From: Dromiciops gliroides
Lineage: Eukaryota > Chordata > Mammalia > Microbiotheria > Microbiotheriidae
Reading direction: 5' to 3'
Assembly (NCBI RefSeq): GCF_019393635.1
Contig: NC_057865.1
Span: 303,099,885-303,163,884 of the forward strand
DNA length: 64,000 nucleotides
The notes under the pieces are model-generated. The model saw only the letters and a program-made list of their open reading frames with translations, did not search any database and was not told the DNA's origin. Within the stretch, counting starts at the first letter, position 1. The number at the start of each line of letters is the position of its first letter. The position numbers and the translations under genes were made by a program. This document shows positions 1 to 64,000 of this stretch, piece by piece.

Positions 1-357
1 ACTGCTGGGAAAACTGTACGATAGTATGGCAGAAATTAGGCATAGACCAACATCTTACACCTTATACCAAAATAAGGTCAAAATGGATACATGAGTTAGA
101 CATAAGAGGTGATACCATAGGTAAATTAGGAGAGAAAAGAATAGTCTACCTATCAGATCTTTGGAAAGGAAAACAGTTTATGACCAAACAAGACATAGAG
201 TATATTATAAAATGCAAAATGAATGATTCTGATGACATTAAATTAAAAAAATTTTTGTACAAACAGAAACAATACATCCAAAATTAGAAGGGAGGCAGAA
301 AGCTGGGAAGCCATTTTTATGGCCAGTACTTCTGATAAAGGCGTCATATCTAAAATG
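1..357 (+). mobile_element. LINE-1 ORF2 fragment (C-terminal half)
   Basis: Frame 2 reads as LINE-1 ORF2 downstream of the reverse transcriptase (CWENCTIVWQKLGIDQHLTP, then RSKWIHELDIRGDTIG). The same sequence occurs in reverse orientation at about 19000-19400. The fragment enters from outside the window and stops abruptly where a TG-rich composite repeat begins. Confidence 0.9.
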
Positions 358-780
358 TATTTTTTATTTTTAAGGAAACTGAGGCCAAGAGGATTGAGAA
401 ACTTCTCATGGGCTGCAGTCATGTGAGTCATTCTGAGTCCAGGCCCCAGCATTTTCTATCCAATTCCACCGTCCATGCCCCAGGCAAAGTATTACAGAGG
501 GGTGTGGTTGTGTGTGTGTGTGTGTCTATTTGTATGGGTCTGTGTCTGCGTGTGGGGGGGATAGAGAGACAGAAACACAGAAAGACACATGGACACAGAC
601 ACACACAGACAAGGACATGGACATGGGACACAGGACAGAGAACACACACACACACACCCATCCTGAAAGTGATCCCTAAATGGTTTTAGGCTGAAAGGAG
701 TCATCCTGCTTGTCATTTCTTTCTTTTTAAATTTTATTTTAATTTAATTATTTCTTATGAATAGAATTTTCTTTTCCAAA
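358..780 (+). repeat. TG-rich composite repeat, copy A1
   Basis: The unit opens with an old SINE-like stretch (GAAACTGAGGCCAAGAGG, then CCCAGCATTTTCTATCCAA). It runs through a (TG)n tract into an (ACAG)/(CACA) tract and closes with CCTGAAAGTGATCCCTAAA. The same composite recurs at 815-1161, 28043-28370 and 28430-28798, and inverted at 24120-25560. The short open frames here are products of the dinucleotide repeats. Confidence 0.75.
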
Positions 781-814
781 ATACATATGAATACAAATTT
801 TGTATTTGTATTTT

Positions 815-979
815 TAAGGAAACTGAGGCCAAAAGGATTGAGAAACTTCACATGGGCTGCAGCCATAGGAAAGATCTGAAACCAGATGGGAACCCAGGAA
901 GATGAATCTTCCTGACTCCAGGCCCCAGCATTTTCTATCCAATGCCACTATCCCAAGGCCCAGGCAGAGTATTACAGAG

Positions 980-1053
<74 letters not shown>

Positions 1054-1161
1054 GAGACACAGACAGACAGACACACACACACACACACAGAACGAAGGTA
1101 GATCAAGCATTGTGAAGGCATACAAGTAAAAACCACCTCAAAAGCAAGTTAAAAATCCCCG
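815..1161 (+). repeat. TG-rich composite repeat, copy A2, with long (TG)n(AG)n
   Basis: This is the second composite unit. The microsatellite at about 981-1090 is a perfect TG run followed by an AG run and an ACAG/CA run. The flanks match copy A1 and duplicate B (28430-28798). Confidence 0.75.
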
Positions 1162-1325
1162 GGGCAGCTAGGTGGCCCAGTGTGGATAGAGCACTGGCCC
1201 TGGAGTCAGGAGGACCTGAGTTCAAATCCAGCCCCAGACACTTAACATTTACTAGCTGTGTGACCCTGGGCAAGTCACTTAACACCAAGTGCCTCATCCC
1301 CCCCACACCCCCCCAAAAAAAATCC
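1162..1325 (+). mobile_element. tRNA-derived SINE (WSINE1-type)
   Basis: It has the full head (GGGGCAGCTAGGTGGCCCAG), the B-box-like GAGTTCAAATCC, the CCCTGGGCAAGTCACTTAA core and an A-rich tail. The same insertion is in duplicate B at 28799-28970, so it predates the duplication. Confidence 0.9.
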
Positions 1326-2200
1326 TCAATGAAACACCAAAACAAAAATCCTAAAAATCAGAAGAGAGGTCAATAAAAATCTAAGGCAAACAAAACACAG
1401 CCACTGCTGAGCTAAGAAATAAGAGTGGCAGGAGGTGGTTTTCGCTGGTGGGAGGGGGAGAAAACTCATAGAAAACAATCTTTTCGTGACATTGGAGGCT
1501 AAAATAAAACACTACCCAAAGAGATTGGCAGAAGAAGGGGGGGGGAAATAAGGAAAGAAGAGAAAAAAGAATACTGCATCGGTCAGATCAGTGAATACGG
1601 GAAGAGTGGATGCCCAGACCAGGGGAAGAAAGGCTCACAGGAGGTGAAACAGATGATTTTGATTCCATGAGATGGAAAAGTTTTTGCCTAGGGTACGTGC
1701 GATGGAGCCAAAATGAGAGGAGAAGCAAAACACTTTGGGTTTTTCCGAATTCCTCCCCTCCCCTCCCCCTATTCCCTCCCCTCCCTCACAGCATGGACAA
1801 CGTGGATTTAGCTTTCGGGAGTAAAGAGTGTCTTCTTTTTTACCGTGCTACTTTCACGACAGCACTAAGAAGGAAACATGGAGATATGTACCCATACAAA
1901 CAGACGCACTACTCCTAGGTATACATGCAGGCCCCACTCCCACCCCCCTGTCATAGCACCCCGCACAGTCCCAGCCCCCTTCCCCCTACACACATATACA
2001 TATATGTATTTATTCCTTCCTTGCCTTCTGAATTTGTGTGTTCCTGGGCAGGGGGAGCGGGGGTTGGGGGTGAAGGACCAGAGGACGGGAGAACACGTAA
2101 AATTTGAAAATAAAACCAGGAGGAGGCACTTGTCATTTTTTCTTCTGGAAAGCGTCAGCCTCAGGAGGCAGGGAGGGAGGGAGGGAGGGCTGGCTTGGAC
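1326..2200. other. Duplicated non-coding sequence, no gene recognised
   Basis: This stretch is shared at high identity with 28971-29840. Open frames of 60-194 codons exist on both strands (for example 1610-1918 and 1865-2449), but they overlap each other, match no family I know and show no codon-position pattern. I see no gene here. Confidence 0.5.
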
Positions 2201-2960
2201 AGATGCAAGGAGGAGGGTTTCAGATTTCAGCAAGTTTCCTGGGCGACTGACAGCAGCCTGTGCGCAGGAGCAGGGGCAGGGGCTCCCGCGCTCGCTCCGC
2301 ACATTGCCCCGCACAGCCTCCCGCGGGGGTAAGGAGAGGATGACTATTGCTGGGATTTGGTGTTGTGATCCTAAAAATTCCCCGTCCTGGTTTTCTTCTC
2401 CGCCCCGCCCCCCCCCCCGCCCCCCATCTCCTTGTTCATTAACCTCCATGCGGTTCAGCTGAGTGGAAGGCTGGGGGGAAGGGAGGGACTATCAGCTGGT
2501 AGCTCTTGGCCCCAGCCCTTCTCGAGGCAGGAATGAGCCTGTAAAGGTCCCGCCACCCCGGGGGGCCCAGAGACCTGCTGGCTCTCATCGGGGGAGGCGG
2601 TGCTCTGAGTTAGGAGAGCGCTCCGGGGGGAGGCGCGGGGTGGACACGGGTCCCCATAAGGCTTCTTTGTCATCCTCTCCGGCTTCCCGTCTCACTGGCC
2701 CGTCCCCCCCCCAACCCTAAAGAAACGAATCAAGTCAGTTGGGGTGGGGGGTATAGGGACCCGAGAGATTGTGCAGGGGCAGGGAAGTGGGCTCTATGCC
2801 AGCGAGAGGCGGACCAAGAGCGTCCAGGGGGAAAACGGGTGGATGTGGAAGGAGGGTCGATTTGAGACCCTCAGTGTCCCCAGTGGCTCAGGTGACGAAG
2901 GTACTGGCTTCTGGCAGGAGAGACGACGTTTCGGACTCGGTGCCTGGCGGGGCCATGCGC
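2200..2960. promoter_or_regulatory. CpG-rich stretch with possible splice donor (copy A)
   Basis: CG dinucleotides are dense around 2270-2330 and 2550-2640 compared with the AT-rich flanks. A good donor context (GGGGTAAGGAG) lies at about 2326-2336, and it is preserved in copy B at about 29957-29968. This could be the promoter and first exon of a non-coding transcript, but nothing downstream confirms it. Confidence 0.3.
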
Positions 2961-3720
2961 ACACCAATATATGTATTTATTCCTTTCTTGCCTGCTGAGT
3001 ATGTGTGTTGGGGGGGGGGGTTCGGGGAGAAGGAAGGGAGCCAGAGCCAGAGTCGGGGGCTGGATCGGGACCGGGACCAGCATGGCGGACGGAGCACGGG
3101 CACAGGCAGAGGCGGAGGCTTTTCTTCCCCTCAAGGGCTCCCAAGCCACCTGTTCGCTTCTTCCTGGCAGTCAGACCTTGGGAGGCAGAGGCTAGGACCT
3201 AGGAGACAATGGAGGGAGAAGGGATGAGGGCCGGGGCGTGGCGCGTGTCCGAGGGCCATTAGCAAGGGCTGGTGCGCCGGCCATGGGCCTTGTGCGTGGG
3301 GTGGTGCTCGAGTTTAAGCCTCCCAGCTTCCACGTATTGGAGGCAAAACACCCACCCGACCCTATCCATCCATTGCAAGCGACTCTCCCTCCCTGTGACT
3401 AAGACCAAAGGTTCGAACGCTTAGCCTGGGCTCAAGGAATAGGTAGGGACACACGAGAGGACAGAAAGCAAACAGAGCCCCTGGGGGAATGCATTCATGC
3501 CCCAGATTCCTAACCCCTTCCTCCTTTGGCAGCCACGGCAGGGCAGGACCCTGGGATGCGCTGTCAGGGTGCTAGGGGAACGGACAGCTTTGGTTCGGCG
3601 CATAAGCATTGCGAGAGGTTGACTGTCCTTCCCCTTGATCTCCTTAAGGGATCCCAAGCCACCCATTCACTGCTTTCTGGCAGTCAAACATCAGGAGGCA
3701 GAGGCTAGAACCCAGGAGAG
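2960..3720 (+). repeat. GC-rich cassette (two sub-units), copy A
   Basis: Two related sub-units (about 3120-3210 and 3615-3710) share the motif CCCAAGCCACC followed by CTGGCAGTCA and GGAGGCAGAGGCTAG. The same cassette recurs in duplicate B (30620-31390), inverted at 20400-20600 and 21030-21640, and in part at 43800-44050. The 3040-3120 part contains short GGGACC/GGCAGA hexamers that are expanded in the 43-kb copy. Confidence 0.7.
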
Positions 3721-3789
3721 TAGAGCAGCTGCGTGGGCAGGTGCGCCTGCCAGGTGTGACCTCACTTCAGCACCGTGGGTTCATGGGGA

Positions 3790-3900
3790 GGGCGCCTTGC
3801 TTAGTGGAAAGAGCAGTGGCCTGGAATCAGGGGTTGTAGCCCTGCCACTAACTAGCTGGGAGACCTTAGACAAGTCATCTACCGTCACTCATCAGGGAAG
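3790..3900 (+). mobile_element. Older tRNA-derived SINE remnant
   Basis: The text CTTAGTGGAAAGAGCAGTGG, CTGCCACTAACTAGCTG and GACAAGTCATCTACC is SINE-like but diverged from the WSINE1-type copies. Sister copies lie at 31453-31560, 12225-12310, 35350-35440 and 36540-36625. Confidence 0.6.
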
Positions 3901-4460
3901 GGAGCATGGGGGGGGGCTCACTTGCCTTCTCTATATACAGAGCAGGTTGGACTCGGTGGATCCTAGGTCTCTCCAGCTCTAGCAAAGTGCACCGCAAACT
4001 TTTCTTTGATTTATCCAAATCGTTTGAAAAATCAGCACCCTGCAGGCCTTTGCATGGTCAGTCTTGGACCTGGGTAGTGAATTCAGGCAGGTCCCTTTAA
4101 ATGTCTCCGCCTCAGCCCTTCCAGTGGAGCCCTGGAGCTGCTTAGACAGCAAAGCCACTGAAGGTCCAGTCCCTTTTACTCCTTGGACCCTACTAGGGAT
4201 GTCACGGGGGCCTCTCCACTCCAATACAATTAGTTGCCTGTAGCATTTTAAAACCTTTGTGCTTCTTTGTTTCCCATGTGAAGCCATTCATGCTAGTTTA
4301 TTATTTTGCACCACATGGTAATAATAATAACAAAAAAACATTTTCTGGTGAAGCCTGCACAGAAGACATCCTCCAAAACCCCACCTGTGGACAATGAACA
4401 CAGCTGCTCACACCTCAATAACTGGGACTCTCTGAATCAGCTTCTCCTTCCTATGTTCTT
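3901..4460. other. Duplicated non-coding sequence, no gene recognised
   Basis: This is shared with 31561-32130, and parts recur near 12690-12770, 35740-36000 and 36300-36475. A 72-codon frame (4306-4524) runs into an L1 tail and has no family resemblance. It looks like a module of the large duplicated unit rather than a gene. Confidence 0.5.
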
Positions 4461-4677
4461 GCTCTCTTTTTTTTTTTTTTTCAGTGCGACAAACATTTAT
4501 TTGATTTTTTCCAGTTACATGTAAGGGTAGTTTTCAACATTCATTTCCTAAGATTTAGAGTTCTAAATTTTTCTCCCTCCCTCCCTCCCGTCCCCCCCTC
4601 CACAACACGTCAACCAGGATATCTATGTACAGTCCACAAGTGCTCTTTTTATCAGTTCTTTCTATGGGGCTGGGTAG
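4461..4677 (-). mobile_element. L1 3' end (left part, split by retrovirus)
   Basis: A T-run is followed by the L1 3'-UTR complement (CCAGTTACATGTAAGGGTAG, then CTCCCTCCC runs). The remainder of the same L1 resumes at 10127 on the other side of the provirus. This places the retroviral insertion inside an older L1. Confidence 0.8.
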
Positions 4678-5830
4678 TGTGGAAATTTATTTTGATTTGG
4701 GGACCCTACCTTTGGGCTGAGATCGGAAAGCCTTAGGCCCTCAGGGACTCTTCTGTATGGGAGGGGCACCAGCCCCTCTCCCTCTGCTTCAGCTGAGCCC
4801 AAAAGCCTCGAGGGCTGCACAAGATGCCAGGTCAGACAGCTGGGGGAAAGAAAACCCCCAGTTCCCTCCGACCTGAGCGGAGCTATCTGAAAGATCCCCT
4901 GTAGTCTGTGTCGAGACACGTGAAGCTGGAGTGCACACCTCCCCACCAGCCGCAGCCCTGGCTAGAGGATTAGCTTGGTCTGTGGGGGCACAGGAAGCCC
5001 CGAGATTTGAGTGGAGAGAAGAAAAGGTATATATAGACCTCGGAGTTAGACAGGAAGGAGTTGGGGGGCGGACAAGAGAGGCTGAGAAGAGGTTCGGACA
5101 GACAAGAAGAGGTCAAGAGGCAACTGAGGAGACAGCAAACATTGGAGACTAGAGACAGGGCCACAAGGAGGAAGGAGAAGACTAGAAGGACTAGGAGCAG
5201 GCAAAAGAGAGGCCGAAAAGCAGACTGACAGAGCAGACAGACAGAAGGTCAGTGAGAGAGAAACACAGGGGGTCAGCAGTGGCAGTAAAGAGAGGAAAGT
5301 TAGAAGCCAGGGGATTTACCAAGTGAAAGGGGCTCTAAGTTAGAATGAAAGTAATAGTCCCCTGAGGCAAGAGGAAGCTAAGGCCCTTATTGTATTGAAG
5401 AAGCTCCACAGAGATGCAGTGGAAAGAGACCCACTGCAATGCAGTCAGGTTGTACATTTTATTTCCCTGTATTCTTAATTTTCAGTAGTATCTCATAAAT
5501 AAACTCTGCTGTGATTATTTAGCTAAGAGGCTTCTTAATCTGTAGCTTATCAATTTGGGAGCAGTGTAGTGGAACTTTATAAACGGCCCACATTAAATTA
5601 ATGGCAGTCAGATAGCCTAGCCAGCTAGTCAAAAGTCCCAGATTAGTCCCCCCAAAATTAGGCTAGTCAGTCAAAAATATTTCTACATTTGAATGGTGAC
5701 CGCGGCAGGATTTACGACCCAATTATAATTTTCCTAAACCTATACTTTTTCATTTAATTATATTTTTTATATATACAAAATTATATAATTTTTAGACTAG
5801 ATTAGTTCATTAATAATTAATTTTTGTACA
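4678..5830 (+). repeat. 5' LTR of the provirus
   Basis: It begins TGTGGAAATTTATTTTGA. It contains a TATA-like GTATATATAG at about 5028-5037 and a polyadenylation signal (ATAAATAAACTC) near 5495-5506. The right end is ambiguous. Both LTRs read TTTCTACA at 5687/9984 followed by a tRNA-complement-like stretch (TGGTGACCGCGGCAGGAT), yet that stretch follows the 3' LTR too. I therefore give the longer limit, ending in GTACA at 5830. Confidence 0.7.
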
Positions 5831-6539
5831 ATATTTAATGGAAAGCCTGGTAGGAGTTACTAACCTACTAACTTGGTAAATCTTTAAAAATTAATAACAA
5901 TAATAATAATAAAATTAAAGGGCCACTAGGAAATTTTAATTGTATAAAAAGAAATTTTTTCCCCACCCAACTGCTTCCTTTAATTTTTTGAAAGCCTCTA
6001 GCAGAGAAAAGCCTTAGCCTTTATACTGAACCACGATTGAATATTTGTTTTCCCTGTTACCTTATTTCGTTGGGGTTTTCTGGGACAATATATCCTCTCA
6101 CTTTAAAAGAATGACTAGCTCAGTATTTTCTTATGGCCTTACAGGACTTTTCCTCATCCATACCATAAAAGTATTTTGGAATGATGGGATGAGTGAGTCT
6201 ATTTTCCCCACTGATCCCATGGTCAGTATTACTGGAGACATTTTGACCAATTTTGAACCATATTTTGGTAAAGTAATAATAGCTCTAGCAACTGTAATTT
6301 TTGTCTCTCCATTACTAATATTATAGCATGGTATTTTCTTATACAACTCTGGAGAGAGAGAAAGAATTGTACCCATAGTGAGCCAAGTATTAAGAGCTCC
6401 CTCTACTAAAAATGACCTGAGTTCACAAAAAAAAGTTGAACAGTCTTTAAAAGCAGGTCAGCAAAAGCCTCCTATGCAGGATGCTGCAAAGCCTAAAAGC
6501 AGACACATCCTAGTTTCAGGTCAAACATTTAGAGTCAAT

Positions 6540-6965
6540 AGAAGACCCCTAAAGTGTGTCAATATTGTGAGAAGCAAGGACACTTGTTGAGAGAGTGTAG
6601 AACCAGAAAATACGAATTGAGACAGGTAATGTGTGAAAGCCTTAAAGACTTTTTCAGGGGAAAGAGAAATAATCAGAGAAACTTTTTCCAGAAAGGGAAC
6701 AACCAGGGCAATTACAGGCCTTATTATCAACAAAATCAGAATAATTTTAGAAGACCCTATGAGGAAGGTACAGACGGAAAGAATCAGGGCAATTATAGGC
6801 CTTATTACAAGCAAAATCAAAATAGGTATAGAACTTATCAGGGAAATACAGAGAAGCAGAGTCAAACCAGTTATAGGCCTTTTCAAAGAGATATTACGGA
6901 GCACAATGAGAATAGTCACAGACCCTCTCAAAAAGATAAAGATCAGGGAAATACAGAAAAATGAC
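6540..6965 (+). mobile_element. gag nucleocapsid remnant (CCHC knuckle plus QN-rich tail)
   Basis: The motif CQYCEKQGHLLREC fits CX2CX4HX4C, the retroviral nucleocapsid zinc knuckle. After it comes a basic tail rich in Asn, Gln, Arg and Tyr built from repeats of GNYRPYYQQNQN type, as expected for nucleic-acid binding. The related fragment at 47282-48062 has the same knuckle. It is part of the fossil provirus. Confidence 0.8.
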
Positions 6966-8535
6966 TGTGCACAGGGGAGGAATGGACAACAGTAAATATT
7001 GAAAATTATATTTTTCTAGACTTTAAACGCATTCATCCTCTTATTCTATTCCATTCTCCTCCCCAGAGTAACAAACCTCATGTGATCCTCAAAGTTGGGG
7101 ACACTTATTATTATTGCTTATTAGAAGCCCAAAGAGTGGCAAAATTAACTAAGCAGCAGCTAAGGGCCATTCTAGGGTATTGCAGGCAATGGATACCCTG
7201 TTTTGGTAAAATTACTAAGCCACTTGTGGCTCTAACAAAAAATTCTTTCCAAGTATCTTTACAGCTGGATTCCCAGTATCTTTCAGCTGTGGCAGAATTG
7301 AAGCAGGCACCCTGGCCTGCTGGTGTTGCTGTTCCTGTTCCTGCTTGGACCCAGTTTGGTCCTCATCATCTCATTCCACCTGCACCATTTGTAGGAGAAG
7401 GACTTCTTCACAAAGAGCATATGGCTCTAACTTCTAAAAAGGGTTATTGAACCTCTAACTTCAAAGAAGGGTTACTGAACCCTATTATTTGGTTTGTAGG
7501 ACAATTAATGGACACTGAGTCTTGCTAATGTTTAAGTTCTTTTGATAAATTGTTTTTTCACTTCAAGTATGCTGATGTTTAAGCTTTTTTTGATAAATTG
7601 TTTATCAATTTAGGTATCTATTATTGCCATTGTACTAGATATAGAATCCATAAGTAACTTGATGTGGTTTATTGGCTTAATGAATATTTTGTAACAATGT
7701 TTAATATCAGTCATTTCTATTAATTTATCATTAATATGTCACTGTGACTATGTATATAGCTTTTATTTTATTTTGTTGCATTGGTCATTATACCACTTTC
7801 CCAATTTACTCTTGATATGGTTTAGAATTATTGTATATATTGCAAGTGTGTATTTACTTATGCAGCATAACACACATTTTTTCCATCATATTTTCTTTGG
7901 GGAAATTAATATGAGATTTTTAAATTATGGAAACTTATGATTTCAGAGACAAATTACTCTTACACTGAGCTTTAGGGAGATGACTCCACTCCACAATGCA
8001 GGCCTTGGAGAAAATATATGTACAACAGGAGGAGAGACAAGTACACCTAAGATGCCCTGAGGAGGCTGAGAGAACAGCCATTCAGCAAAACCTGGAGGCA
8101 GGATTCCCTTAGTCTAAATACATGCAGTAAGTTCATAGTTTGCTGATAATAGCAGCTATATAGGGCACATCTCTCACTCCAAAAATAGTCTGGTGTCATG
8201 GAAGCACCAGCCCATGCACCTGGTTTAACTTAATTTTGTTTGATTTTTTTTTTATTCTTTCTGGTGGCATGGTTGGAATCCATCCACCTGAGGCCTAGCA
8301 CAATTATTGGGTGTCTGTGCACCACATGATGTGGTATGGTAACCCTCCCATAACATTTTCAAGTGTCATCATGGACACATTACTAAATTTGGCCTTGATC
8401 CAGACATATAATGGCAAAAAGTGTTACTGATGTATTGTCTCAGTTTTCTATTGCTTACGGATATAGACGTCCTCCCAAAGGGGGGACTCCAATACACTGT
8501 ATATGCATAAAGTTCAGATTTGTTTTGTACATTTT

Positions 8536-8597
8536 GAAGAACTTTCACTGCTTTTTGAAGAACTTTCACTGCTTTTTGAAGAACTTTCATTATTTAA
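8536..8597 (+). repeat. 24-bp tandem repeat inside the provirus
   Basis: TTTTGAAGAACTTTCACTGC repeats about three times with a 24-bp period. It lies in the unassigned 3' third of the provirus and has no evident function. Confidence 0.7.
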
Positions 8598-8975
8598 ACT
8601 GAACAATTTTGGACAATGCAATTCTAAAGACTAGTGAAAGCTCAGCAGTATCCAGAGACAACCAGAGTCCTGACCAGAGTCCAGTTCCCCTGATGACATC
8701 TCAACACCTCTTCTGAAGACAAGATTGAAAAGGACTTTAAATGGACACTTTGGTCTCTTCCTACTTACACCATCTGTGATGTGTATTTTCTGCAGAGGTC
8801 TTCCCTCTGTGGACACTGTCAAAGGGGGAGTCCATGAGGGATTGCCCCTCTGGACAATTTTCTTTTCCTGTGTTGTTATTGATATTGTGTCCCAGCATAG
8901 GTTATGGTATTTTGTTTTGCTGCTTCATCAAGGAAACACTACATGTTTCTTTTTCGAAGCAAAGGGGGGCGGGAC

Positions 8976-10122
8976 TGTGGAAATTTAATTTGATTTGGGG
9001 ACCCTACCTTTGGGCTGAGATTGGAAAGCCTTAGGCCCTCAGGGTCTCTTCTGTGTGGGAGGGGCTGGTGCCCCTCGCCCTCTGCTTTAGCTGAGCCCCA
9101 AAGCCCTGTGGGCTGTGCAAGACACCAGGTCAGACAGCTGGGGGAAAAAAAAGCCCCCAGCTCCCTCTGACCTGAGTGGAGTTATCAGAAAGATCCCAGA
9201 GAGGCTGTGCTGAGGCGAGTGAAGCTGGAGTGCAAAACCACCCCACAAGCCGAAGCCCTGGATAGAGGATGACCTTGGTCTGTGGGGACCCAGGAAGCCC
9301 TGAGATTTGAGGGGAGAGAAGAAAAGGTATATATAGACCTGGGAGTTAGACAGCAAGGAGTTGGGGGGCAGACGAGAGAGGCTGAGAAGAGGTTCAGACA
9401 GACAAGAAGAGGTCAAGAGGCATCTGAGGAGACGGCAAACATTGGAGACTAGAGACTGGGCCACAAGGACGCAGAAGACAAGAAGGACTAGGAACAGGCA
9501 AAAGAGAGGCCAAAGGGCAGACTGACAGAGCAGACAGATAGAAGGTCAGTGAGAGAGAAACACAGGGGGTCAGCAGGGGCAGTAAGGAGAGGAAAGTTAG
9601 AAGCAGGGGGATTTACAAAGTGAAAGGGGCTTGGAGTTAGAATAAAAGTAAAAGAACCCTGAGGCAAGAGGAGGCTAAAGCCCTTATTGTATTGAAGAAG
9701 TTCCAAAGAGATGCAGTGGAAAGAGACCCACCTCAATGCAGTCAGGTTGTACATTTTATTTCCCTGTATTCTTAATTTTCAATAGTATCTCATAAATAAA
9801 CTGTGCTTTGATTATTTAGCTAAGAGGCTTCTTAATGTGTAGTTTATCAATTTGGGAGCAGTGTGGTGGAACTTTATAAACGGCCCACATTAAATTAATA
9901 GCAGTCAGATAGCCTAGCCAGCTAGTCAAAAGTCCCAGATTAGCCCCCCCAAAATTGGGCTAGTCAGTCAAAAATATTTCTACATTTGAATGGCAACAGT
10001 GTCAGGACTTAGAGCCCAATTATAATTTTCCTAAACCTATACTTTTTCATATAATTACAATTTTTCAGAAGTCCAATTATATACTTTTCCAGACTAGATT
10101 ATTAATAATAATTATTTTTACA
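8976..10122 (+). repeat. 3' LTR of the provirus
   Basis: It begins TGTGGAAATTTAATTTGA directly after the purine tract and is collinear with the 5' LTR over about 1150 bp. It carries the same TATA-like and AATAAA-type signals and ends TTTTTACA, next to the target-site copy. The differences between the two LTRs show the insertion is not recent. Confidence 0.75.
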
Positions 10123-10126
10123 CTAG

Positions 10127-10470
10127 TAAGCTTCATCATTAGTCCCTTGCGATTGTCCCTTGGATCATTGTATTCCTGAGGGTAGTTAAAGTCATTAACA
10201 ATTCCTCCTGGAATTGTTGTCACTATGCACAATGTCCTCCCAGTTCTGCTCATTTCACTAGACATCAGTTCATATGAGTCTTTCCAGGTTTTTCTGGGAT
10301 CATCCTGTTTGTAGTGGAATGGTATTGTGCTATAGCATATGACAATCAGTTACCCCAGCTTTCTTTGTCATTCCTCAGTTTGGTGGACATTCCCTTGATT
10401 CCCAATTCTTAGCCACCACAAAGAGTTGCTATGGTTTGGGTTTTTTTGCTTAATTCCCCCCCCCCTTTTC
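10127..10470 (-). mobile_element. L1 3' end (right part, split by retrovirus)
   Basis: The sequence reads as the complement of the L1 ORF2 C-terminus and 3'-UTR (CACAATGTCCTCCCAGTTCT, then AGCCACCACAAAGAGTTGCT). It continues the L1 interrupted at 4677, and the uninterrupted order is visible around the solo LTR in copy B (33344-33665). Confidence 0.75.
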
Positions 10471-10990
10471 TCTTTTTCATGATTACTATTGTTAACTGTT
10501 TCCCTTCCATCCTATTCCCTTCCCCATGATATTTACTATATTTTCTATCTTTTTTCACCCTATTCCTCTTCAAAAGGGATTGGCTTCTGTCTGCCCCCTC
10601 CCCCAATCTGCCTTCCCTTCTTTTGCCCCTCTCTCTTTGTCCCCTTCTTCTCCTATTTTCCTGAAGGGTTAGAGAGATCACTCCACCCAATTGAGTGGGT
10701 ATGTTACTCAGTCCTTGAGCCAATTCTAATGAGATTGAGGTCTTTGAGCCAATTCTGATGAGTGTTAGGCTCATTTACTGCCCAGATTAAACAGATTACT
10801 CCACCCAATTGCCTGTGTGTGTGTGTGTCTGTGTCTGTGTGTGTTTCTGTGTCTGTGTGTGTTAATCCTTCCTTGAGCCAACTCTGATGAGATTAAGGTT
10901 TTTTGAGCCTATTTTGATGAGTATCAAATTCATTTCCTGCCCTGCTCCTCCCCCATCTCTTGCCCTACTCCATAAGCCCTTTCCTATTCT
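10471..10990 (+). repeat. L1-associated pyrimidine-rich spacer with (TG)n
   Basis: A T/C-rich stretch (GTTAACTGTTTCCCTTCCAT) is followed by repeated GAGCCAATTCTGATGAG motifs and a TG microsatellite at 10817-10862. Copies occur at 33680-34125 and 45170-45600. In both large duplicates it lies directly upstream of L1 ORF1, so it is probably L1 5' sequence. Confidence 0.55.
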
Positions 10991-12010
10991 TTCATGTGGG
11001 ATTTCACCCTATGCCACCTCTGCCCTTTCCCCTCCCCCTAAATCTAAAGCTTCCAAGAAAAATATGGATTGGTCTCAGACCACAGAGGAGCTCAAAAAGG
11101 ACTTTGAAAATAAAGTTAGAGAGGTAGAAGAAAAAATGGAAAGAGAAATCAGGGTGATGCGGGAAAGACATGAGAAAAAAGTCAACAAGCTTGAAAAGCC
11201 AAACTGGCCAAAGGGAAAAGGAGGTATAAAAGCTGTATGATAATAATTGCCTAAGAATTAGGATTGAAAAACTGGAAGCTGGAGGGCAGCTAGGTGGCGA
11301 AGTGGATAAAGCACTGGCCCTGGATTCAGGAGGACCTGAGTTCAAATCCAGCCTCAGACACTTGACACTTACTAGCGCTGTGACCCTGGGCAAGTCACTT
11401 AACCCCCGTTGCCCCACAAAAAAAAAAAAAAAGAAAAAATGGAAGCTAGTGACTTCATGAGAAAACAAGACACAATAAAGCAAATCCAAATGAATAAAAG
11501 AAATAGAGGGCAATGTGAAATATCTTCTTGGACAAACTGCTGACCTGGAAAATAGGTCCAGGAGAGAGAATTTGAAAATTATTGGTCTACCTGAAAACCA
11601 TGATCAAGGAAAGACCATAGGCACCATCTTCCAAGAAACTGTCAGAATCCACCGATCACCTCCTGAAAGAGATCCCCAAAGGAAAACTCCTAGGAATATT
11701 ATAGCGAAAGTCCAGAGCTCTCAGGTCAAGGAGAAAATATGGCAAGCTGCCAAAAAGAAAGACTGCAAGTACTGTGTGGAGCCCCAGTCAGGATAGCACA
11801 AGATCTAGCAGCTTCTACATTAAAGGACCAGAGGGTATGGAATAGGACATTCCAGAGGGCAAAGGAATTGGGATTACCACCCAGAATCAGGTATCCAGTA
11901 AAACTGGGACTTCTGTGAAAAAGAGGACTTTCAGATATTCATGATGAAAAGACCTAAACTGAAAGGCAAATTTGACTTTCAAATACAAGACCCTAGAGAA
12001 CCATAAAAAA
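10990..12010 (+). mobile_element. LINE-1 ORF1 remnant (copy A)
   Basis: The region reads as an L1 ORF1 protein. A coiled-coil N-terminal part (SKASKKNMDWSQTTEELKKD, then REVEEKMEREIRVM) precedes the RNA-recognition segment (LENRSRRENLKIIGLPENHD, 11548-11607) and the C-terminal segment. A WSINE1-type SINE interrupts it at 11284-11440, and the frame is broken outside it as well. ORF2 does not follow, so this may be a HAL1-like ORF1-only element or a truncated L1. Confidence 0.8.
11284..11440 (+). mobile_element. WSINE1-type SINE inside L1 ORF1 (copy A)
   Basis: It is full length from GGGCAGCTAGGTGGCG to an A-rich tail, and it is shared with copy B (34406-34555). It therefore predates the 27.6-kb duplication. 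Confidence 0.9.
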
Positions 12011-12760
12011 AGTGGAGTTGGGGGACACACCTGCTGGGGTGATACAGTGGGTGACTGTCTTGTGTCTGAGGCAGGGTTTTGGCTGGGATCCCCCTGCATC
12101 CTGGGGTGATGCTTTGTCCACTAGCTGCTCCATGATGACATATTTAGGGTAAAATAGAGGGGTCACTGCTCTCTTTAAAGGGTTGGACCTCATTTCAGGA
12201 AAATGGCTTCATTGGGGAGGGAGATTTGCATAGTGCAAAGAACAGTAGCCTGGAATCAGGGGTTGTAGCCCTGCCACTAACTAGCTGGGAGACCTTAGAT
12301 AAGTCATCTACCCTCGTGTGACCCTGGACAAGTCACTTAAGCCCAATTGCCTCACAAAAAAAAAAAATTAAAAATTAAAAAAAAAAGATAAGTTATCTAC
12401 CTTCACTTGGGAGGGGTATCACTTACCTCCTCTATGTACTGAGAAGGTTGGACTCAGTGGGCTCTAAGTTCTTCCCAGCTCTAGCATTGTAAGCAGCCCC
12501 CATTCTCTTGGTCAGCAACCCTGAAAGGGCAGAGGGTCCTGACTAATGGCCTGACTTGTCCATTTCCAGAACAGCCCCATAGCCCCCAAAGAAACAAACA
12601 GGCCCAACTTGGAGAAGCCTGACTTGCTTGACTACCGGCTCCTTGACCTTGAGGGGCACACTTCACGGCAGTGGACATAACACATGTACCCTAAGCTCTT
12701 CTTTGATCTGTCAAAATCATTTGCAAAATCAGCACTGTGCAGCCCTTTGCATGGTCAGTC
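12010..12760. other. Composite duplicated module with old SINE pieces, no gene
   Basis: It repeats text found at 3755-4090 (the CAGGGGTTGTAGCCCTGCC SINE part and TTTGCATGGTCAGTCTTGGA). Copy B has two tandem versions (35288-36475 and 36476-37090). A partial younger SINE tail lies at about 12315-12375. The short minus-strand frames have no recognised family. Confidence 0.55.
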
Positions 12761-14000
12761 TTGGACCTGGTGGGGGGGGGGCCGGGGTGCCTACCTGAAG
12801 GCCACTTTTCCGTCCTGGCTGAAAGGTTGCACACACTGCTCAGCTTCCTGACTCTCCCCCGTGCCCTTGGGACCCCAGGCCAGGAATTCTGGGCCCGCTG
12901 CTCGCACACCCGGGCTGCAGCCCCCCTTGGACAAAGGAAGAAGGGGTGAGAGGAGCCCTCGGAGAATCACCCGGAACATTCGCGGGTGGCCATCGGGTTG
13001 GGGTTCGAAAGCTGCACCCCCAACCCCCCCACCCCCACTCAGGCCTTCTGCACTGACAGGGACAGTTCCCAGACGACTCGACCCAGGAAGGTTCCGATGG
13101 AAACCCCGCGGGGGGCAGGCCCCTAGGGAGGCCCCCACCCCCCCTCTCCGCTCGGGCTCTGGCCTGGCCTGCGGGCAGCCCGGGCCCTTCCTGGGGACCC
13201 GCCTTCGCTCCTACGCCGATGTCCCGGGTGGGGCCCCCCAGCCTCTCTCCCCGGGGGCTCCTCGGGCCCCCTCCTGTCCATCACCCCCGAAATCGGCTCA
13301 GGGCCTCCCGCCGGCAGAGGGGGGCGAGCTCTCCCAGCTCCCCCCCCACCAGAAGTGACCCCGACACCAACGCGCCGCCCCGGGCCAGCGGACACAAGGA
13401 GGCGCCTCCCCGGAGTCCCGCGGGGACAAAGCCCAGGAGGAACCCGGGCCTGACCGCGGTCTGGCCTCCTTCTCCCCCGAAGCCCAAACCAGGGCGCCCC
13501 GGAGCGGGGACAGCGGGCTGGCGCGGGGGAGGCCCTGGGCTGAGGGGAGCCCGCCCCGCGGGCCTGGCACCGGGCTGGGCCCTGGCATCGGGCCCCCTCC
13601 CTCGAGCTCCTTCTGCCCCCCCCTACCCCCAGCCTGCCCTGCCCCTTGCCCTGGTGGGCCCCCTCTGCCTTGTGTTTCTCCTCTTCCTCCTCCTCCTCCT
13701 CTCGCTCCGGTGTTCTTGGTGTTCCTGGCGGCCCGTGCCCCCCGCCACGTTTTCAGCCTCGATTTCCGGCACGTAGACCACGCTGGGCCGAGGCCCCTCC
13801 TTCCAAAGTGACCACATGTTTCCCCGGCCCACGTGCGCCAGCGTCGCTGTGATTCGGCGGGCACGAGATCCCTGCGCCCGGGCCGCGCACGCGCGGTACG
13901 CCCTTGCTCTGCCAGCCCAGGAGAGCCGCACCAATGAGCCTGCAGCGCGGAGATGCGGGGTGGAGGGGTGAGGTGGGGGGGCATCCTCTCTGCCTGCCCT
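12760..14000. promoter_or_regulatory. Strong CpG island (copy A)
   Basis: For about 1.2 kb the sequence is GC-rich with very frequent CG dinucleotides, unlike almost all of the window. Long frames on the minus strand (13298-14119 and 13623-14012) are open largely because GC-rich DNA lacks stops, and one of them begins inside a SINE. Copy B at 37085-38375 is nearly identical. The best reading is a promoter-type CpG island whose gene is absent or non-coding. Confidence 0.6.
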
Positions 14001-14029
14001 GCCCCCTTGCATCCTCTAAATCTTTTTTT

Positions 14030-14178
14030 TTCTGTTGCTTTTCTTTTTTCGGGGCAATAGGGGTTAAGTGACTTGCCCAGGGTCACCGAGCTAGTAAGTG
14101 TCAAGTATCTGAGGTCCAATTTGAACTCAGGTCCTCCTGAATCCAGGATTGGTACTTTTATCTATTGTGCCACCGAGT
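14030..14178 (-). mobile_element. Old SINE (copy A)
   Basis: The complement of the WSINE1-type core (GGGTTAAGTGACTTGCCCAG, then TTGAACTCAGGTCCTCCTGA) ends at a diverged head. It is shared with copy B (38478-38602). The T-run before it is short here but expanded to a (TTTTC)n array in B. Confidence 0.85.
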
Positions 14179-15587
14179 TAAAGAATAAAACCAATTTTAA
14201 ATCATAAAAAATCAAATTGAAGTTCATGTAAAAATGAGACTGAGGAAATAGTAGTGCCTTGTGGGAAAATATCAAAGGTGTCTAGGATGAGAGTATAGCC
14301 CCACTTAAGGTATCTCAGGGAAACTGAGGTTGACAGAAATCAAAACATCAATGTGACCTGAAAACAAGGAAACAAAGAAAGAATTCACTGAGTTTTCCTT
14401 GGCCATATAATAGAAACATTTCCTCGAACATTTAGGGAAACTGAGGATTAGGGATTTAAAGGTCCATTGTGAGTCCTCAAAGCAGGTAATATTTCCAATA
14501 TTTCAATGATTTCAGTGCCCATAGACCCCAAGATTTTTACATGTAGCATAAAATTCCAATCAGATATTAACCTAACTGGACTAGATGGAACACTGAGATC
14601 CAAGCCTTACCTGAGTCCCTATTGTGAAATTATTGAAAGCTAAGTTTATAGTCGATTTAGTGAACATGAGGGAAACTAAACCTGAGTGAAATGTAAAAAT
14701 CCACTTGAAAGGATTGGGAGGATCCGAGTTTTTCAAATGATTTTGCCTTCATTGGCTATGTATTATAAACATGGTCACGGATTCTTCAGGGAACCTTAAG
14801 ATTACAGATTGTTAGGGACCTCACTGAAAGCTCAAACCTGGCTAACAGAATCTGACAGGTGCCTCAGGGGCCAAAGAATCTGAGAGTTTAAGGAATAAAA
14901 GAAAATTTAAATCATGAAAAATCAAACTGAAGTTCATGTAAAAAGGAGACTGAGGAAATAGTAGTGCCTTGTGGGAAAATATCAAAGGTGTCTAGGATGA
15001 GAGGATAGCGCCACTTAGGTTATCTCAGGGAAACTGAGGTGGAGGGAAATCAAGACATCCATGTGACAGGAGAAGAAGGAAAGAAATAATGAATTCACTG
15101 AGTTTTCCTTGGCCATATACTGGATACCTTTCATGGTGTGTTTGGGAAAACTGAAGATTCAAGATTTAAAGGTCCATTGCGAATTCTCAAAGCTGGTAAA
15201 AATTCCAATATGTCTCTGCCTTCAGTGGCCATAGAACCCAAGATTTTTTCATGTAGCATAAAACTCAAATCAGATATTAACCTAACTGGTCTAGATGGAA
15301 CACTCATATCTAAGCCACCTGAGTCCCTATTGTGAAAATATCAAAAGATATCTATGCTTATGTCCCCTTTAGTGAATATGAGCGAAACTGAACCTGAGGA
15401 AGATGAAAAAAGCCATTTGACAGGACTCTGAGCATCCTAGTTTTCGAAATGACTGTGCCTCCATTGGCTATGCATTATCAAAGCTGTATAAGCTTATGGT
15501 CCATTTCGTGAACATGAGAGAAACTGAACTTGAGAGAAATGTAAAAATCCATTCGACAGGATAGTGAGCCTTATAGTTTTGTTGTTT

Positions 15588-15737
15588 TTGGTTTTTTTTT
15601 TGTGAGGCAATTGGGGTTAAGTGACTTGCCCAAGATCACACAGCTAGTAAGTGTTAAGTGTCTGAGGCTGGATTTGCACTCAGGTACTCCTGAATCCAGG
15701 GCCAGTGCTCTATCCACTGCGCCATCTAGCTGCCCAG
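15588..15737 (-). mobile_element. SINE private to satellite array A
   Basis: This is a full-length reverse WSINE1-type copy (T-run, GGGGTTAAGTGACTTGCCCA, GCCATCTAGCTGCCC). It has no counterpart in array B. Confidence 0.9.
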
Positions 15738-16284
15738 CCTCTTAGTTTTGAAATGATTGTGCCTCCATTGGCTATGCGTTATAAACATGTTCACTGCTTC
15801 TTCAGGGTACCTTAGGATTATAGATTGGTAGGGACCTCACTGAAGGCTCCAAGCTGGCTAACACAGAATCTGACAGGTCCTTCAGGGGCCACAGAATCCA
15901 AGACCTTTAAAGAAGAAAATAAATTTTAAATGATGACATATCAAATTGAAGTTCATGTAAAAATGAGACTGAGGAAACAGTAGTGACTCGTGTGAAAATA
16001 TCAAAGGTCTCTAGGGTGAGAGTACAGCCCCATTTAGGGTATCTCAAGGAAACTGAGGTTGAGCAAAATCAAAACATCCATGTAGCAGGATAACAAGGAA
16101 ACAAACAATGAATTCACTGAGTTTTCCTTGGCCATATATTGGAAACATTTCATTGTACGTTTAGGGAAACTGAGGATTAGAGATTTAAAGGTCCATTGTG
16201 AATTCTCACAGCTGGTAACATTTCTATTTTGTCATTGCCTTCAGTGGCCATAGAAGCCAAGATTTTTACATGCAGTATATAATT

Positions 16285-16445
16285 TATTTTTTGTTTTTTG
16301 TTTTATTTTTTTGCTGGGCAAAGAAGGTTAAGTGACTTAGGGTCACACAGCTAGTAAGTGTCAAGTGTCTGAGGCCGGATTTGAACTGAGGTACTCCTGA
16401 TTCCAGGGCCAATACTTTATCCACTGTGCCACCTAGCTGCCCCCC
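16285..16445 (-). mobile_element. Second SINE private to satellite array A
   Basis: This is a reverse WSINE1-type copy (TTTTGCTGGGCAAAGAAGGT, ending CCACCTAGCTGCCCC) inside the satellite text ACATGCAGTATATAATTTA. It is absent from array B. Confidence 0.88.
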
Positions 16446-17948
16446 AGTATATAATTTAAATCATATATTATCCTAATTGGACTAGATGGAACACTGAAAT
16501 TTAAGCCACCTGAGTCCCTATTGTGAAAATATCGAAAGCTGTCTAAGCTTATGGTCCATTTAGTGAATATGAGGGGAAATGAACCTGAGAGAAATGAAAA
16601 AATCCATTTGACAGGACTCTGAGCATCCTAGTTTTTGAAATGATTGTGCCTCCATTGGCTGAGCAGTATAAACATGTTCACTGCTTCTTCAGGGAACCTT
16701 AGGATTACAGATTGGTAGGGACCTCACTGAATGCTCAAAGCTGGGAAACACAGAATCTGACAGGTACTTCAGGGGCCACAAAATCGCAGCCCTTTAAAGA
16801 ATAAAACAAAATTTAAATCATGAAAAATCAAATTGAAGTTCATGTAAAAATGGGATTGAGGAAAGAGTAGTGTCTAGTGTGAAAATATCAAAGGTGTCTA
16901 GGATGAGAGTATAGCCCCACTTAAGGTATCTCAGGGAAACTGAGGTTGAGGGAAATCAAAACATCCATGTGACCTGAAAACAAGGAAAGAAATAATGAAA
17001 TCACTGAGTTTTCCTCGGCCATATACTGGATACCTTTCATTGTGTGTTTGGGAAAACTGAAGATTCGAGATTTAAAGGTTCATTGCGCATTCTCAAAGCT
17101 GGTAAAAATTCCAATATGTCTGTCTTCAGTGGTCATAGAACCCTAGATTTTTTCATGTAGCATAAAACTCAAATCAGGTATTAACCTAACTGGTCTAGAA
17201 GGAACACTCAGATCTAAGCCACCTGAGTCCCTATTGTGAAAATAACAAAAGATAACTATGCTTATGTCCCCTTTAGTGAATATAAGGGAAACTGAAGCTG
17301 AGGGAAATGAAAAAATCCATTTGACAGGATTGTGAGCATTATAGTCTTCGAAATGACTGTGCCTTCATTGGCTATGTATTATAAACATGGTCACTGATTC
17401 TTCAGGGAACCTTAGGATTACAGACCGGTAGGCGACTCACTGAAGGTTCCAAGCTGGCTAACACAGAATCTGACAGGTCCTTCAGGGGCCACAGAATCCA
17501 AGACCTTTAGAGAATAAAATCAAATTTAAATCATGAAAAATCAAATTGAAGTTCAGGTAAAAATGAGACTGAGGAAAGAGTACTGCCTTGTGGGAAAATA
17601 TCAAAGGTGTCTAGGATGAAAGGATAGTCCCACTTAGTGTATCTCAGGGAAACTGAGGTTGAGGGAAAACAAAACATCCATGTGACAGGAGAAGAAGGAA
17701 AGAAATAATGAATTCACTGAGTTTTCCTTGGCCATATACTGGAAACCTATCATTGTGTGTTTGGGAAAACTGAGGATTCAAGATTTAAAAGTCCATTGTG
17801 AATTCTCAAAGCTGGTAACAATTCCAATATGTCTCTGCCTTCAGTGGCAATAGAACCCAAGATTTTTTCATGTAGTATAAAATTTAAATCTTATATCAAC
17901 CAAATTGCACTAGATGGAACACTAAGATCTAAGCCACCTGAGTCCCTA

Positions 17949-20189
17949 TTCTTTTTTCTTTTTTAAAATTTATTTATTAATTTATTAATTCATCATTTAT
18001 TTATTTATTTATTTATTCTGTTACATGTAAAGATAGTTCTCAACTTTTGTTTATACAGACTTTCCAATTTCAGATTTTTCTCCCTCCCTCCCCCCCCTCT
18101 TCCCCTAGACAGCAGGTAACCTGATATAGGTTATATATGTACACATAATAACATTAATCCTATTTCTGCATTAGTCATGTTATAAGAGAAAAATCAGAGC
18201 AATAATGAAAAACCTGAAAATAGAAAAAACAACAGCACCACAAACAGCAGAAATAGTATGGTTTATTTAGCATCTATACTCCACATTTCTTTTTTTTTCC
18301 CTTGGATTTAGAGATCCTCTTATATCATGAGTTCCCTGGAACTCTTCTGCACCATTGCATTGGTGAGAAGAATATAGTCTATCACAGTAGATCAACACTC
18401 AATGTTGATGATACCGTGTACAATGTTCTTCTGGTTCTGCTCATCTCACTTATCATCAGCCCACGCAAGACCCTCCAAGTTTCTCTGAACTCCTCCTGCT
18501 CATCGTTTCTTACAGCACAATAGTATTCCATTGTATTCCTATACCACAACTTGTCCCCAATGGATGGGCATCCCCTCAACTTCCACTTTCTTGCCACCAC
18601 ATAAAGAGCAGCTATCAATATTTTTGTACATGTGGGTCCCTTTCCCCTTTCCATGATTTCTTTGGGAAAAAGACCCAAACGTGGTATTGCTAGGTCAAAG
18701 GGTATGGACAGCTTTATCGCCCTTTGGGCATAATTCCAAATTGCTCTCCAGAATGCTTGGATCAGTTCACAGCTCCACCAACAATGCATTAGTGTTCCAA
18801 TTTTTCCACAGCTTCTCCAACATTGATTATTTTCCTTTTTTGTCATTTTAGCCAATCTGATAGGTGTCAGGTGGTACCTCAGAGTTGGTTTAATTTGCAT
18901 CTCTCTAATCATTAGAGATTTAGAGCATTTTTTCATATGGGAATAGATAGCTTTGGTTTCTTCATCAGAAAACTGCCTGTTCATATCCTTTCACCATTTC
19001 TCAATTGGGGAATGACTTGGATTCTTATAAATTTGATTGAATTCCCTATCTATTTTAGAGATGAGGCCTTTATCAGAAGTACTGGCCACAAAAATGGTTT
19101 TCCAGCTTTCTGCCTCCCTTCTAATTTTGGAGGCATTGCTTCTGTTTGTACAAAAAAATTTTAATTTAATGTCATAAAAATCCTCCATTTTGCATTATAT
19201 AATATACTCTATCTCTTGTTTGGTCATAAATTGTTTTCCTTTGCAAAGATCTGATAGGTAGGCTATTCCTTTCTCTCCTAATTTACCTATGGTATCACCT
19301 CTTATGTCTAAATCATGTATCCATTTTGACCTTATTTTAGTATAAGGTGTCAGATGCTGGTCTATGCCTAATTTCTGCCATACTATCGTCCAGTTTTCCC
19401 AGCAGTTTTTGTCAAATACTGAGTTCCTATCCCAGAAGCTGGAGTCTTTGGGTTTATCAAACACTACATTACTAGTGTCATTGACTACTGCATTTCCTGT
19501 GCCTAGCCTATTCCATTGATCCTCCACTCTATTTCTTAGGCAGTCAGAGAGTTTGGATGACTGCCACTTTATAGTCAAGCTCCAGGTTTGGTACCGCTAA
19601 CCCACCTTCCTTTGAATTTCTTTTCATTATTTCCCTGGATATTCTTGATTTTTTTTTCCAGATGAATTTTGTTATTATTTTTTCGAGCTCTATAAAATAA
19701 TTTTAGGTAGTCTGATTGGTATGGCACTGAATAAGTAAATTAATTTAGGCAGTATTGTCATTTTTACTATATCAGCTCTGCCTCTCCATGAGCAATTGAT
19801 ATCTTTCCAATGATTTGGATCGGATCTGATTGGTGTGAAGAGTGTTTGGTAGTTGTGTTCCTAGAGTTCCTGGGTTTGTCTTGGCAAGTAGACTCCCAAG
19901 TATTTCATATGATCTACCGTTACTTTAAATGGAATTTCTCTTCCTATCTCTTGCTGCTGATTGCTAAAGCTAACGTTTCTAGTACAATATTAAATAAAAG
20001 GGGTGATAATGGACATCCCTGTTTCACCCCTGATCTTATTGGGAAGGCCTCTAATTTATCTCCATTGCATATAATACTTGCTGATGGTTTCAGGTAGATA
20101 CTGTTTATTGTTTTAAGGAAAGCTCCACCTATTCCTAAACTCTCTAGTGTTTTTATTAGAAATAGGTGCTGTATTTTGTCAAAAGCCTG
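17949..20189 (-). mobile_element. LINE-1 3' half, inverted, internally deleted
   Basis: Read on the minus strand it contains the reverse-transcriptase motif region ([18 protein letters not shown], then [19 protein letters not shown] at about 20000-20070). It then skips the FADD-containing part and continues through the ORF2 C-terminal domain to CWRSCGKIGTLMHC (zinc-knuckle-like) at about 18800, the end of ORF2 and the 3'-UTR with pyrimidine tract at 18060-18110. The reading frame is broken in places. The 5' edge abuts a GC-rich cassette, and the 3' edge interrupts the satellite array. Confidence 0.9.
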
Positions 20190-21720
20190 CCCCTGCACGT
20201 GCCCTTGCCCCTGCCCCTGCCCCTGCCACTGTCCTTACCCGGGCCGGGCCCGGGGCCGTGCTCCAACTCCTGTCCGGGTCCCGGTCTCTGTCCCGCCCCC
20301 GCGCTGCCCCCTCCCCCCGGCTCTGGCTCTGCGCCTGCCCCTGCAGGTGCCGGACCGCTGCCCAAGCACCAGCCCTGGCACCAGCCCGCCCTGAATACTC
20401 TCCTAGGTCCGAGCGTCTGCCTCCTAAGGTCTGACTGCCAGAAAGAAGGGAACAGGTGGCTTGGGAGCCCTTGAGGAGATCGAGGGGGAGGAAAGCCAAC
20501 CTCCTACAACGGCTGTGCGCCGAACCAAAGCCGCCCATTCCCCTAGGACCGTGTCAGAGCGACCTACCCACCTTCCTTCCTTCCTTCCGTCCTTCCTTCC
20601 TTCCTTCCTTCCTTCCTTCCTTCCTTCCTTCCTTCCTTCCTTCCTTCCTTCCTTCCTTCCTTCCTTCCTTCCTTCCTTCCCTCCCCTCCCTTCCCTTCCT
20701 CTCTCCCTCCGACCCATCCCTGCAAAAACAAAAAACAAACCCAAAACAAAAAACAAAAAAGGAAGAAAATGGCAAAAGGAAAGAATGGTGGTGGTGGTAG
20801 GGGGATTTGGGAAGAAACGAAACCATTGGAGTCCTCAACATGCAAGCCTCTGCCAGGGTTGGGAGACACATTCATCTCATGGGATGTCATTAGCTTTGAT
20901 AGGATGTGGTGGAGGGGGAGAAGAAGAGAACCGGGCGAAGCTGAAAAGGGTAAAGGACCGAGGGAGGGAAGGAGAGCAGGCGAGCGATTGGGCTGTGGGG
21001 AAATCCATCCCCTGGCTTCCAAGGTGTGGAAACTCTAGCCCAGGGTGATGATGCTCAGTTCCCCCAGGGGCTCTGTTTGCTTTCTGTTCTGCCGTGTGTC
21101 CCTATGCTATTCCTTGAGGCCAGGCTAGGCCTTGGCACTTTGGGTCAAAGTCACGGGGAGGGAGAGCCCCTTGCAGTGGACGGAAAGAAGGAGGGTCGGG
21201 TGGGTGGATTTTGCCTCCAATACGGGGTGGCTGGGCGGCTTAGGTCCGCACACCAGTGCACGCCCCCGCCCCGCCCCTGGCTCTGGCTGGGCACCTGCTG
21301 CTGCTGCTGCTGCTGCCACGGCCTCTGCCCGTGCCAGTGCTCCAACCCCGGTCCCGTCCCGATCCCGCCTCCGCCTGTGCTCCTCCTCCCTTTCCCGCCC
21401 CCGCTTCCGTCACCCAGCCCTGGCTCTGCCGCTGCCTCTGCCTGGTCCTCTACCTCTACCTTTGTCCATGCCCCTGCCCTCGTACAGGCCCACGCACCCG
21501 CCCACTCTTCTAGGTCCCAGCGTCTGCCTTGTAATGTTCGACTGCCAGAAAGAAGGGAACAGGTGGCTTGGGAGCCCTTAAGGAGATCCAGGGGAAGAGA
21601 AGCCAACCTGGTCTGAACCCACGCTGCCCGTTCCCCTAGGACGGTGTCAGACCTACCTACCTCCCTACCTCCCTTCCTCCCTCTCACCCTTTGCACCTAC
21701 CCACCCACCCATCCTTTATT
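20190..21720 (-). repeat. GC-rich cassettes in inverted orientation
   Basis: Two cassette copies lie on the minus strand relative to 3120-3710: CTGCCAGAAAGAAGGGAACA at about 20427 and again at 21541, each followed by GGTGGCTTGGGAGCCC. Each is preceded by a GC-rich hexamer-like tract (20190-20370 and 21250-21500, CCTGCC/GCTCTG type). The block 21055-21130 is the complement of 3420-3490. Long frames here (195-196 codons) come from low-complexity DNA. Confidence 0.75.
20571..20690 (+). repeat. (TTCC)n microsatellite
   Basis: About 110 bp of almost perfect TTCC repeats follow the inverted cassette. Frames across it give pure PSFLPSFLPS or GRKEGRKEGR peptides and are not genes. Confidence 0.97.
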
Positions 21721-22650
21721 GAACATTTGATGGTCCTTCCCCATACGGCAAGAATTGCTGGGAAAACTGGAAAGCAGTTTAGGGCCCGTAGCCCCAGATC
21801 AGGTCAAAATGAGGTACGTAAGAGCACAGGGTAATTTGGGGGGGTTCCGCAGGTCATATGTGGAGGAGGTCGAGGAGTCTACGTGTGTGTGTGTTCCGAC
21901 AAGGCGCGGGGCAGGAGAAAAGCTGGAAAAAACAAAACAAAACAAAACAACAGACCCAAACGCTGCTCAGAGGGGCACCCGTTTTAGAATCGAACAAGGA
22001 AGAGAACAGGCCTTCTGTCCTCTGAGCAGCTTCAGCTCTGAGAACGACTGGGGAAAGTCTGATGAGGACTGAGGGGAGGGTAGAAGCCCAGCCCGCAAAG
22101 AGAAAATGAGGAGATCCTGAGAAATGAGCCAAAAGACTCCGAAGTGCAGAAAGCAGCCTCCCTTCTCGGAAAAATTTGGCTATTTCTCAGAGCTACCCCC
22201 TCATCTCCCCCTCCACACGTCCACCCCCTTACACACACACACACACACCCCACTTGTATTTTCTCCTTTTTGTAGGGCTGAAGAAAGGAACTGTTGGCAG
22301 GATCCCGATTTGGGGTCCTTGCTAGGGAACCTCGGTTACCACCCGGTCGGTCTGAAGGACACCTTGCCCTCCGCAGGTAGATGAAGTCCCAGCTGTTCTG
22401 GGCCCGTGCCTCTGCCTCTGCCTCTTAGCGTGCCCATGCCTCTGCTGGTGCCCCGGCCCACGTCTTTCCGAGCCCCTCCCCCCCAGCCCCGCTTTCGCTT
22501 TTCCTTTTTTGGGGGGTGGGGGGCGTGTGGAGTAGCCATACAGAAACCAGAGATTTGCTTGAACCCGAAACGAGGCTGGAGGGCCTAAGAAATCAAACAC
22601 TGGCTAAGCAGGGAGGATGATGGATGGCGTTCCATTTTTTGGAAACGAGG
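21720..22650. other. Non-coding interval, no gene recognised
   Basis: It is mixed GC content with a small (CA)n at about 22230-22248. No frame has a recognisable family, and no SINE, L1 or LTR boundaries are evident. Confidence 0.45.
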
Positions 22651-22656
22651 AAAAGG

Positions 22657-22735
22657 GGGGCAGCTAGGTGGCGCAGTGGTTAAAGCATCGGCCCTCCTTG
22701 CCCCGCAAAAAAACCAAAAAGAAACAAAAAAAGAA
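22657..22735 (+). mobile_element. Internally deleted SINE
   Basis: A WSINE1-type head (GGGGCAGCTAGGTGGCGCAG, then TAAAGCATCGGCCCT) passes straight to the tail (TTGCCCCGCAAAAAAACC). The middle of the SINE is missing. Confidence 0.75.
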
Positions 22736-23330
22736 AGAAAATGGGAAAAGGAAAGCATTGTTTTTTTAATGGGGGGGGGATTTGGGAAGAAAGGAAACCA
22801 TTGGATTATAGTAGTCAACACGCAAGCCTCTGCCAGTGTTTCGGGGCGCTTGCGCGCGCTCTCTCCCCCTCGCTCTCCCTCCATCGATCCCCACTTCTCT
22901 CGCCCCCTCTCCCTCCATTTGTGACCCTCTCCCAATGGCGGGCGCGCTGTCCCTTTCACCCTTCATCTGTCAGTACCCGATTCTCTCCACCCCTTCCCTC
23001 CCCCCCGGACCGCCCCCAAGCCTGTTATATAACTACTCTTTCACTTAACTGAGCATCTTCAGCCTGTGCTAGAAGCCCCACACCTTTCTCCTGACAGAAA
23101 GTGGGAGCCAAGGGATGGATTTCCCCACAGCCCAAACGCTTGCCCGCCCTCCCTCCCTCGGTGGTTCCTTTACTCTTTTCAGCTAGTTTCACCCGGTTCT
23201 CTTCTTCTCCCCTTCCCTCCCCCCCCCCAACTTTCTAGAAAAGGTAATAACATTCCTTGAGATGAATGTCTCCCAACACTGGCAGAGGCTCGCATTCATC
23301 TCAAGGAAACAAGACACCCGAACAGTACCT
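22736..23330. repeat. Repeated GC-mixed module
   Basis: The text GGGGGATTTGGGAAGAAA with AAGCCTCTGCCAG matches 20760-20870, showing a second copy of that module. The rest is C/T-rich. A perfect 16-bp inverted repeat lies at 23253-23268 and 23293-23308. No coding frame is convincing. Confidence 0.5.
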
Positions 23331-24062
23331 GGGGCAAAATTAAACCCTTGGATCTAGCACTAATACCACAGCTAGTTTTATATCCCAAAGACATCTCCAA
23401 GAAGAGAAAAAGACCCATAGGTACACAATGCTGGATAGCAGCTCTTTTTGTGGTGGCTAAGAATTGGAAGTCAGAGGCACGCCCATCCATCGGGGAATGG
23501 CTAAGGAAACCGTGGGAAAGGATTTTGAGGGAATAGCATAGTGGCAGAAGAAATGACGAGCAGAAGGGGAAGAAAAGTCTTTGTCCAATGTAAGGTACCA
23601 TGTACAGGTTATGATGAACAGGATACTATCAGAAAAACTTGGAAAAACCTACATGAACGGAAGCAGAGGGAAATGCGCTGTATCCAAAGTCACAGCAATC
23701 CTGTAACATGATCTGCTGGGAATCATGGGGTTATTTTCAGCAAGGCAATGATCCAATACAACCCTGAAGGACTTATGAAAATTGCAATCCATCTACAGAA
23801 AAAGAACTGATAGTATCTGAATAGAGATGGAAACAAAATTTTAAAATAATTTTTGGACAATTCCTTCATCTGAAGTTGTGTTTTTTGACTGTTTTCTTTC
23901 ACGACCTAGCTGATGTGGGAATGCTTTCCGTGACTACTCATGTATAACTTATTTTGTATTGCTTGAGTTCTTGTGGGTGGGGGTGGGAAGGGAGGAAGAG
24001 AAGTTGGAAAACAAAGTTGTATAAAGTTAATAATAAACTGTGTATTTACATATATTTTGGAA
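23331..24062 (+). mobile_element. L1 3' end fragment
   Basis: It reads as the ORF2 C-terminus (CAGCTCTTTTTGTGGTGGCT, then AAGAATTGGAAGTC) followed by an L1 3'-UTR that ends with AATAAACTGTG and TACATATATTTTGG. It is older and more diverged than the L1 at 46085-47281. Confidence 0.8.
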
Positions 24063-24119
24063 AAGAAAATTCTATTCATAAGAAAAATATAAAAGAATAA
24101 AAGAAAATTAAGTTAAATT

Positions 24120-24200
24120 TAATTTAAAAAAGAAAGAAATGACAAGCAGGATGACTCCTTTCAGCCTAGAACCATTTTGGGATCTCTTTCAGGACCGGTG

Positions 24201-24236
<36 letters not shown>

Positions 24237-24524
24237 TGTCTGTCTGTCTGTCTGTCTGTCTTACTCTCTCTCTATCTTCCCCCACACAGACACAGACACA
24301 CACAAATACACCCCTTTGGAATGTTCTGCCTGGGCCACTGGATGGTGGCATTGGATAGAAAATGCTGGGGCCTGGAGTCAGGAAGATTCACCTTCCTGGG
24401 TTCCAGTCTGGCTTCAGATCTTTCCTATGGCTGCAGCCCATGTGAAGTTTCTCTTGGCCTCAGTTTCCTTATCTACAGAATAATCTGGGGAAGAAAACAA
24501 GACAGCGGTCCAGTATCCAGGCCA
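24120..24524 (-). repeat. TG-rich composite repeat, inverted copy 1
   Basis: This is the complement of the 358-780 unit: AAATGACAAGCAGGATGACT, a (TG)n(TCTG)n tract at 24205-24260, then a SINE-like segment (GATAGAAAATGCTGGGGCCT) to 24480. Confidence 0.7.
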
Positions 24525-24690
24525 AAATCAAACCCTGGGATCCAGTAGTAATACCACAGCTAGTTTTATATGCCAAAGACATCTCCAAAAAGAGGAAAAG
24601 ACCTATAGGTAGACAATGATGGATGGCAGCTCTTTTTGTGGTGGTTAAGAATTGGAAGTCAAGACTTCTATGAAATGATGTCTTGTGAAG
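24525..24690 (+). mobile_element. L1 3' fragment (short)
   Basis: A short ORF2 C-terminal piece (TTTATATGCCAAAGACATCT, then GCTCTTTTTGTGGTGGTTAA) recurs in the same context as 23380-23470 and 25105-25200. Confidence 0.65.
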
Positions 24691-24760
24691 GGAGCAGTGT
24701 AAGAAATGACAAGCAGGATGAGTCCTTCCAGCGTAGAACCATTTAGGGACCTCTATCAGG

Positions 24761-24800
<40 letters not shown>

Positions 24801-25060
24801 TTGTCTCTTTCTATCTCCCCTCCACACAGACAACCACACATACACCCCTCTGCAATACTGGGCCGCAGCCACTAGATGGTGGCATTGGATAGAAAATGCT
24901 GGGGCCTGGAGTCAGGAAGACTCCTCTTCCTGCATTCCAGTCTGGCTTCTGATCTTTTCTATGGCTGCAACCCATGTGAAGTTTCTTAATCCTCTTGGCC
25001 TCTGTTTCCTTATCTAAAAAATAACCTGTGAAAGGAAACAAGACATCAGTCAAGTATCTG
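24691..25060 (-). repeat. TG-rich composite repeat, inverted copy 2
   Basis: It has the same layout as 24120-24524, with (TG)n at 24763-24799 and the SINE-like GATAGAAAATGCTGGGGCCT at 24887-24906. Confidence 0.7.
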
Positions 25061-25355
25061 GGCCTAAATCAAACCCTGGGATCCAGCAATAATGCCACAG
25101 CTAGTTTTACATCCCAAAGACATCTCCAAAAAGAGAAAAAGACTGATGGGTACACAATGACTGAAAGCAGCTCTTTTTGTGGTGGCTATTAATTGGCAGT
25201 CAGAGGCATGCCCATCCATCAGAGAATGGCTAAAGAAACTGTGGTATGGGATTTTGACGGAATAGGACTCTGGGATAAGAACTCTGCTTCTGCAGGAGGA
25301 CTCCAGCAAAGTCTGGAAAGACTTGTATGAAATGATGTCTTGTGCAGTGAGCAGT
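25061..25355 (+). mobile_element. L1 3' fragment
   Basis: An ORF2 C-terminal stretch (GCTCTTTTTGTGGTGGCTAT, then GCATGCCCATCCATCAGAGA) leads into a fragment resembling the L1 3'-UTR, as in the two neighbouring copies. Confidence 0.65.
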
Positions 25356-25417
25356 ATAAGAAATGACAAGCTGGATGACTCTTTTCAGCCTAGAACCATT
25401 TAGGGATCTCTTTCAGG

Positions 25418-25487
<70 letters not shown>

Positions 25488-25830
25488 GGCAGACAGACAG
25501 ACAGACACAGACAGAGACACACCCGGACAGAGACAGACAGACAGAGACAGACAACCAGACAGAGAGACAGACAGAGAATATTCCTTGTCCAATGGGGCTG
25601 GGGATGGATTTCAAAATCCATTCTTCTACCCTGATCCTCACCTGCTCCTCTCTTTCCACTCAGCACAGGTCGGCAGCTCTCTGAGTCACTAGAAAACTGC
25701 CATCGAATGAGGGACAGAGAGACAGACAACCCGGTGGCTATAGTGAGACCCGAGGCCCGTTTGCAGTTAGAAGTGCAGAGGTGATACTGTGATGGGCTAA
25801 TGTGAAGAAAATTCCCTGTCAAGTTCAAGG
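25356..25830 (-). repeat. TG-rich composite repeat, inverted copy 3, plus unassigned DNA
   Basis: Copy 3 has (TG)n at 25422-25467, then (AG)n and ACAG repeats to about 25575. From 25576 to 25830 I see no feature. Confidence 0.65.
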
Positions 25831-26290
25831 AACTATGTAAAAATTATGATGAACAGGATGCTATCATAAAAACCTGGAAAGAAAGACCCACAGGAGCAGA
25901 GAGAAATGTACTGTTTCCAGAGAAAAGCATTAGAGTAAGATGATCTGCTAGGAAGCCTGGGGTTATTTTCAGCAAGGCAATGATCCAATATAATTCTGAA
26001 GAACTTCTGAAAATTACAGTCCATCTACAGAGAAAGAACTGATGGTATCTGAAAACAGACTGAAACACATTCCCCCTGCTCCCGACCCCCCCCCCCACCA
26101 TTCCTTAATCTGAAGTTTTGCTTTTATCTGTTTGCTCTCACCACCTAGATAAGTACTCATGTATAATTGATGTTGAATTCTTTGAGTTCTTGGGGTGGGG
26201 GTGAGAGGCAAGGGAAGAAAAGAAGTTGAAAAACAAAGTTTAAAAAAAAATCGATGTCAAAATTTGCTTTTACATGTAATTTGGAAAAGT
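25831..26290 (+). mobile_element. L1 3'-UTR fragment
   Basis: It parallels 23590-24060 (GATGAACAGGATGCTATCAT, then GGGGTTATTTTCAGCAAGGC and AAATTACAGTCCATCTACAG). It ends near TTTTACATGTAATTTGG. Confidence 0.75.
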
Positions 26291-26840
26291 CAGACCCTTC
26301 TGAGTCACCCTAGGTGGTACTTGGCTAACATCACCTTCTAAGAGCTACCCAGGAAGTGTGGCCTCTCTCCTGGAGGCAAATGCTGAGCACTCTGTGGAGT
26401 AGGGGGTGGGGGCTTAAAACTGAAAACAATAAGGGAGTGGTGGCATTGTCCTATTGTCCTTGGGGGAGAAACTTTGGGACGGGGCGGGGGGGGGGTAGGG
26501 GTTTCCTCTCTCCTTTAGAACAATCCTCCAGAAATGAGACCTGTTTCAGGGCTACTTCGGAATAACGTCTGTCAGCTGTGCTCCCCATGGTCGCAGAGGC
26601 ATAACTTCCTCCATAATAAAAAACACCCTAGAGAGTTTTGGGTTTTTTTTTCATTGTCCCGAAATTTTATGATTTCCTCCCCCCCCCCATGACATTTTGA
26701 ATTCCGAATTCATTGTCTCTCTCCCATTAGAGGCCAACGTTTTCTATATGCCTGTATGTTTGTCTTTAGGTGTATAGATACATAGACCTACAGATGTGCA
26801 TCTCTATAAAGATCTTGATCTATGTGCATGCACACACACA

Positions 26841-26886
<46 letters not shown>

Positions 26887-27424
26887 CGAACACATCCTCC
26901 TGAAAGAGATCTCTAAATGGTTGTAGGCTGAAAAGAGTCATCTAACTTGTCATTTCCTCAGTCTTTGGCCATTGACTTTGAATATAAATCTCTCTCTGAG
27001 TCACTTACTCTTTCATTCACAATTATTCATCAGATGTACTCAGAGATCTCTTGGTTCTGCATGCCCTGGTGAGGAGAATTTGTTTCAGTGATCAATGAGT
27101 GAAGGTCCATCTTTTCAGGTGAGAGATCATCTGGAGGGACTGCAGAGAGACTCTTGGGTTCCCTCATCTCTCTTTCTCATCCCGCCCCTACCCCTGGGCC
27201 TCTCTGGAATGCAGAGGTGAGTCAACTGAAGCCCTGGCACCTTGCTGCTGGGAAACTGATGCACCTAGGAGTAGTGTGGTCACAATAAGTTATAGAGAAT
27301 GATGTCTAGGAAAGACCCACTGTGTGTGGGTCTATGTATGTGTATGTGTGTGTGTGTCTGTGTGTCCACCCTTGCTTTCTGTGCCATTTCCTTCCCGGGT
27401 TTTTTCTTCAATATGGTTAATGCT
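26291..27424. other. Non-coding interval with (CA)n microsatellite
   Basis: No gene is recognised. A long (CA)n tract at 26829-26884 is followed by the tail of the TG-composite repeat (GAAAGAGATCTCTAAATGG) to about 26960. The remainder is unassigned. Confidence 0.5.
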
Positions 27425-27672
27425 TGACCACTTCACCTGTGTGTTTTGATTTCCCTCAACCTCAGTTTCCCAGAGATACACTAAGAAGCCCTGTATTCTA
27501 ATCCTAGACACCTTTGATATTTTCACACTAGGCACTACTCTTTCCTCAGTCTCATTTTTACATGAACTCCAAATTGATTTTTCATGATTTGAATTTTATT
27601 TTATTCTCTAAAGGTCTTGGATTCTGTGGCCCGTGAAGGACCTGTCAGATCCTGTGTTAGCCAGCTTGGAAT
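27425..27672 (-). repeat. Isolated inverted satellite segment
   Basis: This is the complement of one third of the 711-bp satellite unit (CAGTTTCCCAGAGATACACT through AAGGTCTTGGATTCTGTGGC to TGTTAGCCAGCTTGG). It joins an L1 ORF2 segment directly at 27672. It is the only satellite piece seen outside the two arrays. Confidence 0.8.
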
Positions 27673-28043
27673 TAAAGGAATTAGAATAGGCAAGCAGGAA
27701 ACAAAACTATCACTCTTTGAAGATGATATGATGGTATACTTAAAGAATCCTAGAGAATCAACTCAAAAATTACTTGAAATGAACAATGAACAACTTTAGC
27801 AAAATAGCAGGATAGAAAATAAATCCACATAAATCATGAGCATTTCTATACATGACCAACAAAGTCCAGCAGCAAGAGATAGAAAGAGAAATTCCATTTA
27901 AAGTAAGGGTAGATCACATAAAATACTTGGGAGTCTACTTGCCAAGAGAAACCCAGGAACTCTAGGAACACAACTACCAAACACTCTTCACACCAATCAG
28001 ATCCGATCCAAATCATTGGAAAGATATCAATTGCTCATGGAGA
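27673..28043 (+). mobile_element. L1 ORF2 fragment (reverse-transcriptase thumb region)
   Basis: It reads GIRIGKQETKLSLFEDDMMV, the L1 motif around the catalytic F-DD, then the downstream thumb text. It ends in AGAGGCAGAG, which is shared by L1 and the start of the composite repeat. Copy B of the large duplication therefore begins at a short microhomology. Confidence 0.85.
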
Positions 28044-28068
28044 GGCAGAGTATTACAGAGGGGTGTGG

Positions 28069-28107
<39 letters not shown>

Positions 28108-28216
28108 TATGGGTCTGTGTCTGCGTCTGCATGTGGGGGGATAGAGAGACAGACACACAGAAAGACACATGGACACAGACACAGAAAAGGACGTGGACAT
28201 GGGACACGGAACAGGG

Positions 28217-28265
<49 letters not shown>

Positions 28266-28602
28266 AAACACACCCGTCCTGAAAGTGATCCCTAAATGGT
28301 TTTAGGCTGAAAGGAGTCATCCTGCTTGTCATTTCTTTCTTTTAAAAATTTATTTTAATTTAATTATTTTTTATGAATAGAATTTTCTTTTCCAAAATAC
28401 ATATGAATACAAATTTTGTATTTGTATTTTGTATTTTTAAGGAAACTGAGGCCAAGAGGATTGAGAAACTTCACATGGGCTGCAGCCATAGGAAAGATTT
28501 GAAGCCAGATGGGAACCCAGGAAGATGAATCTTCCTGACTCCAGGCCCCAGCATTTTCTATCCAATGCCACTATCCCAAGGCCCAGGCAGAGTATTACAG
28601 AG

Positions 28603-28648
<46 letters not shown>

Positions 28649-28671
28649 CAGAGACAGACAGAGACAGAGAC

Positions 28672-28702
<31 letters not shown>

Positions 28703-28798
28703 CACACACACACACACACACACAGAGAACGAAGGTAGATCAAGCATTGTGAAGGCATACAAGTAAAAACCACCTCGAAAAACAAGTTTAAAATCCCC
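28043..28798 (+). repeat. TG-rich composite repeats, copies B1 and B2
   Basis: These are the duplicate of 480-1161. The (TG)n, (CA)n and ACAG tract lengths differ from copy A while the flanks match, as expected of slipping microsatellites. Confidence 0.75.
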
Positions 28799-28970
28799 GG
28801 GGCAGCTAGGTGGCCCAGTGGATAGAGCACTGGCCCTGGAGTCCGGAGGACCTGAGTTCAAATCCAGCCCCAGACACTTAACATTTACTAGCTGTGTGAC
28901 CCTGGGCAAGTCACTTAACAACAAGTGCCTCATCCCCCCCACACCCCCCCCAAAAAAATCCCCAATGAAA
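28799..28970 (+). mobile_element. WSINE1-type SINE (copy B of 1162-1325)
   Basis: It has the same position, same junctions and same unusual tail (CATCCCCCCCACACCCCCCC) as in copy A. Confidence 0.9.
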
Positions 28971-29840
28971 CACCAAAATAAAAATCCTAAAAATCAGAAG
29001 AGAGATCAATAAAAATCCAAGGGAAACCAAACGCAGCCACTGCTGAGCTAAGGAATAAGAGTGGTAGGAGGTGGTTTTAGCTCGTGGGAGGGGGAGAAAA
29101 TTGATATAGAAAAAAATCTTTTCGTGACATTGGAGGCTAAAATAAAACACCACCCAAAGAGATTGGCAGAAGAAGGGGGAAAAAAATAAGGAAAGAAGAG
29201 AAAAAAGAAAAATGCATCGGTCAGATCTGTGAATACGGGAAGAGTGGATGCCCAAACCAGGGGAAGAAAGGCTCACAGGAGGTGAAACAGATGATTTTGA
29301 TTCCATGAGATGGAAAAGTTTTTGCCTAGGGTACGTGCGATGGAGCCAAAATGAGAGGAGAAGCAAAACACTTTGGGTTTTTCCGAATTCCTCCCCTCCC
29401 CTCCCCCTATTCCCTCCCCTCCCTCACAGCATGGACAACGTGGATTTAGCTTTCGGGAGTAAAGAGTGTCTTCTTTTTTACCGTGCTACTTTCACGACAG
29501 CACTAAGAAGGAAACATGGAGATATGTACCCATACAAACAGACGCACTACTCCTAGGTATACATGCAGGCCCCACTCCCACCCCCCTGTCATAGCACCCC
29601 GCACAGCCCCCGCCCCCCCAATACATATATGTATTTATTCCTTCCTTGCCTTCTGAATATGTGTGTTCCTGCGCAGGGGGAGCGGGGTTTGGGGGTAAAG
29701 GACCAGAGGGAGGGAGAACACGTAAAATTTGAAAATAAAACCAGAAGGAGGCACTTGTCATTTTTTCTTCTGGAAAGCGTCAGCCTCAGGAGGCAGGGAG
29801 GGAAGGAGGGAGGGAGGGAGGGCTGGCTTGGACAGATGCA
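28971..29840. other. Duplicated non-coding sequence (copy B), no gene
   Basis: It matches 1326-2200 closely, including the only 102-codon frame conserved between the copies (1610-1918 and 29248-29556). That frame has no recognisable family. Confidence 0.5.
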
Positions 29841-30620
29841 AGGAGGAGGGTTTCAGATTTCAGCAAGTTTCCTGGGCGACTGACAGCAGCCTGTGGGCAG
29901 GAGCAGGGGCAGGGGCTCCCGCGCTCGCTCCGCACATTGCCCCGCACAGCCTCCCGCGGGGGTAAGGAGAGGATGACTGTTGCTGGGATTTGGTGTTGTG
30001 ATCCTAAAAATTCCCCGTCCTGGTTCTCTTCTCCGCCCCGACCCCGCCCCCCCCCCGGCCCCCCATCTCCCTGTTCATTAACCTCCATGCGGTTCAGCTG
30101 AGTGGAAGGGGGGGGAATATCAGCTGGTAGCTCTTGGCCCCAGCCCTTCTTCTCGAGGCAGGAATGAGCCTGTAGAGGTCCCGCCACCCCGGGGGGCCCA
30201 GAGACCTGCGGGCTCTCGTCGGGGGAGGCGGTGCTCTGAGCTAGGAGAGCGCTCCGGGGGGAGGCGCGGGGAGAAAGGGGCAGAGTGGGCACGGGTCCCC
30301 ATAAGGCTTCTTTGTCATCCTCTCCGGCTTCCCGTCTCGCTCGCCCGCTCCTCCCCCCCCCCCCGCCGCCCCCGAAACCCTAAAGAAACGAATCAGTCGG
30401 TTGGGGTGGGGGGGTATGGGGACCCGAGAGATTGTGCAGGGGCAGGGAGGTGGGCTCTATGCCAGCGAGAGGCGGACCAAGAGCGTCCAGGGGGAAACGG
30501 GTGGATGTGGGAGGAGGGTCGATTTGAGACCCTCAGTGTCCCCAGTGGCTCAGGTGACGAAGGTACTGGCTTCTGGCAGGAGAGACGACGTTTCGGACTC
30601 GGTGCCTGGCGGGGCCATGC
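29840..30620. promoter_or_regulatory. CpG-rich stretch with possible splice donor (copy B)
   Basis: It matches 2200-2960. The GGGGTAAGGAG donor-like site at about 29957-29968 is intact. Confidence 0.3.
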
Positions 30621-31390
30621 GCACACCAATATATGTATTTATTCCTTTCTTGCCTGCTGAGTATGTGTGTTGGGGGGGGGGGTTCGGGGAGAAGGAAGGG
30701 AGCCAGAGCCAGAGTTGGGGGCGGGACCGGGACCGGGATCAGCATGGCGGACGGAGCACGGGCACAGGCAGAGGCGGAGGCTTTTCTTCCCCTCACAGGC
30801 TCCCAAGCCACCTGTTCGCTTCTTCCTGGCAGTCAGACCTTGGGAGGCAGAGGCTAGGACCTAGGAGACAATGGAGGGAGAAGGGATGAGGGCCGGGGCG
30901 TGGCGCGTGTCCGAGGGCCATTCGCAAGGGCTGGTGCGCGGGCCGTGGGCCTTGTGCGTGGGGTGGTGCTCGAGCTTAAGCCTCCCAGCCTCCACGTATT
31001 GGAGGCAAAGCACCCACCCGACCCTATCCATCCATTGCAAGCGACTCTCCCTCCCTGTGACTAAGACCAAAGGTTCGAACGCTTAGCCTGGGCTCAAGGA
31101 ATAGGTAGGGACACACGAGAGGACAGAAAGCAAACAGAGCCCCTGGGGGAATGCATTCATGCCCCAGATTCCTAACCCCTTCCTCCTTTGGCAGCCACGG
31201 CAGGGCAGGACCCTGGGATGCGCTGTCAGGGTGCTAGGGGAACGGACAGCTTTGGTTCGGCACATAAGCATTGCGAGAGGTTGACTGTCCTTCCCCTTGA
31301 TCTTCTTAAGGGATCCCAAGCCACCCATTCACTGCTTTCTGGCAGTCAAACATCAGGAGGCAGAGGCTAGAACCCAGGAGAGTAGAACAG
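30620..31390 (+). repeat. GC-rich cassette, copy B
   Basis: It has the same two sub-units as 2960-3720 (near 30785-30870 and 31290-31375). Confidence 0.7.
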
Positions 31391-32129
31391 CTGAGTGGGC
31401 AGGTGCGCCTGCCAGGTGTGACCTCACTTCAGCACCGTGGGTTCATGGGGAGGGCGCCTTGCTTAGTGGAAAGAGCAGTGGCCTGGAATCAGGGATTGTA
31501 GCCCTGCCACTAACTAGCTGGGAGACCTTAGACAAGTCATCTACCCTCACTCATCAGGGAAGGGAGCATGGGGGGTGGGGCTCACTTGCCTTCTCTATAT
31601 GGAGCAGGTTGGACTCGGTGGATCCTAAGGTCTCTCCAGCTCTAGCAAAGTGCACCCCAAACTTTTCTTTGATTTATCCAAATCGTTTAAAAAATCAGCA
31701 CCCTGCAGCCCTTTGCATGGTCAGTCTTGGACCTGGGTAGTGAATTCAGGGAGGTCCCTTTAAATGTCTCCGCCTCAGCCCTTCCAGTGGAGCCCTGGAG
31801 CTGCTTAGACTGCAAAGCCACTGAAGGTCCAGTCCCTTTCACTCCTTGGACCCTATTAGGGATGTCATGGGGCCTCTCCACTCCAATACAATTAGTTGCC
31901 TGTAGCATTTTAAAACCTTTGTGCTTCTTTAAGTTGTTTCCCATGTGAAGCCATTCAGGCTAGTTTATTATTTTGCACCACATGGTAATAATAATAATAA
32001 AAAAACATTTTCTGGTGAAGCCTGCACAGAAGACATCCTCCAAAACCCCACCTGTGGACAATGAACACAGCTGCTCACACCTCAATAACTGGGACTCTCT
32101 GAATCAGCTTCTCCTTCCTATGTTCTTGC
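31391..32129. other. Duplicated non-coding sequence with old SINE (copy B)
   Basis: It corresponds to 3721-4460, and the old SINE remnant lies at about 31453-31560. No gene is recognised. Confidence 0.5.
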
Positions 32130-32340
32130 TCTCTCTCTTTTTTTTTTTCAGTGCAACAAACATTTATTCGATTTTTTCCAGTTACACGTAAGGGTAGTTT
32201 TCAACATTCATTTCCATAAAATTTAGAGTTCTAAATTTTTCTCCCTCTCCTCCCCCCCCCCTCCACAATACGTCAACCAGGTTATATATGGACAATCCAC
32301 AAGTGCTCTTTCTATCAGTTCTTTCTATGGGGCTGGGTAG
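32130..32340 (-). mobile_element. L1 3' end, left part (copy B)
   Basis: It is the equivalent of 4461-4677. It ends in the same GGGCTGGGTAG before the LTR. Confidence 0.8.
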
Positions 32341-33339
32341 TGTGGAAATTTATTTTGATTTGGGGACCCTACCTTTGGGCTGCAAATGGAAAGCCTTAGG
32401 CCCTCCGGGTCTCTTCTGTGTGGCAGGGGCACCAGCCCCTCTCCCTCTGCTTCAGCTGAGCCCAAAAGCCCCATGGGCTGTACAAGATGCCAGGTCAGAC
32501 AGCTGGGGAAAAAAATCCTCCAATTGCCTCCGACCTGAGTGGAAGTATCTGAGAGATGCTGGGGCGCACCCCCTCCCCCATCCACAGCCCTGGCTATCGG
32601 ATTAGCTTGGTCTGTGGGGGCACAGGAAGCCCCGAGATTTGAGTGGAGAGAAGAAAAGGTATATATAGACCTGGGAGTTAGACAAGAAAGAGTTGGGGGG
32701 CAGACAAGAGAGGCTGAGAAGAGGTTCAGACAGACAAGGAGAGGCCAAGAGGCAGCTGAGGAGACAGCAAAGACTGGAGACTAGAGACGGGGCCACAAGG
32801 ACGCAGGAGAAGACTAGAAGGACTAGGAGCAGGGAAAAGAGAGGCCAAAGGGCAGACTGACAGAGCAGACAGACAGAAGGTCAATGAGAGAGAAACACAG
32901 GGGGTCAGCAGTGGCAATAAGGAGAGGAAAGTTAAAGGCAGGGGGATTTACAAAGTGAAAGGGGCTCCGAGTTAGAATAAAGGATCTGAGTGCCCTAAGG
33001 AAAGCGGTGGCTAAGGCCCTTATTGCATTAAAAAAGTTCGAGGCACAGCAGGTGGGAAAGAGTCGCAGTGGAAAGAGACGCACCGCAAAGCAGTCAGGTT
33101 GTATATTTTATTTCCCTGTATTCTTAATTTTAAACAGTATCTCATAAATAAACTCTGCGTTAATTATTTAACTAAGAGGCTTCTTAATCTGTAGCTTATC
33201 AATTTGAGAGCAGTGTGGTGGAACAGCCCATGTTAAATTAATAGCAGTCAGATAGCCAAATAGTCAAAAGTCCCCAGATTAGTCCTCCAGTCAGATTAGC
33301 CCCCCCAAATTTAGGCTAGTCAGTAAAAATACTTTTACA
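32341..33339 (+). repeat. Solo LTR at the orthologous retroviral site (copy B)
   Basis: It starts TGTGGAAATTTATTTTGA and ends TTTTACA. It is flanked on both sides by GTAG (32337-32340 and 33340-33343), a clean 4-bp target duplication. It is collinear with the LTRs of the provirus in copy A, with the TATA-like and polyadenylation signals present. It lacks a stretch of roughly 150 bp near the right end. Confidence 0.88.
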
Positions 33340-33343
33340 GTAG

Positions 33344-33670
33344 TAAGCTTCATCATTAGTCCCTTGGCATTGTCTTGGATCATTGTATTCCTGAGGGTAG
33401 TTAAGTCTTTCACAATTCCTCCAGGAATTGTTGTCACTATGCACAATGTCCTCCCAGTTCTGCTCATTTCACTAGACATCAGTTCATATGAGTCTTTCCA
33501 GGTTTTTCTGGGATCATCCTGTTTGTAGTGGAATGGTATTGTGCTACAGGAAATGACAATCAGTTACCCCAGCTTTTTTGGTCATTCCTCAATTTGATGG
33601 ACATTCCCTTGATTCCCAATTCTTAGCCACCACAAAGAGTTGCTATGGTTTGGGTTTTTTTGTTTAATTT
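33344..33670 (-). mobile_element. L1 3' end, right part (copy B)
   Basis: It is the equivalent of 10127-10470 and continues the L1 from 32340. Confidence 0.75.
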
Positions 33671-34130
33671 CCCCCCCTTTTCTCTTTTTCATGATTACTA
33701 TTGTTAACTGTTTCCCTTCCATCCTATTCCCTTCCCCATGATATTTACTATATTATCTATCTTTTTTCACCCTATTCCTCTTCAAAAGGGATTGGCTTCT
33801 GTCTGCCCCCTCCCCCAATCTGCCTTCCCTTCTTTTGCCCCTCTCTCTTTGTCCCCTTCCCCTCCTATTTTCCTGAAGGGTTAGAGAGATTACTCCACCC
33901 AATTGAGTGGGTATGTTATTCCCTCTTTGAGCCAATTCTAATGAGATTGAGGTCTTTGAGCCAATTCTGATGAGTGTTAGGCTCATTTACTGTCCAGATT
34001 AAACAGATTACTCCACCTAATTGTGTGTGTGTATGTGTGTGTGTGTGTGTTAATCCTTCCTTGCCCTGCTCCTCCCCCATCTCTTGCCCTACTCCATAAG
34101 CCCTTTCCTGTTCTTTCATGTGGGATTTCA
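33671..34130 (+). repeat. L1-associated pyrimidine-rich spacer (copy B)
   Basis: It matches 10471-10990 and has a shorter (TG)n at 34023-34050. Confidence 0.55.
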
Positions 34131-35120
34131 CCCTATGCTACCTCTGCCCTTCCCCCTTCCCCTAAATCTAAAGCTTCCAAGAAAAATATGGATTGGTGTC
34201 AGGCCATAGAGGAGCTTAAAAAGGACTTTGAAAATAGTTAGAGAGGTAGAAGAAAAAATGGAAAGAGAAATGAGGGTGATGCAGGAAAGACATGAGATAA
34301 AAGTCAACAAGCTTGAAAAGCCAAACTGGCCAAATGGAAAAGGAGGTACAAAAGATGTATGATAATAATTGCCTAAGAATTAGGATTGAAAAACTGGAAG
34401 CTGGGGGGCAGCTAGGTGGCCCAGTTTATAAAGCACTGGCCCTGGATTCAGGAGGATCTGAGTGCAAATCTGGCCTCAGACATTTGACACTTATTAGCTG
34501 TGTGACCCTGGGCAAATCACTTAACCCCCATTGCCCCACAAAAAAAAAGAAAAAATGGAAGCTAGGGACTTCATGAGAAAACAAGATACAATAAAGCAAA
34601 TCCAAGTGAATAAAAGAAATAGAGGGCAATGTGAAATCTCTTCTTGGACAAACTGCTGACCTGGAAAATAGGTCCTGGAGAGAGAATTTGAAAATTATTG
34701 GTCTACCTGAAAACCATCATCAAGGAAAGACCACAGGCATCATCTTCCAAGAAATTGTCAGAATCCACCGATCACCTCCTCAAAGAGATCCCCAAAGGAA
34801 AACTCCTAGGAATATTATAGCCAAATTCCAGAGCTCTCAGGTCAAGGAGAAAATATGGCAAGCTGCCAAAAAGAAAGACTTCAAGTACTGTGTGGAGCCC
34901 CAGTCAGGATAGCACAAGATCTAGCAGCTTCTACATTAAAGGACCAGAGGGTATGGAATAGGACATTCCGGAGGGCAAAGGAATTGGGATTACCACCCAG
35001 AATCAGGTATCCAGTAAAACTGGGACTTCCATGAAAAAGAGGACTTTCAGATATTCATGATGAAAAAACCTAAAGTGAAAGGCAAATTTGACTTTCAAAT
35101 ACAAGACCCTAGAGAACCAT
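34130..35120 (+). mobile_element. LINE-1 ORF1 remnant (copy B)
   Basis: The sequence is parallel to 10990-12010 (SKASKKNMDW, then ENLKIIGLPENHHQGK), with the shared SINE at 34406-34555. Confidence 0.8.
34406..34555 (+). mobile_element. WSINE1-type SINE (copy B of 11284-11440)
   Basis: It is inserted at the same position in ORF1 as in copy A. Confidence 0.9.
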
Positions 35121-35287
35121 AAAAAAGTGGAGTTGGGGGACACACCTGCTGGGGTGATACAGTGGGTGACTGTCTTGTGTCTGAGGCCGGGTTTTGGCTG
35201 GGATCCCCCTGGGTCCAGGGTGGATGCTTTGTCCACTTTTTCACCTAGCTGCTCCATGATGACATCTTTAGGGTAAAATTGAGGGGT

Positions 35288-37084
35288 CATTGCTCTCTTT
35301 AAAGGGTATTACCTCATTTCAGGAAAATGGGTTCACTGGGGAGAGAGAGTTGCATAGTGCAAAGAGCAATGGCCTGGAAGCAGGGGTTGTAGCCCTGCCA
35401 CTAACTAGCAGGGAGACCTTAGACAAGTCATTTGCCCTCACTCATTGGGGGAGGAGGGGTTGGGGGGGTTCACTTACTTCCTCTGTAGACTGAGTAGGTT
35501 GGACTCAGTGGGCCCTAAGGTCTTCCCAGCTCTAGCATTGTAAGCAGCCCCCATTCCCTTGGTCAGCAACCCCCAAAGGGCAGAGGGTGCCATCTAATGG
35601 CCTGACTTGTCAATTTCCAGAAAAACCCCATAGCCCCCAAAGAAACAAACAGGCCCAACTTGTAGAAGCCTGACTTGCTTGACTACCTGCTACTTGACCT
35701 TGAGGGGCATACTTCACATCAGTTGACATAACACATGCACCCCAAGCTCTTCTTTGAGTTGTCAAATTCTTTTGAAAAATCAGCACCTTGCAGCCCTTTG
35801 CATGGTCAGTCTTGGACCCGGGTAGTGAATTCAGGCAGGCCCCTTTTAGTGCCTCAGACTCAGTCCTTCCAGTGAAGCCCTGGAGCTGCTTAGACTGCAA
35901 AGCCACTGAAGGTCCAGTCCCTTTTACTCAGTGGACCTTGTTAGGGATATCCCAGGGGCCTCCACTACCCTCAGCCTGCTTTTCTTCAAATGTTACTACT
36001 TGGGCATGGACTGCAAGCCTAGAAACCATTTCAGGATAGCACAACTGTCCCTGAGGTCCCTAGAATGCAGTATCTCCTCCAATACAATTAGTTGCCTGTA
36101 GCTTTTTTTTTTTTTTTTGGTCAGGCAACTGGGGTTAAGTGACTTGCCCATGGTCACACTGCTAGTAAGTGTTAAGTGTCTGAGGCTGGATTTGAACTCA
36201 GGTCCTCCTGAATCTAGGGCCTGTGCTCTATCCACTGCACCACCTAGCTGCCCCTGCCTGCAGCATTTTAAAACCTTTGCAGTTCTTTAATTTTTGTCCC
36301 AATGTGAAGCCATTCATGCTAATTCATTATTTTGCATCACACGGTAATAAAAATAAGAAATATTCTGGCAAAGTCTGCACAGAAGACATCATCCAAAACC
36401 CCACCTGTGGACAATGAACACAGCTGCTCACACCTCAATTACTGGGACTCTCTGAATCAGGTTCTTCTTCATATGTCATTGCTCTCTTTAAAGGCTAGGA
36501 CCTCATTTCAGGAAAATGGGTTCACTGGGGAGGGAGACTTGCATAGTGCAAAGAACAGTGGCCTGAAATCAAGGGTTGTAGCCTTGCCACTAACTACCTG
36601 GGAGACCTTATATAAGTCATCTACCCTTGTGTGACCCTGGGCAATTCACTTAACCCCAATTGCCTCACCAAAAAAAAGTTTTTTTAATTAAAAAATAAAA
36701 AGATAAGTCATCTACCCTCACTGGGGGTGGGGGGCTAGTCACTTACCTCCTCTATGTACTGAGGAGGTTGGACTCAGTGGGTCCTAAGGTCTTCCCAGCT
36801 GTAGCATTGTAAGCAGCCCCCATTCCCTTGGTCAGCAACCCCCAAAGGGCAGAGGGTCCTGTCTCATGGTCTGATTTGTCCATTTCCAGAACAGCCCCAT
36901 AGCCCCCAAAGAAACAAACAGGCCCAACTTGGAGAAGCCTGACTTGCTTGACTACTTGCTCCTTGACCTTGAGGGGCATATTTCACGTCAGTGGACATAA
37001 CACGTGCACCCCAAACTCTTCTTTGATCTGTCAAAATCGTTTGCAAAATCAGCACCCTGCAGCCCTTTGCATGGTCAGTCTTGG
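35288..37084 (+). repeat. Tandem 1.19-kb subunits, present twice only in copy B
   Basis: CATTGCTCTCTTTAAAGG starts both subunits (35288 and 36476), each followed by ACCTCATTTCAGGAAAATGG and the same order of modules. Copy A has one (12160-12760). A reverse SINE at 36105-36256 lies in the extra subunit. Confidence 0.75.
36105..36256 (-). mobile_element. SINE private to copy B
   Basis: This is a reverse WSINE1-type copy (T-run, GGGGTTAAGTGACTTGCCCA to CCACCTAGCTGCCCC) within the extra 1.19-kb subunit. Confidence 0.9.
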
Positions 37085-38375
37085 ACCTGGGGGGGGGGTG
37101 CCTACCTGAAGGCCACTTTTCCGTCCTGGCTGAAAGGCTGCACACACTGCTCAGCTTCCTGACTCTCCCCCGTGCCCTTGGGACCCCAGGCCAGGAATCT
37201 TTCCCCAGGGCCACGGAATTCTGGGCCCGCTGCTCGGTCCTGCGTGTCTGCTCGCACACCCGGGCTGCAGCCCCCCTTGGACAAAGGAAGAAGGGGTGAG
37301 AGGAGCCCTCGGAGAATCACCCGGAACATTCGCGGGTGCCCATCGGGTTGGGGTTCGAAGGCTGCCCCCCCCAAACCCCCCATCCCCACTCAGGCCCTCT
37401 GCACTGACAGGGACAGTTCCCAGACGACTCGGCCCGGGAAGGTTCCGATGGAAACCCCGCGGGGGGCAGGCCCCTAGGGAGCCCCCCCCCCCCGCGCCGC
37501 GGGCCCCCCCTCTCCGCTCGGGCTCTGGCCTGGCCTGCGGGCAGCCCGGGCCCTTCCTGGGGACCCGCCTTCGCTCCTAAGCCGCTGTCCCGGGAGGGGC
37601 CCCCCAGCCTCTCTCCCCGGGGGCTGCTCGGGCCCCCTCCTGTCCATCACCCCCGAAATCGGCTCAGGGCCTCCCGCCGGCAGAGGGGGGCGAGCTCTCC
37701 CAGCTCCCCCCCACCAGAAGTGACCCCGACACCAACGCGCCGCCCCGGGCCAGCGGACACAAGGAGGCGCCTCCCCGGAGTCCCGCGGGGACAAAGCCCA
37801 GGAGGAACCTGGGCCTGACCGCGGTCTGGCCTCCTTCTCCCCCGAAGCCCAAACCAGGGCGCCCCGGAGCGGGGACAGCGGGCTGGCGCGGGGGAGGCCC
37901 TGGGCTGAGGGGAGCCCGCCCCGCGGGCCTGGCACCGGGCTGGGCCCTGGCACCGGGCCCCCTCCCTCGAGCTCCTTCTGCCCCCCCCCCCCAGCCTGCC
38001 CTGCCCCTTGCCCTGGTGGGCCCCCTCTGGCTTGTGTTTCTCCTCTTCCTCCTCCTCCTCCTCGAGCTCCGGTGTTCTTGGTGTTCCTGGAGGCCCGTGC
38101 CCCCCGCCACGTCTTCAGCCTCGATTTCCGGCACGTAGACCACGCTGGACCGAGGCTCCTCCTCCCGGAGTGACCACATGTTTCCCCGGCCCACGTGCGC
38201 CAGCCTCGCTGTGATTCGGCGGGCACGAGATCCCTGCGCCCAGGCCGCGCACGCGCCCTACGCCCTTGCTCTGCCTGCCCAAGCGAGCCGCACCAAGGAG
38301 CCTGCAGCGCGGAGATGGGGGGGGGGGGCATCCTCTCTGCCTGCCCTGCCCCCTTGCATCCTCTAAATCAATCTT
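37085..38375. promoter_or_regulatory. Strong CpG island (copy B)
   Basis: It is nearly identical to 12760-14000, including the CACGTAGACCACGCTGG segment on the plus strand. Small insertions in B (for example about 37190-37250) change the frame relative to A. This argues against a conserved protein and for a regulatory or untranslated role. Confidence 0.6.
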
Positions 38376-38380
38376 TTTTT

Positions 38381-38477
38381 TCTTTTTCTTTTCTTTTCTT
38401 TTCTTTTCTTTTCTTTTCTTTTCTTTTCTTTTCTTTTCTTTTCTTTTCTTTTCTTTTCTTTTCTTTTCTTTTCTTTT
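38381..38477 (+). repeat. (TTTTC)n array
   Basis: About 95 bp of TTTTC repeats stand where copy A has a short mixed T/C run. They form the expanded tail of the adjacent reverse SINE. Confidence 0.95.
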
Positions 38478-38602
38478 CGCGGGGCACTAGGGGTTAAGTG
38501 ACTTGCCCAGGCTCACCGAGCTAGTGTCAAGGGTCTGGGGCCAGATTTGAACTCAGGTCCTCCTGAATCCAGGACTGGTACGTTTCTCTACTGTGCCACC
38601 GA
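38478..38602 (-). mobile_element. Old SINE (copy B of 14030-14178)
   Basis: It has the same remnants of the SINE core and head, with shared flanks. Confidence 0.85.
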
Positions 38603-40962
38603 GTTAAAGAATAAAATCAAATTTAAATAATCAAAAATCAAATAGAGGTTCACCTCAAAATGAGACTGAGGAAATAGTAGTGGCTGGTGTGAAAATATCA
38701 AAGGTGTCTAGGATGAGGGTATAGCCCCTCTTAGTGTATCTCAAGGAAACTGAAGTTGAGCAAAATCAAAACATCCATGTAACAGGACAACAAGGAAACA
38801 AATAATTAATTCATTGAGTTTTCCTTAGCCATATATTGGAAACATTTCATTGTATGTTTAGGGAAACTGAGGATTAGAGATTTAAAGGTTCATTGTGAAT
38901 TCTCAAAGCTGGTAACATTTCTATTTTGTCATTGCCTTCAGTGGCCATAGAAGCCAAGACTTTTACATGCAATATATAATTTAAATCATATATTATCCTA
39001 ATTGGACTAAATGGAACACTGAGATTTAAGCCACCTGAGTCCCTATTGTGAAAATATTGAAAGCTGTCTAAGCTTATTTAGTGAATATGAGGGAAACTGA
39101 ACCTGAGAAAAATGAAATAATCCATTTGACAGGACTCTGAGCATCCTAGTTTTTGAAGTGACTGTGCCTCCATTGGCTGAGCAGTATAAACATGTTCACT
39201 GCTTCTTCAGGGATTTTAGGATTACAGATTGGTAGAGACCTCACTGAATGCTCCAAGCTGACTAACACAGAATCTGACAGATCCTTCAGGGGCCACAGAT
39301 TCCAAAACCTTTAGAGAATAAAATAAAATTTAAATCATGAAAAATCAAATTGAAATTTATGTAAAAATGAGACTGAGGAAAGAGTAGTGCCTTGTGGGAA
39401 AATATCAAAGGTGTCTAGGATGAGAGGATAGCCCCACTTAAGGTATCTCAGGGAAACTGAGGTTGAGGGAAAACAAAACATCCATGTGACCTGAGAAGGA
39501 GGAAACAAATGATGAATTCACTGAGTTTTCCTTGGCCATATACTGGAAACCTTTCATTGTGTGTTTGGGAAAACCGAGGATTCGAGATTTAAAGGTCCAT
39601 TGTGAATTCTCAAAGCTGGTAAAAATTCCAATATTTCTCTGCCTTCAGTGGCCATAGAACCCAAGATTTTTTCATGTAGTATAAAATTTAAATCTTATAT
39701 CAACTATATTGTACTAAATGGAACACTGAGGTCTAAGTCACCTGAGTCCCTATTCTGAAAATATCGAAAGCTGTCTAACCTTGTGTCCCCTTTAGTGAAT
39801 ATGAGGGAAACTGAACCTGAGGGAAATGAAATAATCCATTTGACAGGACTCTGAGCATCCTAGTTTTAGAAATGATTGTGCCTCCATTGGCTATGTATTA
39901 TAAACATGGTCACTGATTCATCAGGGAAGTTTAGGATTACAGATTGGTAGGGACCTCACTGAATGTTCAAAGCTGGCTAACACAGAATCTGACAGGTCTT
40001 TCAGGGGCCACAGAATCACAGACCTTTAAAGAATAAAATAAAATTTAAATCATGAAATATCAAATTGAAGTTCATGTAAAAATGAGACTGAGGAAAGACT
40101 AGTGCCTAGTGTGAAAATATCAAAGGTGTCTAGGGTGAGAGTCTAGCCCCACTTAGGGTATCTCAGGGAAACTGAGGTTGAGGTCAATCAAAACATCCAT
40201 GTAACCTGAGAACAAGGAAAGGAATAATGAATTCCCTGAGTTTTCCTTGTCTATATATTGGAAATTTTATCTTGCACGTTTAGGGAAACTGAGGGTTAGA
40301 GATTTAAAGGTGCATCGTGAATTGTCAAAACGGGTAACATTTCCAATATCTCAATGACTTCAGTGCCCGTAGAACCCAAGATTTTTATATGTAGCATAAA
40401 ATTTAAATGATATATTAACCTAATTGGACTAGATGGAACACTGAGATCTAAGCCACCTGAGTCCCTATTGTGAAAAGATCCAAAGCTGTCTAACTTATGG
40501 TTCATTTAGTGAACATGAGGCCAACTGAACCGGAGAGAAATGTAAAAATCCATTTGACAGGATAGTGAACCTCATAGTTTTGAAATGCCTGTGCCTTCAT
40601 TGGCTATGTATTATAAACATCGTCATTGATTCTTCAGGGAACCTTAGGATTACAAATTGGTAGGGACTTCATTGAATCCTCAAAGCTGGCTAACACAGAA
40701 TCTGACAGGTCCTTCAGGGGCCACAGAATTGCAGACCTTTAAAGAATAAAAGAATTTAAATCATGAAAAATCAAATTGAAGTTCATGTAAAAATGAGACT
40801 GAGGAAAGAGTAGTGGCTAGTGTGAAAATATCAAAGGTGTCTGGGATGAGAGTCTAGCCCCACTTAGGGTATCCCAGGGAAACTGAGGTTGAGGGAAATC
40901 AAAGCATCCTTGTGACAGAACAGGGCAACACATAATGAATTCCCTGAGTTTTCCTTGGCCAT

Positions 40963-41415
40963 TGTAATGATTGGAATGATGCCACCTACTGGAGACTTAT
41001 TGTGGGAAAGCTCCGCCATGAGGAAAATGCCTCAGAGGGCAAGGCCATGTGGCTTTTCCTTGGCGTCAGGAAGTGACATTTGCTCGTGGGTGCTGGCTAT
41101 CAAGGCTACCAGCCAATCAACTTGAGGAGCCTCCTATTTTCTGGGAGGAGACAGGAAGGAGGAAAGAGGGCCTTCGCGGAGAGCTCCTGCTCTTTTTGGG
41201 TTCCTGACTTGATGGTGGTGGTGGTGGCAGAGGACTTCACAGGAAATTTGAGGAAAGATAGGAATGCCAGGCTGTTGGAATTCTGTTTTCAATCTTTTTC
41301 TTTCTATTTTTCAATAAACCCTTAACCTAAACTCGTTTTATCAGTGATTTTAGTCAGTGTCCCCCAAAACTGGGGGAACAGATTAGAATCCACATTTAGA
41401 ATCTTAAATTACACA
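40963..41415 (+). mobile_element. Solo LTR inserted in satellite B
   Basis: This 453-bp element runs from TGTAATGATTGG to TTACACA. CCAT is duplicated on both sides (40959-40962 and 41416-41419), matching the uninterrupted satellite text GGCCATATATTGG. An AATAAA signal (TTCAATAAACCC) lies at about 41309-41320. It has no coding capacity and is absent from array A. Confidence 0.85.
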
Positions 41416-42818
41416 CCATATATTGGAAACATTTCCTTGCACATTTAGGGAAACTGAGGGTTAGAGATTTAAAGGTGCATTGTGAATTGTCAAAGCAGGT
41501 AACATTTCCAATATCTCAGTGATTTCAGTGCCCATGGAACCCAAGATTTTTACATGTAGCATAAAATTTAAATCAGATATTAACCTAATTGGACTAGATG
41601 GAACACTGAGATCTAAGCCACCCGAGTCCCTATTGTGAAAATATCAAAAGATATCTATGCTTATGTCCCCTTTAGTGAATATGAGCGAAACTGAACCTGA
41701 GAGAAATGTAAAAATCCATTTGACAGGATAGTGAGCCTCATAGTTTTGAAATGACTGTGCCTTCATTGGCTATGTATTATAAATATGGTAACTGATTCTT
41801 CAGGGAACCTTAGGATTACAAATTGGTAGGGACTTCATTGAATGCTCAACACTGGCTAACATAGAATCTGACAGGTCCTTCAGGGGCCACAGAATCAAAG
41901 ACCTTTAAGGAATCAACCAAAATTCAAATCATCAAAAATCAAATTGAAGTTCAGGAAAAAATGAGACTGAGGAAATAATAGTGCCTAGTGTGAAAATATC
42001 AAAGTGTCGAGAATGAGAATCTAGCCCCTCTTAGTGTATCTGAGGGAAAGTGAGGTTGAGCGAAATGAAAACATCCATGTGACAGGAGAACAAGGCAACA
42101 AGTAATGAATTCACTGAGTTTTCTTTGGCTATATATTGGAAGCATTTCCTTGCACGTTTAGGGAAACTGAGGATTAGAGATTTAAAGGTCCATTGTGAAT
42201 TCTCAAAGTAGGTAATATTTCCAATATCTCAATTAATTCAGTGCCCATAGAACCCAAGACTTTTACATGTAGCATAAAATTTAAATCAGATATTAACCTA
42301 ATTGGACTAGATGGAACACTCAGATCTAAGCCACCTGAGTCCCTATTGTGAAAATATCCAAAGCTGTATAAGCTTATGTCCCCTTTAGTGAATATGAGGG
42401 AAACTGAACCTGAGAGAAATGAAAAAAATCCATTTGACAGGACTCTGAGCATCCTAGTTTTCAAAATGATTGTGCCTCCATTGGCTATGCATTATAAACA
42501 TGTTCATTGCTTCTTCAGGGAAGCTTAGGATTACAGATTGTTAGGGACCTCACTGAATGCTCCAAGCTGGCTAACACAGAATCTGACAGGTCCTTCAGGG
42601 GCCACAAAATCGCAGACCTGAGTCCTGCCTGAGTCCCCAGGAAAGAGCCCCACTTAGGGTATCTCAGGGAAACTGAGGTTGAGGGAAATCAAAACATCCA
42701 TGTGACAGGAGAGGAATGAAAGAAATAATGAATTCACTGAGTTTTCCTTGGCCATATACTGGAAACATCATTGTGTGTTTGGGAAAACTGAGGATTCAAT
42801 TTTTAAAAGTCCATTGTG

Positions 42819-42978
42819 GGGGCAGCTAGGTGGCGCAGTGGATAGAGCACCGGCCCTGAAGTCAGGAGTACCTGAGTTCAAATCCGGCCTCAGACACTTA
42901 ACACTTACTAGCTGTGTGACCCTGGGCAAGTCACTTAACCCCAATTGCCTCACTAAAAAAAAACCAAAAACAAAACCC
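42819..42978 (+). mobile_element. Young SINE with clear target duplication
   Basis: This is a near-consensus WSINE1-type copy flanked by GTCCATTGTG on both sides (42809-42818 and 42979-42988). It interrupts the satellite and is private to copy B. Confidence 0.95.
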
Positions 42979-43112
42979 GTCCATTGTGAATTCTAAAAGC
43001 TGGTAACAATTCCAATATGTCTCTGCCTTCAGTGGCCATAGAACCCAAGATTTTTTCATGTAGTATAAAATTTAACTCTTATACCAACCAAATTGTACTA
43101 GATGGAACACGG

Positions 43113-43800
43113 AGATCTAGGCCCAGAGGCCCCGCCCCGGCACCTGCAGAGCCAGAGCCAGAGCCAGATCCAGATCCAGATCCAGATCCAATGCCGGGGG
43201 GAGGGGGCACGGCGGGGGCGGGACCGGGACCCGGACCCGGACCGCGGTTGGAGCACGGCCCCAGGTCCCGGCCTGGGCAAGGACAGCGGCAGTGGCAGTG
43301 GCAGCAGCAGGGGCATGGGCAGGTGCAGGGGCAGGCTCAGGCGCAGAGCCATAGCCAGGGGCGGAGGCGGGACCGGGTTCGGGATCTGGATCGGGACCGG
43401 GACCCGGACCCAGAATCCAACCCGGACCGGGGTTGGAGCACCGGCATGGCCACGTTCAAAGGCAGGGGGCAGAGACAGAGGCGAAGGCGGGGGCGGGGGC
43501 AGAGGCGGAGGCGGAGGCGGGACCGGGATCGGGACCTGATCAGAACCAGGGGCACGGGCAGAGGCAGGGGCCCGGCCAATGGCCCGGGTCCCCACAGCTG
43601 CAGCGGCGGAGGCGGAGGCATGGACGTGGGCAGGGGCAAGTGTAGAGCCAGAGGCCGGAGGCGGGACGGGGGCGGAGGCGGGGCCGAGATCTCGACTGGA
43701 CCAGACCATGGGGCAGAAGCAGGTGCAGGGGCAAGCGCAGGGGCAGCTGCAGAGCCAGAGGCCGAGGCTCGGGCCGGGGTGAGCGCGTGGACCTGGTGCG
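43113..43800 (+). repeat. GC-rich degenerate hexanucleotide domain
   Basis: Runs of CAGAGC/CAGATC, GGACCC/GGACCG, GGCAGT and GGCGGA hexamers drift along about 690 bp. Because the period is six, every frame reads as dipeptide repeats (PEPEPDPDPD, RDRDRDPD, IWIWIWIWLW). The 293-codon plus-strand frame at 43017-43898 is a by-product. The stretch is strongly G-rich on the plus strand and a good G-quadruplex candidate. Confidence 0.85.
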
Positions 43801-44051
43801 CAGACCTTAGCCTCCCAGCCACCAGGTATTGGAGGTCACATCCCCACACTCAACCCTCTTCCTGTCTGTCCACTGCAAGGGGCTCTTCCTCCCTGTGACT
43901 TCGACCAAAAGTGACAACGCCTAGCCTGGCCTCAAGGAAGAGCATAGGGACACACGAGAGAACAGGAAGCAAACAGAGCCCCTGGGGGGAATGAATTCAT
44001 GCTCCAGATTCCTAACCCCTTCCTCCTTTGGCAGGCAGGGAAGGGAAGGGT
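43800..44051 (+). repeat. GC cassette fragment (third direct copy)
   Basis: It matches 3305-3550 and 30970-31200 (GCAAACAGAGCCCCTGG, then CCTAACCCCTTCCTCCTTTG), with diverged text between. Confidence 0.75.
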
Positions 44052-44495
44052 GCATGATACACAGTACACAGCACACGGTACACAATACACAGTACATGAT
44101 ACAAGGTACACGGTACATGTACACGATGCACAGTACGCAGTACATGATACACAGTACATGGTACACGATACATGGTACACAGTACACAATACACGGTACA
44201 TAGTACTTGATACATGGTACATGGTTCACAGTACATGGTACATGGTACACAGGACATAGTACACAATACACGATACATGGTACGCATTCCATGACACACG
44301 TTCCACGATACATAGTACATGGTACAAAGTACACGATACATGTTACACGGTACACAGTACATGATACACCTTACACATTACATGGTATACAGTATATGAT
44401 ACATGGTACATGATACACAGTAAATATTACATGATACATGGTAAACAGTACATGGCACACAGTACACGGTACACTGTGCATGGTACATGGTATAA
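44052..44495 (+). repeat. Heptanucleotide array (TACAYRG)n, first part
   Basis: Seven-base units such as TACATGG, TACACAG, TACACGA and TACACAA run on for about 63 repeats. Variation is confined mostly to positions 5-7. The minus-strand Cys/Tyr/Val-rich frames (for example 43921-44355) are artefacts of the period. Confidence 0.9.
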
Positions 44496-44499
44496 TATA

Positions 44500-44663
44500 G
44501 TTGTTCTTGTTGTTTGACATTTCCTTCTCCAGATCATTTTACAAATGAGGAAACTGGGTTCAATGAGTCACACTGCTGTGTCACCCAGGGTCACACAGCT
44601 AGTAAATATCTGAGGCTGGATTTGAACTCAGGAAGATAAGTCTTCCTGATGCTAGTGCCACCT
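44500..44663 (-). mobile_element. Old SINE (MIR/CORE-like) inside the heptamer array
   Basis: The text ATTTTACAAATGAGGAAACT, then CCCAGGGTCACACAGCTAG and GGATTTGAACTCAGGAAGA fits an older tRNA-derived SINE rather than the WSINE1-type. It splits the array. Confidence 0.7.
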
Positions 44664-44775
44664 ACACTGTACACAGTACATAATACACAGCACATGGGAA
44701 ATGATACATGGTACATGGTACATAGTATGCAGTACATGGCAAAGAATACACTGTACACAGTACATGGTAAAGGAT
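44664..44775 (+). repeat. Heptanucleotide array, second part
   Basis: The TACAYRG-type units resume after the SINE (ACACAGTACATAATACAC) and fade by about 44775. Confidence 0.85.
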
Positions 44776-45114
44776 GCAGTCCTTACACAAGCTGATTGGT
44801 TAGTGTCATCCAAATCCATTGGTTCACTGGACTTGAGGGTGGTCTTGTGTTGATGTCATAGTTCACAGCCTCTGAGAATACTCCCTCCTGGGAGTCAGCC
44901 AGGTGTGGCTTTAATTAAGTAGGTTAATCAGCAAAGTCTATCACTCAGTCTCACTTAATTTAATCAGTTCTAAATTAATCTTAGGTGGGGCCTTTGGGTA
45001 CCTGCAGTCATTTTATATAAAAAGACTCAAGTTAAAAAAAAAAAGAAAATGCAAAGTAGCATGCTTCAGTCTGTGTTCATTCAATATCAGTTTTTTCTCT
45101 GGAGGTGGATCTCC
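44776..45114. other. Unassigned interval
   Basis: No gene is seen. The segment CCATTGGTTCACTGGACTTG matches in reverse the text near 48385-48405, so both may belong to one LTR family. A TATA-like TTATATAAAAAG lies at about 45012. Confidence 0.35.
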
Positions 45115-45700
45115 AATTCTAGCCACCACAAAGAGTTGCCATGAATATTTTTGTACATTTTGTTTCCTTTTCTCTTTTTTCCCAGTTACTAGTGTTAACT
45201 GTTTCCCTCCATCCTATTCCCTTCCCCATGATATTTACTCTATTATCGATCTTCTTTCACTCAATCCCTCCTCAAAAGGGATTTCCTTCTGACTGCCTTG
45301 ACCCCAATCCACCCTCCCTTCTTTCACCACCCCAACCCCATCTCCTTCCCCTACTACTTTACTGCAGGGATAGATAGATTAATCCACCTAATTGAGTGTG
45401 TATGTTAATACCTTCTTGAGCCCACTTTGATGAGATTAAGGTCTTTGAGCCAATGCTGAGGAGTGTGAGATTCTTTCACTGCCCTCTTCCTCCCCATCTC
45501 TCCCCCCCACTCCCTAAGCCCTTTCCTGTTTCTTTCCCCTTCTCTTCCCCCAATGCAGTCCTCTCACCCCTCAATTTTACTAGCAGCTAGGTGACAAAGC
45601 TCAAATCCAGCCTCAGACACAAGACACTGCACACCCTCACACATGTCACCCAACTCCAACCACCCCACAAAAAAGATAAAAAATAAATGAATGAATGGAT
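45115..45700 (+). repeat. L1-associated pyrimidine-rich spacer, third copy
   Basis: It shares GTGTTAACTGTTTCCCTCC and GATGAGATTAAGGTCTTTGA with 10471-10990. It ends in a poorly preserved SINE piece (GCAGCTAGGTGACAAAGC to ATAAAAAATAAATGAATGAA). Confidence 0.5.
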
Positions 45701-45714
45701 GAATGTATTATATA

Positions 45715-46060
45715 TTATACCTTCTTTTCCATTTGGCCAATTTGGCTTTTCAAGCTATTGACTTATTATTCATGACTCTCTTTCATGACTCTCACTTCTC
45801 TTTTTATTTTTCCTCTGCCTTTCTTACTTTTCTCTCTACCTCTCCTTATCTTCAAAGTCCTTTTTGAGTGCTTCTATGGCCTGAGACCAATTTATATTTT
45901 TCTTGGAAGCTTTGGATGTAGGAGCCCTGATGTTGCTATCCTCTTCTGAGGGTACACCTCGATCTTCCTTGTCACTAAAGAAACTTTCTATGGTCTTCAC
46001 CTTCCTCTGTCTGCTCAATCTTAAAATGGGACACTACTTCCAGGATGTAGTCCCACTGAG
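45715..46060 (-). mobile_element. L1 ORF1 N-terminal fragment
   Basis: The minus strand reads SRQRKVKTIESFFSDKEDRG, then SKASKKNINWSQAIEALKKD, the L1 ORF1 N-terminus and coiled-coil start. Confidence 0.8.
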
Positions 46061-46084
46061 CCCATGGTTTATATATATATATAT

Positions 46085-47281
46085 ATATTAATTAATAAAG
46101 TATTTTATTTTTTCCCATTACATGTAAAGATAGTTCTCAACTTTTGTTTATATAAGCTTTCCAATTTCAGATTTTTCTCCCACCCTCCCCTCCCTCCCCC
46201 CTCCCCTAGACAGCAGGTAATCTGATATAGGTTATATATATATATATATATATACACACATAATAACATTAATCCTATTTCTGCTTTAGTCATGTTATAA
46301 GAGAAAAATCAGAGCAATGATGAAAAACCTCAAAATAGAAAAAACAACAACACCAAAAACAAAAGAAATAGTATGGTTCATTCAGCATACTCCACAGTTC
46401 TTTTTTTTTCCCCCCTGGATTTAGAGATCCTCTTCTATCATGAGTTCCCTGGAACTCTTCTGCACCATCGCATTGGTGAGAAGAATATAGTCCATCACAG
46501 TAGATCAACACTCAGTGTTGATGATACTGTGTACAATGTTCTTCTTGTTCTGCTCATCTCACTCATCATCAGCCCACGCAAGATCCTCCAGGTTTCTCTG
46601 AACTCCTCCTGCTCATCATTTCTTACAGCACAATAGTATTCCATTGTATTCATATACCACAACTTGTCCAGCCATTCCCCAGTTGATGGGCATCCCCTCA
46701 ACTTCCACTTCCTTGCCACCACATAAAGAGCAGTTATCGATATTTTTGTACATGTGGGTCCCTTTCCCCTTTCCCCTTTCCAAGATTTCTTTGGGAAAAA
46801 GACCCAAAAGTGGTATTGCTGGGTCAAAGGGTATGCACAGCTTTATCGCCCTTTGGGCATAATTCCAAATTGCTGTCCAGAATGGTTGGATCAGTTCACA
46901 GCTCCACCAACAATGCATTAGTGTTCCAATTTTCCCACACCTTCTCCAACATTGATTATTTTCCTTTTTTGTCATTTTAGCCAATCTGATAGGTGTCAGG
47001 TGGTACCTCAGAGTTGTTTTAATTTGAATCTCTCTAATCATTAGAGATTTAGAGCATTTTTTCATATGGGAATAGATAGCTTTGGTTTCTTCATCAGAAA
47101 ACTGCCTGTTCATATCCCTTGACCATTTCTCAATTGGGGAATGACTTGGATTCTTATGAATTTGATTGAATTCCCTATCTATTTTAGAGATGAGGCCTTT
47201 ATCAGAAGTACTGGCCACAAAAATGGTTTTCCAGCTTTCTGCCTCCCTTCTAATTTTGGATGCATTGCTTCTGTTTGTACC
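46085..47281 (-). mobile_element. LINE-1 3' end, relatively well kept
   Basis: On the minus strand the ORF2 C-terminus is open for over 200 codons (46616-47296). It includes CWRRCGKIGTLMHC (zinc-knuckle-like) and IPFDPAIPLLGLFPKEI. The ORF2 end and a 3'-UTR with C/T tract (46180-46210) follow. The left edge is an (AT)n/T-rich tail. It abuts a retroviral fragment at 47281. Confidence 0.9.
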
Positions 47282-48062
47282 ATGGTTAATATTCATGGGA
47301 ATGTTTTGACTAAATTTGAGCTCTAGTGATTGTAATTTTTCTTCTCTCCATTACTAATATTGTCGCATGGCATTTCCTCATAAAACTCTGGAAAGAGAAA
47401 AGATTGTAGCCAATATTGCCCACTAGGCCATGTGCTCAGAGGTATGCTCTCTTTGCTAGAAATGACCTGAGTTCAGAAAGATTTTGACCAGTCTTTGAAA
47501 TCAGGTCAGCAGAAACTGCCTCCCATGTAGGATGCTGCAAAATATATCTGCAGAAGCATCCTGGCACCAGTGCTTTCAGGTCAAGGCATTTAAAAGTCAG
47601 TACAATGCCCCTAAAGCGTGTCAATACTGTGAAAAACAAGGACACTTGTTGAGATAATGTAGAATTAGAAAGCAGGAACTTAGGCAGGCAATGACTGAGA
47701 GTCTTAAAGATTTTTTTCAGGGGAAATAGGAATAATTATGGAAACTTTTACCAAAGAGGAAACAACCAACCCTATCAGGGAGGTACAGAAGGACAGAATC
47801 AGAATCAGGGTAACTTTAGAATCCCTCAGAGAGAGACACAGAAATGATGTACAGGGGAGGAATGGACAATAGACATGGAAAGTTTCATGTTTCCAGACCC
47901 TGAATATATTAACTCTCTTATACCAATCCATTCTCCTCCCCAGAGTAACAAACTCCCTGTGACTTTCAAAGTTGGGGACACAAATTATGATTGCTTATTA
48001 TATACTGGAGCCTCTAAGTCAGTCTTAATGAGTAAAGCAGACCCTGGATGCAATACTATTGG
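47282..48062 (+). mobile_element. Second retroviral gag-protease fragment
   Basis: It is related to 6230-7130 of the provirus, with the same order. The pre-nucleocapsid text is followed by a CCHC knuckle region (CQYCEKQGHLL, about 47615-47650), a basic tail, and the start of a protease-like domain with VGDTNYDCLL and a TGAS motif at about 47970-48025. It is a broken fossil without its own LTRs identified, and a SINE follows at once. Confidence 0.8.
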
Positions 48063-48212
48063 ATTTTTTTTTTTGGTGAGGCAATTGGGGTTAAGTGACT
48101 TGCCCAGGGTCACACAGCTAGTACATGTTAAGTGTCTGAGGCCAGATTTGAACTCAGATACTCCTGACTCCAGGGCCGGTGCTCTATCCACTGTGCCACC
48201 CAGCTGCCCCAT
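48063..48212 (-). mobile_element. SINE inserted in the retroviral fragment
   Basis: This is a reverse WSINE1-type copy with T-run, TTGGGGTTAAGTGACTTGCC and GTGCCACCCAGCTGCCCC. Confidence 0.92.
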
Positions 48213-48720
48213 GCCTGGCCTTTCTTAAGGCCAGCGCAGAGTCAGGAGAATTTCAGAGGAAATGTAGTTGGACCTTGGACTGTGAATAGAGACAATTAGA
48301 GATTGACACCACATCTACCTGAAAGCCTTCCCTTCAGAGGGCTTGTCCTCGGTATCCTGACTTCAGCACGTACTGCTCACGGACCACCCTCAAGTCCAGT
48401 CAACCAATAGATTTGAATGATGCTGCCAATGAGCTTGGAGCAGTGTGGAAGGGCTGCCTCAACTCTGAACCCGCAGGAAGCTTCCTCTCAGACAGGCTGG
48501 GGCTCTCTCCCTTGGCCTGGAATTCAGAGGAGGTGGCCACGCTGAGCTATTGCTCCTTTCTGACCTTTCTGAGCCATGTGCTACCTCTTTACTACTATTT
48601 AATATGTTCTAATAAATGCTCAATGCCCCAAACTGGTGCTATAGCCTCTAATTTCTAAGTAACAATATATCAGAAACCCCAGCTAAATTCCCTAAAACTT
48701 GGGACATAGGTAGGACACCC
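48213..48720 (+). mobile_element. Possible LTR remnant
   Basis: It has a promoter-less GC-moderate body and an AATAAA-type signal (GTTCTAATAAATGCTC, about 48606) some 100 bp before an ill-defined right end. There is no coding frame of note. The assignment rests on layout only. Confidence 0.35.
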
Positions 48721-48924
48721 CATAAAGTCTGAAATGACACATATTCTTGTGAAAAAAATTTAACATATGCAAAGCATTTAAAAACTTAAAATTATATGTA
48801 AATGCTAGGTACTATTCATAAGCAGTGAATAAATGATGACTTAGAATGCAAAACAGTAGTCAAATTCTTATAGACAAAGTGAAGACCAACTGGTAGACAG
48901 AGGTACTAGCAGGTCATAAAATGA

Positions 48925-49155
48925 TGTTGGGGTGTGTAGGTGTGTTGGCTGTGTTGGAATGTATAAAGGTGTATAAGCATGTTAGCATTTGTTGAGGCAT
49001 GTTGGCATGTAAAGGTGCATGCACTGGCATACTGGTGTATATAGGCATGTGTAGACATATTACTGTGTTGACACATGTCGGCATGTGTAGGCATGTTGAG
49101 ATGTATAGGGGTCTTAGTGTGTAGGCATGTTAGCATGTGTTGGCATGTTGACGTC
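48925..49155 (+). repeat. Degenerate GTRTRGGCATGTT minisatellite
   Basis: Repeats of GGCATGT, GTGTAGGCATGTT and TTAGCATGTG occur over 230 bp with irregular spacing. Confidence 0.75.
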
Positions 49156-49284
49156 GTTCGTGGCAGTGGCACCATCTTTGTCGTCTGGGTTTATATGGAT
49201 TTTAAAATATTTTGCAAATCTCAAAGAACTGTTTGGAGAATCGAATCACAAGAGATACCTCAAGTTCAGATCTGTTTGACTCTG

Positions 49285-49565
49285 AGGTCAACAATTTATT
49301 ATATCATTCCTTTATACCTGACTGTTATGATTTGTCATATGACAAACCTTCACACAGTTGAAAATTTTCATCATGTTGCTCTTATCAGGCTAAACATTGC
49401 TAGTTCCTTCAATCCACCTCTGTTTTGCTGTTTCCAGTACCCTCCACATTCTGGTCATTCTCATTGAGGCACATTCCCATTTTCCAATGTCCTTTCTAAA
49501 ATATGGCCCCACAACAGTAATAAAGCTCTATTCTGGGGCTGTCTTTCCTCTTTTCTTTTATGTTC
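49285..49565. mobile_element. CR1/L3-like LINE 3' fragment (old)
   Basis: CAGGCTAAACATTGCTAG, CACATTCTGGTCATTCTCAT, TCCAATGTCCTTTCTAAAAT and AATAAAGCTCTATTCTGGGG resemble the conserved 3' region of CR1/L3 LINEs. The copy is diverged and I do not fix its strand. Confidence 0.5.
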
Positions 49566-50279
49566 TCGTGCTATTAAATCCAAAGGCAACTCCGAGGCAT
49601 ATGAATACAGAGAAAATGCCAGAAGCTGTTTATGTGGTATAAATCATACATATTAGGATATATTGAAAAACCATTAGCCTGTTGATCCTTGCTTTGTTTT
49701 GTTGTAAATGATGAAATAAAGATGCCTGGAGAACTTTCCCTACAAAGCCTGTGAAATCAAAATAGAATGCTAACAGAGGAGTGGAAAGAAAATTTAGAGG
49801 TTATCTTGTTGATTGTCTTTCATAGCTTCTTTCTGCAATACCCCTAATAATTAATCGTCCTTCCTCTGTTTTACTAGAGTAGAATTTGCTATGTCACAGT
49901 TAGTTTATCTTATTGTAAGAGATCTAACAATTATAAAATTCTTAGTTGCCTTGAACCCAAAACAGCCCAATCGGTCTAGTTCTATCCTCTGAAGGTCCAC
50001 AGAATAGAGCTATTCCTTCTTTGATGTGAAAGTTTTTTGAATAACCGAATTTTATTTTGCTTCATACTTATAACTTCCTTACCAAAACTAAACTTTTAAT
50101 TTTATTTTTTCAAGTGGTCCTTGTACAACATGTGTTTTGGTTCCTACATTATCCTAAAGGATTCCTTTGGTATTTCTGAGCTTGCCCATGTCTCTATTAA
50201 AATTCAGCCTAACAGCTTAAATATTTATGAATAGAAGAATCTCTTTTCTTTATAATATATTTTAGAGCAAGGAAAACTA
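49566..50279. other. Unassigned AT-rich interval
   Basis: I see no gene or repeat that I can name. It may be single-copy sequence left of the 7.5-kb duplication. Confidence 0.4.
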
Positions 50280-50622
50280 TTTTGAAGTGGTGGGCAACAT
50301 TTTATTAAAAAGAAATGTAAGCAAAACACGCATGCACACAACATAGAATGATCAAGGAAAAAAGTGCAAAGTATAACAGTATAACAGAACATTCACTTTT
50401 TTTTGAAACAGTAACTATGGCTAAAGTGTGACAGGCACAATAAGTTACAGCAACAGCAATAGATGAACCATCAAGAGCGGTCCCACAGCCCTACCTAGAA
50501 TTTTCAGTTGCTAACTTCTTCCACAAAGAGGAAAGAAATAGGATGACAGTGCTTCCTTCCCTTTCACACCAACTTCCAAAAAGGAAACCACATTACTCAC
50601 CTAGAGGAGACTGACAAAAGAG
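50280..50622 (-). promoter_or_regulatory. 3' flank of retrogene 1 with conserved splice donor
   Basis: It is shared with 57880-58231. On the minus strand a consensus donor (CTAG|GTGAGTAATG, boundary 50601/50600) lies about 22 bases after the stop codon. The equivalent site at 58209 reads TGG|GTGAGTAACG. It may mark a 3'-UTR intron, or an exon end inherited from an older gene structure. Confidence 0.4.
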
Positions 50623-52410
50623 CTAAGGAAATATTGTCTTTGTCTCCTCTGTGTAGTTTAGGTTAGGACTCTGCTCATCCCAATTTCTGTACTGTCCTCT
50701 ACTTCTAACTCTGCCTTGTTCTGGCTGGGCTCTGATCTTTCTTCTAACAACAGGCCCACCTCCTAGATAATCAGGGGCAAGGGGAGCAGTTGTACCTCTC
50801 TGGGGAGGGTCCATCCCGGGTCTTGACCCAGGGCCAGAGAGAAAGCGGGACCTGGATATGTGGGCGTATTGCTCCTTATAGGAAGGAGTACTGGTTATTG
50901 ATGGCTCTGGATTGAACCCCATCCTCCTGGGCACTCCCTCTACCCATTCCATTCCTTTTAGCCTCCGGGGAGCCTCAACATAGCTGGTGAGGGTAACATA
51001 GTTGAAGGATTCAGACTTCAGGGGAATAGGGTAGACACTGAAATGCGCCAGCACATTAAAGAGTGTCTGGAACAAGAAGTATAGCACCCGGCACTGACCA
51101 GACTCATTCAGGGACATAAGAAGGTGCTTGGCCCTGCCCTGGAAGTTTAACGTAAGGACATAATCTCCCAGACTCGTCTGGCTTTTACGTACCAGGTAGA
51201 CACCGTGATTGCCAACACCCTCTGTCAGCACTAGCTGGGCAGCTTGGAGTCGAGGGAGGTCCCCATGGAACCAAGGGTACTCTGAAAGGAGGTCATCCCT
51301 ATGACCTCCATGTGACTGTCCCTGACAGAAGAACCACGAACCTGTGGTGTCTGGAGCATAAGGGGCTGGACGGGGATTTGTTTTCCCCGCTGGGGGCCCC
51401 ATTTTAATGGGGAATCGGGGAGACACCTCAGGGGGTATCAGTTCTGTTGAGACATAATCGGAGGCAGAGCTGGGGGAGACAGAAGCTGAGGGATGGTCTG
51501 AGAGGCCCCCACAGGCCCCCTGAGGCAGGTCCTCATTGCTCTCCCTAGGTCCCAAGGGCAGCTCCTGTCTGTGCATTGTCCCTGCCCCATCCTTTAAGGG
51601 TCCTCCTGCCCTACTTCGTGTCTCCATCTCAAAGCTTTCCCCAGGGGATGCCCCATGGCTAGTTGACCCCTCACTGATGCTATCACCCCCATCAGAGGAG
51701 TGGGAGTTGCTGTTTTCACCCAGGACAGGTGGCCCAGAGGCCGAGCTCTCCAAGGGTCCCCCTCCCCTACTTATTATCACCATCTCAAAGCTTTCCCCAG
51801 GGGATGCCCCACACTTAGTTGGCCCCTCACTGGCGCTACCACCCCCACCCAGGCCAGGTGGCCCTGAGGCAGAGGTGTCCAAAGGTCCCACTGCAGAGGG
51901 GGGTTCACCCGCTCCCCGCCACTGGAAGATCCCTCGGACTGAGCAGCCAAATGAGTGGAGGGAGAAGCGTTTTTTCACCTGAGGCTTTGACGAGTTTGAA
52001 GTCATCGAGGAAGGGAGAGGGCCAGCCAGGTCTTCAGAGGATCGAGAACGACCCCACACAGTCAGAGGCTCACTGTTCCCACAGCTCTGCAGGGAAGGAC
52101 CACTTGATGGGGTTTCCTCACCAAGACTAAGGCGCATCCGACCAGATGATAAAAGGGAACCCGAGGCCCGGGCTACCTCCTCCTCAAAGTGCTGCAAGAA
52201 GAGCAGAGCAAAACATCGGGAGAAGGCTGCCTCATCCCCAGAGTACTGGAGATGGGAAGCCCAGTAGAGGTGGAAGCGTTGTGCACAGTCCAGGGCTGCT
52301 TCCCGAGCCTGGGATTCACAGAACTCCTCCCAACCTGGGGAAGGTGGTGGTGATGGGAGAGGGTGAGGAGAAGGGGCAGCGCCATCCTCAGGGGAAGGGG
52401 CACCATTCAT
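50623..52410 (-). CDS. SH2B1: SH2B1-derived retrogene 1 (PH-less SH2 adaptor)
   Basis: This is an intronless frame of 595 codons that reads as a spliced-message copy of SH2B1, the adaptor that links JAK2 and receptor tyrosine kinases to downstream signalling. It opens with [10 protein letters not shown], the SH2B1 N-terminus, so the start is secure. Residues 26-85 match the phenylalanine-zipper dimerisation domain ([27 protein letters not shown]). Residues 121-135 ([15 protein letters not shown]) and the basic patch at 141-160 ([10 protein letters not shown]) also match SH2B1. The PH domain is absent: text from before it (GGPLKDGAG, 269-277) joins text from after it ([12 protein letters not shown]). 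Residues 378-478 form an SH2 domain (YPWFHG; YLVRKS with Arg408, the phosphotyrosine-binding residue). Residues 479-595 are a tail I do not recognise. A segment around ASPGESFEM is duplicated (about 175-268). A cytoplasmic, dimeric, possibly dominant-negative adaptor is my inference. Expression is unproven. Confidence 0.85.
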
Positions 52411-52536
52411 GATGAGCCAGATGAGATGGAGAGTCCAGGATCTGTTGAGGGGTCTGAGGAAGAAGACCCTTAACCCTAAATTGGGACAGAGAAGAGGATA
52501 AGAACAGTGTAGAAATCTGTAAAAATATATCCTTCC
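52411..52536 (-). promoter_or_regulatory. 5' flank of retrogene 1
   Basis: About 125 bases upstream of the start codon match the same position in retrogene 2, so the duplicated unit extends past the ATG. Part of it probably is parental 5'-UTR. No TATA box or CpG island is visible. Confidence 0.4.
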
Positions 52537-52621
52537 TGGCAGCAGCTAGGTGGCACAGTGGATAAAGTACTCGCCCTGATTTCAGGAAGACCTGAGTTCA
52601 AATCTGCCCTCAGACACTTGA
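52537..52621 (+). mobile_element. Truncated SINE upstream of retrogene 1
   Basis: It contains the WSINE1-type head and middle (GGCAGCAGCTAGGTGGCACA to CCTCAGACACTTGA) but no tail. In retrogene 2 a few SINE bases (CAGCTAGGTGG) stand at the equivalent place. Confidence 0.8.
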
Positions 52622-52689
52622 TGCGAACATGAGAGGGAGGATGGTAAAGAAAAAGGACTTACTTGAGGTCAAAAATCTGACTTGAATCC

Positions 52690-53826
52690 CTGTTCTGGTG
52701 GGTGACTATAAATAAAAATGTGGCTTGGCTAAATTACATTTATTACAACCAACAGAGGTTTATAAATTATACAAGAGATGCCATGAGAGGCATGTCCCAA
52801 CAACTGGATGCTATCAGCTGGGTGGCCTGGGAAAACAGAAAGGTGTTAGACATGCTCCCAGCAGAGCCAGGAGGAGTCTGTGTGATGTTATGTGGTGACC
52901 GTTGTATATTTATCCCTAATAATAGAGCCCCAGTTGGGTCCATTACCCAAGCATTGAAAGGGCCCATGGCCCTATCTGAGGAAGTGGCTAGAAATTCAGG
53001 AGTGGATACAAGGGCTTGGATAAGTTGGTTAGACTCTTTGTTTACTGGTCCCTAGTCTAGGGTGAGCTCCATGGTAATAGTGAATTTTAGGGTCCTTCTC
53101 ATACTTCCTGTTCAGTCCCTTGCTTTATAGACTCGGCACAATGTACAATCCAACTGATGCAGCTGACACTGACCCAACGGTTCACAGAGAAAGGAGAAAA
53201 GACCCCGATCCTGAAACTTCAGAAAGGAGAGACCAGTGATGATCTGGACTTAAACCAGCAGGCTGCCAATCATTGGGAAAAGGAAGCAAGCCAGTGACTC
53301 AAGTACAGTGTGTGCTCTCTGAGTAAAAGAGCAAGGGAAGGGCAGCTAGGTGGTGCAGTGGATAGAGCACCGGCCCTGGATTCAGGACGACCTGAGTTCA
53401 AATCTGACCTCAGACACTTAACACTTACTAGCTGTGTGACCCTGGGCAAGTCACTTAACCCCAATTGCCTCACTAAAAAAAAAAAAAAAAAGAGGAAGGG
53501 GGATTGAGTCAGTTCTGACTCTGAGGCTGGGGTCTGGAAAGTTCCCAACCCCCAGTCCCTTTTATGGTTAGACCAATCTGTCCATATTCCATCCTGTTGC
53601 TAAAACACACAGCCCTCCCCCTTGTTCTGTGGCCAAGCAGGAGAGCTGTCTCCTGTTAGTGCAGACCCACCCTGATGCTACCTCTCCCTGCTTGCATTCC
53701 CAAGCCCTAGCTCCTGGGACCAGCTCCTGATATCATCTCTCCCTTCTTCCCCCTTGTCCCCTCTGCTTGACTTGGTGGTCTCCTCGAATTATTTGGGTAA
53801 ACTGAGGCAATTGTCCCATACATCAG
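52690..53826 (+). mobile_element. Retroviral env transmembrane fragment with 3' LTR
   Basis: The plus strand at 52702-53055 reads as a retroviral envelope transmembrane subunit. It includes an immunosuppressive-domain-like segment (ENRKVLDMLPAEPGGVC), a following Cys-rich loop and the FIPNN motif. It lacks the surface subunit and the rest of the provirus. It is followed at about 53300-53826 by an LTR related to the solo LTR at 62240-62812 (CTGAGGCTGGGGTCTGGAAA, CAAATTATTTGGGTAAACTG-type end), itself split by a SINE. It is a fossil and lies head-to-head with retrogene 1. The exact LTR start is uncertain. Confidence 0.75.
53338..53495 (+). mobile_element. SINE inside the LTR
   Basis: This is a near-consensus WSINE1-type copy with a long A tail. 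Confidence 0.93.
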
Positions 53827-53990
53827 TAACAGAGTCCCAGTAGTAAAATTGACTGGGCCTCCCGTGGCTTTAGATGCAAGCAGCTCCAGTGCTTATTTAG
53901 GGTAACTGTGGCTTTAAATTCCACCATTTAAAAAAATTAAGAAAACTAATTAAAAAACATGACACCCCTCCCCCAACAAACAAACAAAAA
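53827..53990. repeat. Dispersed repeat R, copy 1
   Basis: It shares AGTAAAATTGACTGGGC and CAAGCAGCTCCAG with 57590-57700 and 61110-61220. It is a diverged repeat found beside each L1 or retroviral fragment here. Confidence 0.45.
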
Positions 53991-55795
53991 ACGGAGAAAC
54001 TTCCAGTGCCAAAATGGCCAAAAATGAGGAAGTGAGGAAGTAACCCCCAGAGGTTCTCCCAAATTTCCCCTCCAAAGTGACTTAAAACTGCCTCTGAATC
54101 CCTCCAGGGGTAGGGAAGCAGCCCACCAGTTGGGCAGGAAAGGTCTGTCTTACCTGGGAGGGAGGGAGGTGAGGTCCAGGAGTAGGAATAGGAACAGCAG
54201 CAGCAGCAGCAGCTTCTGGCCTCACAGCAGGGGGCCTGAGGCAGGGCTTTTAGCCTGGGCAATTCACCTGCAAGGCTCCACCCCCCTGCAAACCAGCAGC
54301 TCCCTAGGCAGGTGAGCAGTCTGGGCAGCAGTGTAGGGACCCTCACCAGGCACCAGGGAGGTGGCCTACTGACCAGTAGTGAAGCCCTGCCGAAAACTGG
54401 TAAACCGCAAGTTCCCACCCCTGTGACCGTCCAGCAGAGAGACCTTTTCCAGGGCAAACTAGCAACAGGGGACCCCACCCCCCAGCATATTACAACAAAA
54501 TGACCTTTCCAGGGCCTGCTAGCAGAGCATTGATCACCATAGCAAAATTAGGCAGACTGGAAACAAAATTACTCCCCCCCACCCCCAGGGCCTGCTAATA
54601 GAAAGACCCTGCTAACAGAGCAATCCAGCAGCAGGGGCCCAGCCTTGGGGCAGAACAACAGCAAGATCACTCCTCCAGGGCTGGCCACTAGAAAGACTTT
54701 GTTAACTTTAGCAACTTAGAAAAAGCAAGCAGCTAAGACTTGAAGTACAGTGAAAACCTAGAAAGACCCAGAGCCTCAGCACAAAAACCAGGGACAGTTT
54801 AGGAATAGTGCCCTACTTGAATAAAAATATCAAGTCACAAAAGAAGGCACAAAAATGAGCAAAAAAAGCCTGACTATTGATAGGGAAAATCAAGGCATAA
54901 ACACAGAGGAGGACAATAGTAAAAAAAAAAAATTGCTAGAGGTGAAGCTTCAAAGAAAAATGTAAATTGGTCTCAGGTCCAAAAATAATTCCTGTAAGAG
55001 CTTAAAAGGGATTTTGAAAATCAACTTAGAGCAGCAGAAGAAAAACTGGGGAAAGAAATAAAAGTAATGCAGGAGAAACATGAAAAAGAAATACAAAAAT
55101 TTCCTGAGGAAAATAACTCCCAAAAACCAGATTTAGCCAAATGGCTACAAAACTGTGCATACCCTTTGATTCAGCAGTACCACTGCTAGGTTTATATCAC
55201 AAAGATATCTGCCAAGAGAGAAAAAGATGTATTTGTACAAAAATTGTTATAACTGCTCTTTTTGTGGTGGCTAAGAATTGGAAATCAAAGGAATTCCCAT
55301 CCACTGAGGAACAGCTAAACAAACTGTGGCATATGAGGGGGATGTGCTATAAGAAATGACAAGCAGATTGACTTCAGAAAGGCCTGGAAAGTCATGTATG
55401 AAATGATGTCTAGTGAAGTGAGCAGAACCAAGAGAACATTGTGCACAGAGACAGCAATAAGGTTTGATGCAGCACCGTGAATGACTTGACTGTTCTCAAC
55501 AATACAGTGATCCAAGACAATCCCAAAGGACTATTGATGAAGTATACTACCCACTCCAAAGAAAGAACTGATATTGATGGAATAGACTGAAGCATGCTCT
55601 TTTCCACTTTCTTTCATTTTTTTTCCTTTGACTCAAGTCTGCTTGTACAAAGTGTCAAATATGGTCATGTTTTACATAACCATACATATATAACCTATGC
55701 CTGATTGCTTGCCACCTCAGGGAGGGGCGAGGGGAGGGAAGGAAAGAAGGATAAATATTGGAACCCAAAAGTACAAATAAAAATGTTTATTACCA
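53991..55795 (+). mobile_element. Internally deleted LINE-1 (copy 1)
   Basis: It has an L1 5'-UTR (CAAATTTCCCCTCCAAAGTG, the (CAG)n-like 54196-54212 stretch) and the ORF1 N-terminal coiled coil from about 54940 (ATTGGTCTCAGGTCCAAAA). It then jumps near 55138 to the ORF2 C-terminus (CIPFDSAVPLLGLYHKD) and runs through the 3'-UTR to about 55795. Most of ORF1 and nearly all of ORF2 are missing. The same junction occurs in copy 2 at about 63230. Confidence 0.85.
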
Positions 55796-56317
55796 AACAA
55801 AAGTCTAAGACCAAATCTAAGGCCTTCAGTGTACTTAGTATCCAAACTCTTTAAAACTAAGGCATTTGAAGCCAGCTGTGTGAATTCAGTAATCATTTTA
55901 CTTTTCAGTAATCATTTCTAAGACTGAAGCTTGGAGGGCCTGCAGGGTTTGTAGAATGCAAACATTTTCAAAAATCAATCAAAGCAAATATTTTAAAAAG
56001 GAGCCAAACACCTAACGTAACTGGAAGGTAACTGGAAATCTTGGGTCTGCAAGGGTCTAGTTATTATAAAGTGATCTCCAGAGTGGCCGGCTTAGAGGAC
56101 ATGCCCTACTAGTGAATATTGGGGAAGAGAATTCTTAGGGTGATTGATTTGAAATCACCAATAGGGTCATAAAAAGCCTCCAAGATATCCATTTAAAAAG
56201 TGTGTGTGTGTGTGTGTGTGTTAGGAGAAGATACTTTTTTTCATCACCAAAACTGCTGTGGCCAAAAAACATCTTGCAACCTACCCTAGCTTGCCCCCCT
56301 CCTTGCCTCCCTCCCTC
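55796..56317. repeat. Dispersed repeat R, copy 2, and unassigned DNA
   Basis: AATCTTGGGTCTGCAAGGGT and GGCTTAGAGGACATGCCC match 57475-57540 and 60975-61035. A short (TG)n lies at 56201-56222. No gene is seen. Confidence 0.45.
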
Positions 56318-56463
56318 CTTTTCTTTTTTTTTCGGGGCAATGAGGTTTAAATGACTTGCCCAGGGTCACACAGCTAGTAAATGTCAAGTGTCTCAGGCTG
56401 GATTTGAACTCAGGCCCTCCTGACTACAGGGCCAGTGCTTTATCCACTATGCCACCTAGCTGC
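56318..56463 (-). mobile_element. SINE
   Basis: This is a reverse WSINE1-type copy, T-run to GCCACCTAGCTGCG. Confidence 0.92.
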
Positions 56464-57189
56464 GTCTCCCGCCCGCTCCCCCCCCTCCCCCCAGCCCCTT
56501 TTCTTTCACCCAGGAGGCTGGAACTCAGACATAACCTTCTCTGACCAACATTTTCTCCCTGGCTCCATGGAGGACAGAGAGTAGAAGGGACCCTAGGACT
56601 CAAGAGGAGGGGGCAGAGCCTGGGAGGAGTGCCAGCCCTGAGGGGTGGGTTGGAGGGGGGAGAGCAGCAGTGTCCATGGTCCCCCCCACCCAAGCAGGCA
56701 GGACTGAGGCTTCTGGGAAATTGGAAGACCAGAGTCACTCAGGTGTACACCTCTCTTAATGAATGTTTGACCTACACACCGGCACACAGTGTTCCCCCTC
56801 AGCCTCCTGCTTATAGCACTAAGCGAATGGATATTTAATTTACGTAATAATGAAATGGGGGCAGGGGTAAGGGGGTGGCAATCATGCTTTAGTGAGGCTT
56901 GGGAACAAGCTGAGAAAAGTGAGGAGGGGTAGAGAGGCACAATTCCTCAGAGGGCTCTGGGATGGTGAAGGGAGGGGTGTGGAAGGGGCAAAGGCAGAGA
57001 GCTTCCTCCCCCTCCCTGGGAAATTGCGGCAGCTTGAACCCTGGGTGGGTCGGGGTATTTGAGATCCCCTTATTTAGGGTTTTGGAGAAGAGACCAGCTC
57101 CTTTCTGTGCCACCTTGGGGCTAGATCATGGACACCCCAAAGTGAGGAGCCCCTTTGGGCTTCCTTCTGCTCTGGACATAGGGTGGTCC
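56464..57189. other. Unassigned interval
   Basis: It has moderately high GC and purine-rich stretches. The short frames here have no recognised family. I see no feature I can support. Confidence 0.4.
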
Positions 57190-57440
57190 AATTCCTTGTA
57201 ATACTGGAGGTGAAATGAGTACCAATGTCTAACGTTATATTTTCTAGTAATGCATACCTGGGTATGATAGTTAAAAAAATAATCCTAGAAACCCTAGATG
57301 CCGTAGCTGACACTAAGGGATAGGATCTCTTATGACTAATCAAGATTTTAACCATTCTACTGCTGGCATTTAACTGAAGTCTAACCCTATTTGAATACTT
57401 TTTAAAAAAAATAACAAAAAGGAGGTTTTTGATAAAGCAT
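57190..57440 (-). mobile_element. Retroviral integrase core fragment
   Basis: The minus strand reads YPLVSATASRVSRIIF, then IIPRYALLENITLDIGTHFT, which aligns with the integrase catalytic core of class I-type retroviruses. It is a short isolated fossil in the same orientation as the SH2B1 retrogenes. Confidence 0.7.
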
Positions 57441-57879
57441 CTAAACACCAAATGGTACTGGAGGGGAAACTGAAATCTTGGGACCTCAAGGGTCCAGTGT
57501 AAGGTCATTTCGACCATGCTAGGCTTAGAGTACATGCTCAGCTGGTGATTATTTGGAAACATGAAGCTGAGATGGATGAACATTGTCCAAGTAATAAAAT
57601 TAACTGGGCTTTCAGTGACTTTAAAATCCAAGAATCTCTAGTGGTTTTAGAAGAAACTGAGGCTTAGGCATTGGAAGGGAACTTTGTAAGTTCACTAAAC
57701 ATATCAAAGTCTGAATTTTAGAAGGCATTTTAACTGAAAAACTTTACAAAAATCTTTATTCCAGATTATTTTCCTTTTTACCATCATATACATATCATTT
57801 GAATATATCTTTTTAAAATTTTTATTTGAATATTTCTGAAAGGAAGAATCTCTTTTCTTTATAACAAATATTTTAGAGC
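57441..57879. repeat. Dispersed repeat R, copy 3
   Basis: It contains the same R texts (CTTGGGACCTCAAGGGTCCA, then AATTAACTGGGCTTTCAGTG) and leads into the shared 3' flank of retrogene 2. Confidence 0.45.
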
Positions 57880-58231
57880 AAGGAAAACTGCCTTGTAATG
57901 GTGGGCAACATTTTTTAAAAAAAGAAATGTAAGCAACACATGCATGCACACAACATAGAATGATTAAGGAAAAAAGTGCAAAGTATAACAGTATAACAGT
58001 ACGTACATCTTTTTTTTTAAAACAGTAACTATAGTTCAAGTGTGACGGGCACAAGAAGTTACAGCAACAGCAAAAGATGAATCCTTATGAGCGGTCCCAC
58101 AGCCCTACCTAGATTTTTCAGTTGCTAACTTCTTCCACAAAGAGAAAAGAAATAGGATGACAGTGATTCTTTTTAAAACAACTTCCAAAAAGGAAACCAC
58201 GTTACTCACCCAGAGGAGACTGACAAAAGAG
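57880..58231 (-). promoter_or_regulatory. 3' flank of retrogene 2 with conserved splice donor
   Basis: It is homologous to 50280-50622. The donor-like GTGAGT lies at 58204-58209 on the minus strand, about 22 bases after the stop. Confidence 0.4.
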
Positions 58232-59863
58232 CTAAGGAAATACTGTCTTTGTCTTCTCTTTGTAGTTTAAGTTTGGACTCTCCTCATCCCATTGTGTGTA
58301 CTGTCCTCTACTTCCAACTCTGCCTTGTTCTGGCTGGGCTCTGATCTTTCTTCTAACAACAGGCCCATCCCCTAGACAATCAGGGGCAACTGTACCTCTC
58401 TGGGGAGGGACCATCCTGGGTCCTGGCCCAGGGCCAGAGACAAAGGGAAACTTGGACATGTGGTTGTATTCCTTGGTATAGGAAGCAGTACAGGTTATCG
58501 GTGGCTGTGGAGTGGACCCCATCCTCCTGGGCACTCCCTCTGCCGGTTCCCTGCCTTTTGGCCACCAGGGTGGCTCAATATAGCGGGTGAGTGTAACCTG
58601 GTTGAAAGGCTCGTACTTCACTGGAAAAGGGTTGACACTGAAATATGCTAGCATGTCACAGACTGTTGGGAACAAGTGTTGCATCACCCAGCACTGACCA
58701 TCCGCATTTACGGTAAGAAGACTATGCTTGACCCTGCCCTCGAAGTTGAACGTGAGAACATACTGCCCTATCCTATTGTCGCTTTTATGTACTAGGTAGA
58801 CACCATGGCTGGCAGCACCCCCTTCACGCACAAGCAGGGCAGCTTTGAGTTTAGGGAGGTTCCCATGGAACCAAGGGTACTCTGAAAGGAGGTCGTCCCT
58901 ATCACCTCCATCTGACTCCCCCTGAGACAGCAAGGAACTTTGGGTGTCTGGAGCGGAAGGAGCTAGTGGGGGGTAACGTTTCCCCTCTCTGGGCCACTTT
59001 TTAATAGGGAATCGGTGAGGTGCTTTGGATCGTATCAGTGCTATTAAGTCATAATGGGAGGCAGCAGTGAAGGCAGAGCTGGGGGAGACAGAAGCTGAGG
59101 GATGGTCTGAGAGGCCCCCACAGGCCCCCTGAGGCAGGTCCACGTGGCTCTCCCTAGGTGCCAAGGGCAGCTCCTGTCTGTGCTCTGTCCCTGCCCCATC
59201 CTTTAAGGGTCCTCCTGCCGTCCTTAGTGTCTGCATCTCAAAGCTTTCCCCAGGGGATGCCCCACGCCTAGTTGGCCCCTCACTGGCGCTACCACCCCCA
59301 CCCAGGTCAGATGGCCCTGAGGCAGAGGTGTCCAAAGGTCCCACTGCAGAGGGGGAGTCACCCGCTCCCCGCCACTGGAAGATCCCTCGGACTGAGCGGC
59401 CAAATGAGTGCAGGGAGAAGCGTTTCTTCACCTGAGGCTTTGAAGAGTTTGAAGCCATCGAGGAAGGGAGAGGGCCAGCCAGGTCTTCAGAGGATCGAGA
59501 ACGACCCCACACAGTCAGAGGCTCACTGTTCCCACAGCTCTGCAGGGAAGGACCACTTGATGGGGTTTCCTCACCAAGACTAAGGCGCATCCGACCAGAT
59601 GATAAAAGGGAACCCGAGGCCCGGGCCACCTCCCCTTCAAAGTGCTGCAAGAAGAGCAGAGCAAAACGTCGGGAGAAGGCTGCCTCATCCCCAGAGTACT
59701 GGAGATGGGAAGCCCAGTAGAGGCAGAAGCGTCGGGCATAGTCCAGGGCTGCTTCCCGAGCCTGGGATTCACAGAACTCCTGCCAACCTGGGGAAGGTGG
59801 TGGTGATGGGAGAGGGTGAGGAGAAGGGGCAGCGCCATCCTCAGGGGAAGGGGCACCATTCAT
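58232..59863 (-). CDS. SH2B1: SH2B1-derived retrogene 2 (PH-less, SH2 arginine replaced)
   Basis: This is an intronless frame of 543 codons from [10 protein letters not shown], the start used by SH2B1 and by retrogene 1. The frame stays open for 54 more codons upstream (to 60025), but that extension has no counterpart in SH2B1, so I choose the inner ATG. Residues 26-85 are the dimerisation domain ([11 protein letters not shown]) and 141-160 the basic patch. The PH domain is missing at the same place as in retrogene 1. The SH2-like domain starts at YPWFHG, but the position of the phosphotyrosine-binding arginine reads His (GVYLVHKS). Binding to phosphotyrosine is therefore probably lost or altered. 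The tail matches that of retrogene 1 and ends [13 protein letters not shown]. The N-terminal half is nearly identical to retrogene 1, whereas the SH2 half differs at many residues without a stop or frameshift. Confidence 0.82.
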
Positions 59864-60039
59864 GATGAGCCAGATGAGATGGAGAGTCCAGGATCTGTTG
59901 AGGACCCCGTCAGCTGGTTGGCTTTTGGGGACCTTGAAATCCAGAGGAGGGGTCTGAAGGAAAAGACCCTTAATCCTAAATTGGGACAGCGAAGAGGGTA
60001 GTACCAGTATATAATTATTTAACAATATACCCTTCAGTT
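59864..60039 (-). promoter_or_regulatory. 5' flank of retrogene 2
   Basis: It is homologous to 52411-52536 but holds about 50 extra bases (ACCCCGTCAGCTGGTTGGC). The flank ends near 60033, where integrase-like sequence and a trace of SINE begin. Confidence 0.4.
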
Positions 60040-60175
60040 CAGCTAGGTGGTATATATCTCTATATATCTACCTATCTTATCAAAAGTTGAGAGATCTTTT
60101 TCCCTGCCGAGAGAGGGTAGTCCAAACAACATCTCATAAAGTGATGTCCCAATATATTTTCTTTCTTTCATTCTT

Positions 60176-60318
60176 TTTTTTTCCCCAGGGAAATGAGGGT
60201 TAAGTGACTTGCCCAGGGTCACACAGCTAGCAAATATCGAGTGTCTGAGGCCAGATTTGAACTCAGGTACTACTGAATCCAGGGCCCCTGCTTTACCACT
60301 GCGCAATCTAGCTGCCCC
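60176..60318 (-). mobile_element. SINE in integrase fragment, first
   Basis: This is a reverse WSINE1-type copy, T-run to CAATCTAGCTGCCCC. Confidence 0.9.
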
Positions 60319-60344
60319 CTCTTTCATTCTTAAAAAAATTTTTT

Positions 60345-60474
60345 TTGTGGGACAATAAGGGTTCAGTGACTTGTCCAGCGTTACACAGCTAGTCAACTAT
60401 CTGAGGCTAGATTTGACCTCAGGTCCTCCTGAATCCAGGGCCCATGGTTTACCCACTTCACCACCTAGATGCCT
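60345..60474 (-). mobile_element. SINE in integrase fragment, second
   Basis: This is a more diverged reverse copy (GGGTTCAGTGACTTGTCCAG to CCACCTAGATGCC) beside the first. Confidence 0.88.
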
Positions 60475-60900
60475 CCCCCCCTCCCAATATCTTTTCTCAG
60501 GCTTGTCCTTATCCTAATTAAAGCTATGGGCAAACATCTGGTCCATGGACACTTGGTTTCTAGTATTAATTTTGTGGGGCTCCTCTTTAACGTTTGATTC
60601 ATCCTTTCCACCTTTCCTGAAGAAGGTGGAGACCAAGGACTGTGAAAATTCCTATTTATTTCTACTGCCTTCCTCATTCCTTAGAATACTCTCGAGGTGA
60701 AATCAGTCCCACTGTCTGAATTGATATTTTCTATTAATCCATACCTTGGTATGATATTTTAAAAAATAATCCTGGAAACCCCAGACTCCATAGCTGACAC
60801 AAAGGGTTAGGCCTCTACCCAGCCTGTAAGATGATCTGCTATGACTAATCAACAGTTTAACCATCTGACTGCCAGCATGTCACTGAAGTCTATTTGAATA

Positions 60901-61310
60901 TTTCTTTAAGGAATTAAAGAAAAGCTGATTTTTAGAGAAGCCTCCAAACACCTAATGATCCTGGAGGGGAATCTGAGATCTTGGGACCTCCAGGGTCTAG
61001 GGTAAGGTTGTTTAAAAATTCAAGGCTTAGAGTTCATGCCCCAGTAGTGAATATTGTTGAGAATGAGGCTGAGAGGGTTGGAGAGGCTGTTGAGACATCA
61101 CTTACAATGTAGTAAACCTGAGCTTTCAGTGGTTTTAGGTTCAAGGCAGCTCCAGGGCTTGATTAGAGAAACTGAGGCTCAGGGATTGGAAAGGACCTCT
61201 GGGAGTTCCGAAAACCATTCCAAAGATTAATCTTTGAAGGCCTTCTTCATGATTCTTGAAATTCAAGCATTTTAAAAAATGAAGTAACCTAATATTTTTT
61301 AAAAGCACCC
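60901..61310. repeat. Dispersed repeat R, copy 4
   Basis: GATCTTGGGACCTCCAGGGT and GCTTTCAGTGGTTTTAGGTT match the other R copies. It abuts the L1 5' end, as in copy 1. Confidence 0.45.
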
Positions 61311-61483
61311 AGAAATTTCCTCTGCCAAGATGGCTTGAGTGAGCAAGCAACCCCCAGAGGCTCTACCAAATTTCCCCTCCAAACTGATTTAAAACTGCCT
61401 CTGAATCCCTCCAGGGACAGGGAAGCAGCCTAGCAGCTGGGCAGTAAAGGTGTGTCTTACCTGGGAGGGAGGGAAGTGAGGTC

Positions 61484-61516
<33 letters not shown>

Positions 61517-62239
61517 CAGCTTCTGGACTCACAGCAGGGGGCCTGAGGCAGGGCTTTTAGTCTGGGCAATTCACCTGCAAGGCTCCACCAACCTGCAAGG
61601 CTCCACCAACCTGCAAAGCAGCAGCTCCCTGGGCAGGTGAGTAGTCTGGGCAGCAGTTTGGGGACCCTCACCAGGCACCAGGCAGGCTTTGAGTGCCTTG
61701 CTGACCAGTAGTAAAGCACTGCCTCAAAGAGGTAAACAACAAGTTCCCCAAAGTGATAAACAGCAAGTTCCCACCCCCCGACCTTCCAGCAGAGAGACTG
61801 TTTCCAGGGCAAACTAGCAACAGGTGACCCCAACCCCCAGCATATTACAACAAAATGACCTTTCCAGGGCCTGCTAGCAGAGCATTGGTTACCATAGCAC
61901 AATTGGGCAGATTGGAAACAAAATTGCCCTTCCAGGGCCTGCTAATAGAAAGACCCTGCTAACAGAACAACCCAGCAGGAGGGGCCCAGCCCTGGGGCAG
62001 TACAACAGCAAGATAACTCCTCCAGGGCCAGCCATCACAAAGACTTTGTTAACTTTAGCAACCTAGAAAAAGCAAGCTCCTAAGCCCTGAAGCCTAGTGA
62101 AAAGCACCTTTAAGACCCAGAGCATCAGCACAAAAACCTGAGAGTTTAGGAAAAGCGCACAACTGGAGTAAAAACATCAAAGCACAAAATAAGGCACAAA
62201 ATGAGCAAAACCCCCCCAAACAACAAAAAGTATTCACTA
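61311..62239 (+). mobile_element. Internally deleted LINE-1 (copy 2), 5' part
   Basis: Its 5'-UTR and leader match 53991-54880, with an expanded (GGAGCA)n-like run at 61480-61518. An LTR interrupts it at 62240. Confidence 0.85.
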
Positions 62240-62812
62240 TTGATGGTTACTATTATATGGGACAGTTGCCTCAGTTTACCCAAATAATTTGAGGAGACTA
62301 CCAGGTCAAGCAGAGACAGATTTATTTCATTCTGAGGAAAATGGGTGACCTCATGCAAGGAATGAGGAGCACACTGATGAGCTCATGAGTTGGGGTTTTA
62401 TGGATGTTTGAGGGGGCCGTCCCCTCGTGCACAGGGTGAGCTCACACTCCAACATCCAATTCTGTCTCACCCAAATTTGCGTGATTAGCTCACGATCATG
62501 GTATGGAGGCATGCTCAGCTGGGTTTGAGAGATGGAGGGAAGGGGAAAGGGTGAAATCACTCCACCCATGTAAAGAGGGGACAAGGGGGAAGAAGAGAGA
62601 GAAGGTACCAGGAGCTAGAGCTTAGGAATGCAAGCAGGGAGAGGTAATATCAGGGTGGGTCTGCGCTAACAGGAAACAGCTCTCCTCTTTGGCCACAGAA
62701 TATGGACAGAATAGTATAAAAATAACAGGAACTGGGGGATGGGAAGTTTCCAGACCCCAGCCTCAGCGTTTGAACTGACCCAAGTCCACCATTTCATTTC
62801 CCACACACTATG
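62240..62812 (-). mobile_element. Solo LTR inserted in L1 copy 2
   Basis: On the minus strand it starts TGTGTGGGAAATGAAATGG. It carries a polyadenylation signal (GAATGAAATAAATCTG, about 62310-62325) and ends near TGTCCCATATAA. It is the same family as the LTR after the env fragment (53300-53826). The L1 text is continuous across the insertion. Confidence 0.8.
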
Positions 62813-63322
62813 ATAATAGGAAAAATCAAAGGCATAAACATAGAGGATAACAGTAACCAAATGGCTACAGGTGAAGATTCAAAGACCAATGTTAATTGGT
62901 CTCAGGCCCAAAAAGAATTCCTGGAGAGGGCAGCTAGGTGGTGCAGTAGATAGAGCACCGATCCTAGATTCAGGAGGACCTGCATTCAAATTCAGCCTCA
63001 GACACTTGACACTTACTAGCAGTGTGACCCTGGGTAAGTCACTTAACCCTCATTGCCCAACAAAACAAAACAAAACAAAATTCCTTGAAGAGCTTAAAAG
63101 GACTTTAAAAAGCAAATTAGAGAAGTGAAAGAAAAACTGGGGTAATAAATAAAAGTAGTGTAAGAGAACAATAAAAAAGAAATACAAATATTTACTGAGG
63201 GAAATAACTCCCTCAAAAAAAGAGTTAGCTAAATGGCTATAAAATTGTGCATACCCTTGGCTCTAGCAGTACCACCCCAAGGTTTATATCCCAAATACTG
63301 ATGCCAAAAATGAAAATATTAT
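62813..63322 (+). mobile_element. Internally deleted LINE-1 (copy 2), 3' part
   Basis: ORF1 N-terminal text (TTAATTGGTCTCAGGCCCAA) is followed by a SINE, more coiled-coil text and the same jump to the ORF2 C-terminus near 63230 as in copy 1. It is cut short by an inverted L1 at about 63325. Confidence 0.8.
62927..63085 (+). mobile_element. SINE in L1 copy 2
   Basis: This WSINE1-type copy has an (AAAAC)n tail and near-identical flanks (AATTCCTGGAGAG and AATTCCTTGAAGAG), a likely target duplication. Confidence 0.92.
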
Positions 63323-63324
63323 AT

Positions 63325-63507
63325 AGTAGCTCTTTTTTTAAAGTTTTCAATGCCTTTTAATACCTTTTCTTTTTTTGATAAAAGCATTTTATTTTTTCCA
63401 GTTACATGTAAAGATATTTTTAAACATTTGTTTATATAAGATTTCCAATTTAAAAAATTTCTCCCTCCCTCCCCTCCCTCCCAGCAGGTAATCAGATATA
63501 GGTGTTT

Positions 63508-63539
<32 letters not shown>

Positions 63540-64000
63540 TACATACATATACATATCTATATATATAAAATAACATTAAACGTATTTCTACATTAGTCAT
63601 GTTATAAGAGAAGAATCAGAGCAATAAGGAAAAACCTCAAAATAGAAGAACAACAGCCCCCAAACAAAAGAAATAGTATTGTTCAATCAGAATCCATACT
63701 CCACAGTTCTTTTTTTTTTCTGGATTTGGAGATCACCTTCCATCATGAGTCCCCTGGAACTCTCCTGTTCCACTGCATTGGTGAGAAGAATCTAGTCCAT
63801 CACAGTAGATCAACACACAATGTTGATGATACCGTGTACAATGTTCTTCTGGTTCTGCTCATCTCACTCATCATCAGCCCACGCAAGACCCTCCAGGTTT
63901 CTCTGAACTCCTCCTGCTCATCGTTTCTTACAGCACAATAGAATTCCATTACATTCATATACCACAACTTGTCCAGCCATTCCCCAATGGATGGGCATCC
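63325..64000 (-). mobile_element. LINE-1 3' end, runs off the window
   Basis: It contains the 3'-UTR with pyrimidine tract (63460-63485) and a (TATA)/(CA)n stretch (63509-63560). The end of ORF2 in reverse (GTTTCTTACAGCACAATAGA) matches 46085-46700 and 17990-18560. Confidence 0.9.

Follow-up and report, generated by a model that had tools for sequence, protein, structure and literature searches.

A subtelomeric family of PH-less SH2B1 retrogenes with statistical signs of coding selection in Dromiciops gliroides

Results

Two SH2B1-derived open frames in the window

The window (the whole 64,000-nucleotide stretch of Dromiciops gliroides DNA that we analysed) contains two intronless open frames derived from SH2B1, which we call copies A and B. 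Their features are as follows.

50623..52410, reverse strand: copy A, intronless SH2B1-derived open frame of 595 aa without a PH domain (ORF, Pfam, blastn)
52174..52335, reverse strand: copy A dimerisation domain (Phe zipper), residues 26-79 (Pfam PF08916, Phe_ZIP, 6.2e-12)
51913..51987, reverse strand: copy A basic patch, aligned with its parent counterpart (alignments)
51595..51885, borders approximate, reverse strand: copy A, two units of a ~52-codon (156 nt) internal repeat (repeat matches of parent 2971-3150)
51562..51576, few-base accuracy, reverse strand: copy A PH-deletion joint, parent ~3172 (first coding exon) joined to the exon at ~4800
50980..51285, reverse strand: copy A SH2 domain, residues 376-477, FLVR-type arginine kept (LVRKS) (Pfam SH2, 1.1e-10)
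58232..59863, reverse strand: copy B, intronless SH2B1-derived open frame of 543 aa without a PH domain, ATG at 59863 (ORF, Pfam, blastn; NCBI model P0004)
59627..59788, reverse strand: copy B dimerisation domain (Phe zipper), residues 26-79 (Pfam PF08916, 2e-15)
58580..58885, reverse strand: copy B SH2 domain, residues 327-428 (Pfam SH2, 1.7e-8)

The initial annotation had described frames of 595 and 543 codons with a dimerisation domain and a basic patch, which is borne out by Pfam for the domain and by alignment for the patch; AlphaFold2 places helices at residues 27-52 and 60-82 in both copies, with ten-residue block means of pLDDT over residues 21-80 of 89-94 in A and 86-92 in B. A Pfam search at E values up to 0.1 found no PH domain in either. 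The SH2-like domain that had been claimed for both frames is recognised by Pfam in each, and that of A matches the SH2B1 SH2 structure 8atk (phmmer, 1.1e-40), but B has His in place of the FLVR-type arginine (LVHKS), and Lys in place of the arginine of the first helix. AlphaFold2 models of the two SH2 domains, run without a parent control, were of low confidence, and Foldseek on the SH2 was uninformative. Copy A is matched over 88% of its length, at 95% identity, by NCBI model P0001 (SH2B adapter protein 1-like, Dromiciops gliroides), whose tail is different and spliced.

These frames are not the tandem pair first described, as the genome carries at least ten copies, a count that is a lower bound. 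Seven of the ten have open frames of 530-775 codons, and three (G, H and J) are broken. Six of the open frames (A-F) form a tandem array at a distance of 155-199 kb from the end of a contig that bears a telomere, and the seventh, I, lies close to the end of a different contig; a segmental duplication is present in the window. Internal repeat units, which stem from parent 2971-3150, vary in number between copies; by marker counts F has 6, I has 3, A and C have 2 each, and B, D and E have 1 each. Indels of 156 and 468 nt, both in frame, are repeat-unit differences among the copies. The C-terminal tail comes from the last parental exon, in a reading frame that both Dromiciops isoforms examined leave unused. 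NCBI gene models cover five copies (A-E), and in four of the five the tail is spliced out, as it may be in real transcripts.

The N-terminal Phe-zipper dimerisation domain expected of an SH2B protein is present (Pfam; AlphaFold2 for A and B), and the absence of the central PH sets the copies apart from full SH2B family members: this is an SH2B1-derived PH-less family and not a full member of the SH2B family. Among the matches listed in protein searches there were no PH-less SH2B1 copies from other marsupials. Dating against other marsupials yielded three informative sites only: the Dromiciops parent shares the first and does not share the second, and the third is part-gapped and mixed. A literature search at the level of titles and abstracts found no account of such a family, and the term SH2B is absent from the main text of a 2026 Dromiciops genome paper (PMC13429303).

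A processed retrocopy without the PH-coding stretch

Alignment of copy A to the Dromiciops SH2B1 locus (L017) by blastn shows that parent blocks 2411-3186, 4797-4849, 5900-6078, 6445-6658, 6950-7127 and 8149-8332 adjoin in the copy at 77-86% identity, with exons joined at their borders and introns absent, as in a processed retrocopy. The last four of these blocks are adjacent in the copies with small end differences, the final one starting at 8175 instead of 8149 in F, I and J. Block 4797-4849 is matched in A-E, G, H and I and falls under the blastn cut-off in F and J, yet in F the joint can still be read in the sequence. The joint left by the missing PH runs from within the first coding exon (...GGGACAGTGCA) to the exon coding HELPLGP, and it is identical in all seven open copies. 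The view that both frames of the window are intronless SH2B1 retrocopies lacking the PH at one joint holds beyond this pair.

A splice isoform as source of the PH gap did not survive inspection by eye: at the left joint the parent has no GT whose use would yield the sequence of the copies, and on the right the joint falls within an exon. From the sequence at the joint, a deletion or a reverse-transcriptase jump would fit better than a canonical splice. Tracts of 8, 7 and 13 A stand 207-218 nt past the stop in A, F and I, respectively, with AATAAA absent upstream of the tract in A and F, and no blastn match to the parent extends past 8332-8359 in the 10 kb taken per locus. Copy J, the one inspected for target-site duplications, has none of 9-16 nt; insertion edges within the array have been overwritten by duplication. 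Had J been a retrocopy of a family copy's own mRNA, transcription would be proven, but we rejected this reading: no poly(A) was seen, and the homology runs through a splice-donor-like site.

Exchange between copies

The 5' regions hold a further set of features.

52330..53894, no strand assigned: near-identical tract shared by A and C (L009), with 4 differences (2 substitutions, 2 single-base indels)
52411..52450, reverse strand: the 40 nt before the copy A ATG, identical in 7/7 open copies and in G and H
59864..59903, reverse strand: the 40 nt before the copy B ATG, the same invariant block as in copy A

The A/C tract spans -1484 to +81 around the ATG, and the coding regions of the two copies diverge by 11%. 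The step in divergence might have been a coding-specific effect; it is placed at +81/+82, so we read it instead as the edge of a conversion tract, probably a recent one. Gene conversion is active in the array.

Signs of coding selection

The length of the two frames had been taken to argue for selection on at least one of them. The other five frames of every open copy contain 13-57 stops each, so the open frames are beyond chance. The alternative that survives best is that the copies are decaying retropseudogenes, passengers of subtelomeric segmental duplication whose frames are held open for a time by conversion from more intact copies; we consider it improbable, though it deserves serious weight. 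It agrees with the presence of three broken copies and of the segmental duplication, with tails that carry a frameshift of 1 nt in C and a nonsense change in D, and with the almost equal divergence of codon positions 1, 2 and 3 (13.7/11.9/11.3% between A and B). It also agrees with the N-terminal part, for which a dN/dS well below 1 had been proposed as a mark of function: this mark is not clearly present, as simple counting between copies gives 0.52-0.83 (1.15 for F-I), but the estimate by codon likelihood is 1.04, which does not differ from 1, with a few fast sites.

Three results speak against simple decay. Among at least 459 substitutions in the seven copies one nonsense change is seen, in the tail of D, against 14.8 expected (P ~6e-6), and in the F-I and A-B pairs 7/7 coding indels are multiples of three compared with 0/24 flank indels (Fisher 3.8e-7; 8.4e-6 without the two repeat-unit indels), both tests applying to copies that had been picked as open; in some other pairs the flank indels divisible by three number 1/3 (A-D), 2/5 (B-C) and 1/3 (D-E). 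The third is constraint on the SH2, whose copies fall into the clades A; B and D; C and E; and F and I. Its dN/dS is 0.39 within sub-clades (p=0.001) and 1.07 between them (two-ratio LRT p=0.007), with an overall value of 0.70 (J left out) that is not significantly below 1 (p=0.06). Frames +1, +2, -0 and -2 show no within-clade constraint on the SH2; frame -1 does, as expected because it shares the wobble position. Moreover, exchange homogenises the 5' part of the copies, yet the constraint sits in the SH2, which is the most synonymously diverged (dS 0.07-0.55 between copies). Clear constraint is seen in the SH2 alone, and there on recent branches alone. The case for selection on at least one frame is strengthened by these results, which provide statistical signs that at least seven copies may have been kept by selection as protein-coding; the signs concern the reading frames. 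With the caveats given, nonsense depletion, indel phase and within-clade SH2 dN/dS indicate a frame kept by selection, as in a functional retrogene.

The SH2 of SH2B1 is identical in Dromiciops, koala, Antechinus and bilby, and those of the copies have 33-44 replacements relative to the parent in 102 residues. The phosphotyrosine-binding arginine, R555 in SH2B1 beta, is kept in A, C, E, F and I and is His in B, D and the broken copy J. The SH2 similarity of A and B is 78%. Positive selection alone was rejected as the cause of this low value; divergence in the SH2 is raised at synonymous sites too (A-B dS 0.39, vs 0.05 in the N-terminal part), so exchange and clade age enter.

The pattern across the SH2 clades raises a second alternative, that the family has been neofunctionalised with partners of its own, its SH2 clades driven apart and then fixed on differing phosphotyrosine or non-phosphotyrosine ligands, for example in a conflict involving parasites, parent and offspring, or the germline. 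A dN/dS near 1 between clades against 0.39 within them, the arginine loss common to B and D, and the setting in a subtelomeric array with conversion are all consistent with this, but the between-clade value is not above 1 (p=0.78) and a relaxed phase would explain it. The C-terminal tail has a dN/dS of 1.94 (p=0.003), with frame +2 appearing constrained (0.52) and the coding frame above 1, but this tail may be spliced out; the linker gives 1.38 (p=0.14), a value that, like the 1.04 of the N-terminal part, matches sequence free of constraint. In the N-terminal part a site test prefers M2a over M1a (p=7e-5), with sites 34, 47 and 77 of the dimerisation domain evolving fast, but gene conversion can distort codon tests, recombination inflates site tests, and A-E alone give p=0.024. 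On balance we find this alternative doubtful. A role as regulatory RNA, in which transcribed copies act on SH2B1 mRNA as a sponge or small-RNA source and the protein is irrelevant, is very improbable: retrocopies are described as able to serve as regulatory RNAs (PMC5509963) and the exon blocks of copy A match the parent at 77-86% identity, but an RNA role leaves the frame-specific signals unexplained.

Discussion

Our study reports on a family of SH2B1 retrocopies that share the loss of the PH domain. We propose, at a rough probability of 0.5, that this is a lineage-specific retrogene family with products that dimerise with SH2B proteins and weaken or reroute JAK2/receptor signalling. A processed retrocopy of SH2B1 mRNA, with the PH-coding stretch already lost, would have landed, most simply once, and DNA duplication would then have multiplied it into the subtelomeric tandem array and the dispersed copies. 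The products would keep the dimerisation helices, the basic patch and the SH2 domain, and could form mixed dimers with SH2B1 or SH2B2 via the Phe zipper, or take up the phosphotyrosine sites of SH2B proteins; acting without PH-driven membrane recruitment, they would dampen or redirect signalling by JAK2 or receptor kinases. Docking on phosphotyrosine would still be open to A, C, E, F and I; B and D, having lost the arginine, would be limited to dimerisation or another surface. The data establish the retro-origin, the PH loss, how the family is built, a conversion tract and the statistical signs of coding selection; expression, dimerisation, the targets and the dominant-negative direction of the effect are inferred. 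Competition with the parent, suggested in the initial annotation, would be weaker for B because its SH2 has lost the key arginine.

Modelling of SH2-B predicted dominant-negative action for forms with the dimerisation domain only or the SH2 only, and in the same work the PH adds potency by membrane recruitment, while the SH2 alone is described as JAK2-activating in another setting (PMC2667146). An SH2-dead SH2B3(R392E) is reported to have failed to block neurites (PMC3196555), which counts against a brake by B or D.

The copies resemble their parent SH2B1 (SH2-B) in the Phe-zipper dimerisation domain, the basic KKRFSL patch, the SH2, and an alignment along most of the frame outside the PH; they differ from it in the missing PH and introns, the many SH2 replacements, the internal 52-codon repeat and the tail in another frame. 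SH2B3 (Lnk) is an old multi-exon gene and not a retrogene array. It is a natural competitor of the SH2B type, reported to lower the SH2B1-TrkA interaction with its SH2 sufficing, but unlike the copies it carries a PH domain (PMC3196555). Retrocopies are likewise described as having enlarged the primate APOBEC3 repertoire (PMC7263822); APOBEC3 proteins are cytidine deaminases of another lineage. The POTE family of primate segmental duplications is presented as a lineage-specific multi-copy family in duplicated DNA (PMC7073761); unlike it, the PH-less copies are SH2B-derived, with a common retro-origin and a single domain deletion.

The signalling that SH2B1 tunes includes that of JAK2, leptin, insulin and neurotrophin receptors, and the monito del monte is a small hibernating marsupial. 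It is an unlikely extension of our proposal that the copies form a natural, monito-specific and subtelomeric family of SH2B1 decoys, whose SH2 would have diverged into four or more specificity classes, one of them unable to bind phosphotyrosine, before being held by purifying selection, conversion keeping 5' regions and N-termini alike, the whole acting as an adjustable brake on signalling by leptin, growth hormone, insulin or prolactin. A link of these retrogenes to torpor is speculation. In work on the hoary bat, Sh2b1 is treated under energetics among genes under selection, and its deletion in mice is said to cut brown-fat function (PMC8934532).

With at least seven open PH-less versions that carry diverged SH2 domains, the family offers a natural experiment that bears on what an SH2B adaptor requires in order to pair and compete, and on how such an adaptor may act without its PH.

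Copies of SH2B1 near the end of C5

Both long SH2B1-type frames in the window (C5:303099885-303163884) are confirmed, with Phe_ZIP and SH2 present and PH absent. The initial annotation described them as a tandem pair; they are indeed adjacent in an array, but a six-frame search of the 3.3 Gb genome with copy A as query found at least ten SH2B1-retrocopy loci, itself a lower bound, six of them in tandem.

SH2B1-derived loci (window positions for the first two lines)
50623-52410, minus strand: copy A, open frame 595 aa; Phe_ZIP and SH2, without PH
58232-59863, minus strand: copy B, open frame 543 aa; Phe_ZIP and SH2, without PH
C5, 303.150-303.195 Mb: copies A-F, tandem array; open frames in C 569, D 530, E 544 and F 775 aa
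C5, 303.249 Mb: copy G, frameshifts and stops
C5, 303.300 Mb: copy H, frameshifts and stops
C5 interior, 89.6 Mb: copy J, broken
Near the C4 end: copy I, open, 617 aa
C1:633.560-633.566 Mb: multi-exon SH2B1 parent (L017)

The length of C5 (303,349,291 bases) and the 208 TTAGGG repeats in its final 2 kb place the array 155-199 kb from a telomere; some 20 kb separate copy I from the C4 end, where the final 2 kb hold a single TTAGGG. Beside the broken copies G and H (L013, L014), long trinucleotide tracts yield Ala- or Cys-rich frames.

The window also holds other repeats:
642-4895 and 28258-32557: segmental duplication, 94% identity over 4.3 kb
10934-12315 and 34057-35439: duplicated block, 92-94% identity
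12898-14047 and 37248-38397: duplicated block, 92-94% identity
18008-19151 and 46104-47280: duplicated block, 92-94% identity
14178-17950 and 38604-42619: blocks recurring several times at about 84-90% mutual identity, resembling local tandem units
46616-47296 and 18382-18984, minus strand: open frames with the wording MNRQFSDEETKAIYSHMKKCSKSLMIRE, which we take to be the tail of LINE-1 ORF2

Origin and exchange

The exons of the parent are fused in the copies, and the PH-coding part is gone at one joint, whose left side lies inside the first coding exon and whose right side is in the exon beginning near HELPLGP. The shared joint first reported in A and B holds, and extends to all seven open copies (A-F and I). 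Splicing was rejected as its maker, as the borders carry no splice sites. The C-terminal tail leads through a short piece like the opening of another, alternative exon of the parent (GRERAG) into the last exon, in a reading frame unused by either of the Dromiciops isoforms compared. The copies also carry a tandem repeat with a unit of about 52 codons (marker counts: A and C, 2; B, D and E, 1; F, 6; I, 3).

The NCBI models of A, B, D and E (P0001, P0004, P0003 and P0005) depart from the open frame past the SH2 domain and carry other residues thereafter, in A from a GT after ...MEW to an AG before EVGLLL. The frames of A and B are nevertheless intact, and transcript evidence may be the source of the departures. 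In A, F and I, the stop codon is followed at a distance of 22 nt by a consensus-like 5' splice donor, GGTGAGTAA.

Protein searches with copy A alone and with an eight-sequence profile gave 148 and 142 matches, respectively, among the 8000 best candidates; the 120 listed from each, all annotated proteins, include no PH-less relative from another marsupial, and koala, Antechinus and bilby are represented by SH2B1 itself. Three SH2B1 entries from Jaculus jaculus (P0045, P0050 and P0051) carry no precomputed PH domain, for which an isoform, an annotation gap or a weak match are candidate reasons.

A and C show four differences (two substitutions and two single-base indels) between positions -1484 and +81 relative to the ATG; beyond +81 they diverge by 11% over the coding part and by up to 25% in SH2 windows. 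The near-identity is read as a recent conversion tract. All seven open copies, together with G and H, share the same final 40 nt ahead of the ATG, yet in the 90 nt farther upstream A and F differ at 12 positions.

Selection on the open frames

Outside the repeat region and the shifted tail of C, the seven open copies have accumulated at least 459 substitutions, among which 14.8 nonsense changes were expected at random and one was observed (P about 6e-6), 15 codons ahead of the usual end of D; this depletion is weakened because the copies were picked as open. Three of the ten are broken. All seven coding indels in two separate pairs, F-I and A-B, are multiples of three, versus none of 24 in their flanks (1300 nt per side for F-I; 40 and 400 nt for A-B), and flanks of some other pairs do contain such indels. 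The sole out-of-frame coding indel over ten pairs compared is 1 nt in the tail of C.

dN/dS by region: simple counting between copies; codon likelihood (purpose-written code, parent left out)
N-part: 0.52-0.83, F-I 1.15; 1.04, indistinguishable from 1
Linker: about 0.6-2.2; 1.38 (p about 0.13)
SH2: 0.30-1.15; 0.68 with J (p=0.03), 0.70 without J (p=0.06)
Tail: 0.26-3.0; 1.94 (p=0.003)

The N-terminal dN/dS well below 1 that the initial annotation proposed, with expression, as support for function is not clearly seen: counting puts it below 1, F-I excepted, but likelihood does not. Site models of the N-part favour a class above 1 (p=7e-5; sites 34, 47 and 77 in A numbering; p=0.024 within A-E alone), a signal that gene conversion may inflate. 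In the SH2 region, the terminal branches of B-D, C-E and F-I, pairs chosen after the SH2 tree was seen, give 0.39 (p=0.001 against 1) and the remaining branches 1.07 (likelihood-ratio test between the two, p=0.007). The same codon test found no within-clade constraint in SH2 frames +1, +2, -0 and -2; it is present in frame -1, as expected for a frame that has its third codon position in common with the coding one. In the tail the +2 frame gives 0.52 (p=0.004), which makes the result for that region ambiguous.

Protein anatomy and proposed action

Structure models, built for copies A and B, predict the helices of the Phe-zipper dimerisation domain (DD) confidently and the SH2 region with low confidence in both; Foldseek, run on A, aligned its SH2 region to the SH2B1 SH2 at an rmsd of 13-14.5, and no conclusion on the SH2 fold is drawn from these figures. 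Compared with the parental SH2, each copy (J among them) departs at 33-44 of the 102 residues, and the SH2B1 SH2 is identical across Dromiciops, koala, Antechinus and bilby. A, C, E, F and I retain the phosphotyrosine arginine, whereas B, D and J have His in its place; in B and D the first-helix arginine has also become Lys. Helices, strands and the functions of these arginines are given here as usually described for SH2 domains; the R555E change of the phosphotyrosine arginine is described in PMC3196555.

As the likeliest mode of action, a PH-less dimeriser would pair with SH2B1 or SH2B2, or occupy docking sites. In the model of PMC2667146, DD-only and SH2-only forms are predicted to be dominant-negative, with PH-dependent membrane recruitment adding potency; on this model copies of the A type would compete moderately, and those of the B type would work solely by dimerising. 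Against this view count a report, cited in PMC2667146, that SH2 alone activated JAK2 and the neurite outgrowth left unblocked by SH2-dead SH2B3(R392E) in PMC3196555.

The SH2B1-derived set is real and larger than first described. It is most likely a retrogene family specific to this lineage, in which statistics point to selection on the coding frames, and it stands out for its loss of PH, its subtelomeric tandem growth and the diversification of its SH2 domain.
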